In this document: positions 1 through 64,000 of the stretch, in pieces
How the letters are laid out: every line of letters starts with the position of its first letter
Numbering within the stretch: position 1 is the first letter of the stretch
Assembly (NCBI GenBank): GCA_021292105.1
Contig: CM037864.1
Span: 41,282,514-41,346,513 of the forward strand
DNA: 64,000 nucleotides
From: Anadara kagoshimensis
Taxonomy: Eukaryota > Mollusca > Bivalvia > Arcoida > Arcidae
Reading direction: 5' to 3'
The notes under the pieces: generated by a model
What the model saw: the letters and a program-made list of their open reading frames with translations, nothing else
What the model was told of the DNA's origin: nothing
Database searches by the model: none
Position numbers and translations under genes: made by a program

Positions 1-502
1 TTGAGAAACCTAGCTGTCAATGGTTGGAACCACAACGTATTGGATTGCTGATATATCTAAAAGCTGGCATTTAAGACAGCAAGTATTACTGAAATCAAAA
101 CAGAAGCAGACTTAAAAACTGACAAGTAAAAACAACAAAAGACAAAAATAAGTCTGACCAATAAATTCATATAAATGTATGATGACAAAATCCATTACAA
201 AAATAACCCCAAGGGATTTATACAAAATGATTCTTTAACACCAGCATGTAGCCATTGTTTGTATCAATAAATCAACATATTTGTTATAAATTGTTTCTAT
301 GGCGATATTTAATTTCAATTTCAATAACTACATCATGTTCAGAATAATCCATTCTTTATTTCTGATACTATAATGGTTTGCTAATTACATATTTCTTCAG
401 GGCAAGAAAAACAAACCTGTATTGTTTTATTGTAATGAATACAAATATATACCACCCAATCCATCAAATTACCTCACAAATCTATTTTAAATAAAGATAT
501 CT

Positions 503-516
503 GTTTCCATGGTAAC
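503..516. promoter_or_regulatory. X-box-like motif GTTTCCATGGTAAC
   Basis: An imperfect palindrome matching the RFX-family X-box consensus as I know it (GTnnCCATGGnAAC). It is a single site in otherwise featureless intron; function is unknown. Confidence 0.3.
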
Positions 517-1971
517 ACAAACAAAACAGCCTTAAAGCAGTGCATTGTAAGTACAATTAGGTACAATAAGGTTTTCTATGACATTTATGCTGGTGTACAA
601 ACATCCTCCAGTGTAATGACTTACAGTACAGTCTTGTCGTAAGTTTAACATTAAGCCAACAAATTAGTGCTGAATAAGTTGCTATTTTCCTCTCCTCTTC
701 AGCTATATTTTGACAGCCGCTGATTTCCATCTCTTGGTAGCTTTTCAGCCACTTAAGCTTTTGAAATCTTGGCTTTTCGGCATCCAAACTTTGCTCCTTA
801 TTGTATAATCAGTGTTAAACCTTAGACAGGTGAGTACTGTATCAGGAAAAAATATATTATCTATGGTTCTTATTTGTTTGATAATCAAAGATAATAGCAA
901 ACACAATGTTTCCACTGAACGTTTCAAATTATCCACATGTCAAATCCTAAAAGAAAGGGATACAATTCTGCCATGTGCATAGATCAAAGTGAAACAGGCA
1001 ACAAACTTGATTCAGATATTTTCAAAATTTGAAAATTTATCTAATAGGAACATATATAACCATTATTGACCACAAAAAAAATTTCAATTGTCATTAGAAT
1101 GGGTTAAAGATAACATCAGTAGCTATTCTGGAATCAAAGTATGATATCCCAAAGAGACAAATAAATACATAGAGTGGCAGATGTCAAAACATGACCACCA
1201 TCACTACCAAAACAAGTGTGTTGCTGGGTATAGAAACTACTGATACCTTGTTTAATTGAAAGCCATCAGAAATGTACAAAAAATACATAATTTTCAGAAC
1301 TATTTCAAAAAAGATTGCACCACAAAATGAGAGCTATCACATATGATGCATAAACCTAGAAGGAAGACTTGGTGACATTCTGTTGATGGACATAACTATT
1401 TTGATTTATGAAAATGCAAGACTGGATGTAACAATTTAAGATCTACTGGCAAATCACTATCCGGTAGTCTAGTCGGTAGTCGGAATCTTGGATCAATCAA
1501 GATAATGGAGTCCATATTTAACCAATATAAGACCGACAACAGTAGAAACCAGATACTAAATATGTAATTCAATACCTAGCATTTGATGGAATAACTGACT
1601 TAAATTGGTTTTTAGCAGTAATGAATATTGCTGATAGCAACTTGTAAGGATAATGAAATCAGCATCTTGTGGTCATTAAATTGATTGGCATCAGCCACTT
1701 ACATTTCATTCATGATGTACAGAAAGCTATTTGTATTATTAAAGTCTTGCTAGGTATAGTATTTCATTAAATTAATTAGTAAAAAGTCAATACTTGTAAG
1801 GTTATTTATTACTAAAACTCTATTAAGATTTATTACTTTACCTCCTGTTGGACCCTGGAAAATTACTTCCTTTTCTTAAGCAGTAAGATATACCTCTCCA
1901 AACAAATTTTGAAGAAACCAAATAGATATTCGTTTCCATTGCTACTTCATAGAAACAAGGAATATTAAGCA

Positions 1972-3026
1972 AATTTGAGGAACTGTAAGTGCAGTTGACA
2001 TTTTGAAGAAGAATGACCAGAATCAGATGGTAGTTTCAGGAATAACAAGCATGAATTGATAGTTTGGGCAATGACAAGAATGAGCTGAGTTGGATTAATG
2101 GCAACCACAAGTTGACAGTTTGAAATATGGCAACCACAATTTGACAGTTTGGGGGCTGGCAGTCTTGTGTTGAAAGTTTGTGGAAAGACAAACATGAAAG
2201 CATGAAATGAGAATTTGGGGAAGGGCAAGCATGGGTTGATTTAAAGCTTAAAGGATGACAACCATTATTTTGAAAAAAACATAGGTTGAGTTTTTGAAAT
2301 GGTAACCAAACGACAGTTTAGGTTCTTGCAAACATGATTCTGCAGTTTAAGGAATGGCAACCATAAGTTGCCAATTTGAGAAATGGCAGGATGAATAAGA
2401 AACAGCTACCTCAAATTGAATTTAATGAATATTAGGAACAACAACCACCAAGATGAGGGTTTAAGGAATGGCAACCATAAGTTTTCAGTTTCAGTAATGG
2501 CAACCACAAGATTACAGAATGCAAAAAGGCAAGCATGGGTTGAAAGAAAGAAGAATGGCAACCTCAAGTTCACAGTTTGAAAAATGGCAACCACAAGTTC
2601 ACAGTTTGAAGAATGGCAACCACAAGTTCACAGGCTGAGGAATGGCAACCACAAGTTCATAGTTTGAGGAATGGCAACCACAAGTTCATAGTTTGAGAAA
2701 TGGCAACCACAAGTTCATAGTTTGAGGAATGGCAACCACAAGTTCACAGTTTGAGGAATGGCAACCACAAGTTCATAGTTTGAGGAATGGCAACCACAAG
2801 TTCATAGTTTGAGGAATGGCAACCACAAGTTCATAGTTTGAGGAATGGCAACCACAAGTTCATAGTTTGAGGAATGGCAACCACAAGTTCACAGTTTGAG
2901 GAATGGCAACCACAAGTTCATAGTTTGAGGAATGGCAACCACAAGTTCATAGTTTGAGGAATGGCAACCACAAGTTCACAGTTTGAGGAATGGCAACCAC
3001 AAGTTCACAGTTTGAGGAATGGCAAT
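1972..3026. repeat. 29-bp minisatellite with a homogeneity gradient
   Basis: The unit is about 29 bp, built around GGCAACCACAAGTTCA then (C/T)AGTTTGAG. About 15 near-identical units run from 2580 to 3026. From 1972 to 2580 the units become progressively diverged (GACAAGAATGAG, GGCAACCACAAGTTGACAG and similar) but keep the period. Reading frames over this stretch are by-products of the repeat. Confidence 0.93.
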
Positions 3027-3957
3027 ACTTTCTATATGCTTTTTATATCTTACACTCTCAGACAAAAATACCAGCTAAATGTTTGACATGTTTATCCTGT
3101 AAATAAAACATAATCTGTAATTATTTCACCATCATTTCATAACTGATCAGGCAGGAGTGAAGTAAGCCCTAGAAGTTGACAAGTTCTAGTACTCAGGAAT
3201 AGAGGAGAAATCAATAGTCTTATCTTCAATCATCGCTCAATATAACACATTGCAGGACTTAAAAATAGAGAAAAAATCCTACAGTAACAGCAGCAGCAAA
3301 TAGATTAATATATTGCTTTGGTGTAACCTGTCTCGTGATCCATTTTCAGGGATTATGAATGGCTAAACAACAGTTTTATTGCAGTTTTAGATGCAAGAAA
3401 ACAATTTTAAAGCAATGGATATATTGATCATTTTATTTAGTTGCTGACAGAGTGCAATGTTATCACAACTCTGAACTCCAACTTATCAGTAATTCTTACT
3501 ATTAAAGCTTTTCTCTTGATTCTCCTAACTATAGGTTTTTGCTGTTTTCATTTTCTTTCCAAAGTAATTAGAATGCTTTCAGCATCATGCAAATGTTATA
3601 ACATTATTTCAGCACTCAATATGTCAGAATATTTTAGCATTCAAAAACAATCTCAAACTTAAATTTGAAGTTTTACTACAAGGTCTTAAATGACAGCACA
3701 CACAAAGATCCTGTACTGAGAGGAAATCAATTTCAGATTATGCAATGTTCTCTTCAATTCATCATTTGTATTTTCCAGTTGACATGAATTGTTTCGGGTT
3801 TTAATCCAAAGACCACATTTGATTGTCATTAAGACATCAATAACAGTTTTGATTGTAACTGAACATTTAATTGTGGTTATACAAACACTATGAACCTCTC
3901 TGTGCATGGTTTCTAAATTAAGCTTTCTAAAATTTCATTGATGTAGATGGTAAAGGT

Positions 3958-4262
3958 GGAGTTGAATAATAGTGTTTAATGTCCAAGTCCTTATGTGCCC
4001 AAGGCACGAAGAGGACTAAGTAAGTAAGTAATGTCCAAGTGAAGATACTTTCATTTATATTGAGGGGATTAGTTCTAGAATGGTGGAGGAAACCAGAGTA
4101 CCTGTTATGTACCTATTTATATGGAGAAAATCAATCATTAGGAATGCTTTCTGAAGCAAACTGAAAAACTTTCTCACATTAGGATCAGCCGCAAGTTGAA
4201 TTGGAACTTCAGCTGTGAGAGGCTTTGTGATTAGTACACACTTTAGACCACTTGGCCATCAA
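3958..4262 (-). mobile_element. SINE family B copy, with a 40-bp insertion
   Basis: A minus-strand tRNA-derived SINE. From right to left it reads a head GGCCAAGTGGTCTAAAG, a B-box region, AAGTTTTTCAGTTTGCTT, GGTTTCCTCCACCATTC, and a tail near TTATTCAACTCC. A 40-bp sequence at 3989-4028 interrupts the tail. Confidence 0.8.
3977..4040 (-). mobile_element. 40-bp insert with 12-bp target duplication
   Basis: TAATGTCCAAGT occurs at 3977-3988 and again at 4029-4040. Between them are 40 bp containing GTGCCCAAGGCACGAAGAGG and ending in a TAAG tandem tail. This looks like an extremely 5'-truncated retroelement inserted into a SINE; the parent element is unknown. Confidence 0.7.
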
Positions 4263-4654
4263 GGTCCACTGAAGCAATATTGATATAGATAGGAATCTAA
4301 ACTTAAGTCTTCATGTAAACAATATTGGAGTAAACATAAGTAATGCCAATACGACCTTCATCATCAATCTAATGTATTCTGTATGCAGTTTTGGCATTTC
4401 CCTTGGTAAAAAACACCCTTCTGCAAATAGTTTCTGTGATTCTATGAATTATAAAGATCTGAATCTGACCACTGTGTACATAGTCTTTGATATTAACAAA
4501 GAAACCAAAAATTATTGGACTGAAGCAGTTCTTCAGGAATAAAACAACACGATTCAAGGTCTGTGATTGTCTAGATATAAAGGGAATGATGAAAGTATGG
4601 TCTAACAATGATGATATAGTGACATTTTTGGGGGCTTCACTAAAAACTTGACTT

Positions 4655-4790
4655 TGAGGAATGACAATCACCAGTTACAAGTTTGTAGAATGCAACAAGC
4701 ATGAGTTGACAGTTTGAAGAATGCATGTGAGTAACACAAGTTAAATTTGAAGATAGATAGCCACCAGTTGACAGATTGAGAAATTGTAAC
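4655..4790. repeat. Diverged outlier of the 29-bp minisatellite
   Basis: Four to five degenerate units (GAATGACAATCACCAGTTACAAGTTTG, GAATGCAACAAGCATGAGTTGACAGTTTGAA and similar) match the eroded left part of the array at 1972-2580. They lie about 1.6 kb from the main array's right end, in the same orientation. Confidence 0.75.
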
Positions 4791-5039
4791 TGAAGTTGTA
4801 TAAAGACAACTGATGTTAAATTTTGTATATTAGGAGTTTGGCTGTGTTTCATGCTAAATTATAAATCGATACTAAATGTAACAACTTTGATTTTTTATAG
4901 TAAATATCTACTTTCTGTGCATTTTAATGTATTACAATGAGATTCAATGGAAAAACAATCAAATTACACTAAAACCATTATTATATGGAGAAAATCAAGA
5001 TGTAATTTCATAGCTGAAGTATCTGAATTTGTTATTTTT

Positions 5040-5310
5040 CATATTTTTATGTGAATCTAAAACATAAAAACAATTATTTATTTTATGTCAAGAAAATCAA
5101 GATAAAGCCGTTTTATTATATCTAAAAACGATCATTTATTTTATTTTTTATAATTTTTATGTGATTCAGAAACAATTAAATATTTTAAAAAAATATTTAT
5201 GTCAAAAACAACAAGATACAACCGGTTTTTATTATATCTAAAAAAATCTATTTAATTTTTTTATAATAATTTTTATCATAAATATATTCCAAGATCAGCA
5301 AGATAATGAA
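5040..5310. repeat. About 115-bp tandem repeat, three diverged copies
   Basis: An AT-rich unit beginning ATTTTTATGTGA and containing TCAAGATA...CCG...TTTTATTATATCTAAAAA repeats at about 5040, 5152 and 5268, with the last copy incomplete. Confidence 0.65.
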
Positions 5311-5822
5311 TATAGAACTTTGACAAAACGCTAACCACTAAACTTTTATGCCGATTTCCTAATTGGCGAGACTTTTTATCTAGAAATCGATAAATGTCAA
5401 CTAAAACTGTCCCCTTGAGTTATAGAGCATAACTCAGTGATTACTTCATTTAATTGCTTTACAGCATAATCTTGGATCAGTGGATAGACAGAGAGCGTAT
5501 TTCTGTTGCATTAATAAGTATGTATACGGTGACCATCATTCTAACAATAAAGTCAGACCAATTATCACGATGTACAATGAAAACTAAAAGTCCTTAACCA
5601 GTGATACAATCAAATTCTTCTCTATTTGGTTATCACAATAAGCATCTGATCATACAATATTGACACAAGGGATACAAACACTCTAGTACTCTTATTGGTT
5701 GGTCGTCTATTGTCTACAAAGGTCAGACTACTTTCAGTTAGACTAATTACATTGTACTTTGTTATAAAACAACCCAGTTTACCGTATTTTCCAAAACACC
5801 AAAATATCAAAGGTGTATGGAC

Positions 5823-5945
5823 TGAAGTGGAGGTTGAAATAATGGAGTTTAATGCCCAAGTCAAGATTCTGGTCATCAGTTCAGGGATGCTGGACAAAAC
5901 TAGAGTGTCCAGAGAAAACCATGACATTGAGCAAGTAAACTGACT
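5823..5945 (-). mobile_element. SINE family B copy, head missing
   Basis: Minus-strand fragment with the tail (AATGGAGTTTAATGCCCAAG, TCAAGATTCTGG) and the middle (CCAGAGAAAACCATGACATT), but no tRNA-like head. Confidence 0.7.
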
Positions 5946-6167
5946 GTAAAAGTCATCAAAGTTGTCCAAATAATTTTCTACCAGTTTTAATCATCATTTC
6001 CAGGACATTTTGACCACCATTTAAAAGTATAAAACATGGGTTTCCTTGTTATGTGATATGAAAACAGTTTAAATTTCTGTAGGAAATGTTGCGGGACTTA
6101 GCTAGTTGCAGTGTTGTGTTGTATATAGTAGATACAATAGAGTGATTTACTGCCAGACTTTCTGGTC

Positions 6168-6345
6168 TGGATCTTTCAGCCTTGTGGCAGAATGCTCGCT
6201 TCACCTGAGAGGGCCTGGTTCGATCCTCAGCGGAGGCACTTGGTAAGGAAATGTTTTTTTCTGGTGTTTCCTCCCTCTTGTTACAGAAATAAAGACTATT
6301 GCTCTTATTGTGTATGACAATTAATGGTTAAATGAAATCTCTCAT
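6168..6345 (+). mobile_element. tRNA-like SINE (family E)
   Basis: The plus-strand tRNA-like head has A-box-like TGGCAGAATGCTCG and B-box GGTTCGATCC at about 6183-6233, followed by a non-tRNA body (CTGGTGTTTCCTCC). It cannot fold as an intact tRNA. The 3' end is not clear. Confidence 0.6.
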
Positions 6346-6693
6346 TCCTGTTAGAAATAGAATTTTTATGTATTTAAAAGTCTTAAAATGGTAATATAAT
6401 CTGGGTCACCAAAACATACACTTAAAATGTCACCTTTAATTGCTTATTGTCAATAGTTACAACTTCCCTGTCAAATTTGATTGGCTAATATATTAATTGA
6501 GTCTGCACGAAATAAACAATCATCTAGATTGAATACTGTATGTTAAAGAAATTCTAAGTCTATATTGGTTTGTTACATGTTGTTTTATCTCGTATCAGCA
6601 ACATTTTAGCTATTTTTGACAAAATAAGTAAACCTAAAGTATAAATCTCAAAATTGACAGTTAAGTGGTTAAAAATAGCACAACTGTTTCTAG

Positions 6694-6905
6694 GAGCCAT
6701 TGGACTGCCAAGTGGTCTAAAGAATGGCTTAAGGATAACATCACATCACTGCCTAGGTTTGAATGCCACATATGGCAAAACTAGTATGAGAATGTTTGTC
6801 ATTTTGCTTAACATACGTTGGTGATCTTCTCTAGGCAATTTCAGTTCACTATCTGAAGTTTGAGCTAAGATTTAACACTCATTTCACTGTGATGCAATGA
6901 AGTAA
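6694..6905 (+). mobile_element. SINE family B copy, diverged
   Basis: Plus strand, with head GCCAAGTGGTCTAAAG, a B-box-like CTAGGTTTGAATGCCAC, then the family body in degraded form. Confidence 0.7.
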
Positions 6906-7138
6906 CTCACAAATTGTTATAATGCTGTTTTTAAGCACCTGATAAAAATTCAACGAAGGGTTCGTTATGTAAAAACATAAAGAATATTTATTAAAAAAAT
7001 ATGTTGAAATAGTAATCACACATAGAATTTTTTTTAATTAATTGAAATTTCATAATTCAGGATGTGCACTGTGAACCACCATTTCTATTGTTATAATGTG
7101 AATTATAATATTAAAGCTTTTAGAAATATCTCATACAA

Positions 7139-7257
7139 TATTTAGTTTTTACAAATTTCTTTTCCATCTTGTTAATTAATTTTTGAAATCTCATATTTAG
7201 TTGGTTTTTTTACAAATCTCTTTTCCATCTTGTTAATTAATTTTTGAAATATCATGT
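7139..7257. repeat. Tandem duplication, about 58 bp
   Basis: Two adjacent copies containing CTTTTCCATCTTGTTAATTA and TTTTTGAAAT. Confidence 0.8.
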
Positions 7258-7392
7258 ACTTTGTTCTAATTACTCTTGCATATGTTCGTAGTACTTAATA
7301 TGATATTTTAGGTTAATGCACTAAGGTTCGAAACAATGTATAAACATAATAGTTATACATATTACATAATATTTGAATCAAGTCCAAATTAT

Positions 7393-7531
7393 CAAGATAA
7401 AGGAAGTATCCATAGAAATTATGCTGGTATCTTATATTTACTCTGTATAATACCTAATGCATTATCAAGGAAGTATCCATAGAATTTATGCTGGTATCTA
7501 ATATTTACTTTGTATAATACCTAATGCATTA
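7393..7531. repeat. Tandem duplication, 67 bp
   Basis: Two near-identical copies of AAGGAAGTATCCATAGAA...ACCTAATGCATTATC, starting at about 7401 and 7468. Confidence 0.88.
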
Positions 7532-7970
7532 TCTTTTTTAAATATTTATTTGTTTGTTTTTTTATATTTGATCAAAATTTAGAAACATATTATGTATTTT
7601 TGCTACATATTATGTATTATTTAAGATTTGAGAAACAGTGCATTTAATCCTTGCAAGAGTACAAAATCAGTGCAGTTGTTTTTAAATTTTGAATTTAGGT
7701 ATCAATTTGAAGTAATTTTCCGTCATTAATCAGAATTTTAACAGTACATTTACTCTTTGCTAAAGTACATCATGCAATTTTGAAAAAAAAAAATCATTAG
7801 GTTCTTATTTAACCAGAATTGAGGAATCAAATAAGAGTCTCACAAAAGTACATCAAGTTTGTTCCCTGCAATCACACCCACTCATGTTACAAGTTGAAAA
7901 GTTCAACACTGATGCTTAATTCATCCATTACCTCAATCAGTATGTGAAAAATTAAGTAAGACTTTCATAA

Positions 7971-8099
7971 ACTCATTCCAAGATTAGACGTCAGATTTTT
8001 AACAAACTCATTCCAAGATAAGACATCAGATTTTTAACAAACTCATTCCAAGATAAGACATCAGATTTTTTAATGAACTCATTCCAAATTAGACATCAG
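7971..8099. repeat. 35-bp tandem repeat, about 3.7 copies
   Basis: ACTCATTCCAAGATAAGACA followed by TCAGATTTTTAACAA recurs at 7971, 8006, 8041 and 8077. Confidence 0.9.
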
Positions 8100-8142
8100 T
8101 TGTGTTTTTCATCTCTACTACATGAAGTGTAAAAGTAATTTG

Positions 8143-8230
8143 TTCAAATGTGAAAAAGTTCCAGATAATACAAAATCCCCAATGATTTTGAACAGAGAGA
8201 AATTGCTAGTGTCTTTTTTTCACATTTGAA
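8143..8230. repeat. Short inverted repeat
   Basis: TTCAAATGTGAAAAAG (8143-8158) is complementary to TTTTTTTCACATTTGAA (8214-8230), with a loop of about 55 bp. Confidence 0.6.
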
Positions 8231-8241
8231 AGGTTTGAATC

Positions 8242-8405
8242 CCACTTGTGACAGATCCTAGCGTAAAAAAGTTTGCCATTTCACTTGCCAAAAGTCAGTG
8301 GTTTTCCTTGGGCACTCCAATTTCCTCTACCAACCATTAACTGACTGCTCAATAATATAGTGTAGGTGGAAAAATCTTGACTGGGGGCATAAACTCCAAT
8401 ATTCC
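8242..8405 (+). mobile_element. SINE family B copy, 5' truncated
   Basis: It starts in the B-box region (GGTTTGAATCCCACTTG) and runs through AGTCAGTGGTTTTCCTTGGG, CACTCCAATTTCCTCTACC and AATCTTGACTGGGGGCATAA. Confidence 0.8.
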
Positions 8406-8930
8406 ACTGTCCTCTCCTTTTGTAACCAAGTCACTAGTGAAAACTTCAAAATATCCTTTGGAACAAATGCTTCACTTGCAGAACAAATACTTGTGTTATA
8501 CAAACAGTCATGACATGTCCATCTGAGAATCAGTCAATATTTTAAGATTTTAATGGACAAAATGTTCAATCTAAAGTTTAATCACATTTTTCAATAAAAC
8601 AGATATGCAGATGAACTTAGTTGTTCTTCTGATGGCTCTTGTTATACACAATACCATAAACATGTTGTTTACATCTGGCAAATAAGTAATAAAGTAATTC
8701 TGTTTATGAAAATATGGATTTTATGCACAATTCAAAAGAAACCAAGAGCCATGTAATTACAAAATAAATAGAATATTTATAGAAATTAAAGCTCTTTTAA
8801 TCAATTTCATATGAAGACCAAGCTTTACAGGAAGTAAATCTTTTGTGATGGAGGCACAAAAGGATCAATAGGAAGCTGTCTACTTTAGTCCTTTTCTGCT
8901 ATAGTCTTTTAGAATTTACAATGTCTTTGT

Positions 8931-9106
8931 GGGAATTACAACTATCACAATTTATTTCTATTTTCTTTCTCTTTTTATGAGAATTACAAATATCAAAATT
9001 TATTTATATTTTCTTTCTCTTTTTTATGGGAACTGCAACTACCACATTTTATTTACATTTTTCTCCCATTTTTTTATGGGAATTGCAACTATCACAATTA
9101 AAAACA
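8931..9106. repeat. About 49-bp tandem repeat, 3.6 copies
   Basis: GGGAATTACAACTATCACAA then TTTATTT...TTTCTTTCTCTTTTTAT recurs at 8931, 8979, 9030 and 9078. The small open frames here come from the repeat. Confidence 0.88.
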
Positions 9107-9329
9107 ACAATATCTGAACAACTGATGAACTCTTTAACTTGGTACAATTATGTAGATAATGTATATGAAGAACAATTAACATCCTGTAGGAAGTATCTTA
9201 TCAGTATTAACCTGGTTCTGTTACTAACAGTAGACATCTGACGTAATCAATGCTCTTGTTTATACATACCATAGTAACCCCATTAACACTTGTTAGTAAG
9301 CAAAGAACTTACTTCAAACTCTCTTACAG

Positions 9330-9545
9330 TTGAGTCAAATAACGGAGTTTTATGCACCACAGACTTATATAGAGGCAGTCATTTCAGGTATGGTGGTGGA
9401 AAGTGGAATGCCAAGAGAAAGCCATAAAATGTCCAACTTTCTCACACTATGGAATTATCCCAAGTGGGATTGGAACCTTGGCAGTGAGAGATGCTGTTAG
9501 TGTGATCTGTAGAGGGTATTTTAGACCATTCAGTCTCCGAAGGCC
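9330..9545 (-). mobile_element. SINE family B copy
   Basis: Minus strand. The tail ACGGAGTTTTATGC is at the left, CTTTCTCACACTATGGAATT is central, and a degraded head with TTTTAGACCATTCAGTCTCC is at the right. Confidence 0.75.
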
Positions 9546-10337
9546 CCACTTCAAACTGTATAGAAACAAGAAATATGCTGATCACATTCAGCAACTACAC
9601 AAAAACTTTAGACAATGTTGACCATGATATCTTGGGATTCACTGTGACAACTTATGAATTCTATATCATACATTGTTCAAGGGGAAAACATTACTAAGAC
9701 AATCATTTTAGCGACGGAATTATTTGGTTTCACCAGCATACCACATGACAGTATGCTGAATCAATACCTGCTAATTTGTGTTCCAAATAACCATTTAACT
9801 GGTAACAGAACATTCTTATGATGGATTTATTTCCAGAAAATCATAATGTTTCAGTGAAAACAAATAATGTCTATCCATATATCCAAATGAAGTAATAATG
9901 TTTACATGTATCATGTTAAATGTTGATGTCAACCAAAAGTAGGACTCGATTATTCTTGAATACAATGCATAAATGGAAGTCATTTTTCATCTTTGTCACA
10001 GATTTGAATTCTAGAACTCAAACATCTCCAACACTGGAATTCAAATCTAATACCAATGCACTTAAAGTTATTAAATTTTCATTTGATATTATACTTCAGG
10101 ATGTATGGAGACTGACTTGTAAATTAAATACAAATGTACCTCCAAGTGTAACATGTAAACTTATTCAATTACAATTTCCAGGAATCAAATATCATAGACT
10201 GTTTATTCAACTCTACATATAATGGCATAATGGTGAAAATGTATGATCAAATGGTTTAGGCAGCATACATATACATTATTCATAGCTGTGGGTTCCTAAC
10301 AAAGCTATATGCACATGTTATGTCCTTCGGCAAGAAA

Positions 10338-10500
10338 TTTAATTTCCAATTCTCAAGTCCTTCTAATTGATAAACAACTGTACTTGGAAGGGAGGTAACT
10401 TTGTGGTTGACTTGACATCACATTTAATTTCCAATTGCTCAAGTCCTTCTAACTGATAAACAACTGTACTTGGAAGGGAGGTAACTTTGTGGTAGACTTT
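10338..10500. repeat. Tandem duplication, 95 bp
   Basis: Two copies of TTTAATTTCCAATT...CTCAAGTCCTTCTAA...AACTGTACTTGGAAGGGAGG starting at 10338 and 10433; they differ at only a few positions. Confidence 0.88.
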
Positions 10501-10659
10501 ACATCCCATTCCAATGAGAAGTCTTGTACTCTTGTCACTTCACACCACTAACCCTGGGATAAGTACAAGTCTGATGCCAATAGGCAGTTAGCATGTTCTA
10601 AATTTACCAAAGATGATATCAAGTCTAAACAACAATATATATATTAGAGATATTGAGAG

Positions 10660-10870
10660 TGACATGGAATGAATAAATGGAGTTTTATGTCCAAGTCGTG
10701 ATTTTTTCACTTATATCTTGGCTATCAGATCATAGATGGTGAAGGAAACTCAGAGGAGTGCCAATAGAAAGTCTTTGGAAAGTGGACTGACAAACTTTTT
10801 CACACAAAAATCTGTCTCGAGTGAGATTTGAGCCTAGGCATTATTGAGAGACACTGTGAGACATGTTGAA
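10660..10870 (-). mobile_element. SINE family B copy
   Basis: Minus strand. Tail AAATGGAGTTTTATGTCCAA, middle GGTGAAGGAAACTCAGAGGA, then B-box region GATTTGAGCCTAGGCATTA. The head is lost after GAGACACTGTGAG. Confidence 0.75.
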
Positions 10871-11718
10871 GAATAAGATTTATGAGTACATATATCTGTA
10901 ACTTAGGCCATGCTGTATGATTGGCACTTTATCTGACTCCAGCTTAAACTATAGGTATATCTTTATACCAATGTCACAATGGCTTAATAAGTATGTGCAA
11001 TAACACAGCAGACTGCAACTGTCAATATGTAACAAAGCATGGCTACAATTATTGTGGTTTTACATCAACAATTATATGGCCATCCATCATGACTATTATT
11101 TCAAATTTTTACTTCAATTTTAAAATGCACATGTATATCATTATGTAACTGAAAATCGAAAGATCTCTGTTGACTTAACTGCTGCTGGACATAAACCAAA
11201 TCCAAACTGTCATCTAACTTGAGTACAATTTCTTTTTATTTCCTAAATCTTATATGAACATGTATAAATCTTACATGTACATGTATATAATTAAGTCACT
11301 AAAACTCTAAAGATCTTGACTCAACTGTCAAAATTTTTTAAGCTTCCATTTAAGTTTTTTAATCCAAAACATTGCTGGTATTGAAGAAAGCACTTTATTT
11401 AACAAAGAATTTGTCAACTTCAATGTGATGATATAGAAGAATACAGCCCAATATAATGATATGTCTGGTGATAACAATCTGTCTATTACAGATATATGTA
11501 TCAATGAATGTCTGACTCTAGTCATATAAACTGCTACCAGACCAGAAATACCATGCTGGGAATATCAAATAACCACTTGTAGTTCCATTCTGTTTTTTCT
11601 AATCAGACCTATCGATTAACTAAAGGAACATAGAATTCTGACCAAATAAGAACCAGATTTAAAGTTCGCCTTCGAACTAAGATGATCATAAATATTAGAC
11701 AAGAGTTGACTAGTATGA

Positions 11719-11990
11719 GTGGACATGGTCTAGTGGTACTGTCACTTTGAAGTCCATGGTTGTGGGTTCGAACCTTACTCAGGACTTGAAAATTTTCTGG
11801 GATGATTTTCATCTCCTGTCCATCCTAGAGTTGTAAAAAGCTCATTATTAAAGTAGTCTTTTGAATGAGACTCAAAACTAAGATTCCATGTCTCAGTGCA
11901 CGCTAAAGATACCTCTGTAGAGTTCAAAAAGAGTTAACCACCTATGGGCGCTAGAGAGAACGCTTACAACTAGAAGTGAATGAAGCGGTC
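11719..11990 (+). mobile_element. tRNA-like SINE (family D)
   Basis: The head has A-box-like TGGTCTAGTGGT and B-box GGGTTCGAACCT, followed by a non-tRNA body containing ATTTTCATCTCCTGTCCATC and GTCTCAGTGCACGCTAAAGA. The 3' boundary is approximate. Confidence 0.65.
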
Positions 11991-12418
11991 TGAACAAAGT
12001 AAGATAAGAAGATCTTCATGAAAAGGCAACTGTTTAAATTTCCTTTCAAAAGCATTTATAACTGAAGGCAGCCTTCTGAGCACAACCATCATATATGTCA
12101 CTTAGGAACAGGCTGAGAGTTGACTACACTTCTAGGCTTTACACAAAAGCTTCATTAATAGCAGGGCCTAGTTATTAACTCATCTGCTTGTCCTGTTGAC
12201 TAAAAAATCAGTTGGGACAGGTTTTTGGGATTATTTTATTCTTTTTTTTGTCACTTGTCACAGTACACAATTGATTTATTTTTACTGTATATACAAAGGA
12301 CTAGGTTCACGAAGGGGCATATTTGGCCTAATCTCGGATTTGGCCCGAATTCACTCTTATGATTTTATAAGTAGTATAGAAACACAAAATGTATTTTATT
12401 CAGATAATTTTCCTCGTT

Positions 12419-13007
12419 GGTTACCATGGCAACCGATCAAAAACAGACCCCTTGTTTCAGGTAAAATCTGAACTTGGTGCTTTTGAAACAATGACATTTG
12501 CATACATATCATTGTTATATTTATAAAAATCGTTTTGAAACAATCCAAAATTGCATGAATAGGATTAAACTTATTACTCAATCAAAAAAAAAATACATAA
12601 TTTGATAAAATAATATTTTTATTTGTTGTCATGGCAACCAAAATACTAGTTTCAGTACTATGAAACATCTTTGTTTTATTTTTCCAATGCCTTAACACAC
12701 ACATAGTTTTATATCAATTTAGAGGACATGTTCTCAAAAAACCATTATTACAGAATTCTATGATAATGCGATTTCCTTTAAAAACAAAATACAACATTTT
12801 AGGTAAAAAAATAATACGTATCCATAGCAACGATGCGGGTGCAATATATTATGACCATGTTAATAATGAAGTTTGACTTTTCGTTTTATTGGCATAGTGT
12901 GAGGTTTAAACAATATTACCAAGCATGCATATTCTTTTTAACATTTTCTTTTTTTTTTCTTTTGATGAAAAGGTCTTTTTAAATAAAACACTAGTTGCTA
13001 TAGTAAT
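12419..13007. promoter_or_regulatory. Cluster of four X-box-like motifs
   Basis: GGTTACCATGGCAACC (12419-12434), GTTGTCATGGCAAC (12625-12638), GTATCCATAGCAAC (12818-12831) and GTTGCTATAGTAAT (12994-13007, last base off consensus) fit the RFX X-box pattern as I know it. Spacing is about 205, 193 and 176 bp. A candidate RFX-bound enhancer, or the remains of an old roughly 190-bp tandem repeat; the flanks are too diverged to decide by eye. Confidence 0.35.
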
Positions 13008-13202
13008 AGCCACTAACCAATTTAAAACAAAAGGTCAATTTCGTCTGTCGGTTCGCGGATCACATTTATCCGGATACGCTGGTGTCTTACTTCATCCAGG
13101 TACTGATCGACATGGTGTAAATGAAAAACTGACTGTACATAAATACTGATATAATCATCCTATTTAAACTGCAGAATGTTCAATGTCCATAACGATTTAA
13201 AC

Positions 13203-13494
13203 ACAACGGTAGCTCATTCTATATGTGGGAGGTCGCGACCGGTAATGACAAAAACTTTGAAGTATTTAGAGACCGTTATTTCGACAAACTCTGGCATTTA
13301 AAAATGCAAGCCACCACAGGGACCTTAACACCGATGCCTCGTGTCACTGTAGGCTTGACACGCCAAAGAACCATCACCCCTGTACACTGCCCTGAGCACA
13401 TGTCAAATGTCACTTCACTTATACCTAGTGACGTATCGATATAAGTGAATTATTCTTGACTGCGACGTTAAACCCACATTCAATCAATCCAAGA
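13203..13494 (+). mobile_element. SINE family A copy
   Basis: Plus strand. The degraded head (GGTAGCTCATTC, GGGAGGTCGCGACC) leads to the conserved 3' half: GCTTGACACGCCAAAGAACC, CGATATAAGTGAATTATTCT, TGACTGCGACGTTAAACCCA, then a CAATCAATC tail. Confidence 0.8.
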
Positions 13495-14648
13495 AATAGT
13501 AAACTTGGCAATAACGATAATATTTCATATGCAGTAGCAGCGGCATATGGATCCTTTGGCTCATCAAGTTTGACCCTGTCACTTGACCTTCAATTTAAAT
13601 ATTTATTAAGAATGCTCGATTATGAAGTACAGGGTGTACTTGCTTCATATAAGACGTTTGATTTTAGACTTTTTTTTAAAAAAAAATTACAAAAATACGA
13701 TATTTTGGCAGAGTGTTTATAAACAGGGGCAAATCTATTCAAACCGTGTTATTGTATGCGTATATTCACGCCTGAATGCGTTCATTTATCAAGTATGATC
13801 CCTATTTGCATTATTTAGACTCCCCATATTTTCAAAAACTCTACTGACACGGGTTAATAAATTAGCAGTGAACCATCGGCCCTCATTCATGTGGGTGATG
13901 CTGCTGATGATGATGATGATGAGAGAGATGGTCAAAATGTTGATATTGAGACAATTTTAGCTCCATCACATTCTTAAAGTAGTGGGGACACCAGCAACAA
14001 TGCGGGATAAAAACTAGCGTCAACTAACTTACCGTAAATCTGGGGACGCGAGTTTTGTATTTACATAGGTATATATTCCGCGCATCACTAGTGTTGGTCG
14101 AGTTTTTAAAAATGTTTCCAATATCTACACACTATACATATGTCGCAAAATTACTTGTGACATTAACGCATCAAGAAGGTACTTGTACAAATATGTGACA
14201 TGATCTGTAAGGGTACAACACTCGTCGGTGAGACACTTTTACCGAACGCTGCATTAACATTATTTTAAATGCCTTAACCGAGGGAAGTATATTTCATATT
14301 TGACTACTTATCCTATAAAATTAATGGAAATTTTAAAAATAGGTATTTAATTCCCTTCCGGGGTTGGTTCAAAAATACCCTTTTTTCTAATAGTTTGATA
14401 TTTAAAGGTACCCTCGCATAGTGAATATTTTCCCAACCTTGCCAATTACGAGCTTTAGCTTCCGATGTGAAAGAGTATATTTTTCATATGCGCCTGTGTC
14501 TTAGGAAATGTTGAATTATATATTTAAGTACATTTTGTCTAATTTACCAGCCGCGTGACTAAAACATTGAACAATTTAATACTGACAAACTTTAAATAAG
14601 TTGATCAATACGAGTTGGTATTTTAGTTGGAACAAGTTAATACTAGTC

Positions 14649-14762
14649 CGACTAATCAGCCCACTAAACCCCCATTTTAATTTTTTGACTTTTTGGAGGT
14701 TTGTGCGACTAATCAGCCCACTAAACCCCCATTTTAATTTTTTGACTTTTTGGAGGTTTGTG
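14649..14762. repeat. Perfect 57-bp tandem duplication
   Basis: CGACTAATCAGCCCACTAAA...TTTTTGGAGGTTTGTG occurs twice with no difference seen (14649-14705 and 14706-14762), implying a recent event. Confidence 0.92.
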
Positions 14763-15369
14763 ATCTGACAGCTTCCATTATTGAATTCTTGAAATTTCTG
14801 GCGAAAACGGCAGAAACGAAAACACGCGTCGATAATTTTCAGTATTTCCTTACCTCGCTCTTGTTGACAACATGGAACATTTCCTAAAACATTATTCTAC
14901 CGATCCATGCTTAATTTTTAATTAAAATCAATCGATATCGGTAGAAATACAAGGTTTTCTGATGTCTCTTCAGCTCTCTGTCACTTTCACATCGTGAAGA
15001 CATTACTAATTTGCATTGACCAATCAGATCGCGCGTTGCATTTGGATGGTGAAACTCTCAGTTCTATCTTTAGAAAGCACAGTACTTAATTTTGAGAAAT
15101 TAGACAATTGCATAAAAATTGAACAAGTTGGCATAAAATATAAAACGAGTTGACAAAAGTCGGAACTGGACCATATTGACACCGTATTTAGACACCGCGC
15201 GGGGATACTATGGGTCTACAGACGATGTCATAAACGTTTATATGCGGTAGAAAAGTCGGTATAAAATAACAAAAAATTGTGAACATTGATGAGAACGGTT
15301 AACTAATTTCATCCAAAAGAGAGAGAGAAAAAAAATAATAAGGTCGGTCGTGTCCGAACATCCATCCAT

Positions 15370-15408
15370 CAAGTTTGAATGCCAACGCGCTAACCATTGC
15401 ACCATGTA
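15370..15408 (-). mobile_element. Possible SINE head remnant
   Basis: On the minus strand ATGGTGCAATGGTTAGCGCG resembles a tRNA A-box region; no B-box follows. Confidence 0.3.
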
Positions 15409-16262
15409 CAACATTACGCAACGCTGCTTTTAAAATTGTGTTATTTTTGATACTGATAAATGGCCCTGTTTTTGGCAATTTTTATATCTTTTTTCTTATT
15501 CTGTTAATTATTAAACTGTCGATAATGTCAACATGTAGTTGTTTCTTTCCAATCCATTTTTATTGGGGTTTATTTCAACATTGACTGTATTTTACGTTTT
15601 CACTGTGTCCGGGTCGCGCACTGTCTCATTGTACGGAATCATTATTTCCACATTGTGAGAAACATTAGGTAAAGTTCCTAAAATTCTTTTATCACCTAAA
15701 TTACACAAAGCAAAAAAAGACAGAAAGAACCATATTCGTATACATTTTGGCAACAGTTTAAATCCCGGTTTACGTCAGGGTTTGGAAGGTGCTCCAAAAG
15801 GAGGAAGGAGTTACCATGAAAAACGAAGCGTCGACGTGAAAATTGACAATTTTTCACACACATTTTGTTAAAATGAAGGGTGTGCACAGCCATTAACCAC
15901 AATATGTTGTATATAGATCGAAAGATATTACAAAAACCATTTAATACTGAAAAAATGGTGGTGGTTAACTAATGCGCACATATTTAATTTTTGAAATGTG
16001 TGCAACAAAAATGCACATTTTCTCAATTTTGTGCGTTTCTAACTAACTTTATGGCGATTTATCATAATCCTGGGTAATATTTTGCTGAAAAAAAACACAC
16101 AGGGTGCAAGTACTGATATTACTTAATATAAAACGAAAGATATTTTGGTGATTATTCTGTCTTTATTTTTTACCAAAATTTAGGCCGATACAGGCGCAAA
16201 TGAATTTAGCCCTTTACCATAAGTTAAAATTTGTCTTACATTCATGTATTGCTTATGTTTGT

Positions 16263-16264
16263 GC

Positions 16265-16319
<55 letters not shown>
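16263..16319. repeat. (GCTC)n/(CT)n microsatellite
   Basis: GCTC repeats pass into about 22 CT units. Confidence 0.95.
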
Positions 16320-16322
<3 letters not shown>

Positions 16323-16710
16323 TTTCTAAATTCCATAATTTGAACAGCTGAAAACTAACACATTTACAAACTACACAATAAATGTATTTGTAAAATATAG
16401 AAAAATATATATCAAGTCACTAATTAATTAGTTTTGTCAATAAAATTTACACACAGATGTATAAAATGAGAAAATAAAACAATGTAAACTAATTCTAATC
16501 CCTCATTCATATCCAGAAGGGATTTGTCAGATATATTGACTTAAATGAAATGCCACCATGCTTTCTGTTTCCTCGTGGGTAAAATAGATTTACTAACTTA
16601 CAGGAATAAATGAATAAACAATTTGTCATATATTGAACACAATACTCTAATGAGCTTACATGGAAGCTCACTTGGGTCTATAGTGTCCTGTTGTCTCCAT
16701 ATTATTTGTA

Positions 16711-17090
16711 GTGATTATCATGAAGGCAGGCATACTTGTACCTCAATTATAACCAATCACTCAAGTTCCATCCCAGCACATTGCAAAAGTAAAAATTTCT
16801 GCCATTTCACCTATGGCTGATGATGTCTTGATATAAGTGAAATATTCTTGACTGGGGCATGAAACCCTATTCAATCAATCAACTAATCGATAAATCATCT
16901 CTTTAAAACTTATAGTGATTATAATGAAGGCAGACATTCTTGTACCTTAATTATAATCACTCAAGTTCCCTTCCAGCACAGGCAAAAAATCTGAAATTTC
17001 ACCTATAATCAGTGATGTCTCAGTATGAGTGAAATATTCTTGACTGGGCTATAAAATCCCATATTATCAATCAATCAATCAATCTAGCAG
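16711..17090 (+). mobile_element. Two SINE family A 3' halves in tandem
   Basis: Two similar segments (16711-16890 and 16913-17090) each contain AGTGATTAT(C/A)ATGAAGGCAG, then AATCACTCAAGTTCC, then the family A 3' end (GTGAAATATTCTTGACTGGG) and a CAATCAATCAATC tail. The first has the fuller SINE body. The shared leader shows that the unit was duplicated after insertion. The second tail ends about 40 bp beyond the donor of the exon at 17130-17348. Confidence 0.78.
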
Positions 17091-17129
17091 TAACATGTGA
17101 AAGAAAAAATAAAATATGATGATACATAC

Positions 17130-17348
17130 ATGTCCTTGTCTTTGTATTTGTATTTATTAAGCAGGTGAGTCCAGTCACCCATATATTGGCTTCATCTGGC
17201 GTATTGGCAATCAAATCCATGGAATCAAAATCATCACCAAATATAATGGAAAAGGCACACTCATCCTGATAAATCCCAGCTATCTCTTTATTTTTTAATG
17301 CATCTGTTGTTTTACCAACTCGCACTTCTTTTATTGTTCCAACAGGTA
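17130..17348 (-). CDS. PLCL-like: PLC-like protein exon: C-terminal half of PH domain
   Basis: A minus-strand exon of 219 bp, phase 1 at both ends. The acceptor is TTATTTTGTAG and the donor is ACAT|GTATGT. It encodes PVGTIKEVRVGKTTDALKNK, then EIAGIYQDECAFSIIFGDDF, then DSMDLIANTPDEANIWVTGL, then TCLI. Joining the last A of the previous exon to TA gives ATA (Ile), so the frame reads ...KPHKAR-I-PVGTIKEV. PLCL proteins have an equivalent I-K-E-V-R-x-G-K-x-T, E-x-CAFSI-x-x-G and D-L-x-AN...ANIWV-x-GL, including the invariant Trp of the PH C-terminal helix. Residues after TCLI (NTNTKTRT) run to the donor and are less certain. Inactive PLC-like proteins keep the PLC domain order but lose catalysis; the catalytic region is not in this window, so the inactive status is inferred from PH similarity only. 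Confidence 0.92.
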
Positions 17349-17660
17349 CTACAAAATAACAATTATAGAAGAATTCAAATTAGAATGTTAAAATCAATAT
17401 TTTACCATAAAATCTGAATCTGTTTATATAACAGATCTGCTGAAAAGGTCTCTTACATTGAGTATCAAAGTCAGACACAAACATACCAAACAACAATCCC
17501 AAATGTGAAACACAAACATAGCAGTCCATTTCCAAACCACAATTCAAAAGGCAAAGTAAAAACTTTGACAAATTAAGTTAAACACATGAACTTACTCCAG
17601 GGATGTGAGGCAAGGTGCTCCAGAAGGATTTTACGACAAATCTTCAAAGACTTAAATGTT

Positions 17661-17661
<1 letters not shown>

Positions 17662-17702
<41 letters not shown>
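17662..17702. repeat. (CT)n microsatellite
   Basis: About 20 uninterrupted CT units. Confidence 0.95.
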
Positions 17703-17705
<3 letters not shown>

Positions 17706-18309
17706 CTATGGATGACTCAAATTCTATTTAGTTAATTTATCATCCTTAACTAACAGCATACAATTAAAGTCAGAATCACAGTCAATTACATTGTATGATT
17801 ATGTTTTTGATATTCTGGACATCAAATGATTAAAACACGAAATTGAAAAGAACTTATCCAGCGCAGATATTATTGAAATAAACACTGTCAGGGATGTTAA
17901 AGAAGATTTATTTCATCAATCCAGAAGAAGTATATTACAGAATCATCAGGGACTAATAAGCATGAAGCAGTCTTCACTTGGGACTGTCTTAAATCTTTGA
18001 GTTGTACCTGCATTATAAATCTTACCCGCAATATGATGTCAAAGAACAACATTAATGTGGATCATATCAAAAGACAAATTGTCAAGAACATCTTTAAAGC
18101 AGTATATAATCATGCCGATTGTTAATTCATTGTAGATACTTGAGAAGACTTATACAGTCCTATTTCTAGATACATAAATATGATAATGGTAAGCAACTGA
18201 AATGGACAAGTGTATCAAAATCTATTTTTTATAGTTATAAATTATCATTTTTCTGTTTTTTTCACAAGCCAAATGTTTTCCACTGGCAAAATTTAAACTA
18301 AGGCTCAGT

Positions 18310-18657
18310 ACTATAGTACCTTAGTGGGTAAAGTACTGTCTCTGTATGCGGGAGGTCATGGTTCGCACATCATCTAGGTCTAAATAGGAAGTGACTATTC
18401 TTTTGCCAAGCACTTGGCATTTAAAAAAGAAAGTCATGAGTTCTTTGGTCGAAACCTTTTCAAAACCAATGCCCTGTTTCACAGCAGATGTGGCATGCTA
18501 AAGAACCCTCCAGCACATTTCCCTTAGTGCACTGCAAAGATCAAATATATTCTGCCACTTGAAGTACAGCTGGTGACATATCGCAAATTAAGTGGAATAT
18601 TCTTGACTGCGATGTAAAACCCTATTTAATCAATCTAGCAATCAATCAAATTATGCT
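18310..18657 (+). mobile_element. SINE family A copy, near full length
   Basis: The head has CCTTAGTGGGTAAAGTACTG and GGGAGGTCATGGTTCGCAC, followed by GCCAAGCACTTGGCATTT, GTGGCATGCTAAAGAACCCT, GTGGAATATTCTTGACTGCG and an AATCAATC tail. Confidence 0.85.
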
Positions 18658-19389
18658 ACTAAACCATTAAAACTGAGTATAATATCTCAGTATCAATGAA
18701 CAACAATAAACCATATTGTCTGTTACTAGTTTTATACTTTATTTCATTAATTTATTACTGATGTCTTTTTTAACTATAAACTTTGTATTCATGTTTCGGT
18801 CATATTCAATTTTAAATGTTTTTACTCAAGTGAAATTTGATTTTTGCATCAATTTGCATATTTATTAGATACCAAAGTTCTCATGAACAAAACAGAATTT
18901 CCATTGAAATCAAAAGCTTTAATAGCAAGTTAACTTACAAGGTTACCAATATTATAAATTCTGATAAGCACATAGCTAAAAAGAAGCAGTCGAAACTCAA
19001 CTGCGAAGCTGCCACGATATGGATAGCCAATAGCAGCTGTTGAAAAATTTCAGAGACACTGTACATGTTTAAGTAACAAGGGACAGAGCTCAGCTTTCAA
19101 TTTGCTACTAGTTTCTTAGCTCCGTGTTAAACTTTCAACAGATCTGTACTGTATCCTACTGAAGATTTGTTTGTTTGTCATTGGCTAGTTCACTGCTTTT
19201 GACCATGTGACCATGGAAACCACTGATAATAAAATCAGAAAGTCAAAAGGTTTAATTACTTTTAAGATAATTAAACTTTGGAAGCCAAGAACTAATTAAA
19301 GCAATCTTGTACCATTCTTTTGTCATTGACTTCCGTTCATTGCCTAATATTTTCGCCCACATAGCAATTCCTGAAAGAGTTTTAATTAT

Positions 19390-19610
19390 ATCTAAAGCCA
19401 TTTTTTTCTTTTTTCAAAATCGATATAAAAATTTTAAAAATATTTTAAAAAAGGGTTATCATTTAAATATTATAATATTGTGTATCACAGTTAACAAAAG
19501 CCATTTTGCCTTTTTTTTCAAAATTGTCTTTTTATATAAAAATTTAAAAATCTTTTTAAAAGGGGTTATCATTTAAATATTACAATATTGAGTATCACAG
19601 TGAACAAATT
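19390..19610. repeat. Tandem duplication, about 103 bp
   Basis: Two copies from AAAGCCATTTT to GTATCACAGT(T/G)AACAAA, each containing GGGTTATCATTTAAATATTA. Confidence 0.85.
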
Positions 19611-20014
19611 GTGACAAATGACAGAAGTTTCAATTTCATCATTAAATGACTGTTCTAACCACGATATAATTCCCAAAACAAAAACAGCATTAAATATTGA
19701 ACTAATCCTGTAATATGTTGTTTATCAAGCATGGATTATGTTGTACAACTCACATATAACATTTTACCATTAAATGTTATTTTATTCCCATATGAGGTAT
19801 TATGTATACATGACCACTTTAAAGCACCTTTGGGGCCCTATATACAAGTAAAACAAATACCACTTTTCTGATGTTTCCAGGTCATCCATGTGAAGCTGGC
19901 TATGGCTACTAAAATCTAATACTGGTCCCCGAGACATTAATTCATGTATGGGAACTAATAGCTAAATCACTTTATTGTAATTCAAATACAAATTAAAATG
20001 GAGTTTATAAAGAG

Positions 20015-20243
20015 TGGAGTGGTAAAATGGTGTTTAACGTCACAGTCAATATTCTTTTATTAATATCAAGACCGTCAGTTCTGGGATGGTGGAGGAAACT
20101 GGAGTACCCAGAGACAACCCACTGGCCTTAAGCAAGGGAACTGACAAATTTTCTCGCACTAGAATCTGTCCAGAGTGGGACTCCAACCTATGTGGTGAAA
20201 GGGGCTGTGATCTGTAAGCTTTAGACAACTTATTCACCATGGC
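20015..20243 (-). mobile_element. SINE family B copy, near full length
   Basis: Minus strand. Tail GAGTGGAGTGG...GTTTAACGTCACAGTCAA, then GTTCTGGGATGGTGGAGGAA, CTGGAGTACCCAGAGACAAC, GCACTAGAATCTGTCCAGAG, and a head region with GTGATCTGTAAGCTTTAGAC. Confidence 0.85.
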
Positions 20244-20987
20244 CGAGTTTATTGTACCTTGATGTTCGATTCATCATTGCAACTGAACATTATCATCTTT
20301 TAAATACTATGATTTTTTTTTTTTAAAACAGTCACTTCAAATATATACAGAAATTCCATCTTAGAAAATATATTTTGAATTTTTTTTGCACTTTTAATAT
20401 TAAAAATTTTAAATTTTTAACAGCATGTCTATGTATTTTTTAGGATTGGAATTCTTTCCCTGTGACCAGCAAAAATGTTCTAATGTCTTGGTACTAGAAG
20501 AATAAGCATCGTTAAGAGTCACGTCAAATAACATCAACCATCTAATCATGTTCATTAAACTAATCCAATACACCACATAACTGCAAAGTTTATTTTCTGA
20601 TATCATATTATGGGGAATGATATCAGATTAATACAATGGCAGTATTGGAAATCTAACTATCGTGATCTTGTTATACAATTATTATAGGCAATTAGGGATG
20701 GTTGAGTAAGAACATTCTGTATCATTAACTTGTAACAAAAAGACCTGTATGGTACATGTATTCTCGCCAATTTGCTTTTCTTTCATGTGGTCACAATTTC
20801 AATAAATGGCAAAAGTGTTCATTCTAGAATTTTTCGGATGTGGCCATTTTCAATACCTTTCCTCTAAAACACCACAAAGCATATTTTTGTATTGATGTAA
20901 AGTTAAATATTGCCTGCTAAGGCTCATTTGGCAAAAAAAAGTATCAATGGCCAAATGACTTCTTCTAGAATCAACACTGTGGCAAAA

Positions 20988-21196
20988 TACTGTATAATGC
21001 TTATATTTCACTGTGGTTTTATTTTTGTTATATTCGCCGTTCAGTGTATTCGGGCCACCATAAAACCGCCGCAAAGATACAGCATTTTGAGGCATTAAGT
21101 AATGTTGCTCGAGAACACTTGACACCACGAAAAAACATTAGACATCTTCAAAATGTCAAAAATTTGACACCGCGAAAATAAAGCAATATACAGTAT
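20988..21196. mobile_element. MITE with 'TACTGTA' inverted ends
   Basis: The left end ATACTGTATAATGCTTATAT is complementary to the right end ending GCAATATACAGTAT. Inside are GTGGTTTTATTTTTG and GACACCGCGAAAATAAA. This resembles a common marine-invertebrate MITE type with 'CGCGAAAATA' motifs (from memory). Confidence 0.7.
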
Positions 21197-21388
21197 TTTA
21201 GTTTTGTTGGATACAAAATCAATCAAGATAATTTACCATTGGAGTAACAAAATTATGTCAAATGTCACAACAGAACAGTTAATGGCTTGATGTAACCAAA
21301 AGCAGTATTATTGTTCTCTGAAGTCTAGACCAAGTTCATTCTCCTCTGTGTGATATACTGGAATTATATCATCCTTCACAAACATAAA

Positions 21389-22530
21389 TATCTAGATTTA
21401 TCTAGTAACAATTACTTTTATTTCTGAACAAATTGAAACATGATCCTTAATTTACTCCCACAATCAGAGTTTTTTTTAGCAATAATACTTCTTTAGCATC
21501 TTGAATAGGTAGATCATTTTGTGTTATCAAGGTAAAAGTTTTTTTTACAAATAGAGAAACGTAAGCTCTTCTACAAGGCAAGCTAAATATAAGCTCTTCT
21601 ACACGGCAAGCTAAATATAAGCTCTTCTACAAGGCAAGCTAAATATGAGTAGAGTGACATAAAGTAATGGACTTTTATGCCCTAGTCAAGATTCTTTTTA
21701 CTTATATTAGGTTCTGGGATGGTGGAGGAAACCCAAGTTACTGCAAAAATCACCAACCTTCAGCAAGAGAACTTACCAACCTTTTGTCCTCCACTTTTCG
21801 AAGAAATAAACTTTCACAAAACTGGATGCAAAGCATCAACATTGATAGGAGACGCCCATATCTAGTTTTATCTAGTAACAATTACTTTTATTTCTGAACA
21901 AATTGAAATGTGATCCTATTACTCCCACAATTAGAGTTTTTTTAAGCAATAATACTTCTTTAGCATCTTTAATACCTAGATCATTTTGTGTTATCAAGGT
22001 AAAAGTTATTTTTTTTACAAATGTAGAAACATTAAACCTCTTCTACAAGGCAAGCTAAACATGAGTAGAGTGAAATGGAGTAATGGAGTTTTATGCCCTA
22101 GTCAAGATTCTTTTTACTTATATTAGGTTCTGGGATGGTGGAGGAAACCCGAGTTACTGCAAAAATCACCAACCTTCAGCAAGAGAACTTACCAACCTTT
22201 TGTCCTCCACTTTTCCAAGAAATAAACTTTCACAAAACTGGATGCAAAGCATCAAAATTGATAGGAGACGCCCATATCTAGTTTTATCTAGTAAACAATT
22301 ACTTTTATTTCTGAACAAATTGAAATGTGATCCTACTTACTCCCACAATCGAAGTTATTTTTAAGCAATAATGCTTCTTTAGCATCTTTAATATGAAAAT
22401 CATTCTGGCTATCAAGGTAAAAGTTTTTTTTGCAAATGGAGAAACATAAGCTCATTGACAAGTCAAGCCAAACATAAGTAGAGTGGAATGAAGTAATAGA
22501 CTTTTATGCCTAGTCAAGATTCTTGGAACT
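21389..22530. repeat. Triple tandem duplication carrying a SINE
   Basis: Three units begin TCTAGTAA(A)CAATTACTTT at about 21399, 21870 and 22287. Units 1 and 2 each include the tail half of a family B SINE in minus orientation (21646-21787, 22064-22205). Unit 3 runs into a SINE copy that also keeps the head. Unit 1 has a further 28-bp triplication (21563-21646, AAGCTCTTCTACAAGGCAAG). Confidence 0.9.
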
Positions 22531-22627
22531 TGTTCACACTGGAATTTGTTGTGAGTGGGAATCAAACTTAGGCGGTGAGAGGCAGAGTTATCCATAATTA
22601 TGCCCTCTAGACCACTTGGCCACCAAC
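22476..22627 (-). mobile_element. SINE family B copy with internal deletion
   Basis: The tail GTAGAGTGGAATGAAGTAAT is joined after AGTCAAGATTCTTGGAAC to the head half (GTGAGTGGGAATCAAACTTA, CTCTAGACCACTTGGCCACC). Confidence 0.85.
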
Positions 22628-22914
22628 ATTCTACATCTAAACACGGAATAATTCACATCTAAACATGGAATAATTCATCACAGAATTTTGCCCTTCAGTG
22701 TATACATATGATATGTATTCAGAATACAGAAAGTGAATACTACACTTTCATCAAACTTTTGAACATGTTTCTATATGTTGTTGACTAATAGATAATGCAA
22801 GCCTAGGCTTATCAAGGACCTCAAAATGTTTTAAAGTCCCCATCACAATTTTAACGATAAGTGATCACAATATTAACGATAAGTGTGTTGTCTTTGTATT
22901 TAAATTTATTCTGA

Positions 22915-23110
22915 ATATAACTGACATCCCATAGTTCCATGTGACTTTCATTCTCAATTTTGATGTCACATGGTGGGTGTTGCTAGCTTAACAGAAGGTG
23001 CTTACCCTTCCAGAGCACTCAATCTCAATTCTGGTTGAAGTTTAACAAATTTTGCCAGTTTTGAAGTTTTTTTTTTTGCTTTTGGACTTGTGATTTTGTA
23101 TGTTTGATTT
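22915..23110 (+). repeat. Dispersed repeat 'CTTCCAGAGCAC', copy 1
   Basis: TGACATCCCATAGTTCCATG, TTGCTAGCTTAACAG, GGTGCTTACCCTTCCAGAGC, TTTGCCAGTTTTGAAG then GGACTTGTGATTTTGTATGT. Related copies lie at 42897, 43975 and 62815(-). Confidence 0.75.
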
Positions 23111-23234
23111 TGATTGTAAAATATAATTTGTACCAGTGTACAGTAAAACCTCGATACATCACCACCATTTGTTCAGTCAAAATTTGGCACATTAAAGGGG
23201 TTTGGCGATAAATATGCGGGGGAGGCAGATAAAG

Positions 23235-24785
23235 AACAAGAGGCCCATGGGCCTTAACGCTCACCTGTGATCTTTGAACCCATGAGCTTCATTCAAATAT
23301 CAAAATGATAATTCGGCCAATATTCTAATATACATCCCTATACAAAAAGTTTATAGTTTTTGAGATAAATAATCATCTCAGTACTTGTTTGTATCTGTGA
23401 TCTTGACATTTGAACCCATGCTCTTCAATCATATATCAAAATGACCACTGTGCCAGTACCAACAATATTCTAATATACATGCCTATACAAAAAGTTAATA
23501 GTTTTCAAGATAATTAACCATTTAGGTATTCATTCGCATCTGTGACCTTGACCTTTGAACCCATGACCTTCATTCATATATCAAAATGATCATTAGGATA
23601 AGACCTAAATATTCTAATATACATGCCTATACAAAAGGTTTAGTTTTTGAGATAAATAATCATTTCAGACCTTGTTCACATCTGTGACCTTGACCTTTGA
23701 ACCCATAACCTTCATTCATATATCAAAATGGTTGTTAGGCTAATACCTACAATATTCTAATATACATGCATATACAAAAAGTTAACAGTTTTCAAGATAA
23801 TTAACCATTCAGGTATTCATTCACATCTGTGACCTTGATCTTTGAACCCATGACCTTTATTCATATATCAAAATGACCATTGGGCCATTACCTACAATAT
23901 TCTAATATACATGCCTATACAAAAAGTCTATAGTTTTAGAGATAAATAATCATTTCAGTACTTGTTTACATCTGTGACCTTGACCTTTGAACTCATGACC
24001 TTTATTAATATATCAAAATGACCATTGGGCCATTACCTACAATATTCTAATATACATGCCTATACAAAAAGTTCATAGTTTTGCAGATAATTAACTATTT
24101 TGGTAAACTTGTACATCTGTGACCTTGACCTTTGAACCCATGAACTTAATCGATATATCAAAATGATCATGTCAATACCTACAATTAACCAAAAATCCTT
24201 CATCATTATCACCAGAAATGTTTAAAAAATAGCATTTTTTATCAAAGGTCAAAAACTGGGACATGACCTTGACCTTTGACCTTGACATCAATCGGAAGAA
24301 AATCGCAAGACAAGATCAACAGTGAAAACTCCATACAATTATCTTCAGCCATTATGAAGTTATAACAATAAATGTCTTATTTTAAAAATTACATAATTTT
24401 ACGCAAAAAACGCGTTACCTATTTTCCGTTCAATTTTCATGAAAAACACAATTTAAGTGTATCTAGGTATCCTGAATCCAAATATCCAATCAAAATTTGC
24501 CTGCACCTTTTGGTTTCAGAGAAGAAGATTTTTTTTGTCTTTTGGCTATTTATAGTAACGGCAGCCATATTGTTGGGCGTGGTCAAACCCCGAACACAAT
24601 TTTGAAAGCCTGTTACCCAGGCATAATAATCACCAAGTTTCATCAAATTTGGCTCAGTAGTTTTGGAGGAGAAGATTAAAATGAAAAGTTTACGCACGAC
24701 GGACGACGGACGACGAACGACGGACGACGGACGGTGATAGATAGCAATAGCTCATCTGAGCCTTTCGGCTCAGGTGAGCTAAAAA
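23235..24785 (+). mobile_element. Tandem-core, hairpin-ended element (Pearl/HINE-like)
   Basis: The start AACAAGAGGCCCATGGGCCT then GCTCACCTG is followed by seven units of about 145 bp (23270-24200). A unique right part with the microsatellite-like (GGACGAC)n at 24692-24734 follows, then a 30-bp hairpin at 24750-24779 (GCTCATCTGAGCC / GGCTCAGGTGAGC) and TAAAA. GCTCACCTG near the left end is repeated inverted at the right end. No target duplication is seen. This architecture recalls bivalve Pearl elements, later grouped with non-autonomous Helitron-like (HINE) elements; the assignment is inference. Confidence 0.75.
23543..24290 (-). promoter_or_regulatory. Repeated arrays of nuclear-receptor half-sites
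   Basis: Units 3-7 of the 145-bp core each carry, in order on the plus strand, TGACCT, TGACCT, (T) TGAACC, (CA) TGACCT, with small changes in some units. On the minus strand these are AGGTCA-type half-sites spaced as DR2, DR1 and DR0, including the extended half-site TCAAGGTCA. At about 24264-24288 there is a perfect DR1, AGGTCA-A-AGGTCA (minus strand). Binding is not shown; the spacing pattern is visible directly. Confidence 0.4.
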
Positions 24786-25559
24786 CATAAACAAAATGGA
24801 TTTTGAGACTTCAAAATAGTGTGGCAATAAGCGAGGTGGCAAAGTTATTGAAGAGCATATAACAAGGTTTTACTGTACTTGTAATTATTTCTTAAACCAA
24901 TCAATGATTTCTACTTTGATCTTAATAATAAGCAATAAATCCCAACACTTCATGAAGAAAACCTTGTTCTTGTTTAAATAGACCTATAACCCACTATCTC
25001 CATCATAAAAATCAAACACAACAATACACCATCATTGTGCGACTGACTATTGATAAAACCATATATCATAATCAATAACTGCTTCATCAATAAAACACTT
25101 TTTGTTCTTCACTAAATAGTTGAGCACACTTGTAAATTAGGTTTTAATTATCATTATTGATATGGGAACAAAGAGATACTTTTTTAAACTAAGGACCTAA
25201 ATTACGTTGTCACTTTTTACAGAGCTGCCGAGAACAGCTGTAAATTAATTTTCAATTAATCACGATTATGAATGTGGGAATAAACAAGATTGGATTGTTA
25301 TGTCATAAAAACACTTCAGTAAATCTTTTTTTTCTTCTTTTTTTAATGTATGGTTATCGATATTGGAACAAACAAGATCAGAAATATTTCACTTTTTTAT
25401 CTGAGAATCTATATTGTGATGTCATGATAACGTCTCTTCTTTTTTAAAAGAGCTAAACAGGTATGCTTATTGACTTTCTTTTTAGATTTCTGATATTGGA
25501 ACAAATTCAATAACCAGTTGAAATGCATCACACCTTTTTTCCAAGAATATAAGTTACAT

Positions 25560-25683
25560 AGGGTTTTGGTTTTGGATTACAGTTCCATGTACCCTATAAA
25601 ACATATATGTATCCTGAACCACAAATGAAAGGTATATTGATTTTGTACAGGGTACATGGGGCTGTGTTACCTGCCAAAACCCT
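25560..25683. mobile_element. Small foldback/MITE-like inverted repeat
   Basis: The left arm AGGGTTTTGG...CCATGTACCCT is matched by the right arm AGGGTACATGG...CCAAAACCCT, with about 35-bp arms in 124 bp. Confidence 0.75.
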
Positions 25684-27002
25684 CTATAATGGTTTTGCCA
25701 CCCTTCAAAGCAGTACTAATTTAGTTGGGTTTTTTATCTTCGATATCGTATTCTGTGTGACTTGCATACATCGTGTCCACCGACCTGTCATGCAGCAACC
25801 AAATTGACACACTTTCTTGCACAGGATCTGTCCTGTCTGGGTCTCAAACACAAATGGAGAAAGGCACTGTTAGCCTAAGTGTGTACTTACAAAAGACCAC
25901 ATAGCCACCAATTAAGACCCCTTTATACATTCTAAGATTATGTTGCATTGACATTAGTTTTATTGTTTTACAGAAGCTGAAAAGAACATTAAATTAATTT
26001 TCTATTATCATTTTTGATATAGACAAAAGAATTATTAATAATTTAGTAATTTATTTATACTAGAGGACTATTGTTATGTCACAATGGTACTTAGACATAT
26101 TTTTTATGGCTTTTATCAATGTTTTATGTCATGACACACATAACAGACAAGTATCCCTGTAAATCAATTCTCTATTGTAATTATTGACATGGAACATGAT
26201 TGGAAATATTTCACACCCTTTTTTCTCTGGATTTTTATGGTCATTACTGATGTTTTCTGTCATAGTTTTTCAATTAATATTACACACTTCATTCCACATC
26301 AAAGTGTGATGCTAATTACTAATACTCATGACAGACCAATGTGACAAATACACATCCTTGAAGCAACATTATGTTTAGGGAACATCTCAAAACTGGAAAA
26401 AAGTAAAAGCAAACATGGTCACAGCATCAGGTTGTGAGGATTTCAATTATTCATTCTGACTCTAAATAGTTGTAATTACTACCTTTTTATAAATAGACAA
26501 GAAGACCCATTTAAATAGACTGCAAAATAACTTTAATCATTGCAATGTAAGTCAAGATTGAGGGCAAGGCTTGCTTTTACATGAACTTTTTCGTTACTTG
26601 AACAATTTCGCAAAAGTGTACTTGATGAAAATTTTCAAATAAATCATAGAGAATAATGTATTGGCCTTTTGACTATTCATATGTATCAATCCCAACCTCC
26701 ATTTTGCAAGACTATGATTATCAATGCCTTTAATGAAACCAAGATGTTAATGCAGAGATTCATTTGATATTCTATGGCTTCATTTTATATTTGCTTGCCA
26801 AAGGGGCAATTTAGACCTGATCTAGCTCATAGCTCCAACAATAACAAGATCACAGAAGAGCTGACAAAGGAACTTTTCAATCTTTTATCAAAGCCCTTGT
26901 TCATCAAAAACTTTATCAATTGTTGCTAATGTTGATGTAAACATTTGTAAAGTACAGGTGCATCAGATGAATCAAATTGATATATACCAGTGACCCACAA
27001 AT

Positions 27003-27361
27003 GCCACCAGAGAGTTGAGTTGAGTAATAGTGTTTAACGTCCCAGTCAAGAATATTTCACTTATATCAAGACGTCCCCAGCTATAGGCGAAGGTGCAGAA
27101 ATTTTGCCTGTACGTTGCGCTTATGGCATTATACAGCAGGCTTCTTTAGTGTGCCAAGCCCACCGTGACACGGGATCTCGTTTATTTTAAGTTCCCATCC
27201 GAAAGAACCATGACTTTTATTTCGTAATGCCGAGTGCTTGGCAAAAGAACAGTCACTACCCACTTTCAAGTCTTGGGTCAGACCTGGCCGGGGTTCGAAC
27301 CCACGACCTTCCACTGATGGAGCGAGAACTGAGCTACTGCAGTGGTTGCCACCAGAGAGTT
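27003..27361 (-). mobile_element. SINE family A, full length, 14-bp target duplication
   Basis: GCCACCAGAGAGTT flanks both sides (27003-27016, 27348-27361). The SINE body (27017-27347) is on the minus strand. The head has A-box-like TAGCTCAGTTCTCGCTCC and B-box GGGTTCGAACCCC; the 3' end is ATATTCTTGACTGGGACGTT-like with a (CTCAA)n tail. This is the best reference copy of the family here. The tRNA part is not an intact gene. Confidence 0.93.
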
Positions 27362-28583
27362 TGGCTGTATGGACACATCATACTGTAAATCTAACACTGG
27401 ATCCAGCTGATGACACAGACCAGGAAAATGACACTAGGTGTTTTGCACCTTGTTCTGGCAAGCAAACTTCTGTACTTGGTGCAGGCAAACTAACTAAAAT
27501 TCATGACACCTTAATCTGCATTATATTTATTGTTTTTAAATGAATATTTGTGATCATGCAGACACAGAATTTAAGAGGCTATAAAACTAAAACCAATAAT
27601 TATAAAAGCAAAGCTTCACATCTGCTTAAAGATTTCTGATACTATTTTTGTTATCAGCTTGATTAGTATTAAGTATGCTGATGCTAGAAAAACAAAAATA
27701 ACACACACACAAACTATCTCTCTAAACAAAGTAAGGTTAACCTCCATATAACACTGATGGATTCAAAATTTCCTCAAGTTGTTGTCATATGGGAATATGA
27801 AGTAATGACATTATTCTTTGACAAGACAACTGAGATGAATATCACTTCACAAAGAGATTTTACCGGAGCTCTTAGCATTTATAAGTGGGAACCTTATCTC
27901 CAGAATGACAAAGCTGATATTGAACCGAGCAAAAGGGAAGTCATATCTTGTTTGTATTCAAATATAGAATAACGACAATAACGTCCTTGATTTAAGAACA
28001 AACACGCTTCCAGGATCTTGTTATGAAAATAAATTATCTATAGCTTTAAGGATTAATTGGTATCTAAAAATAACTAGTAAAGAGCTAAAAATATCTTATC
28101 CTAACCGGCAGTAATATAATTTTTTTTCAAAAAACAAATTGTATTGGTAAAAACCTCATGATGAGTCAAGATAAACAAACAACTGATAGAATCGTGACTG
28201 GGTCGTAGTATGGTGATCAGATCGTAGAATGGTGATTGGATCGTAATTTCTAGGTTTTTTTTGCCAGATAATTACTTATTTAATTCTAATCTATTTCTTA
28301 ATCACTTCTCCTAGAATTAATTTGTGATCTAGCTGTCTTTAATCGTATTTAGCCAATCCCAATATTAATCGAAATAACGCTAATGGCACTTCATTTGAAT
28401 CCTAATTTTTGGTACTAACGACTTTATGTAAATTGAACGTACATAGAAATGACTTTGTACATTACTGGTAGTCAAAAATGACTGCAAGTTCTTTGTGGCA
28501 TTTGCAGTCTATCCTGAATTTAAAGGATTCACCCAATTCAGTTCTTATCCCAATTTACATAATGTGAAATGTTATTTCCATAA

Positions 28584-28768
28584 ACTGTCAAACCTGTCTA
28601 TAAAGGCCACCCAAGTGAACGAGTTAAAGTGGCCTTTATGGGCAGGTGGTCTTTATATAAAGATTCAAATAATATGAATAAAGAACAAATATATAGAATG
28701 CAATTCTACTGGACTTTATAAGCAGGTTGTCCTTATACAGAGGTGGCCTTAAAGGCAAGTTTGACTGT
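28584..28768. mobile_element. TIR element 'CAGTCAAACCTG', copy 1
   Basis: The left end CTGTCAAACCTGTCTATAAA and GGCCACC mirror the right end GGTGGCCTTAAAGGCAAGTT then TGACTGT. The interior TTCAAATAATATGAATAAAG is shared with the copy at 53072. Confidence 0.82.
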
Positions 28769-29690
28769 TCACAACTCAACACCATACTATAAGTTGGGGA
28801 AATTTTTTTGTTTTATTTTTGCATAAATAATGCAGAGTAACAAGATGCAGAAATAAAATTTGTGCAAGTTATTTATTTAATATAATTCACTTTCATATGC
28901 GCCATTTGTCAATTGATGACATGAAAATTAAAGTACACAAATTATTGCAATGACACATCTCGGAAAATTAATGACAGGAAAATTTCTCAATTTACAGACA
29001 GTACTTGGGACCTTGCTATCACATGTGTGACATATAATTAAATATTTGATACCCTTCCATCATGAGAATGACAATGTGATCATCTTTTCAAACGTGAGCC
29101 ATGTCCGTGATAAATGTGACATAATCAGTGATTTATGAAGACAATAATGAGTATAAGCCCTGTATTACATGTACTGTCATCAAACTTTACTTTACAAAGG
29201 CATATGTGTTTGATTGATTTCCTAGATAAACTTAAAACTGCAGCTAGGACTGATTCATGAAAGAAAATTAACATCGTTTTGCTTCGAGGGACAGGCAGAC
29301 TTGTTAAAGCTTCAACTAAATCTACCATCATCATCAGTGTAATAAAGATGTAATGATTCACATCCATCTATTAAGCTCCGGCTAATTATTTTTCTTTTTT
29401 AAGCTATTAGTTAGTTTTTAACTTACGACCAAGAAAAATGCATTTTATACTTAACAGAACAATCACAATGCATAATCACTGGTTCTTCTGTGCATCACAG
29501 AAGGCATAACACTGCATAAACCACAAAATGGGTGTGACAGTACTGCAGCAGAAATAGTGGGAGTTTGTTTCAAGCTGTTTATAAAGTAGCACTTTTTCAC
29601 CTAAACTGGGGTTGATTTGAGATAAAAATAAAGAAAGAGGGAATAAATTCACTATAATAAAGATAACGTTGACATTACTAAGAGGAATTG

Positions 29691-29753
29691 ATTGATTGAT
29701 TGATTGATTAATAGATTAAATTTGATTGGATGAATGAATGAATGAATGAATGA
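29691..29753. repeat. (GATT)n and (GAAT)n microsatellites
   Basis: About five GATT units, a 20-bp spacer, then about five GAAT units. Confidence 0.9.
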
Positions 29754-29823
29754 AAGAAGAGCAAAGTAAAGAGATATGGAACAACTTCACTTTTATATAG
29801 AAAATGTTAACATTTCAAATGAG

Positions 29824-29890
29824 GAATGAATGAATGGGGTTTGACACCCCAGTTGAAAACATTTCTCTTATACTGGGATGTCATAAATAA
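29824..29890 (-). mobile_element. Possible SINE tail fragment
   Basis: GAATGAATGGGGTTTGACAC, CCCAGTTGAAAACATTTCTC then TTATACTGGGATGTC resembles the reversed family A 3' end, poorly conserved. Confidence 0.4.
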
Positions 29891-30186
29891 AGCAGCAAAA
29901 TCAAAGAAGGAAGAAGAAGCACACTAAAATTCTTAGCAAAAAACTTGCTGGTTACACTGGCTTAGGAAGCCAAGACTCATTACAGAGAGACGAATCTGGT
30001 TGGTTGAATCATCAATTATATCATTCTTAATGAGGTACTTGCATGTTTTCATTCATCAAGTTAAGGATTGTTCAGTCATTGTCACTAAACAGAGATCGTC
30101 TTCAAACAGATCTAGATTGATAACTTCCATGATCAGGATAAACATAGAATAAATGTAAATAGTCATAGCTCCTGAATGTACAGACA

Positions 30187-30245
30187 GTGATTGATTGATT
30201 GATTTACTGACTGATTGGACAGGACTTTACATCCTAGTCAAGGAA
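30187..30245 (-). mobile_element. SINE family A tail fragment
   Basis: A GATT-repeat tail followed by GGACTTTACATCCTAGTCAA. Confidence 0.5.
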
Positions 30246-31440
30246 TGTACAGTAAATGTTTACAGGTTTTAATAAGTGTTTGCTTTTACTTAAGCTTTAT
30301 ATTACCAAGGCAACTAAAATTTTCTATAAGTCTGTTCATAGCATTTCTAAAAACACATTTTATTAAGACATTGGTAATTGTGGATTTGCTCATTATCTCT
30401 TTTGTAAGCCTTTTTGGTAAGCAGCAAAGCTGACAGTAATTACTTCCAGAACAAATGACTGTGAAGTCTCTTGGATTCATCTTATGACATCATATATAGA
30501 GGACCAGTCAAGCAGACAAGGATAGCTTGTCACTAACCAATCAAAGTTTAATTAAAATGCATCCATAGACATGGCAATTATGGAGTGGACAGACAGACAA
30601 TTCCTTTATGCCCCCTAAACCTGTTTTACAGGGGTATAATTATTACAAGTTGCAGCTTGACCTTTCTTATTGACTCTGTGAAATGGTTAAACAGGTTAAT
30701 ATTTATGTAAATGCAACTTTGTATAATCTATTAAATTAGATCTCTGGGTGTGAGAAATCACGGCACAAATTGGTATTACGCTGTACAATATCAGTATCAA
30801 TAATTACTCAGTAGTAACATTTTCACAGTCATATTTCCGCCATAAAATAATTCCCGACAATTTATGGCACCATTGGGAATTTGATAAGTACATTATCAGT
30901 TTGATATATACATCCCACAATTGCTTTGAATGCAACAGATGTAGTATTCCTGTATAATTTTATGTTCATTAATTCATATATATGCAAGTAGTAAAACTCA
31001 TATAGATCTATTATGTAAATATAAATTCTATTTGATGATAAAAAAAAACTTAAAGGATAAAATAGTCCATTAGATGACTGACCTAATTTTTCTGATTTTC
31101 CAGATATTTTATACATAGAAGTATTGGCTGGTATTATGTTTGACAATTTCAATAGGTCAAGAACAAGAACTTTTGCTAGTACAAACTTTTCGCTGTATGA
31201 TCAATTGACATATCACCGGCCATGCATTTTATGTTCCGACACTGGCCGCCATCACAGCACCAAAGCAGCATCACGGCAACTAATGACGCACTAGTATCAG
31301 TAACGTAATTAAATGGCACAATTCAGGCCGAGTTTTCATTCTTTTTGCTTGTAAATCAAGCATGCCAGCCATTTGTTGGAACATTGCGGGTGTGGCTGGA
31401 GATCCATCAATTTCATTTATATATGTGAAACATTTAATGT

Positions 31441-31722
31441 TGGGAATGTTGTTATTTAATGGCGAAATAACATAGACAATTGGTGAAAAAACTGCACAAT
31501 CACAGAATTACAGGACCTTTCATCAATTAGGTTTAAAATCCACTCTGGTAACATCCTAGTTTGACAAAGTAAGTCAGCTCTTTGGGAATGTTGTTCTTTC
31601 GTGGTGACATAATATAAACATTTGGTCTAAAAAGTGCACAATCACAGGATTACAGCATCTCTCACCACTTAGGTTTGAACCCCACTCTGAGAACATATCC
31701 TAATGTGACATAGTTAGTCATT
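31441..31722. repeat. Tandem duplication, about 141 bp
   Basis: TGGGAATGTTGTT...GTGCACAATCACAG...TTAGGTTTGAACCCCACTCT recurs at 31441 and 31582. The unit includes the start of a family B SINE body. Confidence 0.8.
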
Positions 31723-31850
31723 TCGACTGTCGAAGGTCAGTAGTTTTATCTGGGTATTCCACAGTTTCCCCTGCATCCCTGAACTGACCACCTAGATTTT
31801 TGTGAAAGAACCTTAATTAAATTTAACATAAAACACTATAACTCCATTCT
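31640..31850 (+). mobile_element. SINE family B copy, 5' part degraded
   Basis: CATCTCTCACCACTTAGGTT, TGAACCCCACTCTG, TCGAAGGTCAGTAGTTTTAT, CAGTTTCCCCTGCATCCC, then a degraded tail ending ACTCCATTC. Confidence 0.78.
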
Positions 31851-31857
31851 TCTCCTT

Positions 31858-32160
31858 ATCAGTGATTTTGTTACACTTTTTAAAAACTACCTTCTACCTT
31901 TTAAACTGGGAAAATTTGAAGTTCTGAAATACAGCAAACTGCATTATGACATGCATGCAAAATCTTAGGATCCTTATTATGAAGATGTTAAATTGTTACA
32001 ACATTTAACAGTTTCTGGGTAAGGAGGACATTTAGATTTAATTTGCTATCATTTTTGTTTTGGGAATTTAAGTGGTCAAATTGGGGATACTTTAATAATT
32101 TTTCTCCAGGGGGAAATACCTTTATTCAGTAGTAATTTTAGGCAAACAAAATCACTACTT
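31858..32160 (+). mobile_element. 305-bp MITE, copy 1
   Basis: It begins CAGTGATTTTGTTACACTTT and ends AGGCAAACAAAATCACT; the ends are inverted. Shared interior: TTTGAAGTTCTGAAATACAG, TTTTGGGAATTTAAGTGGTC, AGGGGGAAATACCTTTATTC. Other copies are at 38054 and 61532. No target duplication is visible. Confidence 0.85.
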
Positions 32161-33616
32161 ATACACATGTGATAAAATTTTAAGAAATAAACCATTGAAC
32201 TATCAAAATGGGAAATCTTCAGGACTGAATATTTGATTTGGATCAGGCACAGTTTCAGTTTACCAAGATTCTAGCACATAGGTTTGGTTTTTATTTGTAG
32301 ATTGTGTTATTTATAAATAAAAAGTTTAAACCACAATACAAGACATCAAAATGAAGACAGCGTAAAAAGGCGAACCCTGATGTGTTATAACATAGAAGAA
32401 AAACAAGTACTGGTAAGATAGTTACACAATGAAGCAAAATATTTATATGGATAGAAGCCAATATTTACAACTCTGTTCCAACAAATCTATCCTGTATGCC
32501 AAAAGATAATGTAATACTGATCAGTTCTAATTTAATCTAATTTACTATAACTTTACTACATTTTGTATATATACAGTACAGAACTGTCGAAAGTTTAACA
32601 CTCAGAGCTTATGAAAAGGAGTGGAAGCTCAGCTGCCTGGTGGACGAGATATAAAGAACCAGTGACCAAAAAGCTGCAAAGAGATATAAAGCAACTGCTG
32701 AAAAGCTATAAAGAAAACAAAACGCTGAAATGATCTGCCAAGTCGGCACTAATTGGTAACTATTGTTAAATTTTGGACAGGCTGGTACCATACTCAGATA
32801 TTTTATTTTAACACTTTTCTGCTTAATTTTACATGTAATGGCTTGTGACCTTTGGTAACCTCCTTACCAGTTGTGTGATAAAAGACATTACTTGTTTATA
32901 TACAAATATATTGACATCTTTGTCCTTATCGTTACATCTGCTCTCGTCAATATACTACATGTTTTACTTGTGTTTTTGCAGTGATTTCTGTATTTGTAAG
33001 TTTACTATTTGTTTATTTTGTTTTAAACATCTGTTTTTCTTTTACTCATGTGTCTGATATGTTCAAATATCATTAAATCAAATACGGATGTATGAAAATA
33101 AAGAAAACCTATTTACATTGCTTCTTGGAGTATTTTGTTAGACTGATCTTATCAAGAATTCCCCGAGAAACATATGTGTAGGAATCAGGAATGTGCTGTA
33201 AATATTTTACTTTCTTCCTTCTTAACACTCATCAGTATGACCTAATTACTTATGACCTAATTATTAACAGGTTTCTACTTCCTACTAATTATACACCTGT
33301 AAAACTGTTGCTTTATTAGAGATTAAAGGTCATCTGATGAGTAACCAGCCTGGTTTTCCCGTTTAATTGATATTTTCACCTCGCTCAGCCTGTTTCAATC
33401 TAGTGGATACAGGTGGTTACTATTTGCAAACTCTACAGAGAAACTGAAACACAGGAGCTTAAATTTCTCTCTACTGAGAATTCTTTTAATATTTTTACAT
33501 GCATGAAGGATATGATGACTCCTTTGAAGACACCTTTTAAGGTTTTCTCATCTCTATTGCAAAATTATTTTTTAAAACTAAAACTGGTTGACAGATCCAG
33601 AATACTTGGTTTGCAA

Positions 33617-34079
33617 AAAATGTATTTTATATAAGTAGTTTTACCTGACAAATGAACTTTTTCTTAAGGACATGGTCAAGCCCATAGACTTTGTTTAAAG
33701 TTAAAAGTTAAAGTCTGTCCCGAGCCATTAGGCCCATCAGGCCGGAGCTTATCCCGGTTTCCGTGGCGTTGAGCGACTGAGAGTACAAGACCCTCCCCTG
33801 AATGGGACGCCGGTCCATCGCAGGGTTAACCCCCAGCATTTTGCTGGTATTCATTTATTTTTCAGCTGAGTGAACTGGAACAACGTGAAATTAAGTGTCT
33901 TGCTCAAAGACACAACACATCGCCCGGTCCAGGGATCGAACCCACGACCTTCGAATCATGAGTCCAACGCCTTAACCACTAGGCCACGTGCTTCCACATA
34001 AAATGTATTTTATATAAGTAGTTTTACCTGACAAATGAACTTTTTCTTAAGGACATGGTCAAGCCCATAGACTTTGTTT
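33617..34079 (-). mobile_element. SINE family C with perfect 80-bp target duplication
   Basis: The same 80 bp (AAAATGTATTTTATATAAGT ... CATAGACTTTGTTT) flanks the insert at 33617-33696 and 34000-34079 with no difference seen. The 303-bp SINE between them is on the minus strand. Its head GTGGCCTAGTGGTTAAGGCG has B-box GGGTTCGATCCC; the centre has GTGTCTTTGAGCAAGACACT (similar, from memory, to V-type SINE central domains); the 3' part contains TGCGATGGACCGGCGTCCCA and GGGATAAGCTCCGGCCTGAT; and the tail is ACTTTAACTTTTAACTTT. Confidence 0.93.
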
Positions 34080-35438
34080 GATACCACCTAACTTCACAGA
34101 CTGACCAATCAAATTTATTTATTTGTCTAGATAGATACATTTTAAGTGTGCAAGGTTGCATTTTAGGTACTTTTTATCATTAAGTGTTTGATTTTGGTAC
34201 AATTTCCATACAAAATTTTCCAATTTTTAGTACTTTTAATTAAAATAAACGTCAAAATGGGAAAAATCTGTCTAATTTGACCTTTTCATTTTATCCGTCC
34301 CTTTATCCTTTTTTATGATATAAATCCGTCAAAAACAGATAAAACCGTCAAATTGGTCAGCCTGACATCATAACCACTCGACCAACACAGACCATACAGA
34401 AAGGTTTTGGTATAATACAACTTCATCCAACATAATTCTGTAATGAGATTAAAGAGACTGACAAGAAACCACATATGTTGCAATATTCATTGATTTCAAG
34501 AACTAACAAATTACAACCAAAACATTTTTTCTCAAAAATGTCATTGTCAAAAACCTATATTTATTAGGAAAAACCTAAGCAAGAAACAAGGAAGTGTATT
34601 ATCATGCTACTCAATAAAAACAATGTGAAGACATTGACCCAGACGAAATGACAAAAAAGGAGTTAAAAACGACCATAACTCATTTAATATTGGTATTATA
34701 GAATTTCATGATACATGGACATATTGGAAAAATAAAACCCTAGTAATATACAAAATTAGAGAAGAAACCTTGAGAATATTACATAATATTGGTAAAAGGT
34801 TATTTGTATATATTTTTTTGGATAATAGGAGAAGGAGGTGTAATATCCTTATTGTGTCTAGTGATAAAATGAGTTGATCAGACTCATATATACGGGTTTC
34901 ATTACTAACATCAGTGGGAAGGGGAATATCAAACAATACAGTTTCCATTACTGAACCAGTCACAATATCAGACAATCAGCCAATCTTTTCTCTCTCCTCC
35001 TCAGAATAAATGTATTCATTGTTTGTGTATAAATGCCAAAGTCTGGAGTACCTGATAATAAATGATATGATTGGTGCTAGCTGTCCGATCAGTCAGACAA
35101 ACTCAAGTACTCGTGACAATACATACAACTTCATACAATAATACTGCAACCAGTGATGGCAATACATGGATATGAATGGAATCAGAAAGAATTGACTTTG
35201 TGGATTTTGATAAGTAAATTAACATGTAAATATTTTTCTGTTTTTGACCAAAGCAAAAATTGGATTTTTTTTTTTACAAATTTGTGTTATTATGGCTCTT
35301 TTTTTATTTTTATTATTATTATTATTTTTTTTTTTTACTTTTCAATATAAAGAAAAAAAAATTAGCAACTTAAATAGTAAATGGATGGACCCATATGTTT
35401 ACCGTTTCTTAACTGCCAAGTGAATACCTTTTCACAGG

Positions 35439-35533
35439 TAATGAGTTAATTCTGGAATGCTGGAGAAATCCACAGAACCCTGAGAAAACCATGTATGAAT
35501 GATTCAACAAACACATTTTTTCATGATTGGAAC
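35439..35533 (-). mobile_element. Possible SINE family B fragment
   Basis: TTCTGGAATGCTGGAGAAAT, CCCTGAGAAAACCATG and GATTGGAACTCTGG are in the right order for a degraded minus-strand copy. Confidence 0.45.
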
Positions 35534-35638
35534 TCTGGCATATTCAAGCTTTTTAAGGAGTTTCAGTCAGTTCTTTCTATCATTAAAAGTTCCATGTAAC
35601 ATTTGTGCAGTCTGAATAAATTCAAGCTTTAGGTAATA

Positions 35639-36961
35639 CAGTGCAACTTCCGAAAACCGGCCGCCCGTGGGACCGAGGAATTTGGCCGGTTTTCAGAGGG
35701 ACCGGTATTTAGAGGGCCTATGAATCTGGTAGGTCCGATCCGGTCCGAATCTCATCCATTTCCGAAATTTATCAAACTATGTTTTGACATTTAAACGTTA
35801 ATGTCCGTGGATTAAATTTAGCATTGATCTGAAATTCCGTTCTTGATTTTATAAAGTAACTTTAGTTTAAATCTAAAACTAAACATCTGACAGATTAATA
35901 CTTACAACTGCAGTTCTCAAAATGTATATTGTAATTGGCTGCCTGTGTTGACGCGCTCCGTAAGTGGGAGGTCGTGGTTTCGATCCCCGTCCGGGTCTGA
36001 CCCAAGACTTGAAAGTGGGTAGTGACTGTTCTTTCGCCAAGCACTCGGCATTACGAAATGAAAGTCACGGTTCTTTCAGATGGGAAATTAAAATAAACGA
36101 GGTCCCGTGTCACGGTGGGCTTGGCACGCTAAAAGAACCCTGCTGTATAATGCTATCAGTGCCTATTGCTGGCGACGTCTCGATATAAGTGAAATATTCT
36201 GAGACGTTAAACACCATTACTCAACTCTCAACTCATCATCTGCCTGTGTTGACAAGGTGCACGAGGTATGGCCAGTTTCCGGATCGTGGTGACAGGAACG
36301 TTTTGATATTAAATAGTAAAAATTATTCTTGAAAGTTTCACATTTAAAAAAATATTTTAGTGACAGAATCTACTGATTTATTTGGATAAAGAAAATTTCT
36401 TAAATATTTCCGCACCGCATAATAAAACGTTCCGATCACCATGATCAGGTAACCAATGACCTAATTCAAGTGAGGAGTACTCTATAGGTAGAAATCTCGA
36501 AATGATGAAAAACTAAGAATATCATTTAAAACACATTTATTAAACTCACAAAAAAAAAACAAATAATAATAATAAACAAAATACAAATGTAAATAAAATA
36601 AACGCAGGTTTATCATACACTTTTTCATCAGCATGAAAGCACTAGATTAAAACCAGTACAGCATGTGTACATTATGACACGCTGTTATTTCAGTGATTAG
36701 ATTAACTGACAAGAGAAAATCGCTTTCCGTTACGGTTCAATGATGCATTGCGACACCCGACGGTCGGTTTTTGGAGGTAAATTATTGAGATGTAACGTAA
36801 ATTTGGCACTTAAAAAAGGCCGGTATTCGGAATTCAGAGGGGCCGGTTTATGGAAGTTTTTTAAATATAAACAAAGAAGTATAAATTCGGGACCGGCCCC
36901 GCGTGTTCGGTATACAGAGGTGATCGGTTTTCGGAAGGGCCGGTTTTCGGAAGTTGCACTG
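35639..36961. mobile_element. 1.3-kb pogo/Tigger-type TIR element with nested SINE
   Basis: The ends are perfect 24-bp inverted repeats (CAGTGCAACTTCCGAAAACC... and its complement) flanked by TA. Subterminal GGCCGGT/TTCGGA motifs recur at both ends. No transposase reading frame of useful length is seen; the 88-codon frame near 36740 runs into the right end. Without the SINE and its duplicated site it is about 1.02 kb. Confidence 0.92.
35939..36253 (+). mobile_element. SINE family A with 14-bp target duplication
   Basis: CTGCCTGTGTTGAC flanks it at 35939-35952 and 36240-36253. The insert is truncated at the 5' end (starts GCGCTCCGTAAGTGGGAGGT) and keeps a B-box-like GTTTCGATCCCC, the body (GCCAAGCACTCGGCATTACG, CGATATAAGTGAAATATTCT) and a CTCAACTC tail. 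It lies inside the TIR element 35639-36961. Confidence 0.93.
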
Positions 36962-37046
36962 TATTACGTCAATCCAATAACAGCCACTTCTACACAGACA
37001 AGGTAACCTTTGCAGACATATAGACGCCCACAAACACTATACCAGT

Positions 37047-37066
37047 AAATAAAATAAAATAAAATA
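37047..37066. repeat. (AAAAT)n microsatellite
   Basis: Four AAAAT units. Confidence 0.9.
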
Positions 37067-37089
37067 GGCTTAAGAACTCAGGGAAGCCA

Positions 37090-37387
37090 AATAATGGCAA
37101 ATATCACATCAGATTTTTTCCTCCTATGATAGGTTTCAGAAAAGATGTTTTTTTGCACCTGTATGTCACCTTTGACCTTGTTTTTGGTAGCCATGGAAAT
37201 AGCACAAACAATTCTGAAATGCATTTGTCAAGACATGCTTGGATGACCAAACATCACTGAAATCTGTCCAGTAATTTCAGAGGAAAAGTTGAAATGTTTG
37301 TTACTCACACCACCACACACACAGACACATATGCATGTTATGCCATTCCATAAGCTCACATGACCTTTGGCCAGGTGAGCTAAAATT
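37090..37387 (+). mobile_element. Relic right end of a hairpin-ended element
   Basis: TGTCACCTTTGACCTTG, CTGTCCAGTAATTTCAGAGG then AAAAGTTGAAATG, a short CAC/CA-rich stretch, and a hairpin at 37353-37381 (AGCTCAC...GTGAGCT) followed by TAAAA. This is the same order as the right end at 24600-24785, but diverged. The left part is missing. Confidence 0.6.
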
Positions 37388-38053
37388 GATCCAATGATAA
37401 AACAGTGAAATGTGAAGATGTCTTAAACCAAGATATAAATCATAAGAAGAAAACTATGTAGACAAATTAATGTCTCTCTGCTAGAGTCAATCATTACAAT
37501 CTTTGATAACTTATACTACACCACTGTCCACCCTCCCACTTCTCTTTACAATAACATCTTTTACTTTTTACATATCTTCCAACTCAACCTTGCTGATAAA
37601 CTTTATATGAAACAATTCAGAATCTGTTTTCAGTGGGATGTTAATACTTTAATGAAACAGTCAGGAAGTATTGGTATCTTATAGAGATTTCCTCGTGACT
37701 TTCTGAAAATAACTGATGGATAAAGATAGAAATCTTTTTATGATTCTTCAGGTATAGATTCAAGCTCTTCCTAATACTTTTTATACATAGTGGTTGTGTT
37801 TGTGTTATATAGGAGTTTGTTTTTTTTTTAATACCAGTATTCAACTTCTTGAATCCAAAAGATAAAATTACTGTTATGATCAAATAATGGGTTCTATTTA
37901 AGTATGGTATTTATGTATATGATGTTTCAGATGTTAAATCTCTACTTTGTTCTACTGTTTAACAGTTTAAAGTTCTCAGTCTCTAACCTCAATTCTAGTT
38001 TTATTTAAGCCAATACTGCTCAACTTTCAAATGTCTTCAACAGGTAGTTACCA

Positions 38054-38355
38054 CAGTGATTTTGTTACATTTATTTTTTTGAAAACAACTTTCTGCCTTT
38101 TAGATTGAGAAAATTGAAGTTCTGAGATCAAGGAAACTGCTGGCAATATCTATAGTACCTTTATTACAAAGACACTATATTGTGGTACTATTTAATATTT
38201 TGTGGATAAGGACAACTAGATTAAAATTAAAATTGTTTTCAGAGCATCACTTTTGTCTTGGGAAATTTTAATGGACAAATTGGGAATTTTAGTCATTTTT
38301 CCTAAGGGGAAACTTTCTTTATTTGGTAGTAATTTCAAGCAAACAAAATCAGTGT
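38054..38355 (+). mobile_element. 305-bp MITE, copy 2
   Basis: It begins CAGTGATTTTGTTACATTTA and ends AAACAAAATCAGTG, with the same interior blocks as the copies at 31858 and 61532. It ends 13 bp from the exon-derived satellite. Confidence 0.85.
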
Positions 38356-38368
38356 ACAAAAATAAAGA

Positions 38369-40428
38369 TTATGTTTTATTTACTTACTTCTGGCTTTGTG
38401 TGGTTTTTTAGAGGTGGGTTGCCATCGTATCTCCGTCATATCAGGGTTTATTATGTTTTATTTACTTACTTCTGGCTTTATGTGGTTTTTTAGAGGTGGG
38501 TTGCCATCGTATCTCCGTCATATCAGGGTTTATTATGTTTTATTTACTTACTTCTGGCTTTATGTGGTTTTTTAGAGGTGGGTTGCCATCGTATCTCCGT
38601 CATATCAGGGTTTATTATGTTTTATTTACTTACTTCTGGCTTTATGTGGTTTTTTAGAGGTGGGTTGCCATCGTATCTCCGTCATATCAGGGTTTATTAT
38701 GTTTCATTTTACTTACTTCTGGCTTTATGTGGTTTTTTAGAGGTGGGTTGCCATCGTATCTCCGTCATATCAGGGTTTATTATGTTTCATTTTACTTACT
38801 TCTGGCTTTATGTGGTTTTTTAGAGGTGGGTTGCCATCGTATCTCCGTCATATCAGGGTTTATTATGTTTTATTTACTTACTTCTGGCTTTATGTGGTTT
38901 TTTTAGAGGTGGGTTGCCATCGTATCTCCGTCATATCAGGGTTTATTATGTTTTATTTACTTACTTCTGGCTTTATGTGGTTTTTTAGAGGTGGGTTGCC
39001 ATCGTATCTCCGTCATATCAGGGTTTATTATGTTTTATTTACTTACTTCTGGCTTTATGTGGTTTTTTAGAGGTGGGTTGCCATCGTATCTCCGTCATAT
39101 CAGGGTTTATTATGTTTTATTTACTTACTTCTGGCTTTATGTGGTTTTTTAGAGGTGGGTTGCCATCGTATCTCCGTCATATCAGGGTTTATTATGTTTC
39201 ATTTTACTTACTTCTGGCTTTATGTGGTTTTTTAGAGGTGGGTTGCCATCGTATCTCCGTCATATCAGGGTTTATTATGTTTTATTTACTTACTTCTGGC
39301 TTTATGTGGTTTTTTAGAGGTGGGTTGCCATCGTATCTCCGTCATATCAGGGTTTATTATGTTTCATTTTACTTACTTCTGGCTTTATGTGGTTTTTTAG
39401 AGGTGGGTTGCCATCGTATCTCCGTCATATCAGGGTTTATTATGTTTCATTTTACTTACTTCTGGCTTTATGTGGTTTTTTAGAGGTGGGTTGCCATCGT
39501 ATCTCCGTCATATCAGGGTTTATTATGTTTTATTTACTTACTTCTGGCTCTATGTGGTTTTTTAGAGGTGGGTTGCCATCGTATCTCCGTCATATCAGGG
39601 TTTATTATGTTTTATTTACTTACTTCTGGCTTTATGTGGTTTTTTAGAGGTGGGTTGCCATCGTATCTCCGTCATATCAGGGTTTATTATGTTTTATTTA
39701 CTTACTTCTGGCTTTATGTGGTTTTTTAGAGGTGGGTTGCCATCGTATCTCCGTCATATCAGGGTTTATTATGTTTTATTTACTTACTTCTGGCTTTATG
39801 TGGTTTTTTAGAGGTGGGTTGCCATCGTATCTCCGTCATATCAGGGTTTATTATGTTTCATTTTACTTACTTCTGGCTTTATGTGGTTTTTTAGAGGTGG
39901 GTTGCCATCGTATCTCCGTCATATCAGGGTTTATTATGTTTTATTTACTTACTTCTGGCTTTATGTGGTTTTTTAGAGGTGGGTTGCCATCGTATCTCCG
40001 TCATATCAGGGTTTATTATGTTTTATTTACTTACTTCTGGCTTTATGTGGTTTTTTAGAGGTGGGTTGCCATCGTATCTCCGTCATATCAGGGTTTATTA
40101 TGTTTTATTTTACTTACTTCTGGCTTTGTGTGGTTTTTTAGAGGTGGGTTGCCATCGTATCTCCGTCATATCAGGGTTTATTATGTTTTATTTACTTACT
40201 TCTGGCTTTATGTGGTTTTTTAGAGGTGGGTTGCCATCGTATCTCCGTCATATCAGGGTTTATTATGTTTTATTTTACTTACTTCTGGCTTTGTGTGGTT
40301 TTTTAGAGGTGGGTTGCCATCGTATCTCCGTCATATCAGGGTTTATTATGTTTTATTTTACTTACTTCTGGCTTTGTGTGGTTTTTTAGAGGTGGGTTGC
40401 CATCGTATCTCCGTCATATCAGGGTTTA
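38369..40428 (-). repeat. Satellite of 25 units derived from an exon-intron boundary
   Basis: Twenty-five tandem units of 82 bp (83 in several). Read on the minus strand, each unit is the last 63 bp of the PLC-like exon (encoding NPDMTEIRWQPTSKKPHKAR plus one base), the donor GTAAGT, then about 13 more intron bases. The rightmost unit (exon part 40366-40428) is the real exon end; the other 24 lie in the intron. The exon-derived part is almost invariant. The variants I saw are a CAC/CAT synonymous difference in the His codon, one Lys-to-Arg change (near 39550), one extra A in the Lys run (near 38900) and an extra T on the plus strand in the intron part. The outermost units (first, and 24th-25th from the left) carry CAC while most interior units carry CAT, suggesting that inner units spread from a derived copy. 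A 305-bp MITE ends 13 bp to the left. Confidence 0.95.
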
Positions 40429-40515
40429 ACGTAAATATTCTATGGTATTGTCTACTATTAGATCTAACTTTTATTAATTCACTGCCACTCTGCATATATT
40501 GTAAACAATCTTGAG
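40366..40515 (-). CDS. PLCL-like: PLC-like protein exon: N-terminal half of PH domain
   Basis: A minus-strand exon of 150 bp, phase 1 at both ends. The acceptor is a long T-run then CTGTTTACAG, and the donor is AA|GTAAGT. It encodes QDCLQYMQSGSELIKVRSNS, then RQYHRIFTLNPDMTEIRWQP, then TSKKPHKAR. From memory this matches the start of the PLCL/PRIP PH domain (C-x-Y-M-Q-x-G-x-E-L-x-K-V-R-x-N-S-R-x-Y-x-R-x-F-T-L, then R-W-x-P-x-K-K). The basic K-V-R...R cluster sits where this PH family binds inositol phosphates. PLC-eta and PLC-delta share the fold, but in my reading they lack the R-x-N-S-R-x-Y-x-R spacing. The 3' 63 bp of this exon, with its donor, is the founder of the 25-unit satellite next to it (38369-40428). 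The exon itself contains the rightmost unit and is intact. Confidence 0.93.
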
Positions 40516-41023
40516 CTGTAAACAGAAAAAAAATAAAATATATTAAATTTTGAGTTAAAAAAAGCATAAAAGAAAATATAAACAATTTTCATCTATAAAA
40601 GAAAATGTTAACAATTTTGAGCTATAAACAGAAAAAAATAAAATAAACAAATGTAAAAACTACAATAAGTTATAAGATGTTTTGTACAATACGCATCATC
40701 TGAAAATTATGGTCACACCTTCTTTATTTACATCTATCAAGTTTTTATGACATATAAACAAACAAAGAAATAAATTCACAGATGGTGTAAATGGAGATAG
40801 AAATAAGACATCGGTAAACAAAATGTCAAGTATTTTATGTATTTATATATCATCAAAAAATATGGACACACCTTCCTGAAGGAATTTCAAATTTTTATGA
40901 TCTAAGATCAAAAAAAAAACCATTAACATCACTTTTCACAGATGTTATACACTCAGAAATTTATAACATGTTGTAACATACAAAAACATACATTTATTGA
41001 TGAACAAAATAATATGACCACAT

Positions 41024-41160
41024 GAAGTAATAGTGTTTTATGCCCCAGTCAAAATTCTTTTCACTCAGAATCAAGAGGATGAGATCCAAGATGGTGGAAG
41101 AAACCAGAATGCAAAGAGAAAGTCTTCAACGACGATACTAACAAAATTTTCATACAGGTT
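41024..41160 (-). mobile_element. SINE family B copy, head missing
   Basis: ATGAAGTAATAGTGTTTTAT then GCCCCAGTCAAAATTCTTTT, GATGGTGGAAGAAACCAGAA, GAGAAAGTCTTCAACGA. Confidence 0.75.
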
Positions 41161-42220
41161 GTTAGGGGATAAGAACTTAAAACTCTTGATCTAAAGCTTG
41201 AGCATTTATTGACCAATTTAAGAACCATTGTCTGTTGCAAACAAGTGATAACTTTACTTAAACTACAAATCTCAACTCTACATGTAGTAATGATGATGTG
41301 GATTTTCATTTAACTAGACTGTGGCAATCAAAATTCTTAAGCAAAAGGTTTTAATGTTCTAATATATTAGCTAAATATAGGACCTTCATTCATTCTAGAG
41401 AAGAGCAAGCAAATTCAGTAGGAAAAAAAAACCCTGCCAGTTGGTACGTTTTTATGATTTGCACTTATGTTCATAAGACCAAAACTTTTGAAAATTGAGG
41501 AAACCAACCTGAGTTAACAATATGTGCATTTCCTATCAATGTTGATCCTCTGCTAGAATTACTCTAGACAAGGGGGAACAAAAATGCTTTTTAAAGCTTC
41601 ACCTTAAGCTGGTGAAGTCTTGTGAAACATTCCCTGACTGGTATATTTTACCATTCTATATGACTATAGTATTTCAATAAAATGCGTTAAAGTCTTCTTG
41701 ATTGAAACATTAGACTCTTCCGAAACAAATATCAGAGTCCATTAGTATGGACTACATTGTGAATGTCAATTCCTCTAAAATACATTGATTTAACAATTCT
41801 AGAAACCTTAACACAATTCTCTAAGTGTGTGACCTTGTTTTACTTTCAGCATAATTTCAGGAAGCAATATCCAGACTATTAAGAACAATGTACTCATTTA
41901 AAGTATTGACAGTGTGTGGCCTTCTTTCACTTTTATCATGCTTTTATAAGAAGTACAAGAATAATGTTTTATTCCTAAAGCTTTCATTCAGCAAAGTGTT
42001 TGTAAGCACCTTGTCAAAACTCATCAGACCAAAATAGATTTAGACTAATTTCGAAGTCAATTAGAGCTAGAATAACTGTTACACAAACTAAAATGTACAG
42101 AGAAATGACAGACTATTAACAGGTTACAGACATAACCATTAGATCATATATAAACTTCTATGTAACCTCTGATCATCCCCTCACAGTAACAGACAATTTC
42201 TATATAACCCTCAAAACATT

Positions 42221-42547
42221 GGTATACTGGAAAACATGGACTGGACTCTGGACAGGACTACGACTCTAGACCTGGACCTTGATTTGGACTTGGATTCTGA
42301 ATTTGGTCTGGATTTGGATAAATCGAAAAATGTCATATAGTGCATAGCTTTGTTAATTGACAGTAATCAAATTATATCCAGTGGTGATATTGAGGCAATG
42401 ACTAACAAGCAAAGATATAAATGGTTAAATAGTATTTTTAGTCAAAGTCTAGAGTGCAAGTCTAGGGTCTTTTCCAGAGTCTGAGCCCTGACAGAGTCCA
42501 AACCTAGAGATCAATTCCAGAAACCAGTCCAGGTTTTCCATTATACC
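42221..42547. mobile_element. Foldback/MITE-like imperfect palindrome
   Basis: GGTATACTGGAAAACATGGA then CTGG (left) matches the complement of the right end at 22 of 24 positions. Weaker complementarity (GGACTCT/AGAGTCC, TCTAGAC/GTCTAGAG-type words) continues inward for about 100 bp on each side. Confidence 0.7.
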
Positions 42548-42896
42548 CTAGACATCATCTTTAGACTAACAAGCCACTTGAGATATACTATAGTATACCT
42601 GAGAGAAACCAGAGTAAAGATAATGCGTTTTATCAATCATTAACTTAACTTGTATCATTTCTGACACCTGTTGTAATAGTACTACCTATATATCTATATA
42701 GTAAATTATAGGTTCTGCAAAATTTGTCTGTATGTCATAACAACCGATCAAATACAATCAGAATATGTCAGCAAAGGAATGTTTGTTGCTAATAATAAAA
42801 ACTACCAAATTACAAAATAGTAACTTGGTAAGGTCAAAGTTACTCATCCTGCCTGAAATAGTACATCTAACCTTGAAACCAAAATATTCAAAACAA

Positions 42897-43040
42897 AAGG
42901 AAGTGCTTACCATTCCAGCACACCCCATTCACTTTTTGTTTGAAATTCAAATGCTAAACAAATTTGCCAGTTTTCAAAGTTTTCACACTGCTTTTGTGAT
43001 TGTGATTGGAACATGGACTTGTATGTTTGTGTATGACTTT
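42897..43040 (+). repeat. Dispersed repeat 'CTTCCAGAGCAC', copy 2
   Basis: AGTGCTTACCATTCCAGCAC, TTTGCCAGTTTTCAAAG, TTTTGTGATTGTGATTGGAA then ACTTGTATGTTTGTGTATG. Confidence 0.7.
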
Positions 43041-43042
43041 AT

Positions 43043-43838
43043 ATAGAAACATTTGTTGTCATTTGGTATTAGCATGATTGGGACAGCTTCAGGTGATTGC
43101 CTGTGAAAATGGCAACATTTATTATGAGATATATTTCAATGTCAAAAATGACACCAATTGCAAAGAAACATATCAGCACTACAGTGTTAGAAGGTTCCAC
43201 AAACAGAAGAGTTCTGGTATTGCTGTCACCATTATAAACATAAAAAGTCAGCACTGTCATTACAACATTGTTGACAAGTACAATATAATTATCTTTGATA
43301 TATATATATGAGAACTTTCAAGCCTAAATTAAATCAGTCATTGCAATTTTCCTCATATGTTTGTGTATAATTTTATATAGAAACATTTGTTGTCATTTTG
43401 TATTAGCATGATTAGGACAGCTTCATCTGTGAAAAAGGCGATTGCCTGTGAAAATGGCAACATGTTTGGATGTCAAAAATGACACCATTGCAAAGAAACA
43501 TGTAAGCACTATAGTATTAAAAGGTTTCACAAACAGAAGAGTTCTGGTATTGCTGTCACCTTTATAACCATAAAAAGTCAGCATTGTATGATTGCACTTT
43601 TTGTTCTTTATGATAATGGAAACATGTTGTCTTGAAAGATTGGGGAAATGTTTAGTCTGATGCTGGTTTTTTGTCACTTTTCCCCCAGATAAAATATATA
43701 TTATCAAGGATATTGCAAACTTATCAAAGCCCTCAAGAAGTTTTGTGGCTGTCATTACAACATTGTTGACAAGTACAATATCATTATCTTGAATATATAT
43801 ATGAGAACTTTCAAGCCTAAATTAAATCAGTCATTGCT
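43043..43838. repeat. Tandem segmental duplication at 43 kb
   Basis: Copy 1 (43043-43345) and copy 2 (43376-43838) both run from ATAGAAACATTTGTTGTCAT through AACAGAAGAGTTCTGGTATT to CAAGCCTAAATTAAATCAGT. Copy 2 has about 160 extra bp (about 43587-43748). The pair lies between two 'CTTCCAGAGCAC' repeats. Confidence 0.88.
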
Positions 43839-43974
43839 TTTTTCGTCATAAACAATCAACTTGAGCAATAACTATGACGTCATTAACAACCTATAGTTAC
43901 CAATCATTCTTGAAAAGTCCCTTGAAGGATGAAAACGTTAGAATTAAATAAGTATACTTTTCTTGGGAATTACT

Positions 43975-44215
43975 TTAATATATTGACATCCCATACTTCC
44001 ATATTCCTTTCATTTTCAATTTTGATTACATGTATGGCAGGTATAATTAGCTAAACAGGAGGTTCTTACCCTTCCAGAGAACCAAGCCTCACTTCCCTGG
44101 GGAAGTTCAGGTGTTTTCTTTGCCAGTTTTCAAAGGGTTTTTTTTTTCTTTGTTTTTTTTTTTTTTTTTTTTTTTTTTTTTGATTGTGATTTGAAAATGG
44201 AATGGTATGTTTGTT
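43975..44215 (+). repeat. Dispersed repeat 'CTTCCAGAGCAC', copy 3, with poly-T
   Basis: TTGACATCCCATACTTCCAT, TTAGCTAAACAGGAGGTTCT then TACCCTTCCAGAG, TTTGCCAGTTTTCAAAG. A T-tract (44138-44181) is expanded within the repeat. Confidence 0.75.
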
Positions 44216-44399
44216 TTTCATTAAAAATATTAACTTTCAATTAAACAAAATATTGATATATTACTGGTGTGGAGAAGTATTTATCATTAACATTTAATCA
44301 TCAGTTATCTGACTGTTATTATTCTGGGTAATACTGATCTCCCTCAATCTGAAGAAACTACACTCCAAGACAAGAAGACACTTTACAAATGAAATCAAG

Positions 44400-44522
44400 T
44401 TATAAATGTGTTTAAATATGTTATCAATGTGTTTCAATACAGATGATATACAGTTATTAATATGTTTCAATACAGATATACAGTTATTAATGTGTTTAAA
44501 TACAGATGATATACAGTTATTT
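44400..44522. repeat. About 38-bp tandem repeat, three copies
   Basis: AATGTGTTTCAATACAGATG then ATATACAGTTATT recurs, the middle copy slightly shorter. Confidence 0.8.
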
Positions 44523-44952
44523 GCTTATCAGAAATTTAAAAATACAAATTATGTCTTGTAAGATTCTGAGAACATTGGAAAACATTCATTTAACCTAATT
44601 AATGTGTTTGCAAAAAAAGATAAACAGGGTTTTAACTTGTAAATGCTACAGATTTCAATGCAATATCTAAACAATCAGTGGATTTGCAAAATTGTTTTAA
44701 CATGTACAATTTAAACATAAATGCAATGCTGTTTCAATCAATGCTATCACTGTTGTTCACATTGGCACAAACATTTTTGTTTGAACCTTTTTTCCCAAGC
44801 TATAATTGATAGGAAAATAAAATTTGCCATATGCTATGAACAAATTTTCAATTCGTCCACCCAAAGACATTCTACAATAAATTTGGTTCTAAATGAATCC
44901 CCAGCACTCTCAAACAAGAAGATTAAAATTCTAAGGATGCATACAGAAATGT

Positions 44953-44992
44953 GCACACACACACACACAACACACACACACACACACACACA
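44953..44992. repeat. (CA)n microsatellite
   Basis: About 19 CA units with one interruption; small frames of His-Thr repeats here are not genes. Confidence 0.95.
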
Positions 44993-45901
44993 TGCCGTGA
45001 CACAAGCTTTAGTAAGGAGGTAAGCAAACAAAACAAAGACAAGGTTGTAAAACACCATCTAATCATTATGTATGGCTGGGACTTTACAGATGACCTTAGG
45101 TGGTATAGAAGAGATAGACTGTGGTGGGATTGACTTAACTAACTTACTGGTACATTTATATAGATCTGTTAAGGAGAAGATGAGATCATTTTGTTGTATC
45201 AATCTTACACTCTGTATTTACTATAACAACATTACATAAGACAAATGATACTCCTTGTTACATTCTACTATAAACAGATAATCATTATGTTTGTACTCTT
45301 ATAAACCAACGAAAATAAACCTAAAGTAATTACTGGTAATATGGCTGATGGAATGGTAAAGCACATGTACAGCTACAATAAGCAACAGTGTAGGTTTAAC
45401 CAATTAGACTGATGTGACAATAAGCAACAGTTACATCTGACTTTAGGTTTTTACACTGTATCATAATTAACATGACTTAATTATTAAGGAATTTATAAAA
45501 GCAGGGGTCTAGTTGCCCATGGCACCTAAAAAGTCTGAGACCCCTTGTTTTAGCTATTCATTACTATTGCAAATTCTTTTCTGAAATCAGCTAGGCCCCA
45601 AACTCAAATAGATAAGTTTAGAGTTGAACTGTATTTCTTCCTCAAAGACTATGATATATGAACCTTCATAATTCAAGTCCAAATGCCTACAAACGTCATT
45701 TTTAAGAGTAACATAAATAGTATTAACTGTATTTAAAATCTTCTTAATTAACTTTTTTATGAAGATCACATTTAAGAATAGCAAAAGGCACACAATGTGT
45801 GAGGAAAAGCAAAGGTGAGCACTGGCTTTGAAAACCTAGGAAATAAACTGTTCACATACGTCAGATTTTAGATTTAGGAGCAAGTTGTTATGAAAATTAA
45901 T

Positions 45902-46138
45902 AGGCAAAACACTCAGTATTAAGAAATGAAAGTCATGAGCCCTTTGGTAGAGACCTTAAAAACCAATGACCATTGTTATGCCTACCATCACAAAAGGTGT
46001 GACATGCTAAAGAACTTTCACTGCACATTGTTCTGATTGCATTGTAAAGATAAAAATTTCTACCACTTCACCTACTGCTGATGATATCCCAATATAAGTA
46101 AATTATTCTTGACCATTTAATCAATCAATCAATCAATC
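45902..46138 (+). mobile_element. SINE family A copy, 5' truncated
   Basis: GCAAAACACTCAGTATTAAG, AATGAAAGTCATGAGCCCTT, GTGACATGCTAAAGAACTTT, CCAATATAAGTAAATTATTC, then a CAATCAATCAATC tail. Confidence 0.82.
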
Positions 46139-47760
46139 TTTTGGCTAATATTTTATCAGTTTTAATTTTAATATAACAGCTTTTAACAGGAACACTGGGT
46201 CATTTATATATTAATTTAATGCATGCTCATTTCAATACAAATGTGTTATTGCAACAAACGCTAAAAAATCATGGTGCACAGTTTCTAGTCTCTATGATAT
46301 TTCATATTCCCTGGTGAGCTATGAGTTAGTTTACGATAAAATCATGTTTCCAATGCAAGATCAAAACAATATTTGCTTGACATAATTTTTAAAAACTGTA
46401 TCATTTCATAACTGCCGTTTGCTCTCAGGGGTCCATTAACTTATTTCAATGCAGGTTTTAATAAACGTAGGCGTTTTATATGTGTGGTAGAAATTGAGTG
46501 GGTGTTTAGCCATTTTTCAAAATGGTGAGTAAATAAAGTCCTATGATGTTCACAACAGATAATGCCAAAGCTGTATTTATTTATTTTGAGCTGTCTACTT
46601 ATATCTTTCAGGTTTCTATTTTGATAGAAAATAAAAGATTTAAACAGTAATAACAAAACAAATTGATAGCCATACCAATAAGCCATATCAAAAATCTTAG
46701 ATCAGCAACTTATGTGTCAAAAAAAAAATAATTCTTATAGAATGGTTTGAAAAATAAACAATAAAATACAATGAATTCATAACCCAGCATCACCAAAAAA
46801 TTCAAAAATAATACAAATGGAAACACAGCTTATCTTTAAGTAAAGTATGTACATGTATGTAATACATGTGTATTTACACAGAATTGATTCAACTTCATCA
46901 GAAGGGTGAGGGAGTAAATAATTGTTTAAAGCCGCATCAGCAGTATTTGTTGATCTGCAATGGAAGGAAAACCAGAGAACCTAACACTTGTGGTATTACT
47001 ACATATACAAATAAATAAAATAATCCTCTGTGAATAATCTGATTTCATCAAGTATTAATTCTAAAAACGGCTGGAAAAAAACTAAAATATATTTCACAAG
47101 AATCAAGTTCTAGATTGTGGTTGCAAAAATATTGCAGATGATGCTAGAACCAATTACAAAACAAATCCACTATTAGTGTTTTTGTCTGTATTCCAATATA
47201 CATGTATCTTCAATCCATTATAAATATCTTATTATATACATGCACAAACGCTTACCTACCATGCCTTCTTTACTATAAGTTGACATTTACTTATGCCAGA
47301 CCAGCTTAATGTTAGGACTAGCCGACAAATTATTGAATTACATACAGAATGCATCAAAACAAAGTCATGCCAATATAAATGTTGTATAGATCTGAAGACA
47401 GACAATGTACCATAAAGTGGGAGAAATAGTTTCCAAGTAATGCAATCTCTATTTCCATACAATAACATTTATCAAACAAGAACACTGCTGAGGGAGGCAA
47501 TATATGTCCATTGCTGTCTCTCGTAAGAGCAAGAATTTACAACGTACTTGTTGTTTTCAGATTTCTTCACATAAGTAAAAGAGCAACCCAATGTACACTT
47601 TTAAAGAAAATTAACATTAATATCAATATTTCTTTTGTAAAGGTACAAAGGGTATGATGACTTTGACCTTGAACCTATATATAATTTCATTTCTTGAAAA
47701 CATCAAAACTAGAAAATCCATGACAAATTTTTTACCTATGGTGAAGATGTATTTTTTTCA

Positions 47761-47940
47761 AAACAGGTAAACCTGTTTAGGCTTTTCAAAGCAGGTAAAC
47801 CAGTTTAGTCTTTTCAAAACAGGTAAACCAGTTTAGGCTTTTCAAAACAGGTAAACCAGTTTAGGCTTTTCAAAACAGGTAAACCAGTTTAGTCTTTTCA
47901 AAACAGGTAAACCAGTTTAGGCCTTTTCAAAACATTCAGC
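47761..47940. repeat. 28-bp minisatellite, six copies plus a partial
   Basis: AAAACAGGTAAACCAGTTTA then G(G/T)CTTTTC repeats with only a few single-base differences. Confidence 0.93.
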
Positions 47941-49134
47941 ACTACTTTGTCTAACATCTGCAATTATTACAATACTTTTATCATTTGATTTGAACAAGTG
48001 CTGTTATTGGGACCAATATAAATATCAAGTCACAATTATCAATGCTCATAATGATGGGACTTTCTGCATTTTACCAATCAAATCATCAAGTCACATGCTT
48101 ACTTAGTACTTAACTTTTTCTATTTTTTTAATTGACTGTGTGAAGAAGAGTTTTTAAAAAGCCAAATTGGGAGGCTTTTAAGGGCTAACCAAAACTTGGG
48201 AAGCGCAAGTGCAAATTAATATCAGGATATGCAATTACCTGTACTTTCAATTACTTTTAAATTAAAATACAAAATTCAATTTAAATTATGCTATGTTTGA
48301 CACCTAATAACAACTTCAAAGTTACTCACAAAAATTAATGGATTACAATTAAATAAAGATTAAAACTTGATGTACTTAATAAGTATGTTTGGTTGTAAAA
48401 GTTTTATTACTAAAAAAACATAAAACATTTTATTACGCAGAAACAGCATCAGCCTGTTTTTATTATTCAATCAGTACACTGACTAGACACTCTGGATCAT
48501 ACATGTATCAGACACAGCATGTTATTTATTACACTTTATCATGGAATTGATTACCTCACAAAAAACCTTTATCATACCATGTATACTTATAGTGGCCAGA
48601 AGCTTACTCTGGTATGTGATGTATGGAAACCTTGTAATGACCCAATAACAATCAATGAACACTAAATATGTCAATAATTATGACATTTAATTACAATATT
48701 TGTCAAGAGCTAAGGTAACTGAAACTAGGTAACTTGGGCATATCTACTCACTGATCATCAGATCCATGTAATAATGACATGATCACTAGATTTTAATGAT
48801 ATCGCTAGATTATAATAATATCACTAGATTATAATAATGTGGTTTAAAATTAATTCAGTCTCCGTATTCAATATTACTCATATAACATGATTTAATAAAT
48901 CTATTTTTCTGAGAAAAAAATAATAATCAAAGTAAGGATTAAAGTAATGAGAGAAATATGGATCATAGTACTAAAATAGACAGAAATAATTATGTTGCCA
49001 AGGCTGAAAAAAATATATATAACTTTATGAATACCAAAACAATCATGAAAACCGAACAAATAATATACCTAGTAATTTAAGGGAAATAAGACAAAAACAT
49101 ACCCAAACTGGTCATTGATAATAAAAGAGTAGAT

Positions 49135-49255
49135 TGGAGGTATGGTGTTTTATACCCTAGTCAAGATGCTTTCGCTTATATCAATTATATTAAAGTGACC
49201 AGTTCTGAGATGGTGAAGGAAACTGGAGTGCCCTGAGATAACAGAAGACTGTAAT
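49135..49255 (-). mobile_element. SINE family B copy, head missing
   Basis: GGTGTTTTATACCCTAGTCA then AGATGCTTTCGCTTATATCA, GTTCTGAGATGGTGAAGGAA. Confidence 0.75.
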
Positions 49256-50309
49256 GGCACTGAAACAATAATGGATAATGGTAAAACAGTACCTGTTGCT
49301 GATATTCAAGTCATCATATCTTGTTCAAGCATGTGCTGCTATGTACCTTTTTGGTGAGGCTTAAGTTTGATTGGTTAATGTAATGGAAAGTTTAAGTTTT
49401 GAAATAATAAAAGAAATGGTAAGATTTTATCAAAGAAAATGAAATGCTAACTATATGTCTAAACTGTTTGTATGGTGTTTCAACTTGTTTTCCAGTGACC
49501 AGTGACCGTGGTGCTGGAGAAAAGCTGTTCTAATTCTAAGCTGATGGAGGCATTATCTCTACATATGCTACACAAACATGAACTAAGTAGTATGTAGAGT
49601 ACATAGCAATGGGCAAATGGCATTCAAAGAATCCAATGTTTATGTACATGTATAAATTTATCAGCAATAAAAAACATCATTCTATTTTTTGCAGAGAGCT
49701 TGAAGGAATGTCAACAAGTAAAGTTTTTTATTTGGTCAGGAATGTAAACAAAAGTTTATTTCTGATGAGTAAAACTGTAACCATTTAAACTAAATACAAA
49801 ACATGCCTATGTTAGAAGGTCAAATTCCGCATTTAAACCAAATTGAAGCAGTTCAAATGGTGAAAGATGAGGGGGGTATAATGTTTTGCAATAGGACCGA
49901 AATAATATGCAGTTTGGTTCATGGTGTGATAAAGTCACTTCATGGTATGCCAATCCCAAACTTATCATTCATTTTTCACTCCAAAATTTAAATGTATACA
50001 GATTTTAGGTAACTTGGAAACACCAACAGCATGGCTAAAAGTGAAGACATTCAACTTTAGGGGCATCCCAAGAAAATTCAAGTCCAAAATATGTTTCCCT
50101 TTTTTCGACTTTTGTTTTGTTTTGCTTTGCCAGCATCTTGCTTCGTGACAGTAAATGTGTATCAGGATACATATTATATGGTGAAGAAAATATCATGATA
50201 TATATCGTATTATAACTTATTTGTATCATTGCAGCCCTACTTTCCAATGGCCGTAAAAGATGACATTGCAAAACCTCAAACAGTAACAGCTTAATGGCCA
50301 CTCACGGCC

Positions 50310-50405
50310 ATTATTCAATCTTGTATGCTGGTGCCCAGAGCTTGAACCAGGGAGATGAGACTTAGACGAGACTTCTTATCTACTTGTCCACTATGGTCTC
50401 TCAAG
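50310..50405 (-). mobile_element. Possible tRNA-like SINE head
   Basis: On the minus strand, ACCATAGTGGACAAGTAGAT is followed by CCCTGGTTCAAGCTC (B-box-like). It resembles the family D head; no clear body. Confidence 0.4.
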
Positions 50406-50640
50406 TAGATGAGGGAAAAGAGGGGCATGAACTTCTAGTTTAGCCTTGTTTTATGTAGGATGACTTTAATATTAACACATAGACACTTTCCTTTAATTGT
50501 TATACTAACAGTTACAGCGATTATAGATGCAATAAATATATAAAATTATTAAATACACTTTTAAGTAGACAAATTCAAGGTTTAAATCTCTGCCATAAAT
50601 ACTCTTATAAAATCATTAAACATGTCATGTTACTATATAT

Positions 50641-50965
50641 GATACTTAAGATGAAGGAGTTTAAATTTCTGATGAGATATCAGGCCTAAATTACTAAATA
50701 TCTTGTGATAAATTTTCATATTAACATTACATCTTCAAAGTTGTTTAATAATTATTATATAGGCAAACAACTTTGATCCGTCTGTTTGACCTTTCATTGG
50801 ATACTTGAAATGACGGAGTTTATATTCTGATGAGATATCAGGCCTAAATTACTAAATATCTTGTGATATTTTATCTCAATGTTTTCATATTAACATTACA
50901 TCTTGTTGTTTAATCAATATTATAGAGCAAACAACTTTGACCCGTCTGTTTGACCTTTCATTGGG
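50641..50965. repeat. Tandem duplication, about 159 bp
   Basis: GATACTT...CTGATGAGATATCAGGCCTA...CCGTCTGTTTGACCTTTCAT recurs at 50641 and 50800. Confidence 0.9.
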
Positions 50966-51040
50966 AATATCACTATACAATAACCCACACAATACACTGG
51001 CAATGTAAGGATTCAGTTAATACATAAACAAAGCTTGTTT

Positions 51041-51387
51041 TCCATTATGTAGACAACCACCGCAGTAGATCAGTGCTTGCTTCATAAATAGGAGGTCGTG
51101 TGTTCGAACCCAGGTCTGACCCAAGACTTAAAAGTGGGTAGTGACTGTTCTTTTTGCCAAGAACTCGGCAATAGGAAATAAAAGTTACGGTTCTTTCGGA
51201 TGGGAACTTAAAATAAACAAGTCCCGTGTCTTGGTAGGCTTGGCATGCTAAAGAACTCTGATGTATAATGCCATCAGCGCAATGCACAGGCAAAATTTCT
51301 GCACCTTCGCCTATAGCTGGTGACATCTTGATATAAGTGAAATATTCTTGACTGGGACACCATTACTCAACTCCATTATGTAGACAA
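51041..51387 (+). mobile_element. SINE family A with 16-bp target duplication
   Basis: TCCATTATGTAGACAA flanks both sides (51041-51056, 51372-51387). The head has GCAGTAGATCAGTGCTTGC and B-box GTGTTCGAACCC; the 3' end is GTGAAATATTCTTGACTGGG then ACACCATTACTCAAC. Confidence 0.93.
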
Positions 51388-52032
51388 AATAAATACTGAT
51401 GATTCCTGATGTATTTAGAACATAAAAGATATTTAAATTGAAGGTCTAATGAACAGGTCAATGTTGTTTGTCTATACCAGATGCTGTTTACATCTCACAT
51501 TTGTAATTAAAAAACCAGCACTTTGATTATAACTCCTAATCTATCATAATATGAATATGAAAGGATTAACTATTATCCATATGTATGGTGGAATTCTGGA
51601 AAACAGGTCTTTTAGTGTAAAATACCAAATTCTGTTTCATCAAGTCTATACATCATTTGATATGAAATTATGTTTGACATTGATCTTCATATAAAATTAA
51701 CAAACCTTGCTTTAGATAAGGTGCTAATGGTTTTGAGATGCTTCAATGAAAACCAATGTTTTTGTGATGACTACAAAACAAATTTCCATGTATTCTGAAA
51801 GATTTCCAGATCAACAATATAAACACTTCATTTAGTACAAAAGCAATAACACATAATGATTGAAAGATGATATTTCAAAAACATATATTGAGCTATTACT
51901 GAAAATTGGAAAACAAGCGGGTGCTCTTTTCAAATCAATGACCCCTTACCATACTATAAGACAAATACAGGTGGTTACCATGCCAAAATGTATTCAAACT
52001 GGAAGTGAGCTATATACCTCTCATAGTTCGTG

Positions 52033-52235
52033 TTGAGCTGAGTAATGGTGTTATACCTCAGCAAAGATTCTTTCACGTATATCAAGGCGGTCAGTTCAGA
52101 AATGATGGAGGAAACACTAACCTCCAGCAAACAAACTTTCTCACACTAGGATCTGTCTTGAATGGGATTTGAACCTAGGCAATGAGAGGTGCTTTAATCC
52201 CTAAGCCGGCACTTTAGACCACTTGATAATTGAAG
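52033..52235 (-). mobile_element. SINE family B copy, near full length
   Basis: GAGCTGAGTAATGGTGTTAT, AAGGCGGTCAGTTCAGAAAT, CTTTCTCACACTAGGATCTG, GATTTGAACCTAGGCAATGA, then AAGCCGGCACTTTAGACCAC. Confidence 0.88.
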
Positions 52236-52287
52236 CTCCTCTCAAAGTTAGGTATCTTCTATTGCTTTATAGTATGGCTATGGATAA

Positions 52288-52307
52288 CTGACCCCCCCCC
52301 CTCCTCC
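52288..52307. repeat. C-rich tract
   Basis: A run of C with two interruptions. Confidence 0.85.
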
Positions 52308-53071
52308 CTACAAATAAACAAAACAAGCACCTGCCAGAACAACCTTGATATTGACTTGTTAGAAAACTGCAACGCTGTTTTTTATCTTGTAAAATATTTA
52401 AAGTTGTGATAAAAAAAATAAATCCTTGTTTACCTAATGATGTATCACCATAGCCTATTCTGGAATGTATCCATTATGTTATTAAGAGATAATTAACACA
52501 TTAACCATTAAGGATTTTGTTTGTTTTGTTTAAATAGTGTTTTATGAGGTATTAAGTAATCTCTAGCTATTTGCTAATAAATGGATTTTTTTCTATATCA
52601 AGAATTAACCTAGTGATATATGAGGTTGTGGTTTCGATTTTGATCTATATACATTGTACTTATTCAGCACATTGTTGGCATTTTTAAAGCAGGATGCATG
52701 ACAATGAACAAAACAGCACCAGTAAAATAGACCACCATTTTTCCCCTAAGTGATCAGCCCTTTTCTATATCTATGACTTGTTAGAGGTAGAGCTATGACC
52801 CAGTGTAAAAGTTCAATAAAAACATTTTATATGACTTTCAAGAGGACAAATTTAGATAGGTCAAATAAGACAGGTGTCACTGTGAAATTTTATACAGTTT
52901 CCAGTTACGGTAATAACTGCAAACTGTAAGGGACCAGTCATTTCACTAAGCTTAAATAAAATGGTTAGTAAAAATTACAACCATAAAATGTTGACTTTAA
53001 TAACTTCCACTTGACAATTATAATCAAATGTACTAGTAACTGAAAAAATATTGCATAAATATTGCAAGTTA

Positions 53072-53239
53072 CAGTCAAATCTGCCTATAAAGGCCATTCA
53101 ATGAACTGGTAAAAGTGTCAGGTGACCTTTATATACAGGTTCAAATAATATGAATAAAGAACAATTGGGATACAATTCTACGGGTCTTTATAAGCAGGTG
53201 GCTCTTATATAGAGGTGGCCTTTGAGGCAGGTTAGACTG
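53072..53239. mobile_element. TIR element 'CAGTCAAACCTG', copy 2, TA target duplication
   Basis: The left end CAGTCAAATCTGCCTATAAA and the right end GCAGGTTAGACTG are inverted copies flanked by TA (53070-53071, 53240-53241). The interior TTCAAATAATATGAATAAAG is shared with the copy at 28584. Confidence 0.88.
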
Positions 53240-53847
53240 TACAAATTTTCTCTAACCAACTAGTTAAGTCAATAGAGCTTCAAACAACTGAGCCAAGATC
53301 CTCCAAATTATATGACCATTTCAGACAGAGTCACTACAGTACTCTGGACTGTACATTACATATTTACAAGGGTATAAAAAAATCCTTTAACTACCCAACC
53401 ACAACTGTACTTATTCAATATAAATCAAAGTGATGATAACTGAGAAGTTTGTTGTAAATATTGTCACCTTTTGTTTCTATTATAAGACAAACATTTGTTG
53501 TTTATCACAAATCTTCAATATGAACCTGTGCTCGTGTTATTTACACACTACAAGTATATAAAGCAATCAATTTTCTCAACAACATGACACATCTGAGCTG
53601 CATAAAACACTCACAAAACATAACATACATTGCATCGTTACGCAATAATTAGGATAAAGGCAAAAAAATAAATTTAAAGTCACTTATTTGTACTAAGATT
53701 AATTTTCCTAGACCAATCAAAAAGTAGAAATCAACAAGTAGTATATAAGATTCCATTTTATTGCACAACCAAAATGTCAGAAACAATTACTTGTAATCAA
53801 AAGGAAATTTGTGTAATCAAATGAATTTGCTAGACTCAAGTCAAATA

Positions 53848-54042
53848 GAATGGAATGGAGTGTATGTAGTAATGGTTCTTATATCAAGGCAGTTAGTTCT
53901 GGGATTGTGGAAACCACTGACCTTAAGCAAAAGAGCTGACAAACTTTCTCACACTAGAATCTGCCCCAAGTGGTATTCCACCTAAGTGGTAGAGAAGCTG
54001 TGATCTGTATGGCGGCACTTTAGAACTTTTGGTCACCAAAGA
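53848..54042 (-). mobile_element. SINE family B copy
   Basis: GAATGGAGTGTATGTAGTAA, GGCAGTTAGTTCTGGGATTG, CTTTCTCACACTAGAATCTG then CCCCAAGTGG, CTGTGATCTGTATGGCGGCA. Confidence 0.85.
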
Positions 54043-54739
54043 GCTGTCAGAAGTATGGCAAAGTTTGCCAACATATCCAGCTGGTACCATAATGCGTTAA
54101 CTTAAACTTTATCATTCCATGCTGACTACCAATGCTCACAAAGAGTTCCAATGGAATAACAGAGTTACAATGGCATACCTATCGTACAGGTGAGCTTATA
54201 GGTGGGCATTGGCTAATTGAGCTGTATTTGCTACCTGAGCTAAGTGTGACTGGTATTTAGGAAAAGTTTCCATTTATTGCTAAAACATTAAAATGCTAAA
54301 GTAGAATAAAATCTACAGTAACTATTATAGTTGATGTAATAGTAAATGAAATTTAAATGCAACAAATAGGTTTTTTCAAATGTAAGTTATGCATGATTGG
54401 TTTTATATTCTTTTATCTGTTCAATAAATCACTAGCTAATTAAAGATATGATAAAAGATGTAAATTTTATAGGGATATTGTTGTCTGACGAACACATGTT
54501 ACATCTTTAGTTTTTTCCATTAAATATGTAAATGTCCATCAATCTAATCTGTTACTCCTTAAAAACAAAATTAATTAAAATATTCTTTATCAATATATCA
54601 TTAAAGATTCAACGATAAAAATGTGATGGTTACAAGTAAAGTTCCTAGGGGCAAATGTGAATTTAGAATGCTTCAAGTAATTCTGATCCAGCAGTTAACC
54701 AACTTTTAAAAGCATGAATGTGTTTCCATAGCTTTACCA

Positions 54740-54903
54740 TGTCTCAGAAACATGATCCTAGTGTGAAGAAATTTGTAAATTTGCTTGCTAAAGGTTGCCG
54801 ATTTTCTCAAGCCACTCCAGTTTCCTCCATTATCCCAGAAATGACCTCATCAATGTGACTAAAAGAATCTTGACTGTAGCATATAACAGCATTACTCCAA
54901 TGC
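54740..54903 (+). mobile_element. SINE family B copy, 5' truncated
   Basis: GATCCTAGTGTGAAGAAATT, AAAGGTTGCCGATTTTCTCA, CCACTCCAGTTTCCTCCATT, AAAGAATCTTGACTGTAGCA. Confidence 0.82.
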
Positions 54904-55049
54904 AATTCTTCCCTAAAAATAAAATCTCTACTGTCCATTTCTAGGATCTACTGGTTTTATTTACAAAATTAGACAAAAAATAACAATTACAAACTAGTAG
55001 TGACTATTTTAAGTAATCTTATATTATATTCATAATCATATTACTTATA

Positions 55050-55952
55050 CAGTAGAACTTTGATAACTCGAACTTTGATATCTTGAATACAACAGATAAC
55101 TCAAAGTTAGTATTTTGTCCCGACTGGTTTTCTATATAAAGTATATAATTTCAACTTCGATAACTTAAACTCCTATTATTCCAATACCCCCGTTAACTCA
55201 AAGTAATGTTAAGGTGCAAAATTATAAATTGTATGACAAACAACCTTCTAAAACTCGAAATATTTTTAACATTGAGTAAGTGATCAATAGAGCAATCAGT
55301 AAAATCACAGGAATTAATCGGTCATCAGCTATAGACTTGTGTGTAATCCGTTTAATAAGAGTAGTAGTCGTACAGATGAAAGGTTCTGCTACTGTATTAA
55401 TTAGTATCAATTAAAGGATGAGTACTTCATTCCGTAAAGGGCGATGAAGTGTAACATGTACTTCCTTAGTAGTGGTCAAATTTTGTGCCGCTGGCGATAA
55501 CGGCAAATGATTTATCCTAGCTGGTTTTTAATTACTTACACGTGGTACACACAATAATTTTATTATTTCTATAAAACCTGTGTCTTGTCTTGCATATGTT
55601 TTATTATTATCATTACATACAAGGTATATAGATGTTTATCTGATTCAGTTCTTTGAATGCATTGTGATAATCTGTTAGTAATACACATTTTGTGTTTTTT
55701 TATGTATGTGTTTGTCGTTGCCATCAGTCTATATAAAAACATATTAAATTTGTTTAATTCATTTACTAGTATTATTTTATGCATATATATTACACTGGTG
55801 TATCGGTAAGCAGTTTATTATCATCAAACATTTCTCCCATAGAGATGAAAGTCTACATTGTGAAGTCATCCTTCAACTTCGAAAACTCGAACACCCCGAT
55901 AACTTGGCCATCATCGAAGTCCCGTGCACTTTGAGTCATCGAAGTTCTACTG
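55050..55952. mobile_element. 0.9-kb pogo/Tigger-type non-autonomous element
   Basis: The left end CAGTAGAACTTTGATAACTC then GAAC, and the right end ending ATCGAAGTTCTACTG, are inverted. 'ATAACTCGAA'-type words recur near both ends. The left flank is TA; the right flank is CA (mutated or none). No transposase frame is seen. Confidence 0.82.
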
Positions 55953-56123
55953 CATATGATTTTGATTGATAAACATAAACCCAGCTGCCATATAAGTATT
56001 CTATAATGACTCAATAACCAATGATTAATCCTGGAAAAAAGAAAGCTTTAAACAAGGAAACAAAATTTATACTACATAAATGTATGTTAGTAATACAATC
56101 TATTATTTATCCAATGATCAAGA

Positions 56124-56366
56124 GTAGAGTGGAGCAGTATTGTTATACACCCCAGTCAAGATGCTTTTACATGTATCAAAGTGGTCTGTTCTTGCGTGGC
56201 TACAAAAACAAGGGCACCTGCTGCAAAATGCTAAACTTTCTTAATAAACTGAAATATTATCTCACACTAGGATCTGCCACTAGTATAGTGGGATTTGATC
56301 TAAGGTAGCAAGAGGGGCTGTGATCTGTAACCATTTGTTGCAGACCATGCACTCTGTCACCAAGAC
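56124..56366 (-). mobile_element. SINE family B copy
   Basis: AGTAGAGTGGAGCAGTATTG, CACCCCAGTCAAGATGCTTT, CTCACACTAGGATCTGCCAC, GGGCTGTGATCTGTAACCAT. Confidence 0.82.
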
Positions 56367-58267
56367 TCGCCAACAAATGAACAGAAGCAGGTTGGTCAGT
56401 TTGCTAGTTGGTTGGTTAATTAAATTTTTTGTGAATATGCATTCATGATAAGATATTATTTCATTTTAATCTAAAACTGTGGTACAAGAAGTTTTACAAA
56501 TGGTTCCTTATTGGTTTAATACCACTGTATCTTCAAGGCAACTTTTAAAGTGCTAGAATACAATCCTACAAGGTTTCAAATCAACATCACAAAAACATGG
56601 CTTTGAAAGATTTAGAAACTGTAACCTCTTGCACATTAACTACATTAACCCTTTTCATGGATTTTATATCTCGACGTGAATTCAATGTGCAAGGTCCTAT
56701 TTATCAATTCCAGTCTAGACTGATAACCTCTGGAATTCAAAATGTTGAGCTTCAAAAATGGTCAATGACAACTGCAACTCTATCTAACATGGGTCCTTTT
56801 TCGCTCTTTGCCATTTTAAAGGTTCTATTATCAACAGCATGAACTATATGAACCATAGACAATATCAATGACAAGTGCAACACCCAAACATGGATCCTTT
56901 TGCTCTTTGACATTTTTAAGACTCTAATGTCACAACCATGAACTCTGAAGTCTGGACCATACTGAAAATGTGCAATTTATTATCACTAAGTGTGATGTAA
57001 GAGGTTTAAATGTCTGTGTATAAGTATGTATAAATAACAATTATCACGAGACATGTAATAATTTCCCTAATAACATATAACAAACTACCATAATATAATA
57101 ATTATCCATCGGGGAATTCAACATCTAGACATCGGAATTTACGATCGCCGCAATACATGGTGTGACTGCCTACTGGTGTATGTTATAAGATTTAACCATG
57201 AAAGTTAGAGGTGCAAGTCACCTTTGTAAGATTATGTGTTGACATCAAATGTAAATCTCTTTTTTACAAACTAGATAAGCAGATTAGCATTCTTCTGAGA
57301 GCTCCCGTATATCTATGATCCTACACCAAGGAGTCATCAAGATTACTAGAGTTTTATGCAATACAATGAGTTATTGCAGAAGATTTGGATAAACGAAAAC
57401 AAAGCCAACTAAATAACTTGATATGATATAGAGCAACAGAAACTTAAAACGTTGCATGCTGATATTCTCGAATTAGCATTTTTTAAGTTCATACAAACAA
57501 GCAATAAATATTGTTCTCAAAAACTTAACTATCCATACAAATGACCCTGACCTTTCTAAAGTAAAAGGTTACTATACTCCGGGTGTTAACAGAGAGGTAG
57601 ACAGACATACATAACTTCACCTTAAACTGTCCTATATTTTTCCAACAATAACTTCACATAAGGCCTTTAAAAAAATTCTGTGTTTCTGTTAACATCACTC
57701 AAAATTTATATTTGGTTATTAGAAAGCAATAGTTTACATTTAATTTTTATCAACTTTTAACAGTTTTTGTCCAAAATTAAGGTTATAAAAACTTCCAGGT
57801 TGACAAAAAACAAGTTGGGTCAGTAGGATAACCAGAAACATACAATTTTATTTTATGGCCTAAGTCCTCTGACAAGTCAAATATACACATAAATATTGTA
57901 ATCTGTGTGACCTTACTCATATAATCCCAAGACTATTTTAATTAGTAAAATGTTATTTTTAGATAAGATTTAATTACAACAAATGAAAGTTAAACTTTTA
58001 ATCTAGTTTTAATAACTAACCTTCTGTTCAATAGATTATTAAATTACTATTTTTAGCTTTTCTATATTGCAACATAATACACTAAAGTCCAATAACATTA
58101 TTTTTATACACCTTGATCTGATACAATAACTAGAGCAGTCTCTTGAGAGACAAATACATCCATACCTTGTACCCAACATTGCTGGAGTTGTAATACTAGC
58201 TGTGTAGTATCTAGATTGCAAGTATTGGTTTTGACCAGTCTGGCTTATAATTTGACTATTTCCATGT

Positions 58268-58452
58268 TAGGAGTGGAGTAAATGGAATCTTAAGTCATCA
58301 CTCAAAGATTCTTTCACTCACTTTGAGGCAGTCAATTTAAGGATTGTGAAAGAAACTAGAGTGCCTAGAGAAAAACACAGATCTTCAACAAGTGAACTGA
58401 CAAACGTTTTTACATTAGAATCCAATCAAGGGGGATTAGAATTTAGAACCCA
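58268..58452 (-). mobile_element. SINE family B copy, head missing
   Basis: GAGTGGAGTAAATGGAATCT, AAAGAAACTAGAGTGCCTAG, GTGAACTGACAAACGTTTTT. It lies about 180 bp inside intron 1 from exon 1. Confidence 0.78.
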
Positions 58453-58632
58453 ATGTTTGAAAGTTTGGGGTATATACACAACACAGCACCTAAGGTGCAG
58501 AAATAGTGTGTACAAAAATATTTCACTGTCGGCCATAATGAAATTTTCAAAATTATGATAATATATTTTAAAATTTAATCTTGAGTCTAAAAAGTTCAAT
58601 GAAATGTTATACATATTAAAACTGATTTTTAC

Positions 58633-58681
58633 CTCTCAGCTTCCTACTTCCTTTAATGTCTTCTTCATAAAATGTTGCCAT
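58633..58681 (-). CDS. PLCL-like: Probable first coding exon, PLC-like PH-domain protein
   Basis: A short minus-strand exon of 16 codons plus one base. It begins MATFYEEDIKG and ends in KLR, followed by an AG|GTAAAA donor. The ATG has A at -3 and G at +4, and an in-frame TGA lies 15 bases upstream. The exon ends in phase 1, and its last G plus the first two bases of the exon at 40515 make GCT (Ala). This gives KLR-A-QDC, the expected lead-in to a PLC PH domain. Vertebrate PLCL proteins have a much longer N-terminus, whereas delta-type PLCs start about this close to the PH domain. This could therefore be an alternative first exon, or the class could be delta-like. A caveat is that the ATG is preceded by a credible acceptor (TTGTCAG, six bases before it), so the segment could instead be internal. 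The exon is too short to identify on its own; the support is phase, donor and start context. Confidence 0.6.
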
Positions 58682-59129
58682 AGTTACTGACAATCACAAA
58701 ACTGTTCAAATTAAAGCACTAGAATTTAAGTTCTTAAATTAAATTTCTTCAAACGCCCACACACTTAAAATCATTAACAAACCATGCAGAGAAAATTTTC
58801 AGTACTACTGCACTAGCAGACAAATAATGAAATTTGTCCCCTCGCTAAACAACATGAGGAAAGTATTTAGTCCATGCATGTCCAAGTACAAGTGAATAAT
58901 GAACAAGAAATTGTCCCTTTCCTAGTCTAACAGTTTCTAATGATAATAATTATTATTGTTTGTGATTACGTAGTTATGTGTATGTAGGTATAAATATAGG
59001 CTGATCACTTTTCTCATAAACTATTAATGACACTTGTAAATGCTATACACAAACTTTGTCGGTATTAACGTCACTTAATAATTGTCATTTATATATATAT
59101 TATTACACGAAAAATGTACACTGGATATT

Positions 59130-59640
59130 AAAATACACTGTTATAATTCCCAAAAGAGCAATCAGTCATGGGGTTAAAAACTTATTGAAAATCCTGGGTA
59201 CTCTGACTTTGTTTTGAATATATGATAAAGGTAAAACTTCCTTATTAAGCAACGATACATACACTCAGCATTTATAACACACTGTGTTAATTTCCAAAGT
59301 GATCAGTCACAGGAAAAGTTCTCCAGTAAAAAATTCTTGGTATGCTATATGGCAAAAAGAGGAAACTTCCTTATTAAGGTACTATACACTTGGCATTTAA
59401 ATCACACTGTTAATTCCCAGTGAGGTCAGTCACAGGAAAAGTTCTCCGGTAAAAAATCTTGGGTATGCTCTAGATATATAAACATAGCAAAAGGGGGATA
59501 CTTCCTTATCAAGCCACCATACACTTGGCATTTAAATCACACTGTTAACTCCTGTGATCAGTCACAGGAAAAGTTCTCCGGTAAAAAATCCTGGGTATGT
59601 TTTAGATATACATGCATGGTAAAAGGGAGAAACTTCCTTC
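59130..59640. repeat. About 130-bp tandem repeat, four copies
   Basis: CACACTGTTAA...GATCAGTCACAGGAAAAGTT...AAACTTCCTTATTAAG recurs at about 59135, 59277, 59403 and 59537. The last two are the most alike and the first is the most diverged. Confidence 0.88.
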
Positions 59641-59999
59641 CTGTGTTGAAAACCCAACACAAATATGCAGCAGTGTACCTGTATACAACACACATACAGA
59701 TCACAGATAGCAGACATTATAACAATAAATAATATAACTTCTTAGTAACTCTTATGGTCTCTTTAAAACCCCAAAATACAGGTAAGGCTATCAAACAAAA
59801 AAGTTAAAAATATAACTTATTATAAATCTTTAAAGCAAACAAGATTTTTGTCAATGTGAACTTGAACTTGATTCTAAATAAAGGATTTTATCTGCATGGA
59901 AAACCTCAACAGGCAGGCTTGCACTTAACTAAAATAATACAGTGATTGTGGACGGTGCAAACCACATTATATCCATATCAAGAAACAATGTAATTGTCC

Positions 60000-60520
60000 A
60001 AATAAAAAGCATCCCATTATACGCATAGTGCCCCAATGAAAAGCACCCCATTATACGCATAGTGCCCCAATAAAAAGCATCCCATTACATGCATAGTGCC
60101 CCTATGAAAAACATCCCATTACATGCATAGTGCCCCGATGAAAAGCATCCCATTACATGCATAGTGCCCCGATGAAAAGCATCCCATTACATGCATAGTG
60201 CCCCGATGAAAAGCATCCCATTACATGCATAGTGCCCCGATGAAAAGCATCCCATTACATGCATAGTGCCCCGATGAAAAGCATCCCATTACACGCATAG
60301 TGCCCCGATGAAAAGCATCCCATTACATGCATAGTGCCCCCATTACACGCATAGTGCCCCGATGAAAAGCATCCCATTACATGCATAGTGCCCCGATGAA
60401 AAGCATCCCATTACATGCATAGTGCCCTGATGAAAAGCATCCCATTACATGCATAGTGCCCCAATGAAAAGCATCCCATTACATGCATAGTGCTCCAATG
60501 AAAGTTTCCCATTACATGCA
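60000..60520. repeat. 34-bp minisatellite, 16 copies
   Basis: CCCCGATGAAAAGCATCCCA then TTACATGCATAGTG. Edge units are more diverged (CCCCAAT, TATACGCATAG). Unit 11 (about 60335-60354) is a 20-bp truncated unit. Confidence 0.95.
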
Positions 60521-61531
60521 TATTACTTAACTAAAGAGCCCAAAAAAATTTAGCTCAGGTTGAGCATGGGTTTTATATGATGAGCAATATTTAAAATTTC
60601 ATGCATAATTTACTACATATCTCATAAAATGGCACACAAAATGATTTAAATTGTTTACTTTATAAATCATGATTCATTAAATAGGAAGTCCAAATTGTCC
60701 CCAATAATACCTAAATTTAAGACCTCTTTTCTTATCAATATTGTTTTTTATCATGTATGCAATATAGAAACTGATAAAAAAGCAGGGATTTAAAAACTGA
60801 TAACAGAATTTTTACTCTATTGTTAGTGCAGGAATATAAAATATACAGGAAGTCAAAATTTCCCTAATCATACCTAAATTTTATCTCTCTTTTCTAAGAA
60901 GTATTATGAATATTATTCTTTCCCTGTATGCAATATAGAAACTGATACATTTTTTTAACTTGTATGTTGGTGCAGGTGTTAATATGTGTGAAGTCTTGTA
61001 TGAAGTAGTGTAGGTGGACAAGTGGGAAAAACCCACATAAATGAAGGTAGTTTACCCTAAATCTTTACATAGATGTTTGGGATTAAAATTGTGGTTCTTG
61101 TACAAGCTAACCGCTGTAATGTAACAACCATTACAGTTAAGTCAGAGAACAAGAGAGAAAAATTTGAATTTAAATCAACATAAATATGTGTCCGAGTACT
61201 AAATAGTAATAATTCAGAAAATATGTCAATAATAATAATAAAACAGAAAGTTTTCAATAAAACACAAACAGAATATGTAATGCTATTACCAGCAGTGCTG
61301 AAAGAAAAAAATTCTCTAACAATCAGTGGACAAAAGACAGTAGTTTCAAAATGCATTCACCTTGTCTTATTTAGATTTGTCTTTGTTGTGTTATGCTTTT
61401 TACTGCTTTGGCTATTGCCAACAAATTAATGCATCATCATTGCTGCATGTAAAGACTAGAGGTGTCAAGATGGTTGCTATGGAGCTATAAACTGCACTAA
61501 GGTGTATTTAAAATTTCATATAAACAATAAG

Positions 61532-61835
61532 CAGTGATTTTGTTACATTTTAAAAAACAACCTTCTGTCTTTTAAATTTGGAAAATTTGAAGTTCTGAAA
61601 TACAGTAAACTGCATACGGACTTGCTTGTAATAGCTTAGGAACCTTATTGCAAAGACGTTATATTGTGACAATATCTAACATTATGTGATAAGGTCAATT
61701 AGATTTAATTTGATAGTGTATCACTGTTGTTTTGGGAAATTCAGTGGTCAAATTTGAAAAAATTTAGTCATTTTTCCCGAGGGGGAAACAACCTTTATTG
61801 GGTATAATTTTAGGCTAACAAAATCACTGATTGGA
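61532..61835 (+). mobile_element. 305-bp MITE, copy 3
   Basis: It begins CAGTGATTTTGTTACATTTT and ends GGCTAACAAAATCACTG; interior TTTGAAGTTCTGAAATACAG and TGTTTTGGGAAATTCAGTGG match copy 1. This copy has the best-preserved ends. Confidence 0.87.
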
Positions 61836-62374
61836 TAAAAGAAACTCCAATCAAGCCATTGATGGTTCTATTTTGTTTCAGATTTTAGCTTTTACTCTGA
61901 ACCATTTAACATTTATTAAAAGTTTGAAGCTTTTCACATAATTATTTATTAAAACACAGGATTTGATTACCCAAGTTAATGGTGTATTTGTTTCTAAAAT
62001 AATTTGAACATTTAATGGTAAGCATATTAAATAAGTTACATAACAGGGGCTCTTTTAGAATGGCAAATGCATGCGAAAGTAATTTAAATATTTAATGGTA
62101 CACATTAAGTTTCACAATGGGGCCACTTTAAAATTTGTACGCATTACCAGTAGATATAATTTAACCCACTAAAATTAATAGATTGAGTGCTCTATGCTGA
62201 CATTTATAACATCAGACATGAAAATGAAGATATCAATTTAATTCTTTTCTTGGAAAATGTTGTAAATTAAACCATTATGTAATACAAGATGACTGTATAG
62301 GTTCACACAACTGTATAGTAAAAAGTTGTATTTTATATACATGTATGTGCATTAATTTTGCTAGAAACTTGGAT

Positions 62375-62820
62375 GAATGGGTGGAATGATGATTTACAAC
62401 CTATAAAGATTATTTTGGCTATAATAAGGTGGTCAATTCTGAAATGGTAGAGCTGAGTTGAGTTGAGTAATGGTGTTTAACATCCCAGTCAAGAATATTT
62501 CACTTAAATCGAGATGTCGCCAGCTATAGGTGAAGGTGCAGAAATTTTGCCTGTGCGTTGCGCTGATGGCATTATACAGCAGGGTTCTTATTGTGCCAAG
62601 CCCACTGTGACACAAGACCTTGTTTATTTAAAGTTCCCATCCGAAAGAACTGTGACTTTCATTTCGAAATGTGACTTTCATTTCGTGATGCGGAGTGCTT
62701 GGCGAAAGAACAGTCACTACCCACTTTCAAGTCTTGGGTCAGACCCGGCGAGGGATTCTGAAATGGTAGAGAAAAATGTTGTACAAAGTAAAACTGGCAA
62801 ATAAAGACTAATAAGTGAAC
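62375..62820 (-). mobile_element. SINE family B relic split by a SINE family A
   Basis: GGTGGAATGATGATTTACAA, AAGGTGGTCAATTCTGAAAT on the left and GGCAAATAAAGACTAATAAG then TGAAC on the right are parts of a degraded minus-strand family B copy, interrupted at 62453-62754. Confidence 0.6.
62436..62771 (-). mobile_element. SINE family A with 17-bp target duplication
   Basis: ATTCTGAAATGGTAGAG flanks both sides (62436-62452, 62755-62771). The minus-strand SINE (62453-62754) has lost its tRNA-like head just before the B-box. It has a small internal duplication of TGTGACTTTCATTTCG near 62650-62683. Confidence 0.92.
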
Positions 62821-63010
62821 TTTCATCTGAGAAGTCAGTGAGGCTGGGTGCTCCGAAAGGGTAAACAGCTCCTGTCTAGCTTGCTACAACTGTCATGATT
62901 GAGGCCAGATGCTGCGGAAGGATAAGCACCTCTGGTTTAGCTAGCTACACCCAGCAATAGTGAAATTAAAATTGAGAATCAAAGGAACATGGAACAATGG
63001 GATGTCAAAT
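62815..63010 (-). repeat. Dispersed repeat 'CTTCCAGAGCAC', copy 4
   Basis: Minus strand: TTGACATCCCATTGTTCCAT, GTGTAGCTAGCTAAACCAGA, GGTGCTTATCCTTCCGCAGC. Confidence 0.72.
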
Positions 63011-64000
63011 ATATCTAGAACTATTTTTTAATATACAGACATCATACACTAAGATTTTACATGTTTTAATATTAACCTTAAAATATTACATAGATACAAA
63101 TATTACACGTATATACATAAAGTATGCAGATTATTGTTAAATGTTCATACAAAGCTTGACAGGGCAGTGACAAGTTTTTAAGGGGAAGTGTAAATATCCT
63201 CTTTGTTTCTGAGCCGGATTTCAATACTTATTCAGTACATTCATCAGCTTGTTACTCCTCACTTATTACTGTAAATAATGTCAAATATAACAACCCTTAT
63301 CCATATTAAATAATATATCAAAAATGTAAATTATATATACCAAACCCAGACAGGCTAAAAATAACAAAATTTATGGTTTGTTTCTACATCTGCATTTCAA
63401 AAATTAATAAGAGCACCTGCAAGCACCTGTGTCTTAATGGCATGTAGTAACAGCATCACTTAATTTACAATGGATGAACAAATTACTATCTTTACTTGCA
63501 CAAATATCATGATTATGTATGCTTTTACAATAAGGTCAAGTTTGATTGATCTTGATGATAAATATATACAAAAGCACTGGGAATTGTACCAGAGTACATG
63601 AACAATGACTGGTAGTACATGGTGCCACACACCACACAATACTGAATCAACCATTATAAACTTAAAACATGGAAAATAACCTCATATGTAGCTAAATGGG
63701 AAATTTAAAAAAAGGACAAAGAAAAATTAATGTGATGAGGAACAAAAGCTGCAGGGAAAAAAAAGAAATTAAAGAAATGCATATAATGTTCAATGTGTGT
63801 GAAAATGCTTGATCAATATTTCTCTTTAGAAGAAGCATTATTTGTAAAGAGTATCTGCAATAAAAGCTACTTCAAATTGTTTCAATAACACTTAACACAG
63901 TTCAATCAATTATCTTTGAATGATCATCATCATGGTGACAACATTTCACACTTGTCACTAGTCACTACAGCAGTGGATAAGCAGTTTATTGATGCTTTTT

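Follow-up and report, generated by a model that had tools for sequence, protein, structure and literature searches.

A 25-unit array of exon end and splice donor inside a putative PLC-like gene of Anadara kagoshimensis

The end of a PH-domain exon, its splice donor and the first bases of the following intron are repeated 25 times at the exon-intron boundary of a putative PLC-family gene of the bivalve Anadara kagoshimensis. We consider it very likely that this array is a minisatellite of the mirage type, that it arose by tandem duplication of the exon end together with its donor and then grew to 25 copies, and that splicing of the gene is mostly normal. Repeats of this kind are already known from lancelets and from one human gene; the new points are the PLC-like gene as host, the copy number, an apparent block copy within the array and the duplication of sequence on both sides of the exon. 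Coordinates are given within the window, by which we mean the whole stretch of 64,000 nt that was analyzed (GenBank assembly GCA_021292105.1, contig CM037864.1, positions 41,282,514 to 41,346,513 of the forward strand), and those of the main features are collected in Table 1.

Table 1. Positions within the window of the array, the exons of its host gene and the neighboring duplications; a slash marks a splice junction
Feature	Positions	Strand	Details
PH-domain exon of the PLC-family gene (predicted), 150 nt	40366..40515	-	first base 40515; last 62-63 nt form the exon part of unit 1
Intron, 23,017 nt	17349..40365	-	donor G at 40365; array at its start
Following exon (predicted), with the PH domain's second half	17130..17348	-	first base 17348; 3' end placed by donor-like CAT/GTATGT at 17129
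Unit 1 (type C, 83 bp)	40345..40427	-	true end of the exon, GTAAGT donor (40365-40360) and the intron's first 21 bases
Units 2-25 (24 copies in the intron, each with exon end and donor)	38368..40344	-	82/83 bp, all AGAA/GTAAGTAA
Higher-order repeat (apparent), units 6-14 versus 14-22	38614..40014	-	nine consecutive agreements at 8-unit distance
Duplicated acceptor end of the PH-domain exon	40606..40645	-	pyrimidine tract, AG, first 16 exon bases; 37/41 columns identical
More degenerate acceptor-end copies	40539..40600	-	between the duplicate and the true acceptor; AG before 40592

Results

Host gene and PH-domain exons

The exon that carries the array and the next exon join in phase (AGA A / TA CCT), giving ...KPHKARIPVGTIKEV... 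within an open PH domain. The joined protein matched PH_12 in Pfam (1.2e-18, above the cut-off) and, in the PDB, the PH domain of PLC-delta-1 (1mai, 3.3e-14) followed by PLC-gamma chains (2.6e-5), which suggests that the two exons together encode a PLC-family PH domain. The coding phase and these domain matches are also the basis on which the gene is predicted to be transcribed from the minus strand. The wording of the first exon is presumably nearer to the PLC-like (PRIP/PLCL) group than to delta, and a rough search of the window's minus strand with short PLC motifs revealed no X box. Within the 23,017-nt intron, a tRNA-like segment at 33922-33991 on the minus strand (30.6 bits versus a cut-off of 29) was the sole Rfam match at the gathering threshold; it is unrelated to the array and is possibly a tRNA-derived short repeat.

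Composition of the array

Tandem Repeats Finder placed the array at 38368-40428 with a period of 82, 25.0 copies, 98% matches and a score of 3955. When the minus strand was cut at every AAACCCTGATATG, positions 40427-38368 resolved into 25 head-to-tail units of 82 or 83 bp, each of which (25 of 25) is made up of exon end (62-63 nt), GTAAGTAA and a further 12-13 nucleotides of intron. The exon part comes to 62 bases per unit, or to 63 if a shared T is counted; it is also 63 in the type E copy, where an extra A shifts the frame. The authentic exon end lies in the 5'-most unit, whose sequence is identical to that of units 2 and 4. The initial annotation had described a 25-unit array of exon end and splice donor inside its parent gene, and this is borne out by Tandem Repeats Finder, by the splitting into units and by the count of the unit core given below. 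Its unit of the last 63 bp of the exon, GTAAGT and about 13 intron bases agrees with the composition found here, and the coding phase together with the unit split confirms that the true exon (40515-40366) gives the rightmost unit and the intron 24 more.

Six unit types were distinguished: A (n = 13), B (n = 6), C (n = 3) and D, E and F (n = 1 each). From 5' to 3' they are arranged in the order C C A C A A B A A A D B B A B A A A E B B A A A F. The units are highly homogeneous, with a pairwise edit distance among the 25 of 1.3 on average and 3 at most. A search of the 64-kb window with a 26-base core from the exon part gave 25 matches with no mismatches (chance expectation 0, from 100 shuffles), and no dispersed copies of this core were found in the window on either strand with up to three mismatches. 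Units 1-4 are not predicted to form a stronger RNA structure than shuffled sequences do (z -0.07; 43 of 100 shuffles fold at least equally well). Open reading frames that cross the array on the plus strand, up to 164 aa in length, were taken as by-products of the repeat.

Donors, acceptors and read-through

All 25 donors, that of unit 1 included, share the reading AGAA/GTAAGTAA and are identical from -4 to +8. They match the U1 ideal at 8 of 11 positions, with A as the -1 base, and 39 other GT sites on the window's minus strand match it at 8 or 9 positions; the single site with 9 matches is the likely donor of the next exon at 17129. The array donor is therefore fair but not exceptional, and the earlier description of it as strong did not hold.

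Acceptor quality was judged by pyrimidine content at -5 to -20 in one unit, unit 6 (type A). The five AGs of this unit are preceded by 25-50% pyrimidines; at the two true acceptors the values are 88% and 69%. A unit can therefore supply a donor but hardly an acceptor. For the single unit examined, this is in line with the initial annotation, which had seen no obvious acceptor in the repeat. The same result bears on the birth of introns by tandem duplication (the Rogers model), in which the donor of one unit and the AG of the next would excise one unit. By inspection, the next CCAG lies about 80 nt from a donor, with a branch-like CTCTAA stretch about 18 nt ahead of its AG; both features would suit such an intron. 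However, pyrimidines make up 25% of the sequence before this AG in unit 6, the pyrimidine content of the five AGs in that unit reveals no usable acceptor of the Rogers type in the copy, and nothing is gained by excision since the array is already wholly intronic. We regard intron birth as extremely improbable here.

Read-through past donor 1 gives AGA-AGT-AAG-TAA, an immediate in-frame stop, just as the initial annotation had read it (AGT-AAG-TAA). If a later donor were used, the protein would end within the PH domain. The initial annotation had suggested that the donors could act as decoys or as a switch. In such a role, identical donors would compete for U1, use of the later ones would lead to a TAA-ended PH fragment or to decay, and copy number would tune the output. 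The identity of the 25 donors and the TAA straight after donor 1 would both fit this role, but the donors would be expected to be identical even without selection, and we hold a decoy or switch to be unlikely.

Duplications upstream of the exon and AATAAA hexamers

The acceptor end of the same exon has a duplicate 106 bp upstream of the true site (Table 1). The match scores 59; across 500 dinucleotide shuffles of the kilobase upstream the score reached at most 34, and the next best place on the window's minus strand scores 35. The more degenerate copies that follow show 66% (40539-40576) and 76% identity to their own reference copies. Since the acceptor end of the exon is duplicated in addition to its donor end, the locus appears to have been duplicated locally more than once; judging from their degeneracy, the upstream copies are probably older and the downstream array fresh. 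Diverged direct repeats about 150 bp apart also lie in the preceding intron (40703-40722/40856-40875 and 40737-40769/40887-40919). The 969 bases beyond the other side of the array yielded no direct repeats.

Two AGs among these upstream copies resemble acceptors. Use of the one before 40621 would give an exon of 256 nt with a stop after 3 codons, and use of the one before 40592 an exon of 227 nt with a stop after 11 codons. With 88% and 75% pyrimidines, respectively, they make better decoys than the AGs of unit 6, and the early stops to which they would likewise lead count in favor of a decoy or switch.

The 2,060-nt array contains 43 AATAAA hexamers, one or two in every unit, versus 1.6 per kb on the rest of the minus strand. 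By inspection, 24 of the 43 are created by the tandem junctions (CAT-AATAAA-CCC), and units of types A, C, D, E and F account for the other 19 with a hexamer in their intron tails; one is already present in unit 1, where the authentic intron begins. Such a series of hexamers might end transcripts early by intronic polyadenylation unless U1 protects them, and would then yield mRNA for a truncated PH protein. However, the window is AT-rich, with a GC content of 32.7%; in such a setting the excess proves nothing, and hexamers alone are weak evidence. The sequence past the junction hexamer is, by inspection, neither U-rich nor GU-rich, and we judge polyadenylation within the array to be highly unlikely.

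The elements on the two sides of the exon, namely two decoy-like acceptors upstream and 24 donors with AATAAA hexamers downstream, would all lead to early stops. Together they could form a rheostat, in which the extra splice sites on both sides and the AATAAA hexamers act jointly and a larger number of donors lowers the amount of full-length PLC-like protein by degrees. The lowering would come about through exon extension or intronic polyadenylation and would vary between individuals and perhaps between tissues. We consider this combined reading, details included, to be quite improbable.

Variation among units, age and selection

Varying positions number 3 of 63 in the exonic part and 2 of 20 in the intronic part (hand-counted; Fisher p = 0.59), a comparison that has little power with five varying sites and with which constraint remains compatible. 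Five random changes would spare the 8-bp donor with a probability of about 60%. Because variation is not lower in the exon, and because the sparing of the donor is this probable by chance, we see no sign of selection on the copies. The near-invariance of the units therefore points to youth or homogenization and is no evidence of constraint. The initial annotation had taken the nearly invariant exon part as a mark of recent expansion or homogenization; the near-identity of the units and the apparent block copy support the conclusion, but the exon part is no more invariant than the intron part. A young repeat would have kept donors and a near-invariant exon part even in the absence of selection, and these features lend no support to a function. 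From its sequence, the array looks recently expanded or homogenized.

At a CAC codon of the exon, the exon's base is retained in 4 of 25 units, those of types C and F, and the remaining 21 units carry a T, which would be synonymous if it stood in the exon. Type C is found at the exon side (units 1, 2 and 4) and type F at the far end (unit 25), as expected if the variant arose inside the array and spread by exchange. Weaker homogenization at array ends is reported for one amphioxus array (PMC3087553). In the PH-exon array, the distal unit 25 keeps the base of the exon, and the three exon-side units are those that are identical to one another.

The 8-unit agreement listed in Table 1 requires that unit 11 (D) and unit 19 (E), which carry single-base private variants, be read as A. 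A run of nine was reached in 0.0069 of 20,000 label shuffles, a figure that is indicative only, since the labels were merged after inspection and the shuffles ignore local similarity. The copying of an 8-unit block followed by single changes is the simplest account of units 6-22. Near-identical units with a block copy are where assemblers fail, and one amphioxus mirage is described as apparently misassembled in the genome draft (PMC3087553). An artefact that inflated the copy number or misjoined the array is nevertheless very unlikely in our judgment, given that the window contains no N, that the private variants D and E tell the two blocks apart and that the unit core is absent elsewhere in the window.

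Discussion

Proposed origin and splicing of the array

We propose a tandem duplication of a segment made up of the terminal 62-63 nt of the PH exon, the 5' splice site and about 20 intron nucleotides. By inspection, a single T is all that the duplication junction has in common with the flank. Growth to 25 copies would have proceeded through unequal exchange or slippage, probably including one copy of an 8-unit block. During splicing, the spliceosome would join the acceptor before 40515 to donor 1 to give the 150-nt exon, and the 24 downstream donors would be mostly passive. They are likely passed over because the units contain no usable acceptor and because each extra donor adds 82/83 nt; choice of the first donor is what exon definition would generally lead one to expect. 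A leak to donor 2 or 3 would run into the immediate TAA and produce a truncated, probably decay-prone mRNA. On these grounds we infer that the array is close to neutral. The alternatives weighed above overlap with one another and with this explanation, and their probabilities need not add up to one.

Comparison with known boundary repeats

To judge by its title, a 1995 paper by Turri, Cuin and Porter concerns an interferon-induced transcript in which a minisatellite furnishes many splice donors, a feature shared with the PH-exon array. In amphioxus genes, minisatellites that span an exon-intron boundary have been named mirages (PMC3087553, PMC3902484). Their hosts are Adh3, the globins BflGb6 and BflGb9, and TnC, with imperfect ones in PGBD5; they have many units with splice signals, copy either boundary and undergo concerted evolution, and their copy number varies between haplotypes and also in the soma (PMC3087553, PMC3902484). 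The PH-exon array is like them in that its unit spans the exon-intron boundary in all 25 units and in that it lies within its parent gene, beside the authentic boundary, with unit 1 in phase with the next exon. The 5' splice site is the boundary copied, as is also stated for BflGb9. The dimensions differ, with 25 units of 82/83 bp here versus 6 and 3 units of 150-160 bp given for two BflGb6 haplotypes. In amphioxus, results for Adh3 and RT-PCR of the globins are described as suggesting undisturbed regular splicing (PMC3087553), and no aberrant mRNAs reportedly arise from the mirages of Adh and TnC (PMC3902484), which argues against a decoy or switch in the PH-exon array.

The 31-bp VNTR of the human CBS gene, c.1444_1467+7(16_21), is present in 16-21 copies and varies in copy number between people (PMC2630376). 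Its name implies a unit of 24 exon bases and 7 intron bases, that is, an exon end with its donor. The CBS repeat is thus like the PH-exon array in having many copies of a unit made of exon end and 5' splice site, and in a close copy number, and differs in its shorter unit (31 bp vs. 82/83 bp). According to a review, enzyme activity is lower when this exon 13/intron 13 repeat has more copies (PMC5188458). Such arrays therefore need not be neutral and an effect is possible, which is a point in favor of a decoy or switch. In human duplicated genes, variable internal tandem repeats at exon-intron boundaries can form novel introns (PMC2812944); in contrast, the PH-exon unit is without a good acceptor. 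Among the open-licence mollusc papers listed, judged by title and the beginning of the abstract, no fitting case was found beyond the two amphioxus papers, and a mirage-type minisatellite in A. kagoshimensis may extend boundary-spanning minisatellites beyond the amphioxus and human reports.

The array amounts to a natural experiment in splice-site choice, with one authentic acceptor followed by 25 identical donors at a fixed step of 82/83 nt. Under normal splicing of the gene, the first donor must be picked by its position, because the donors do not differ. If splicing is not normal, copy number should predict the truncated fraction.

Other repeats in the window

Further tandem arrays are present at 2459-3025 (29-bp units), 47755-47934 (28-bp units), 60005-60522 (34-bp units) and 23318-24185 (units of about 145 bp), and these four do not overlap either of the identified PH exons. 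Two open reading frames, at 51045-51362 on the minus strand and 62508-62804 on the plus strand, have long near-identical stretches in common (MSPAIGEGAEILPV, CADGII, FPSERTVTFIS and KNSHYPL) and probably belong to one interspersed repeat that is present in both orientations.
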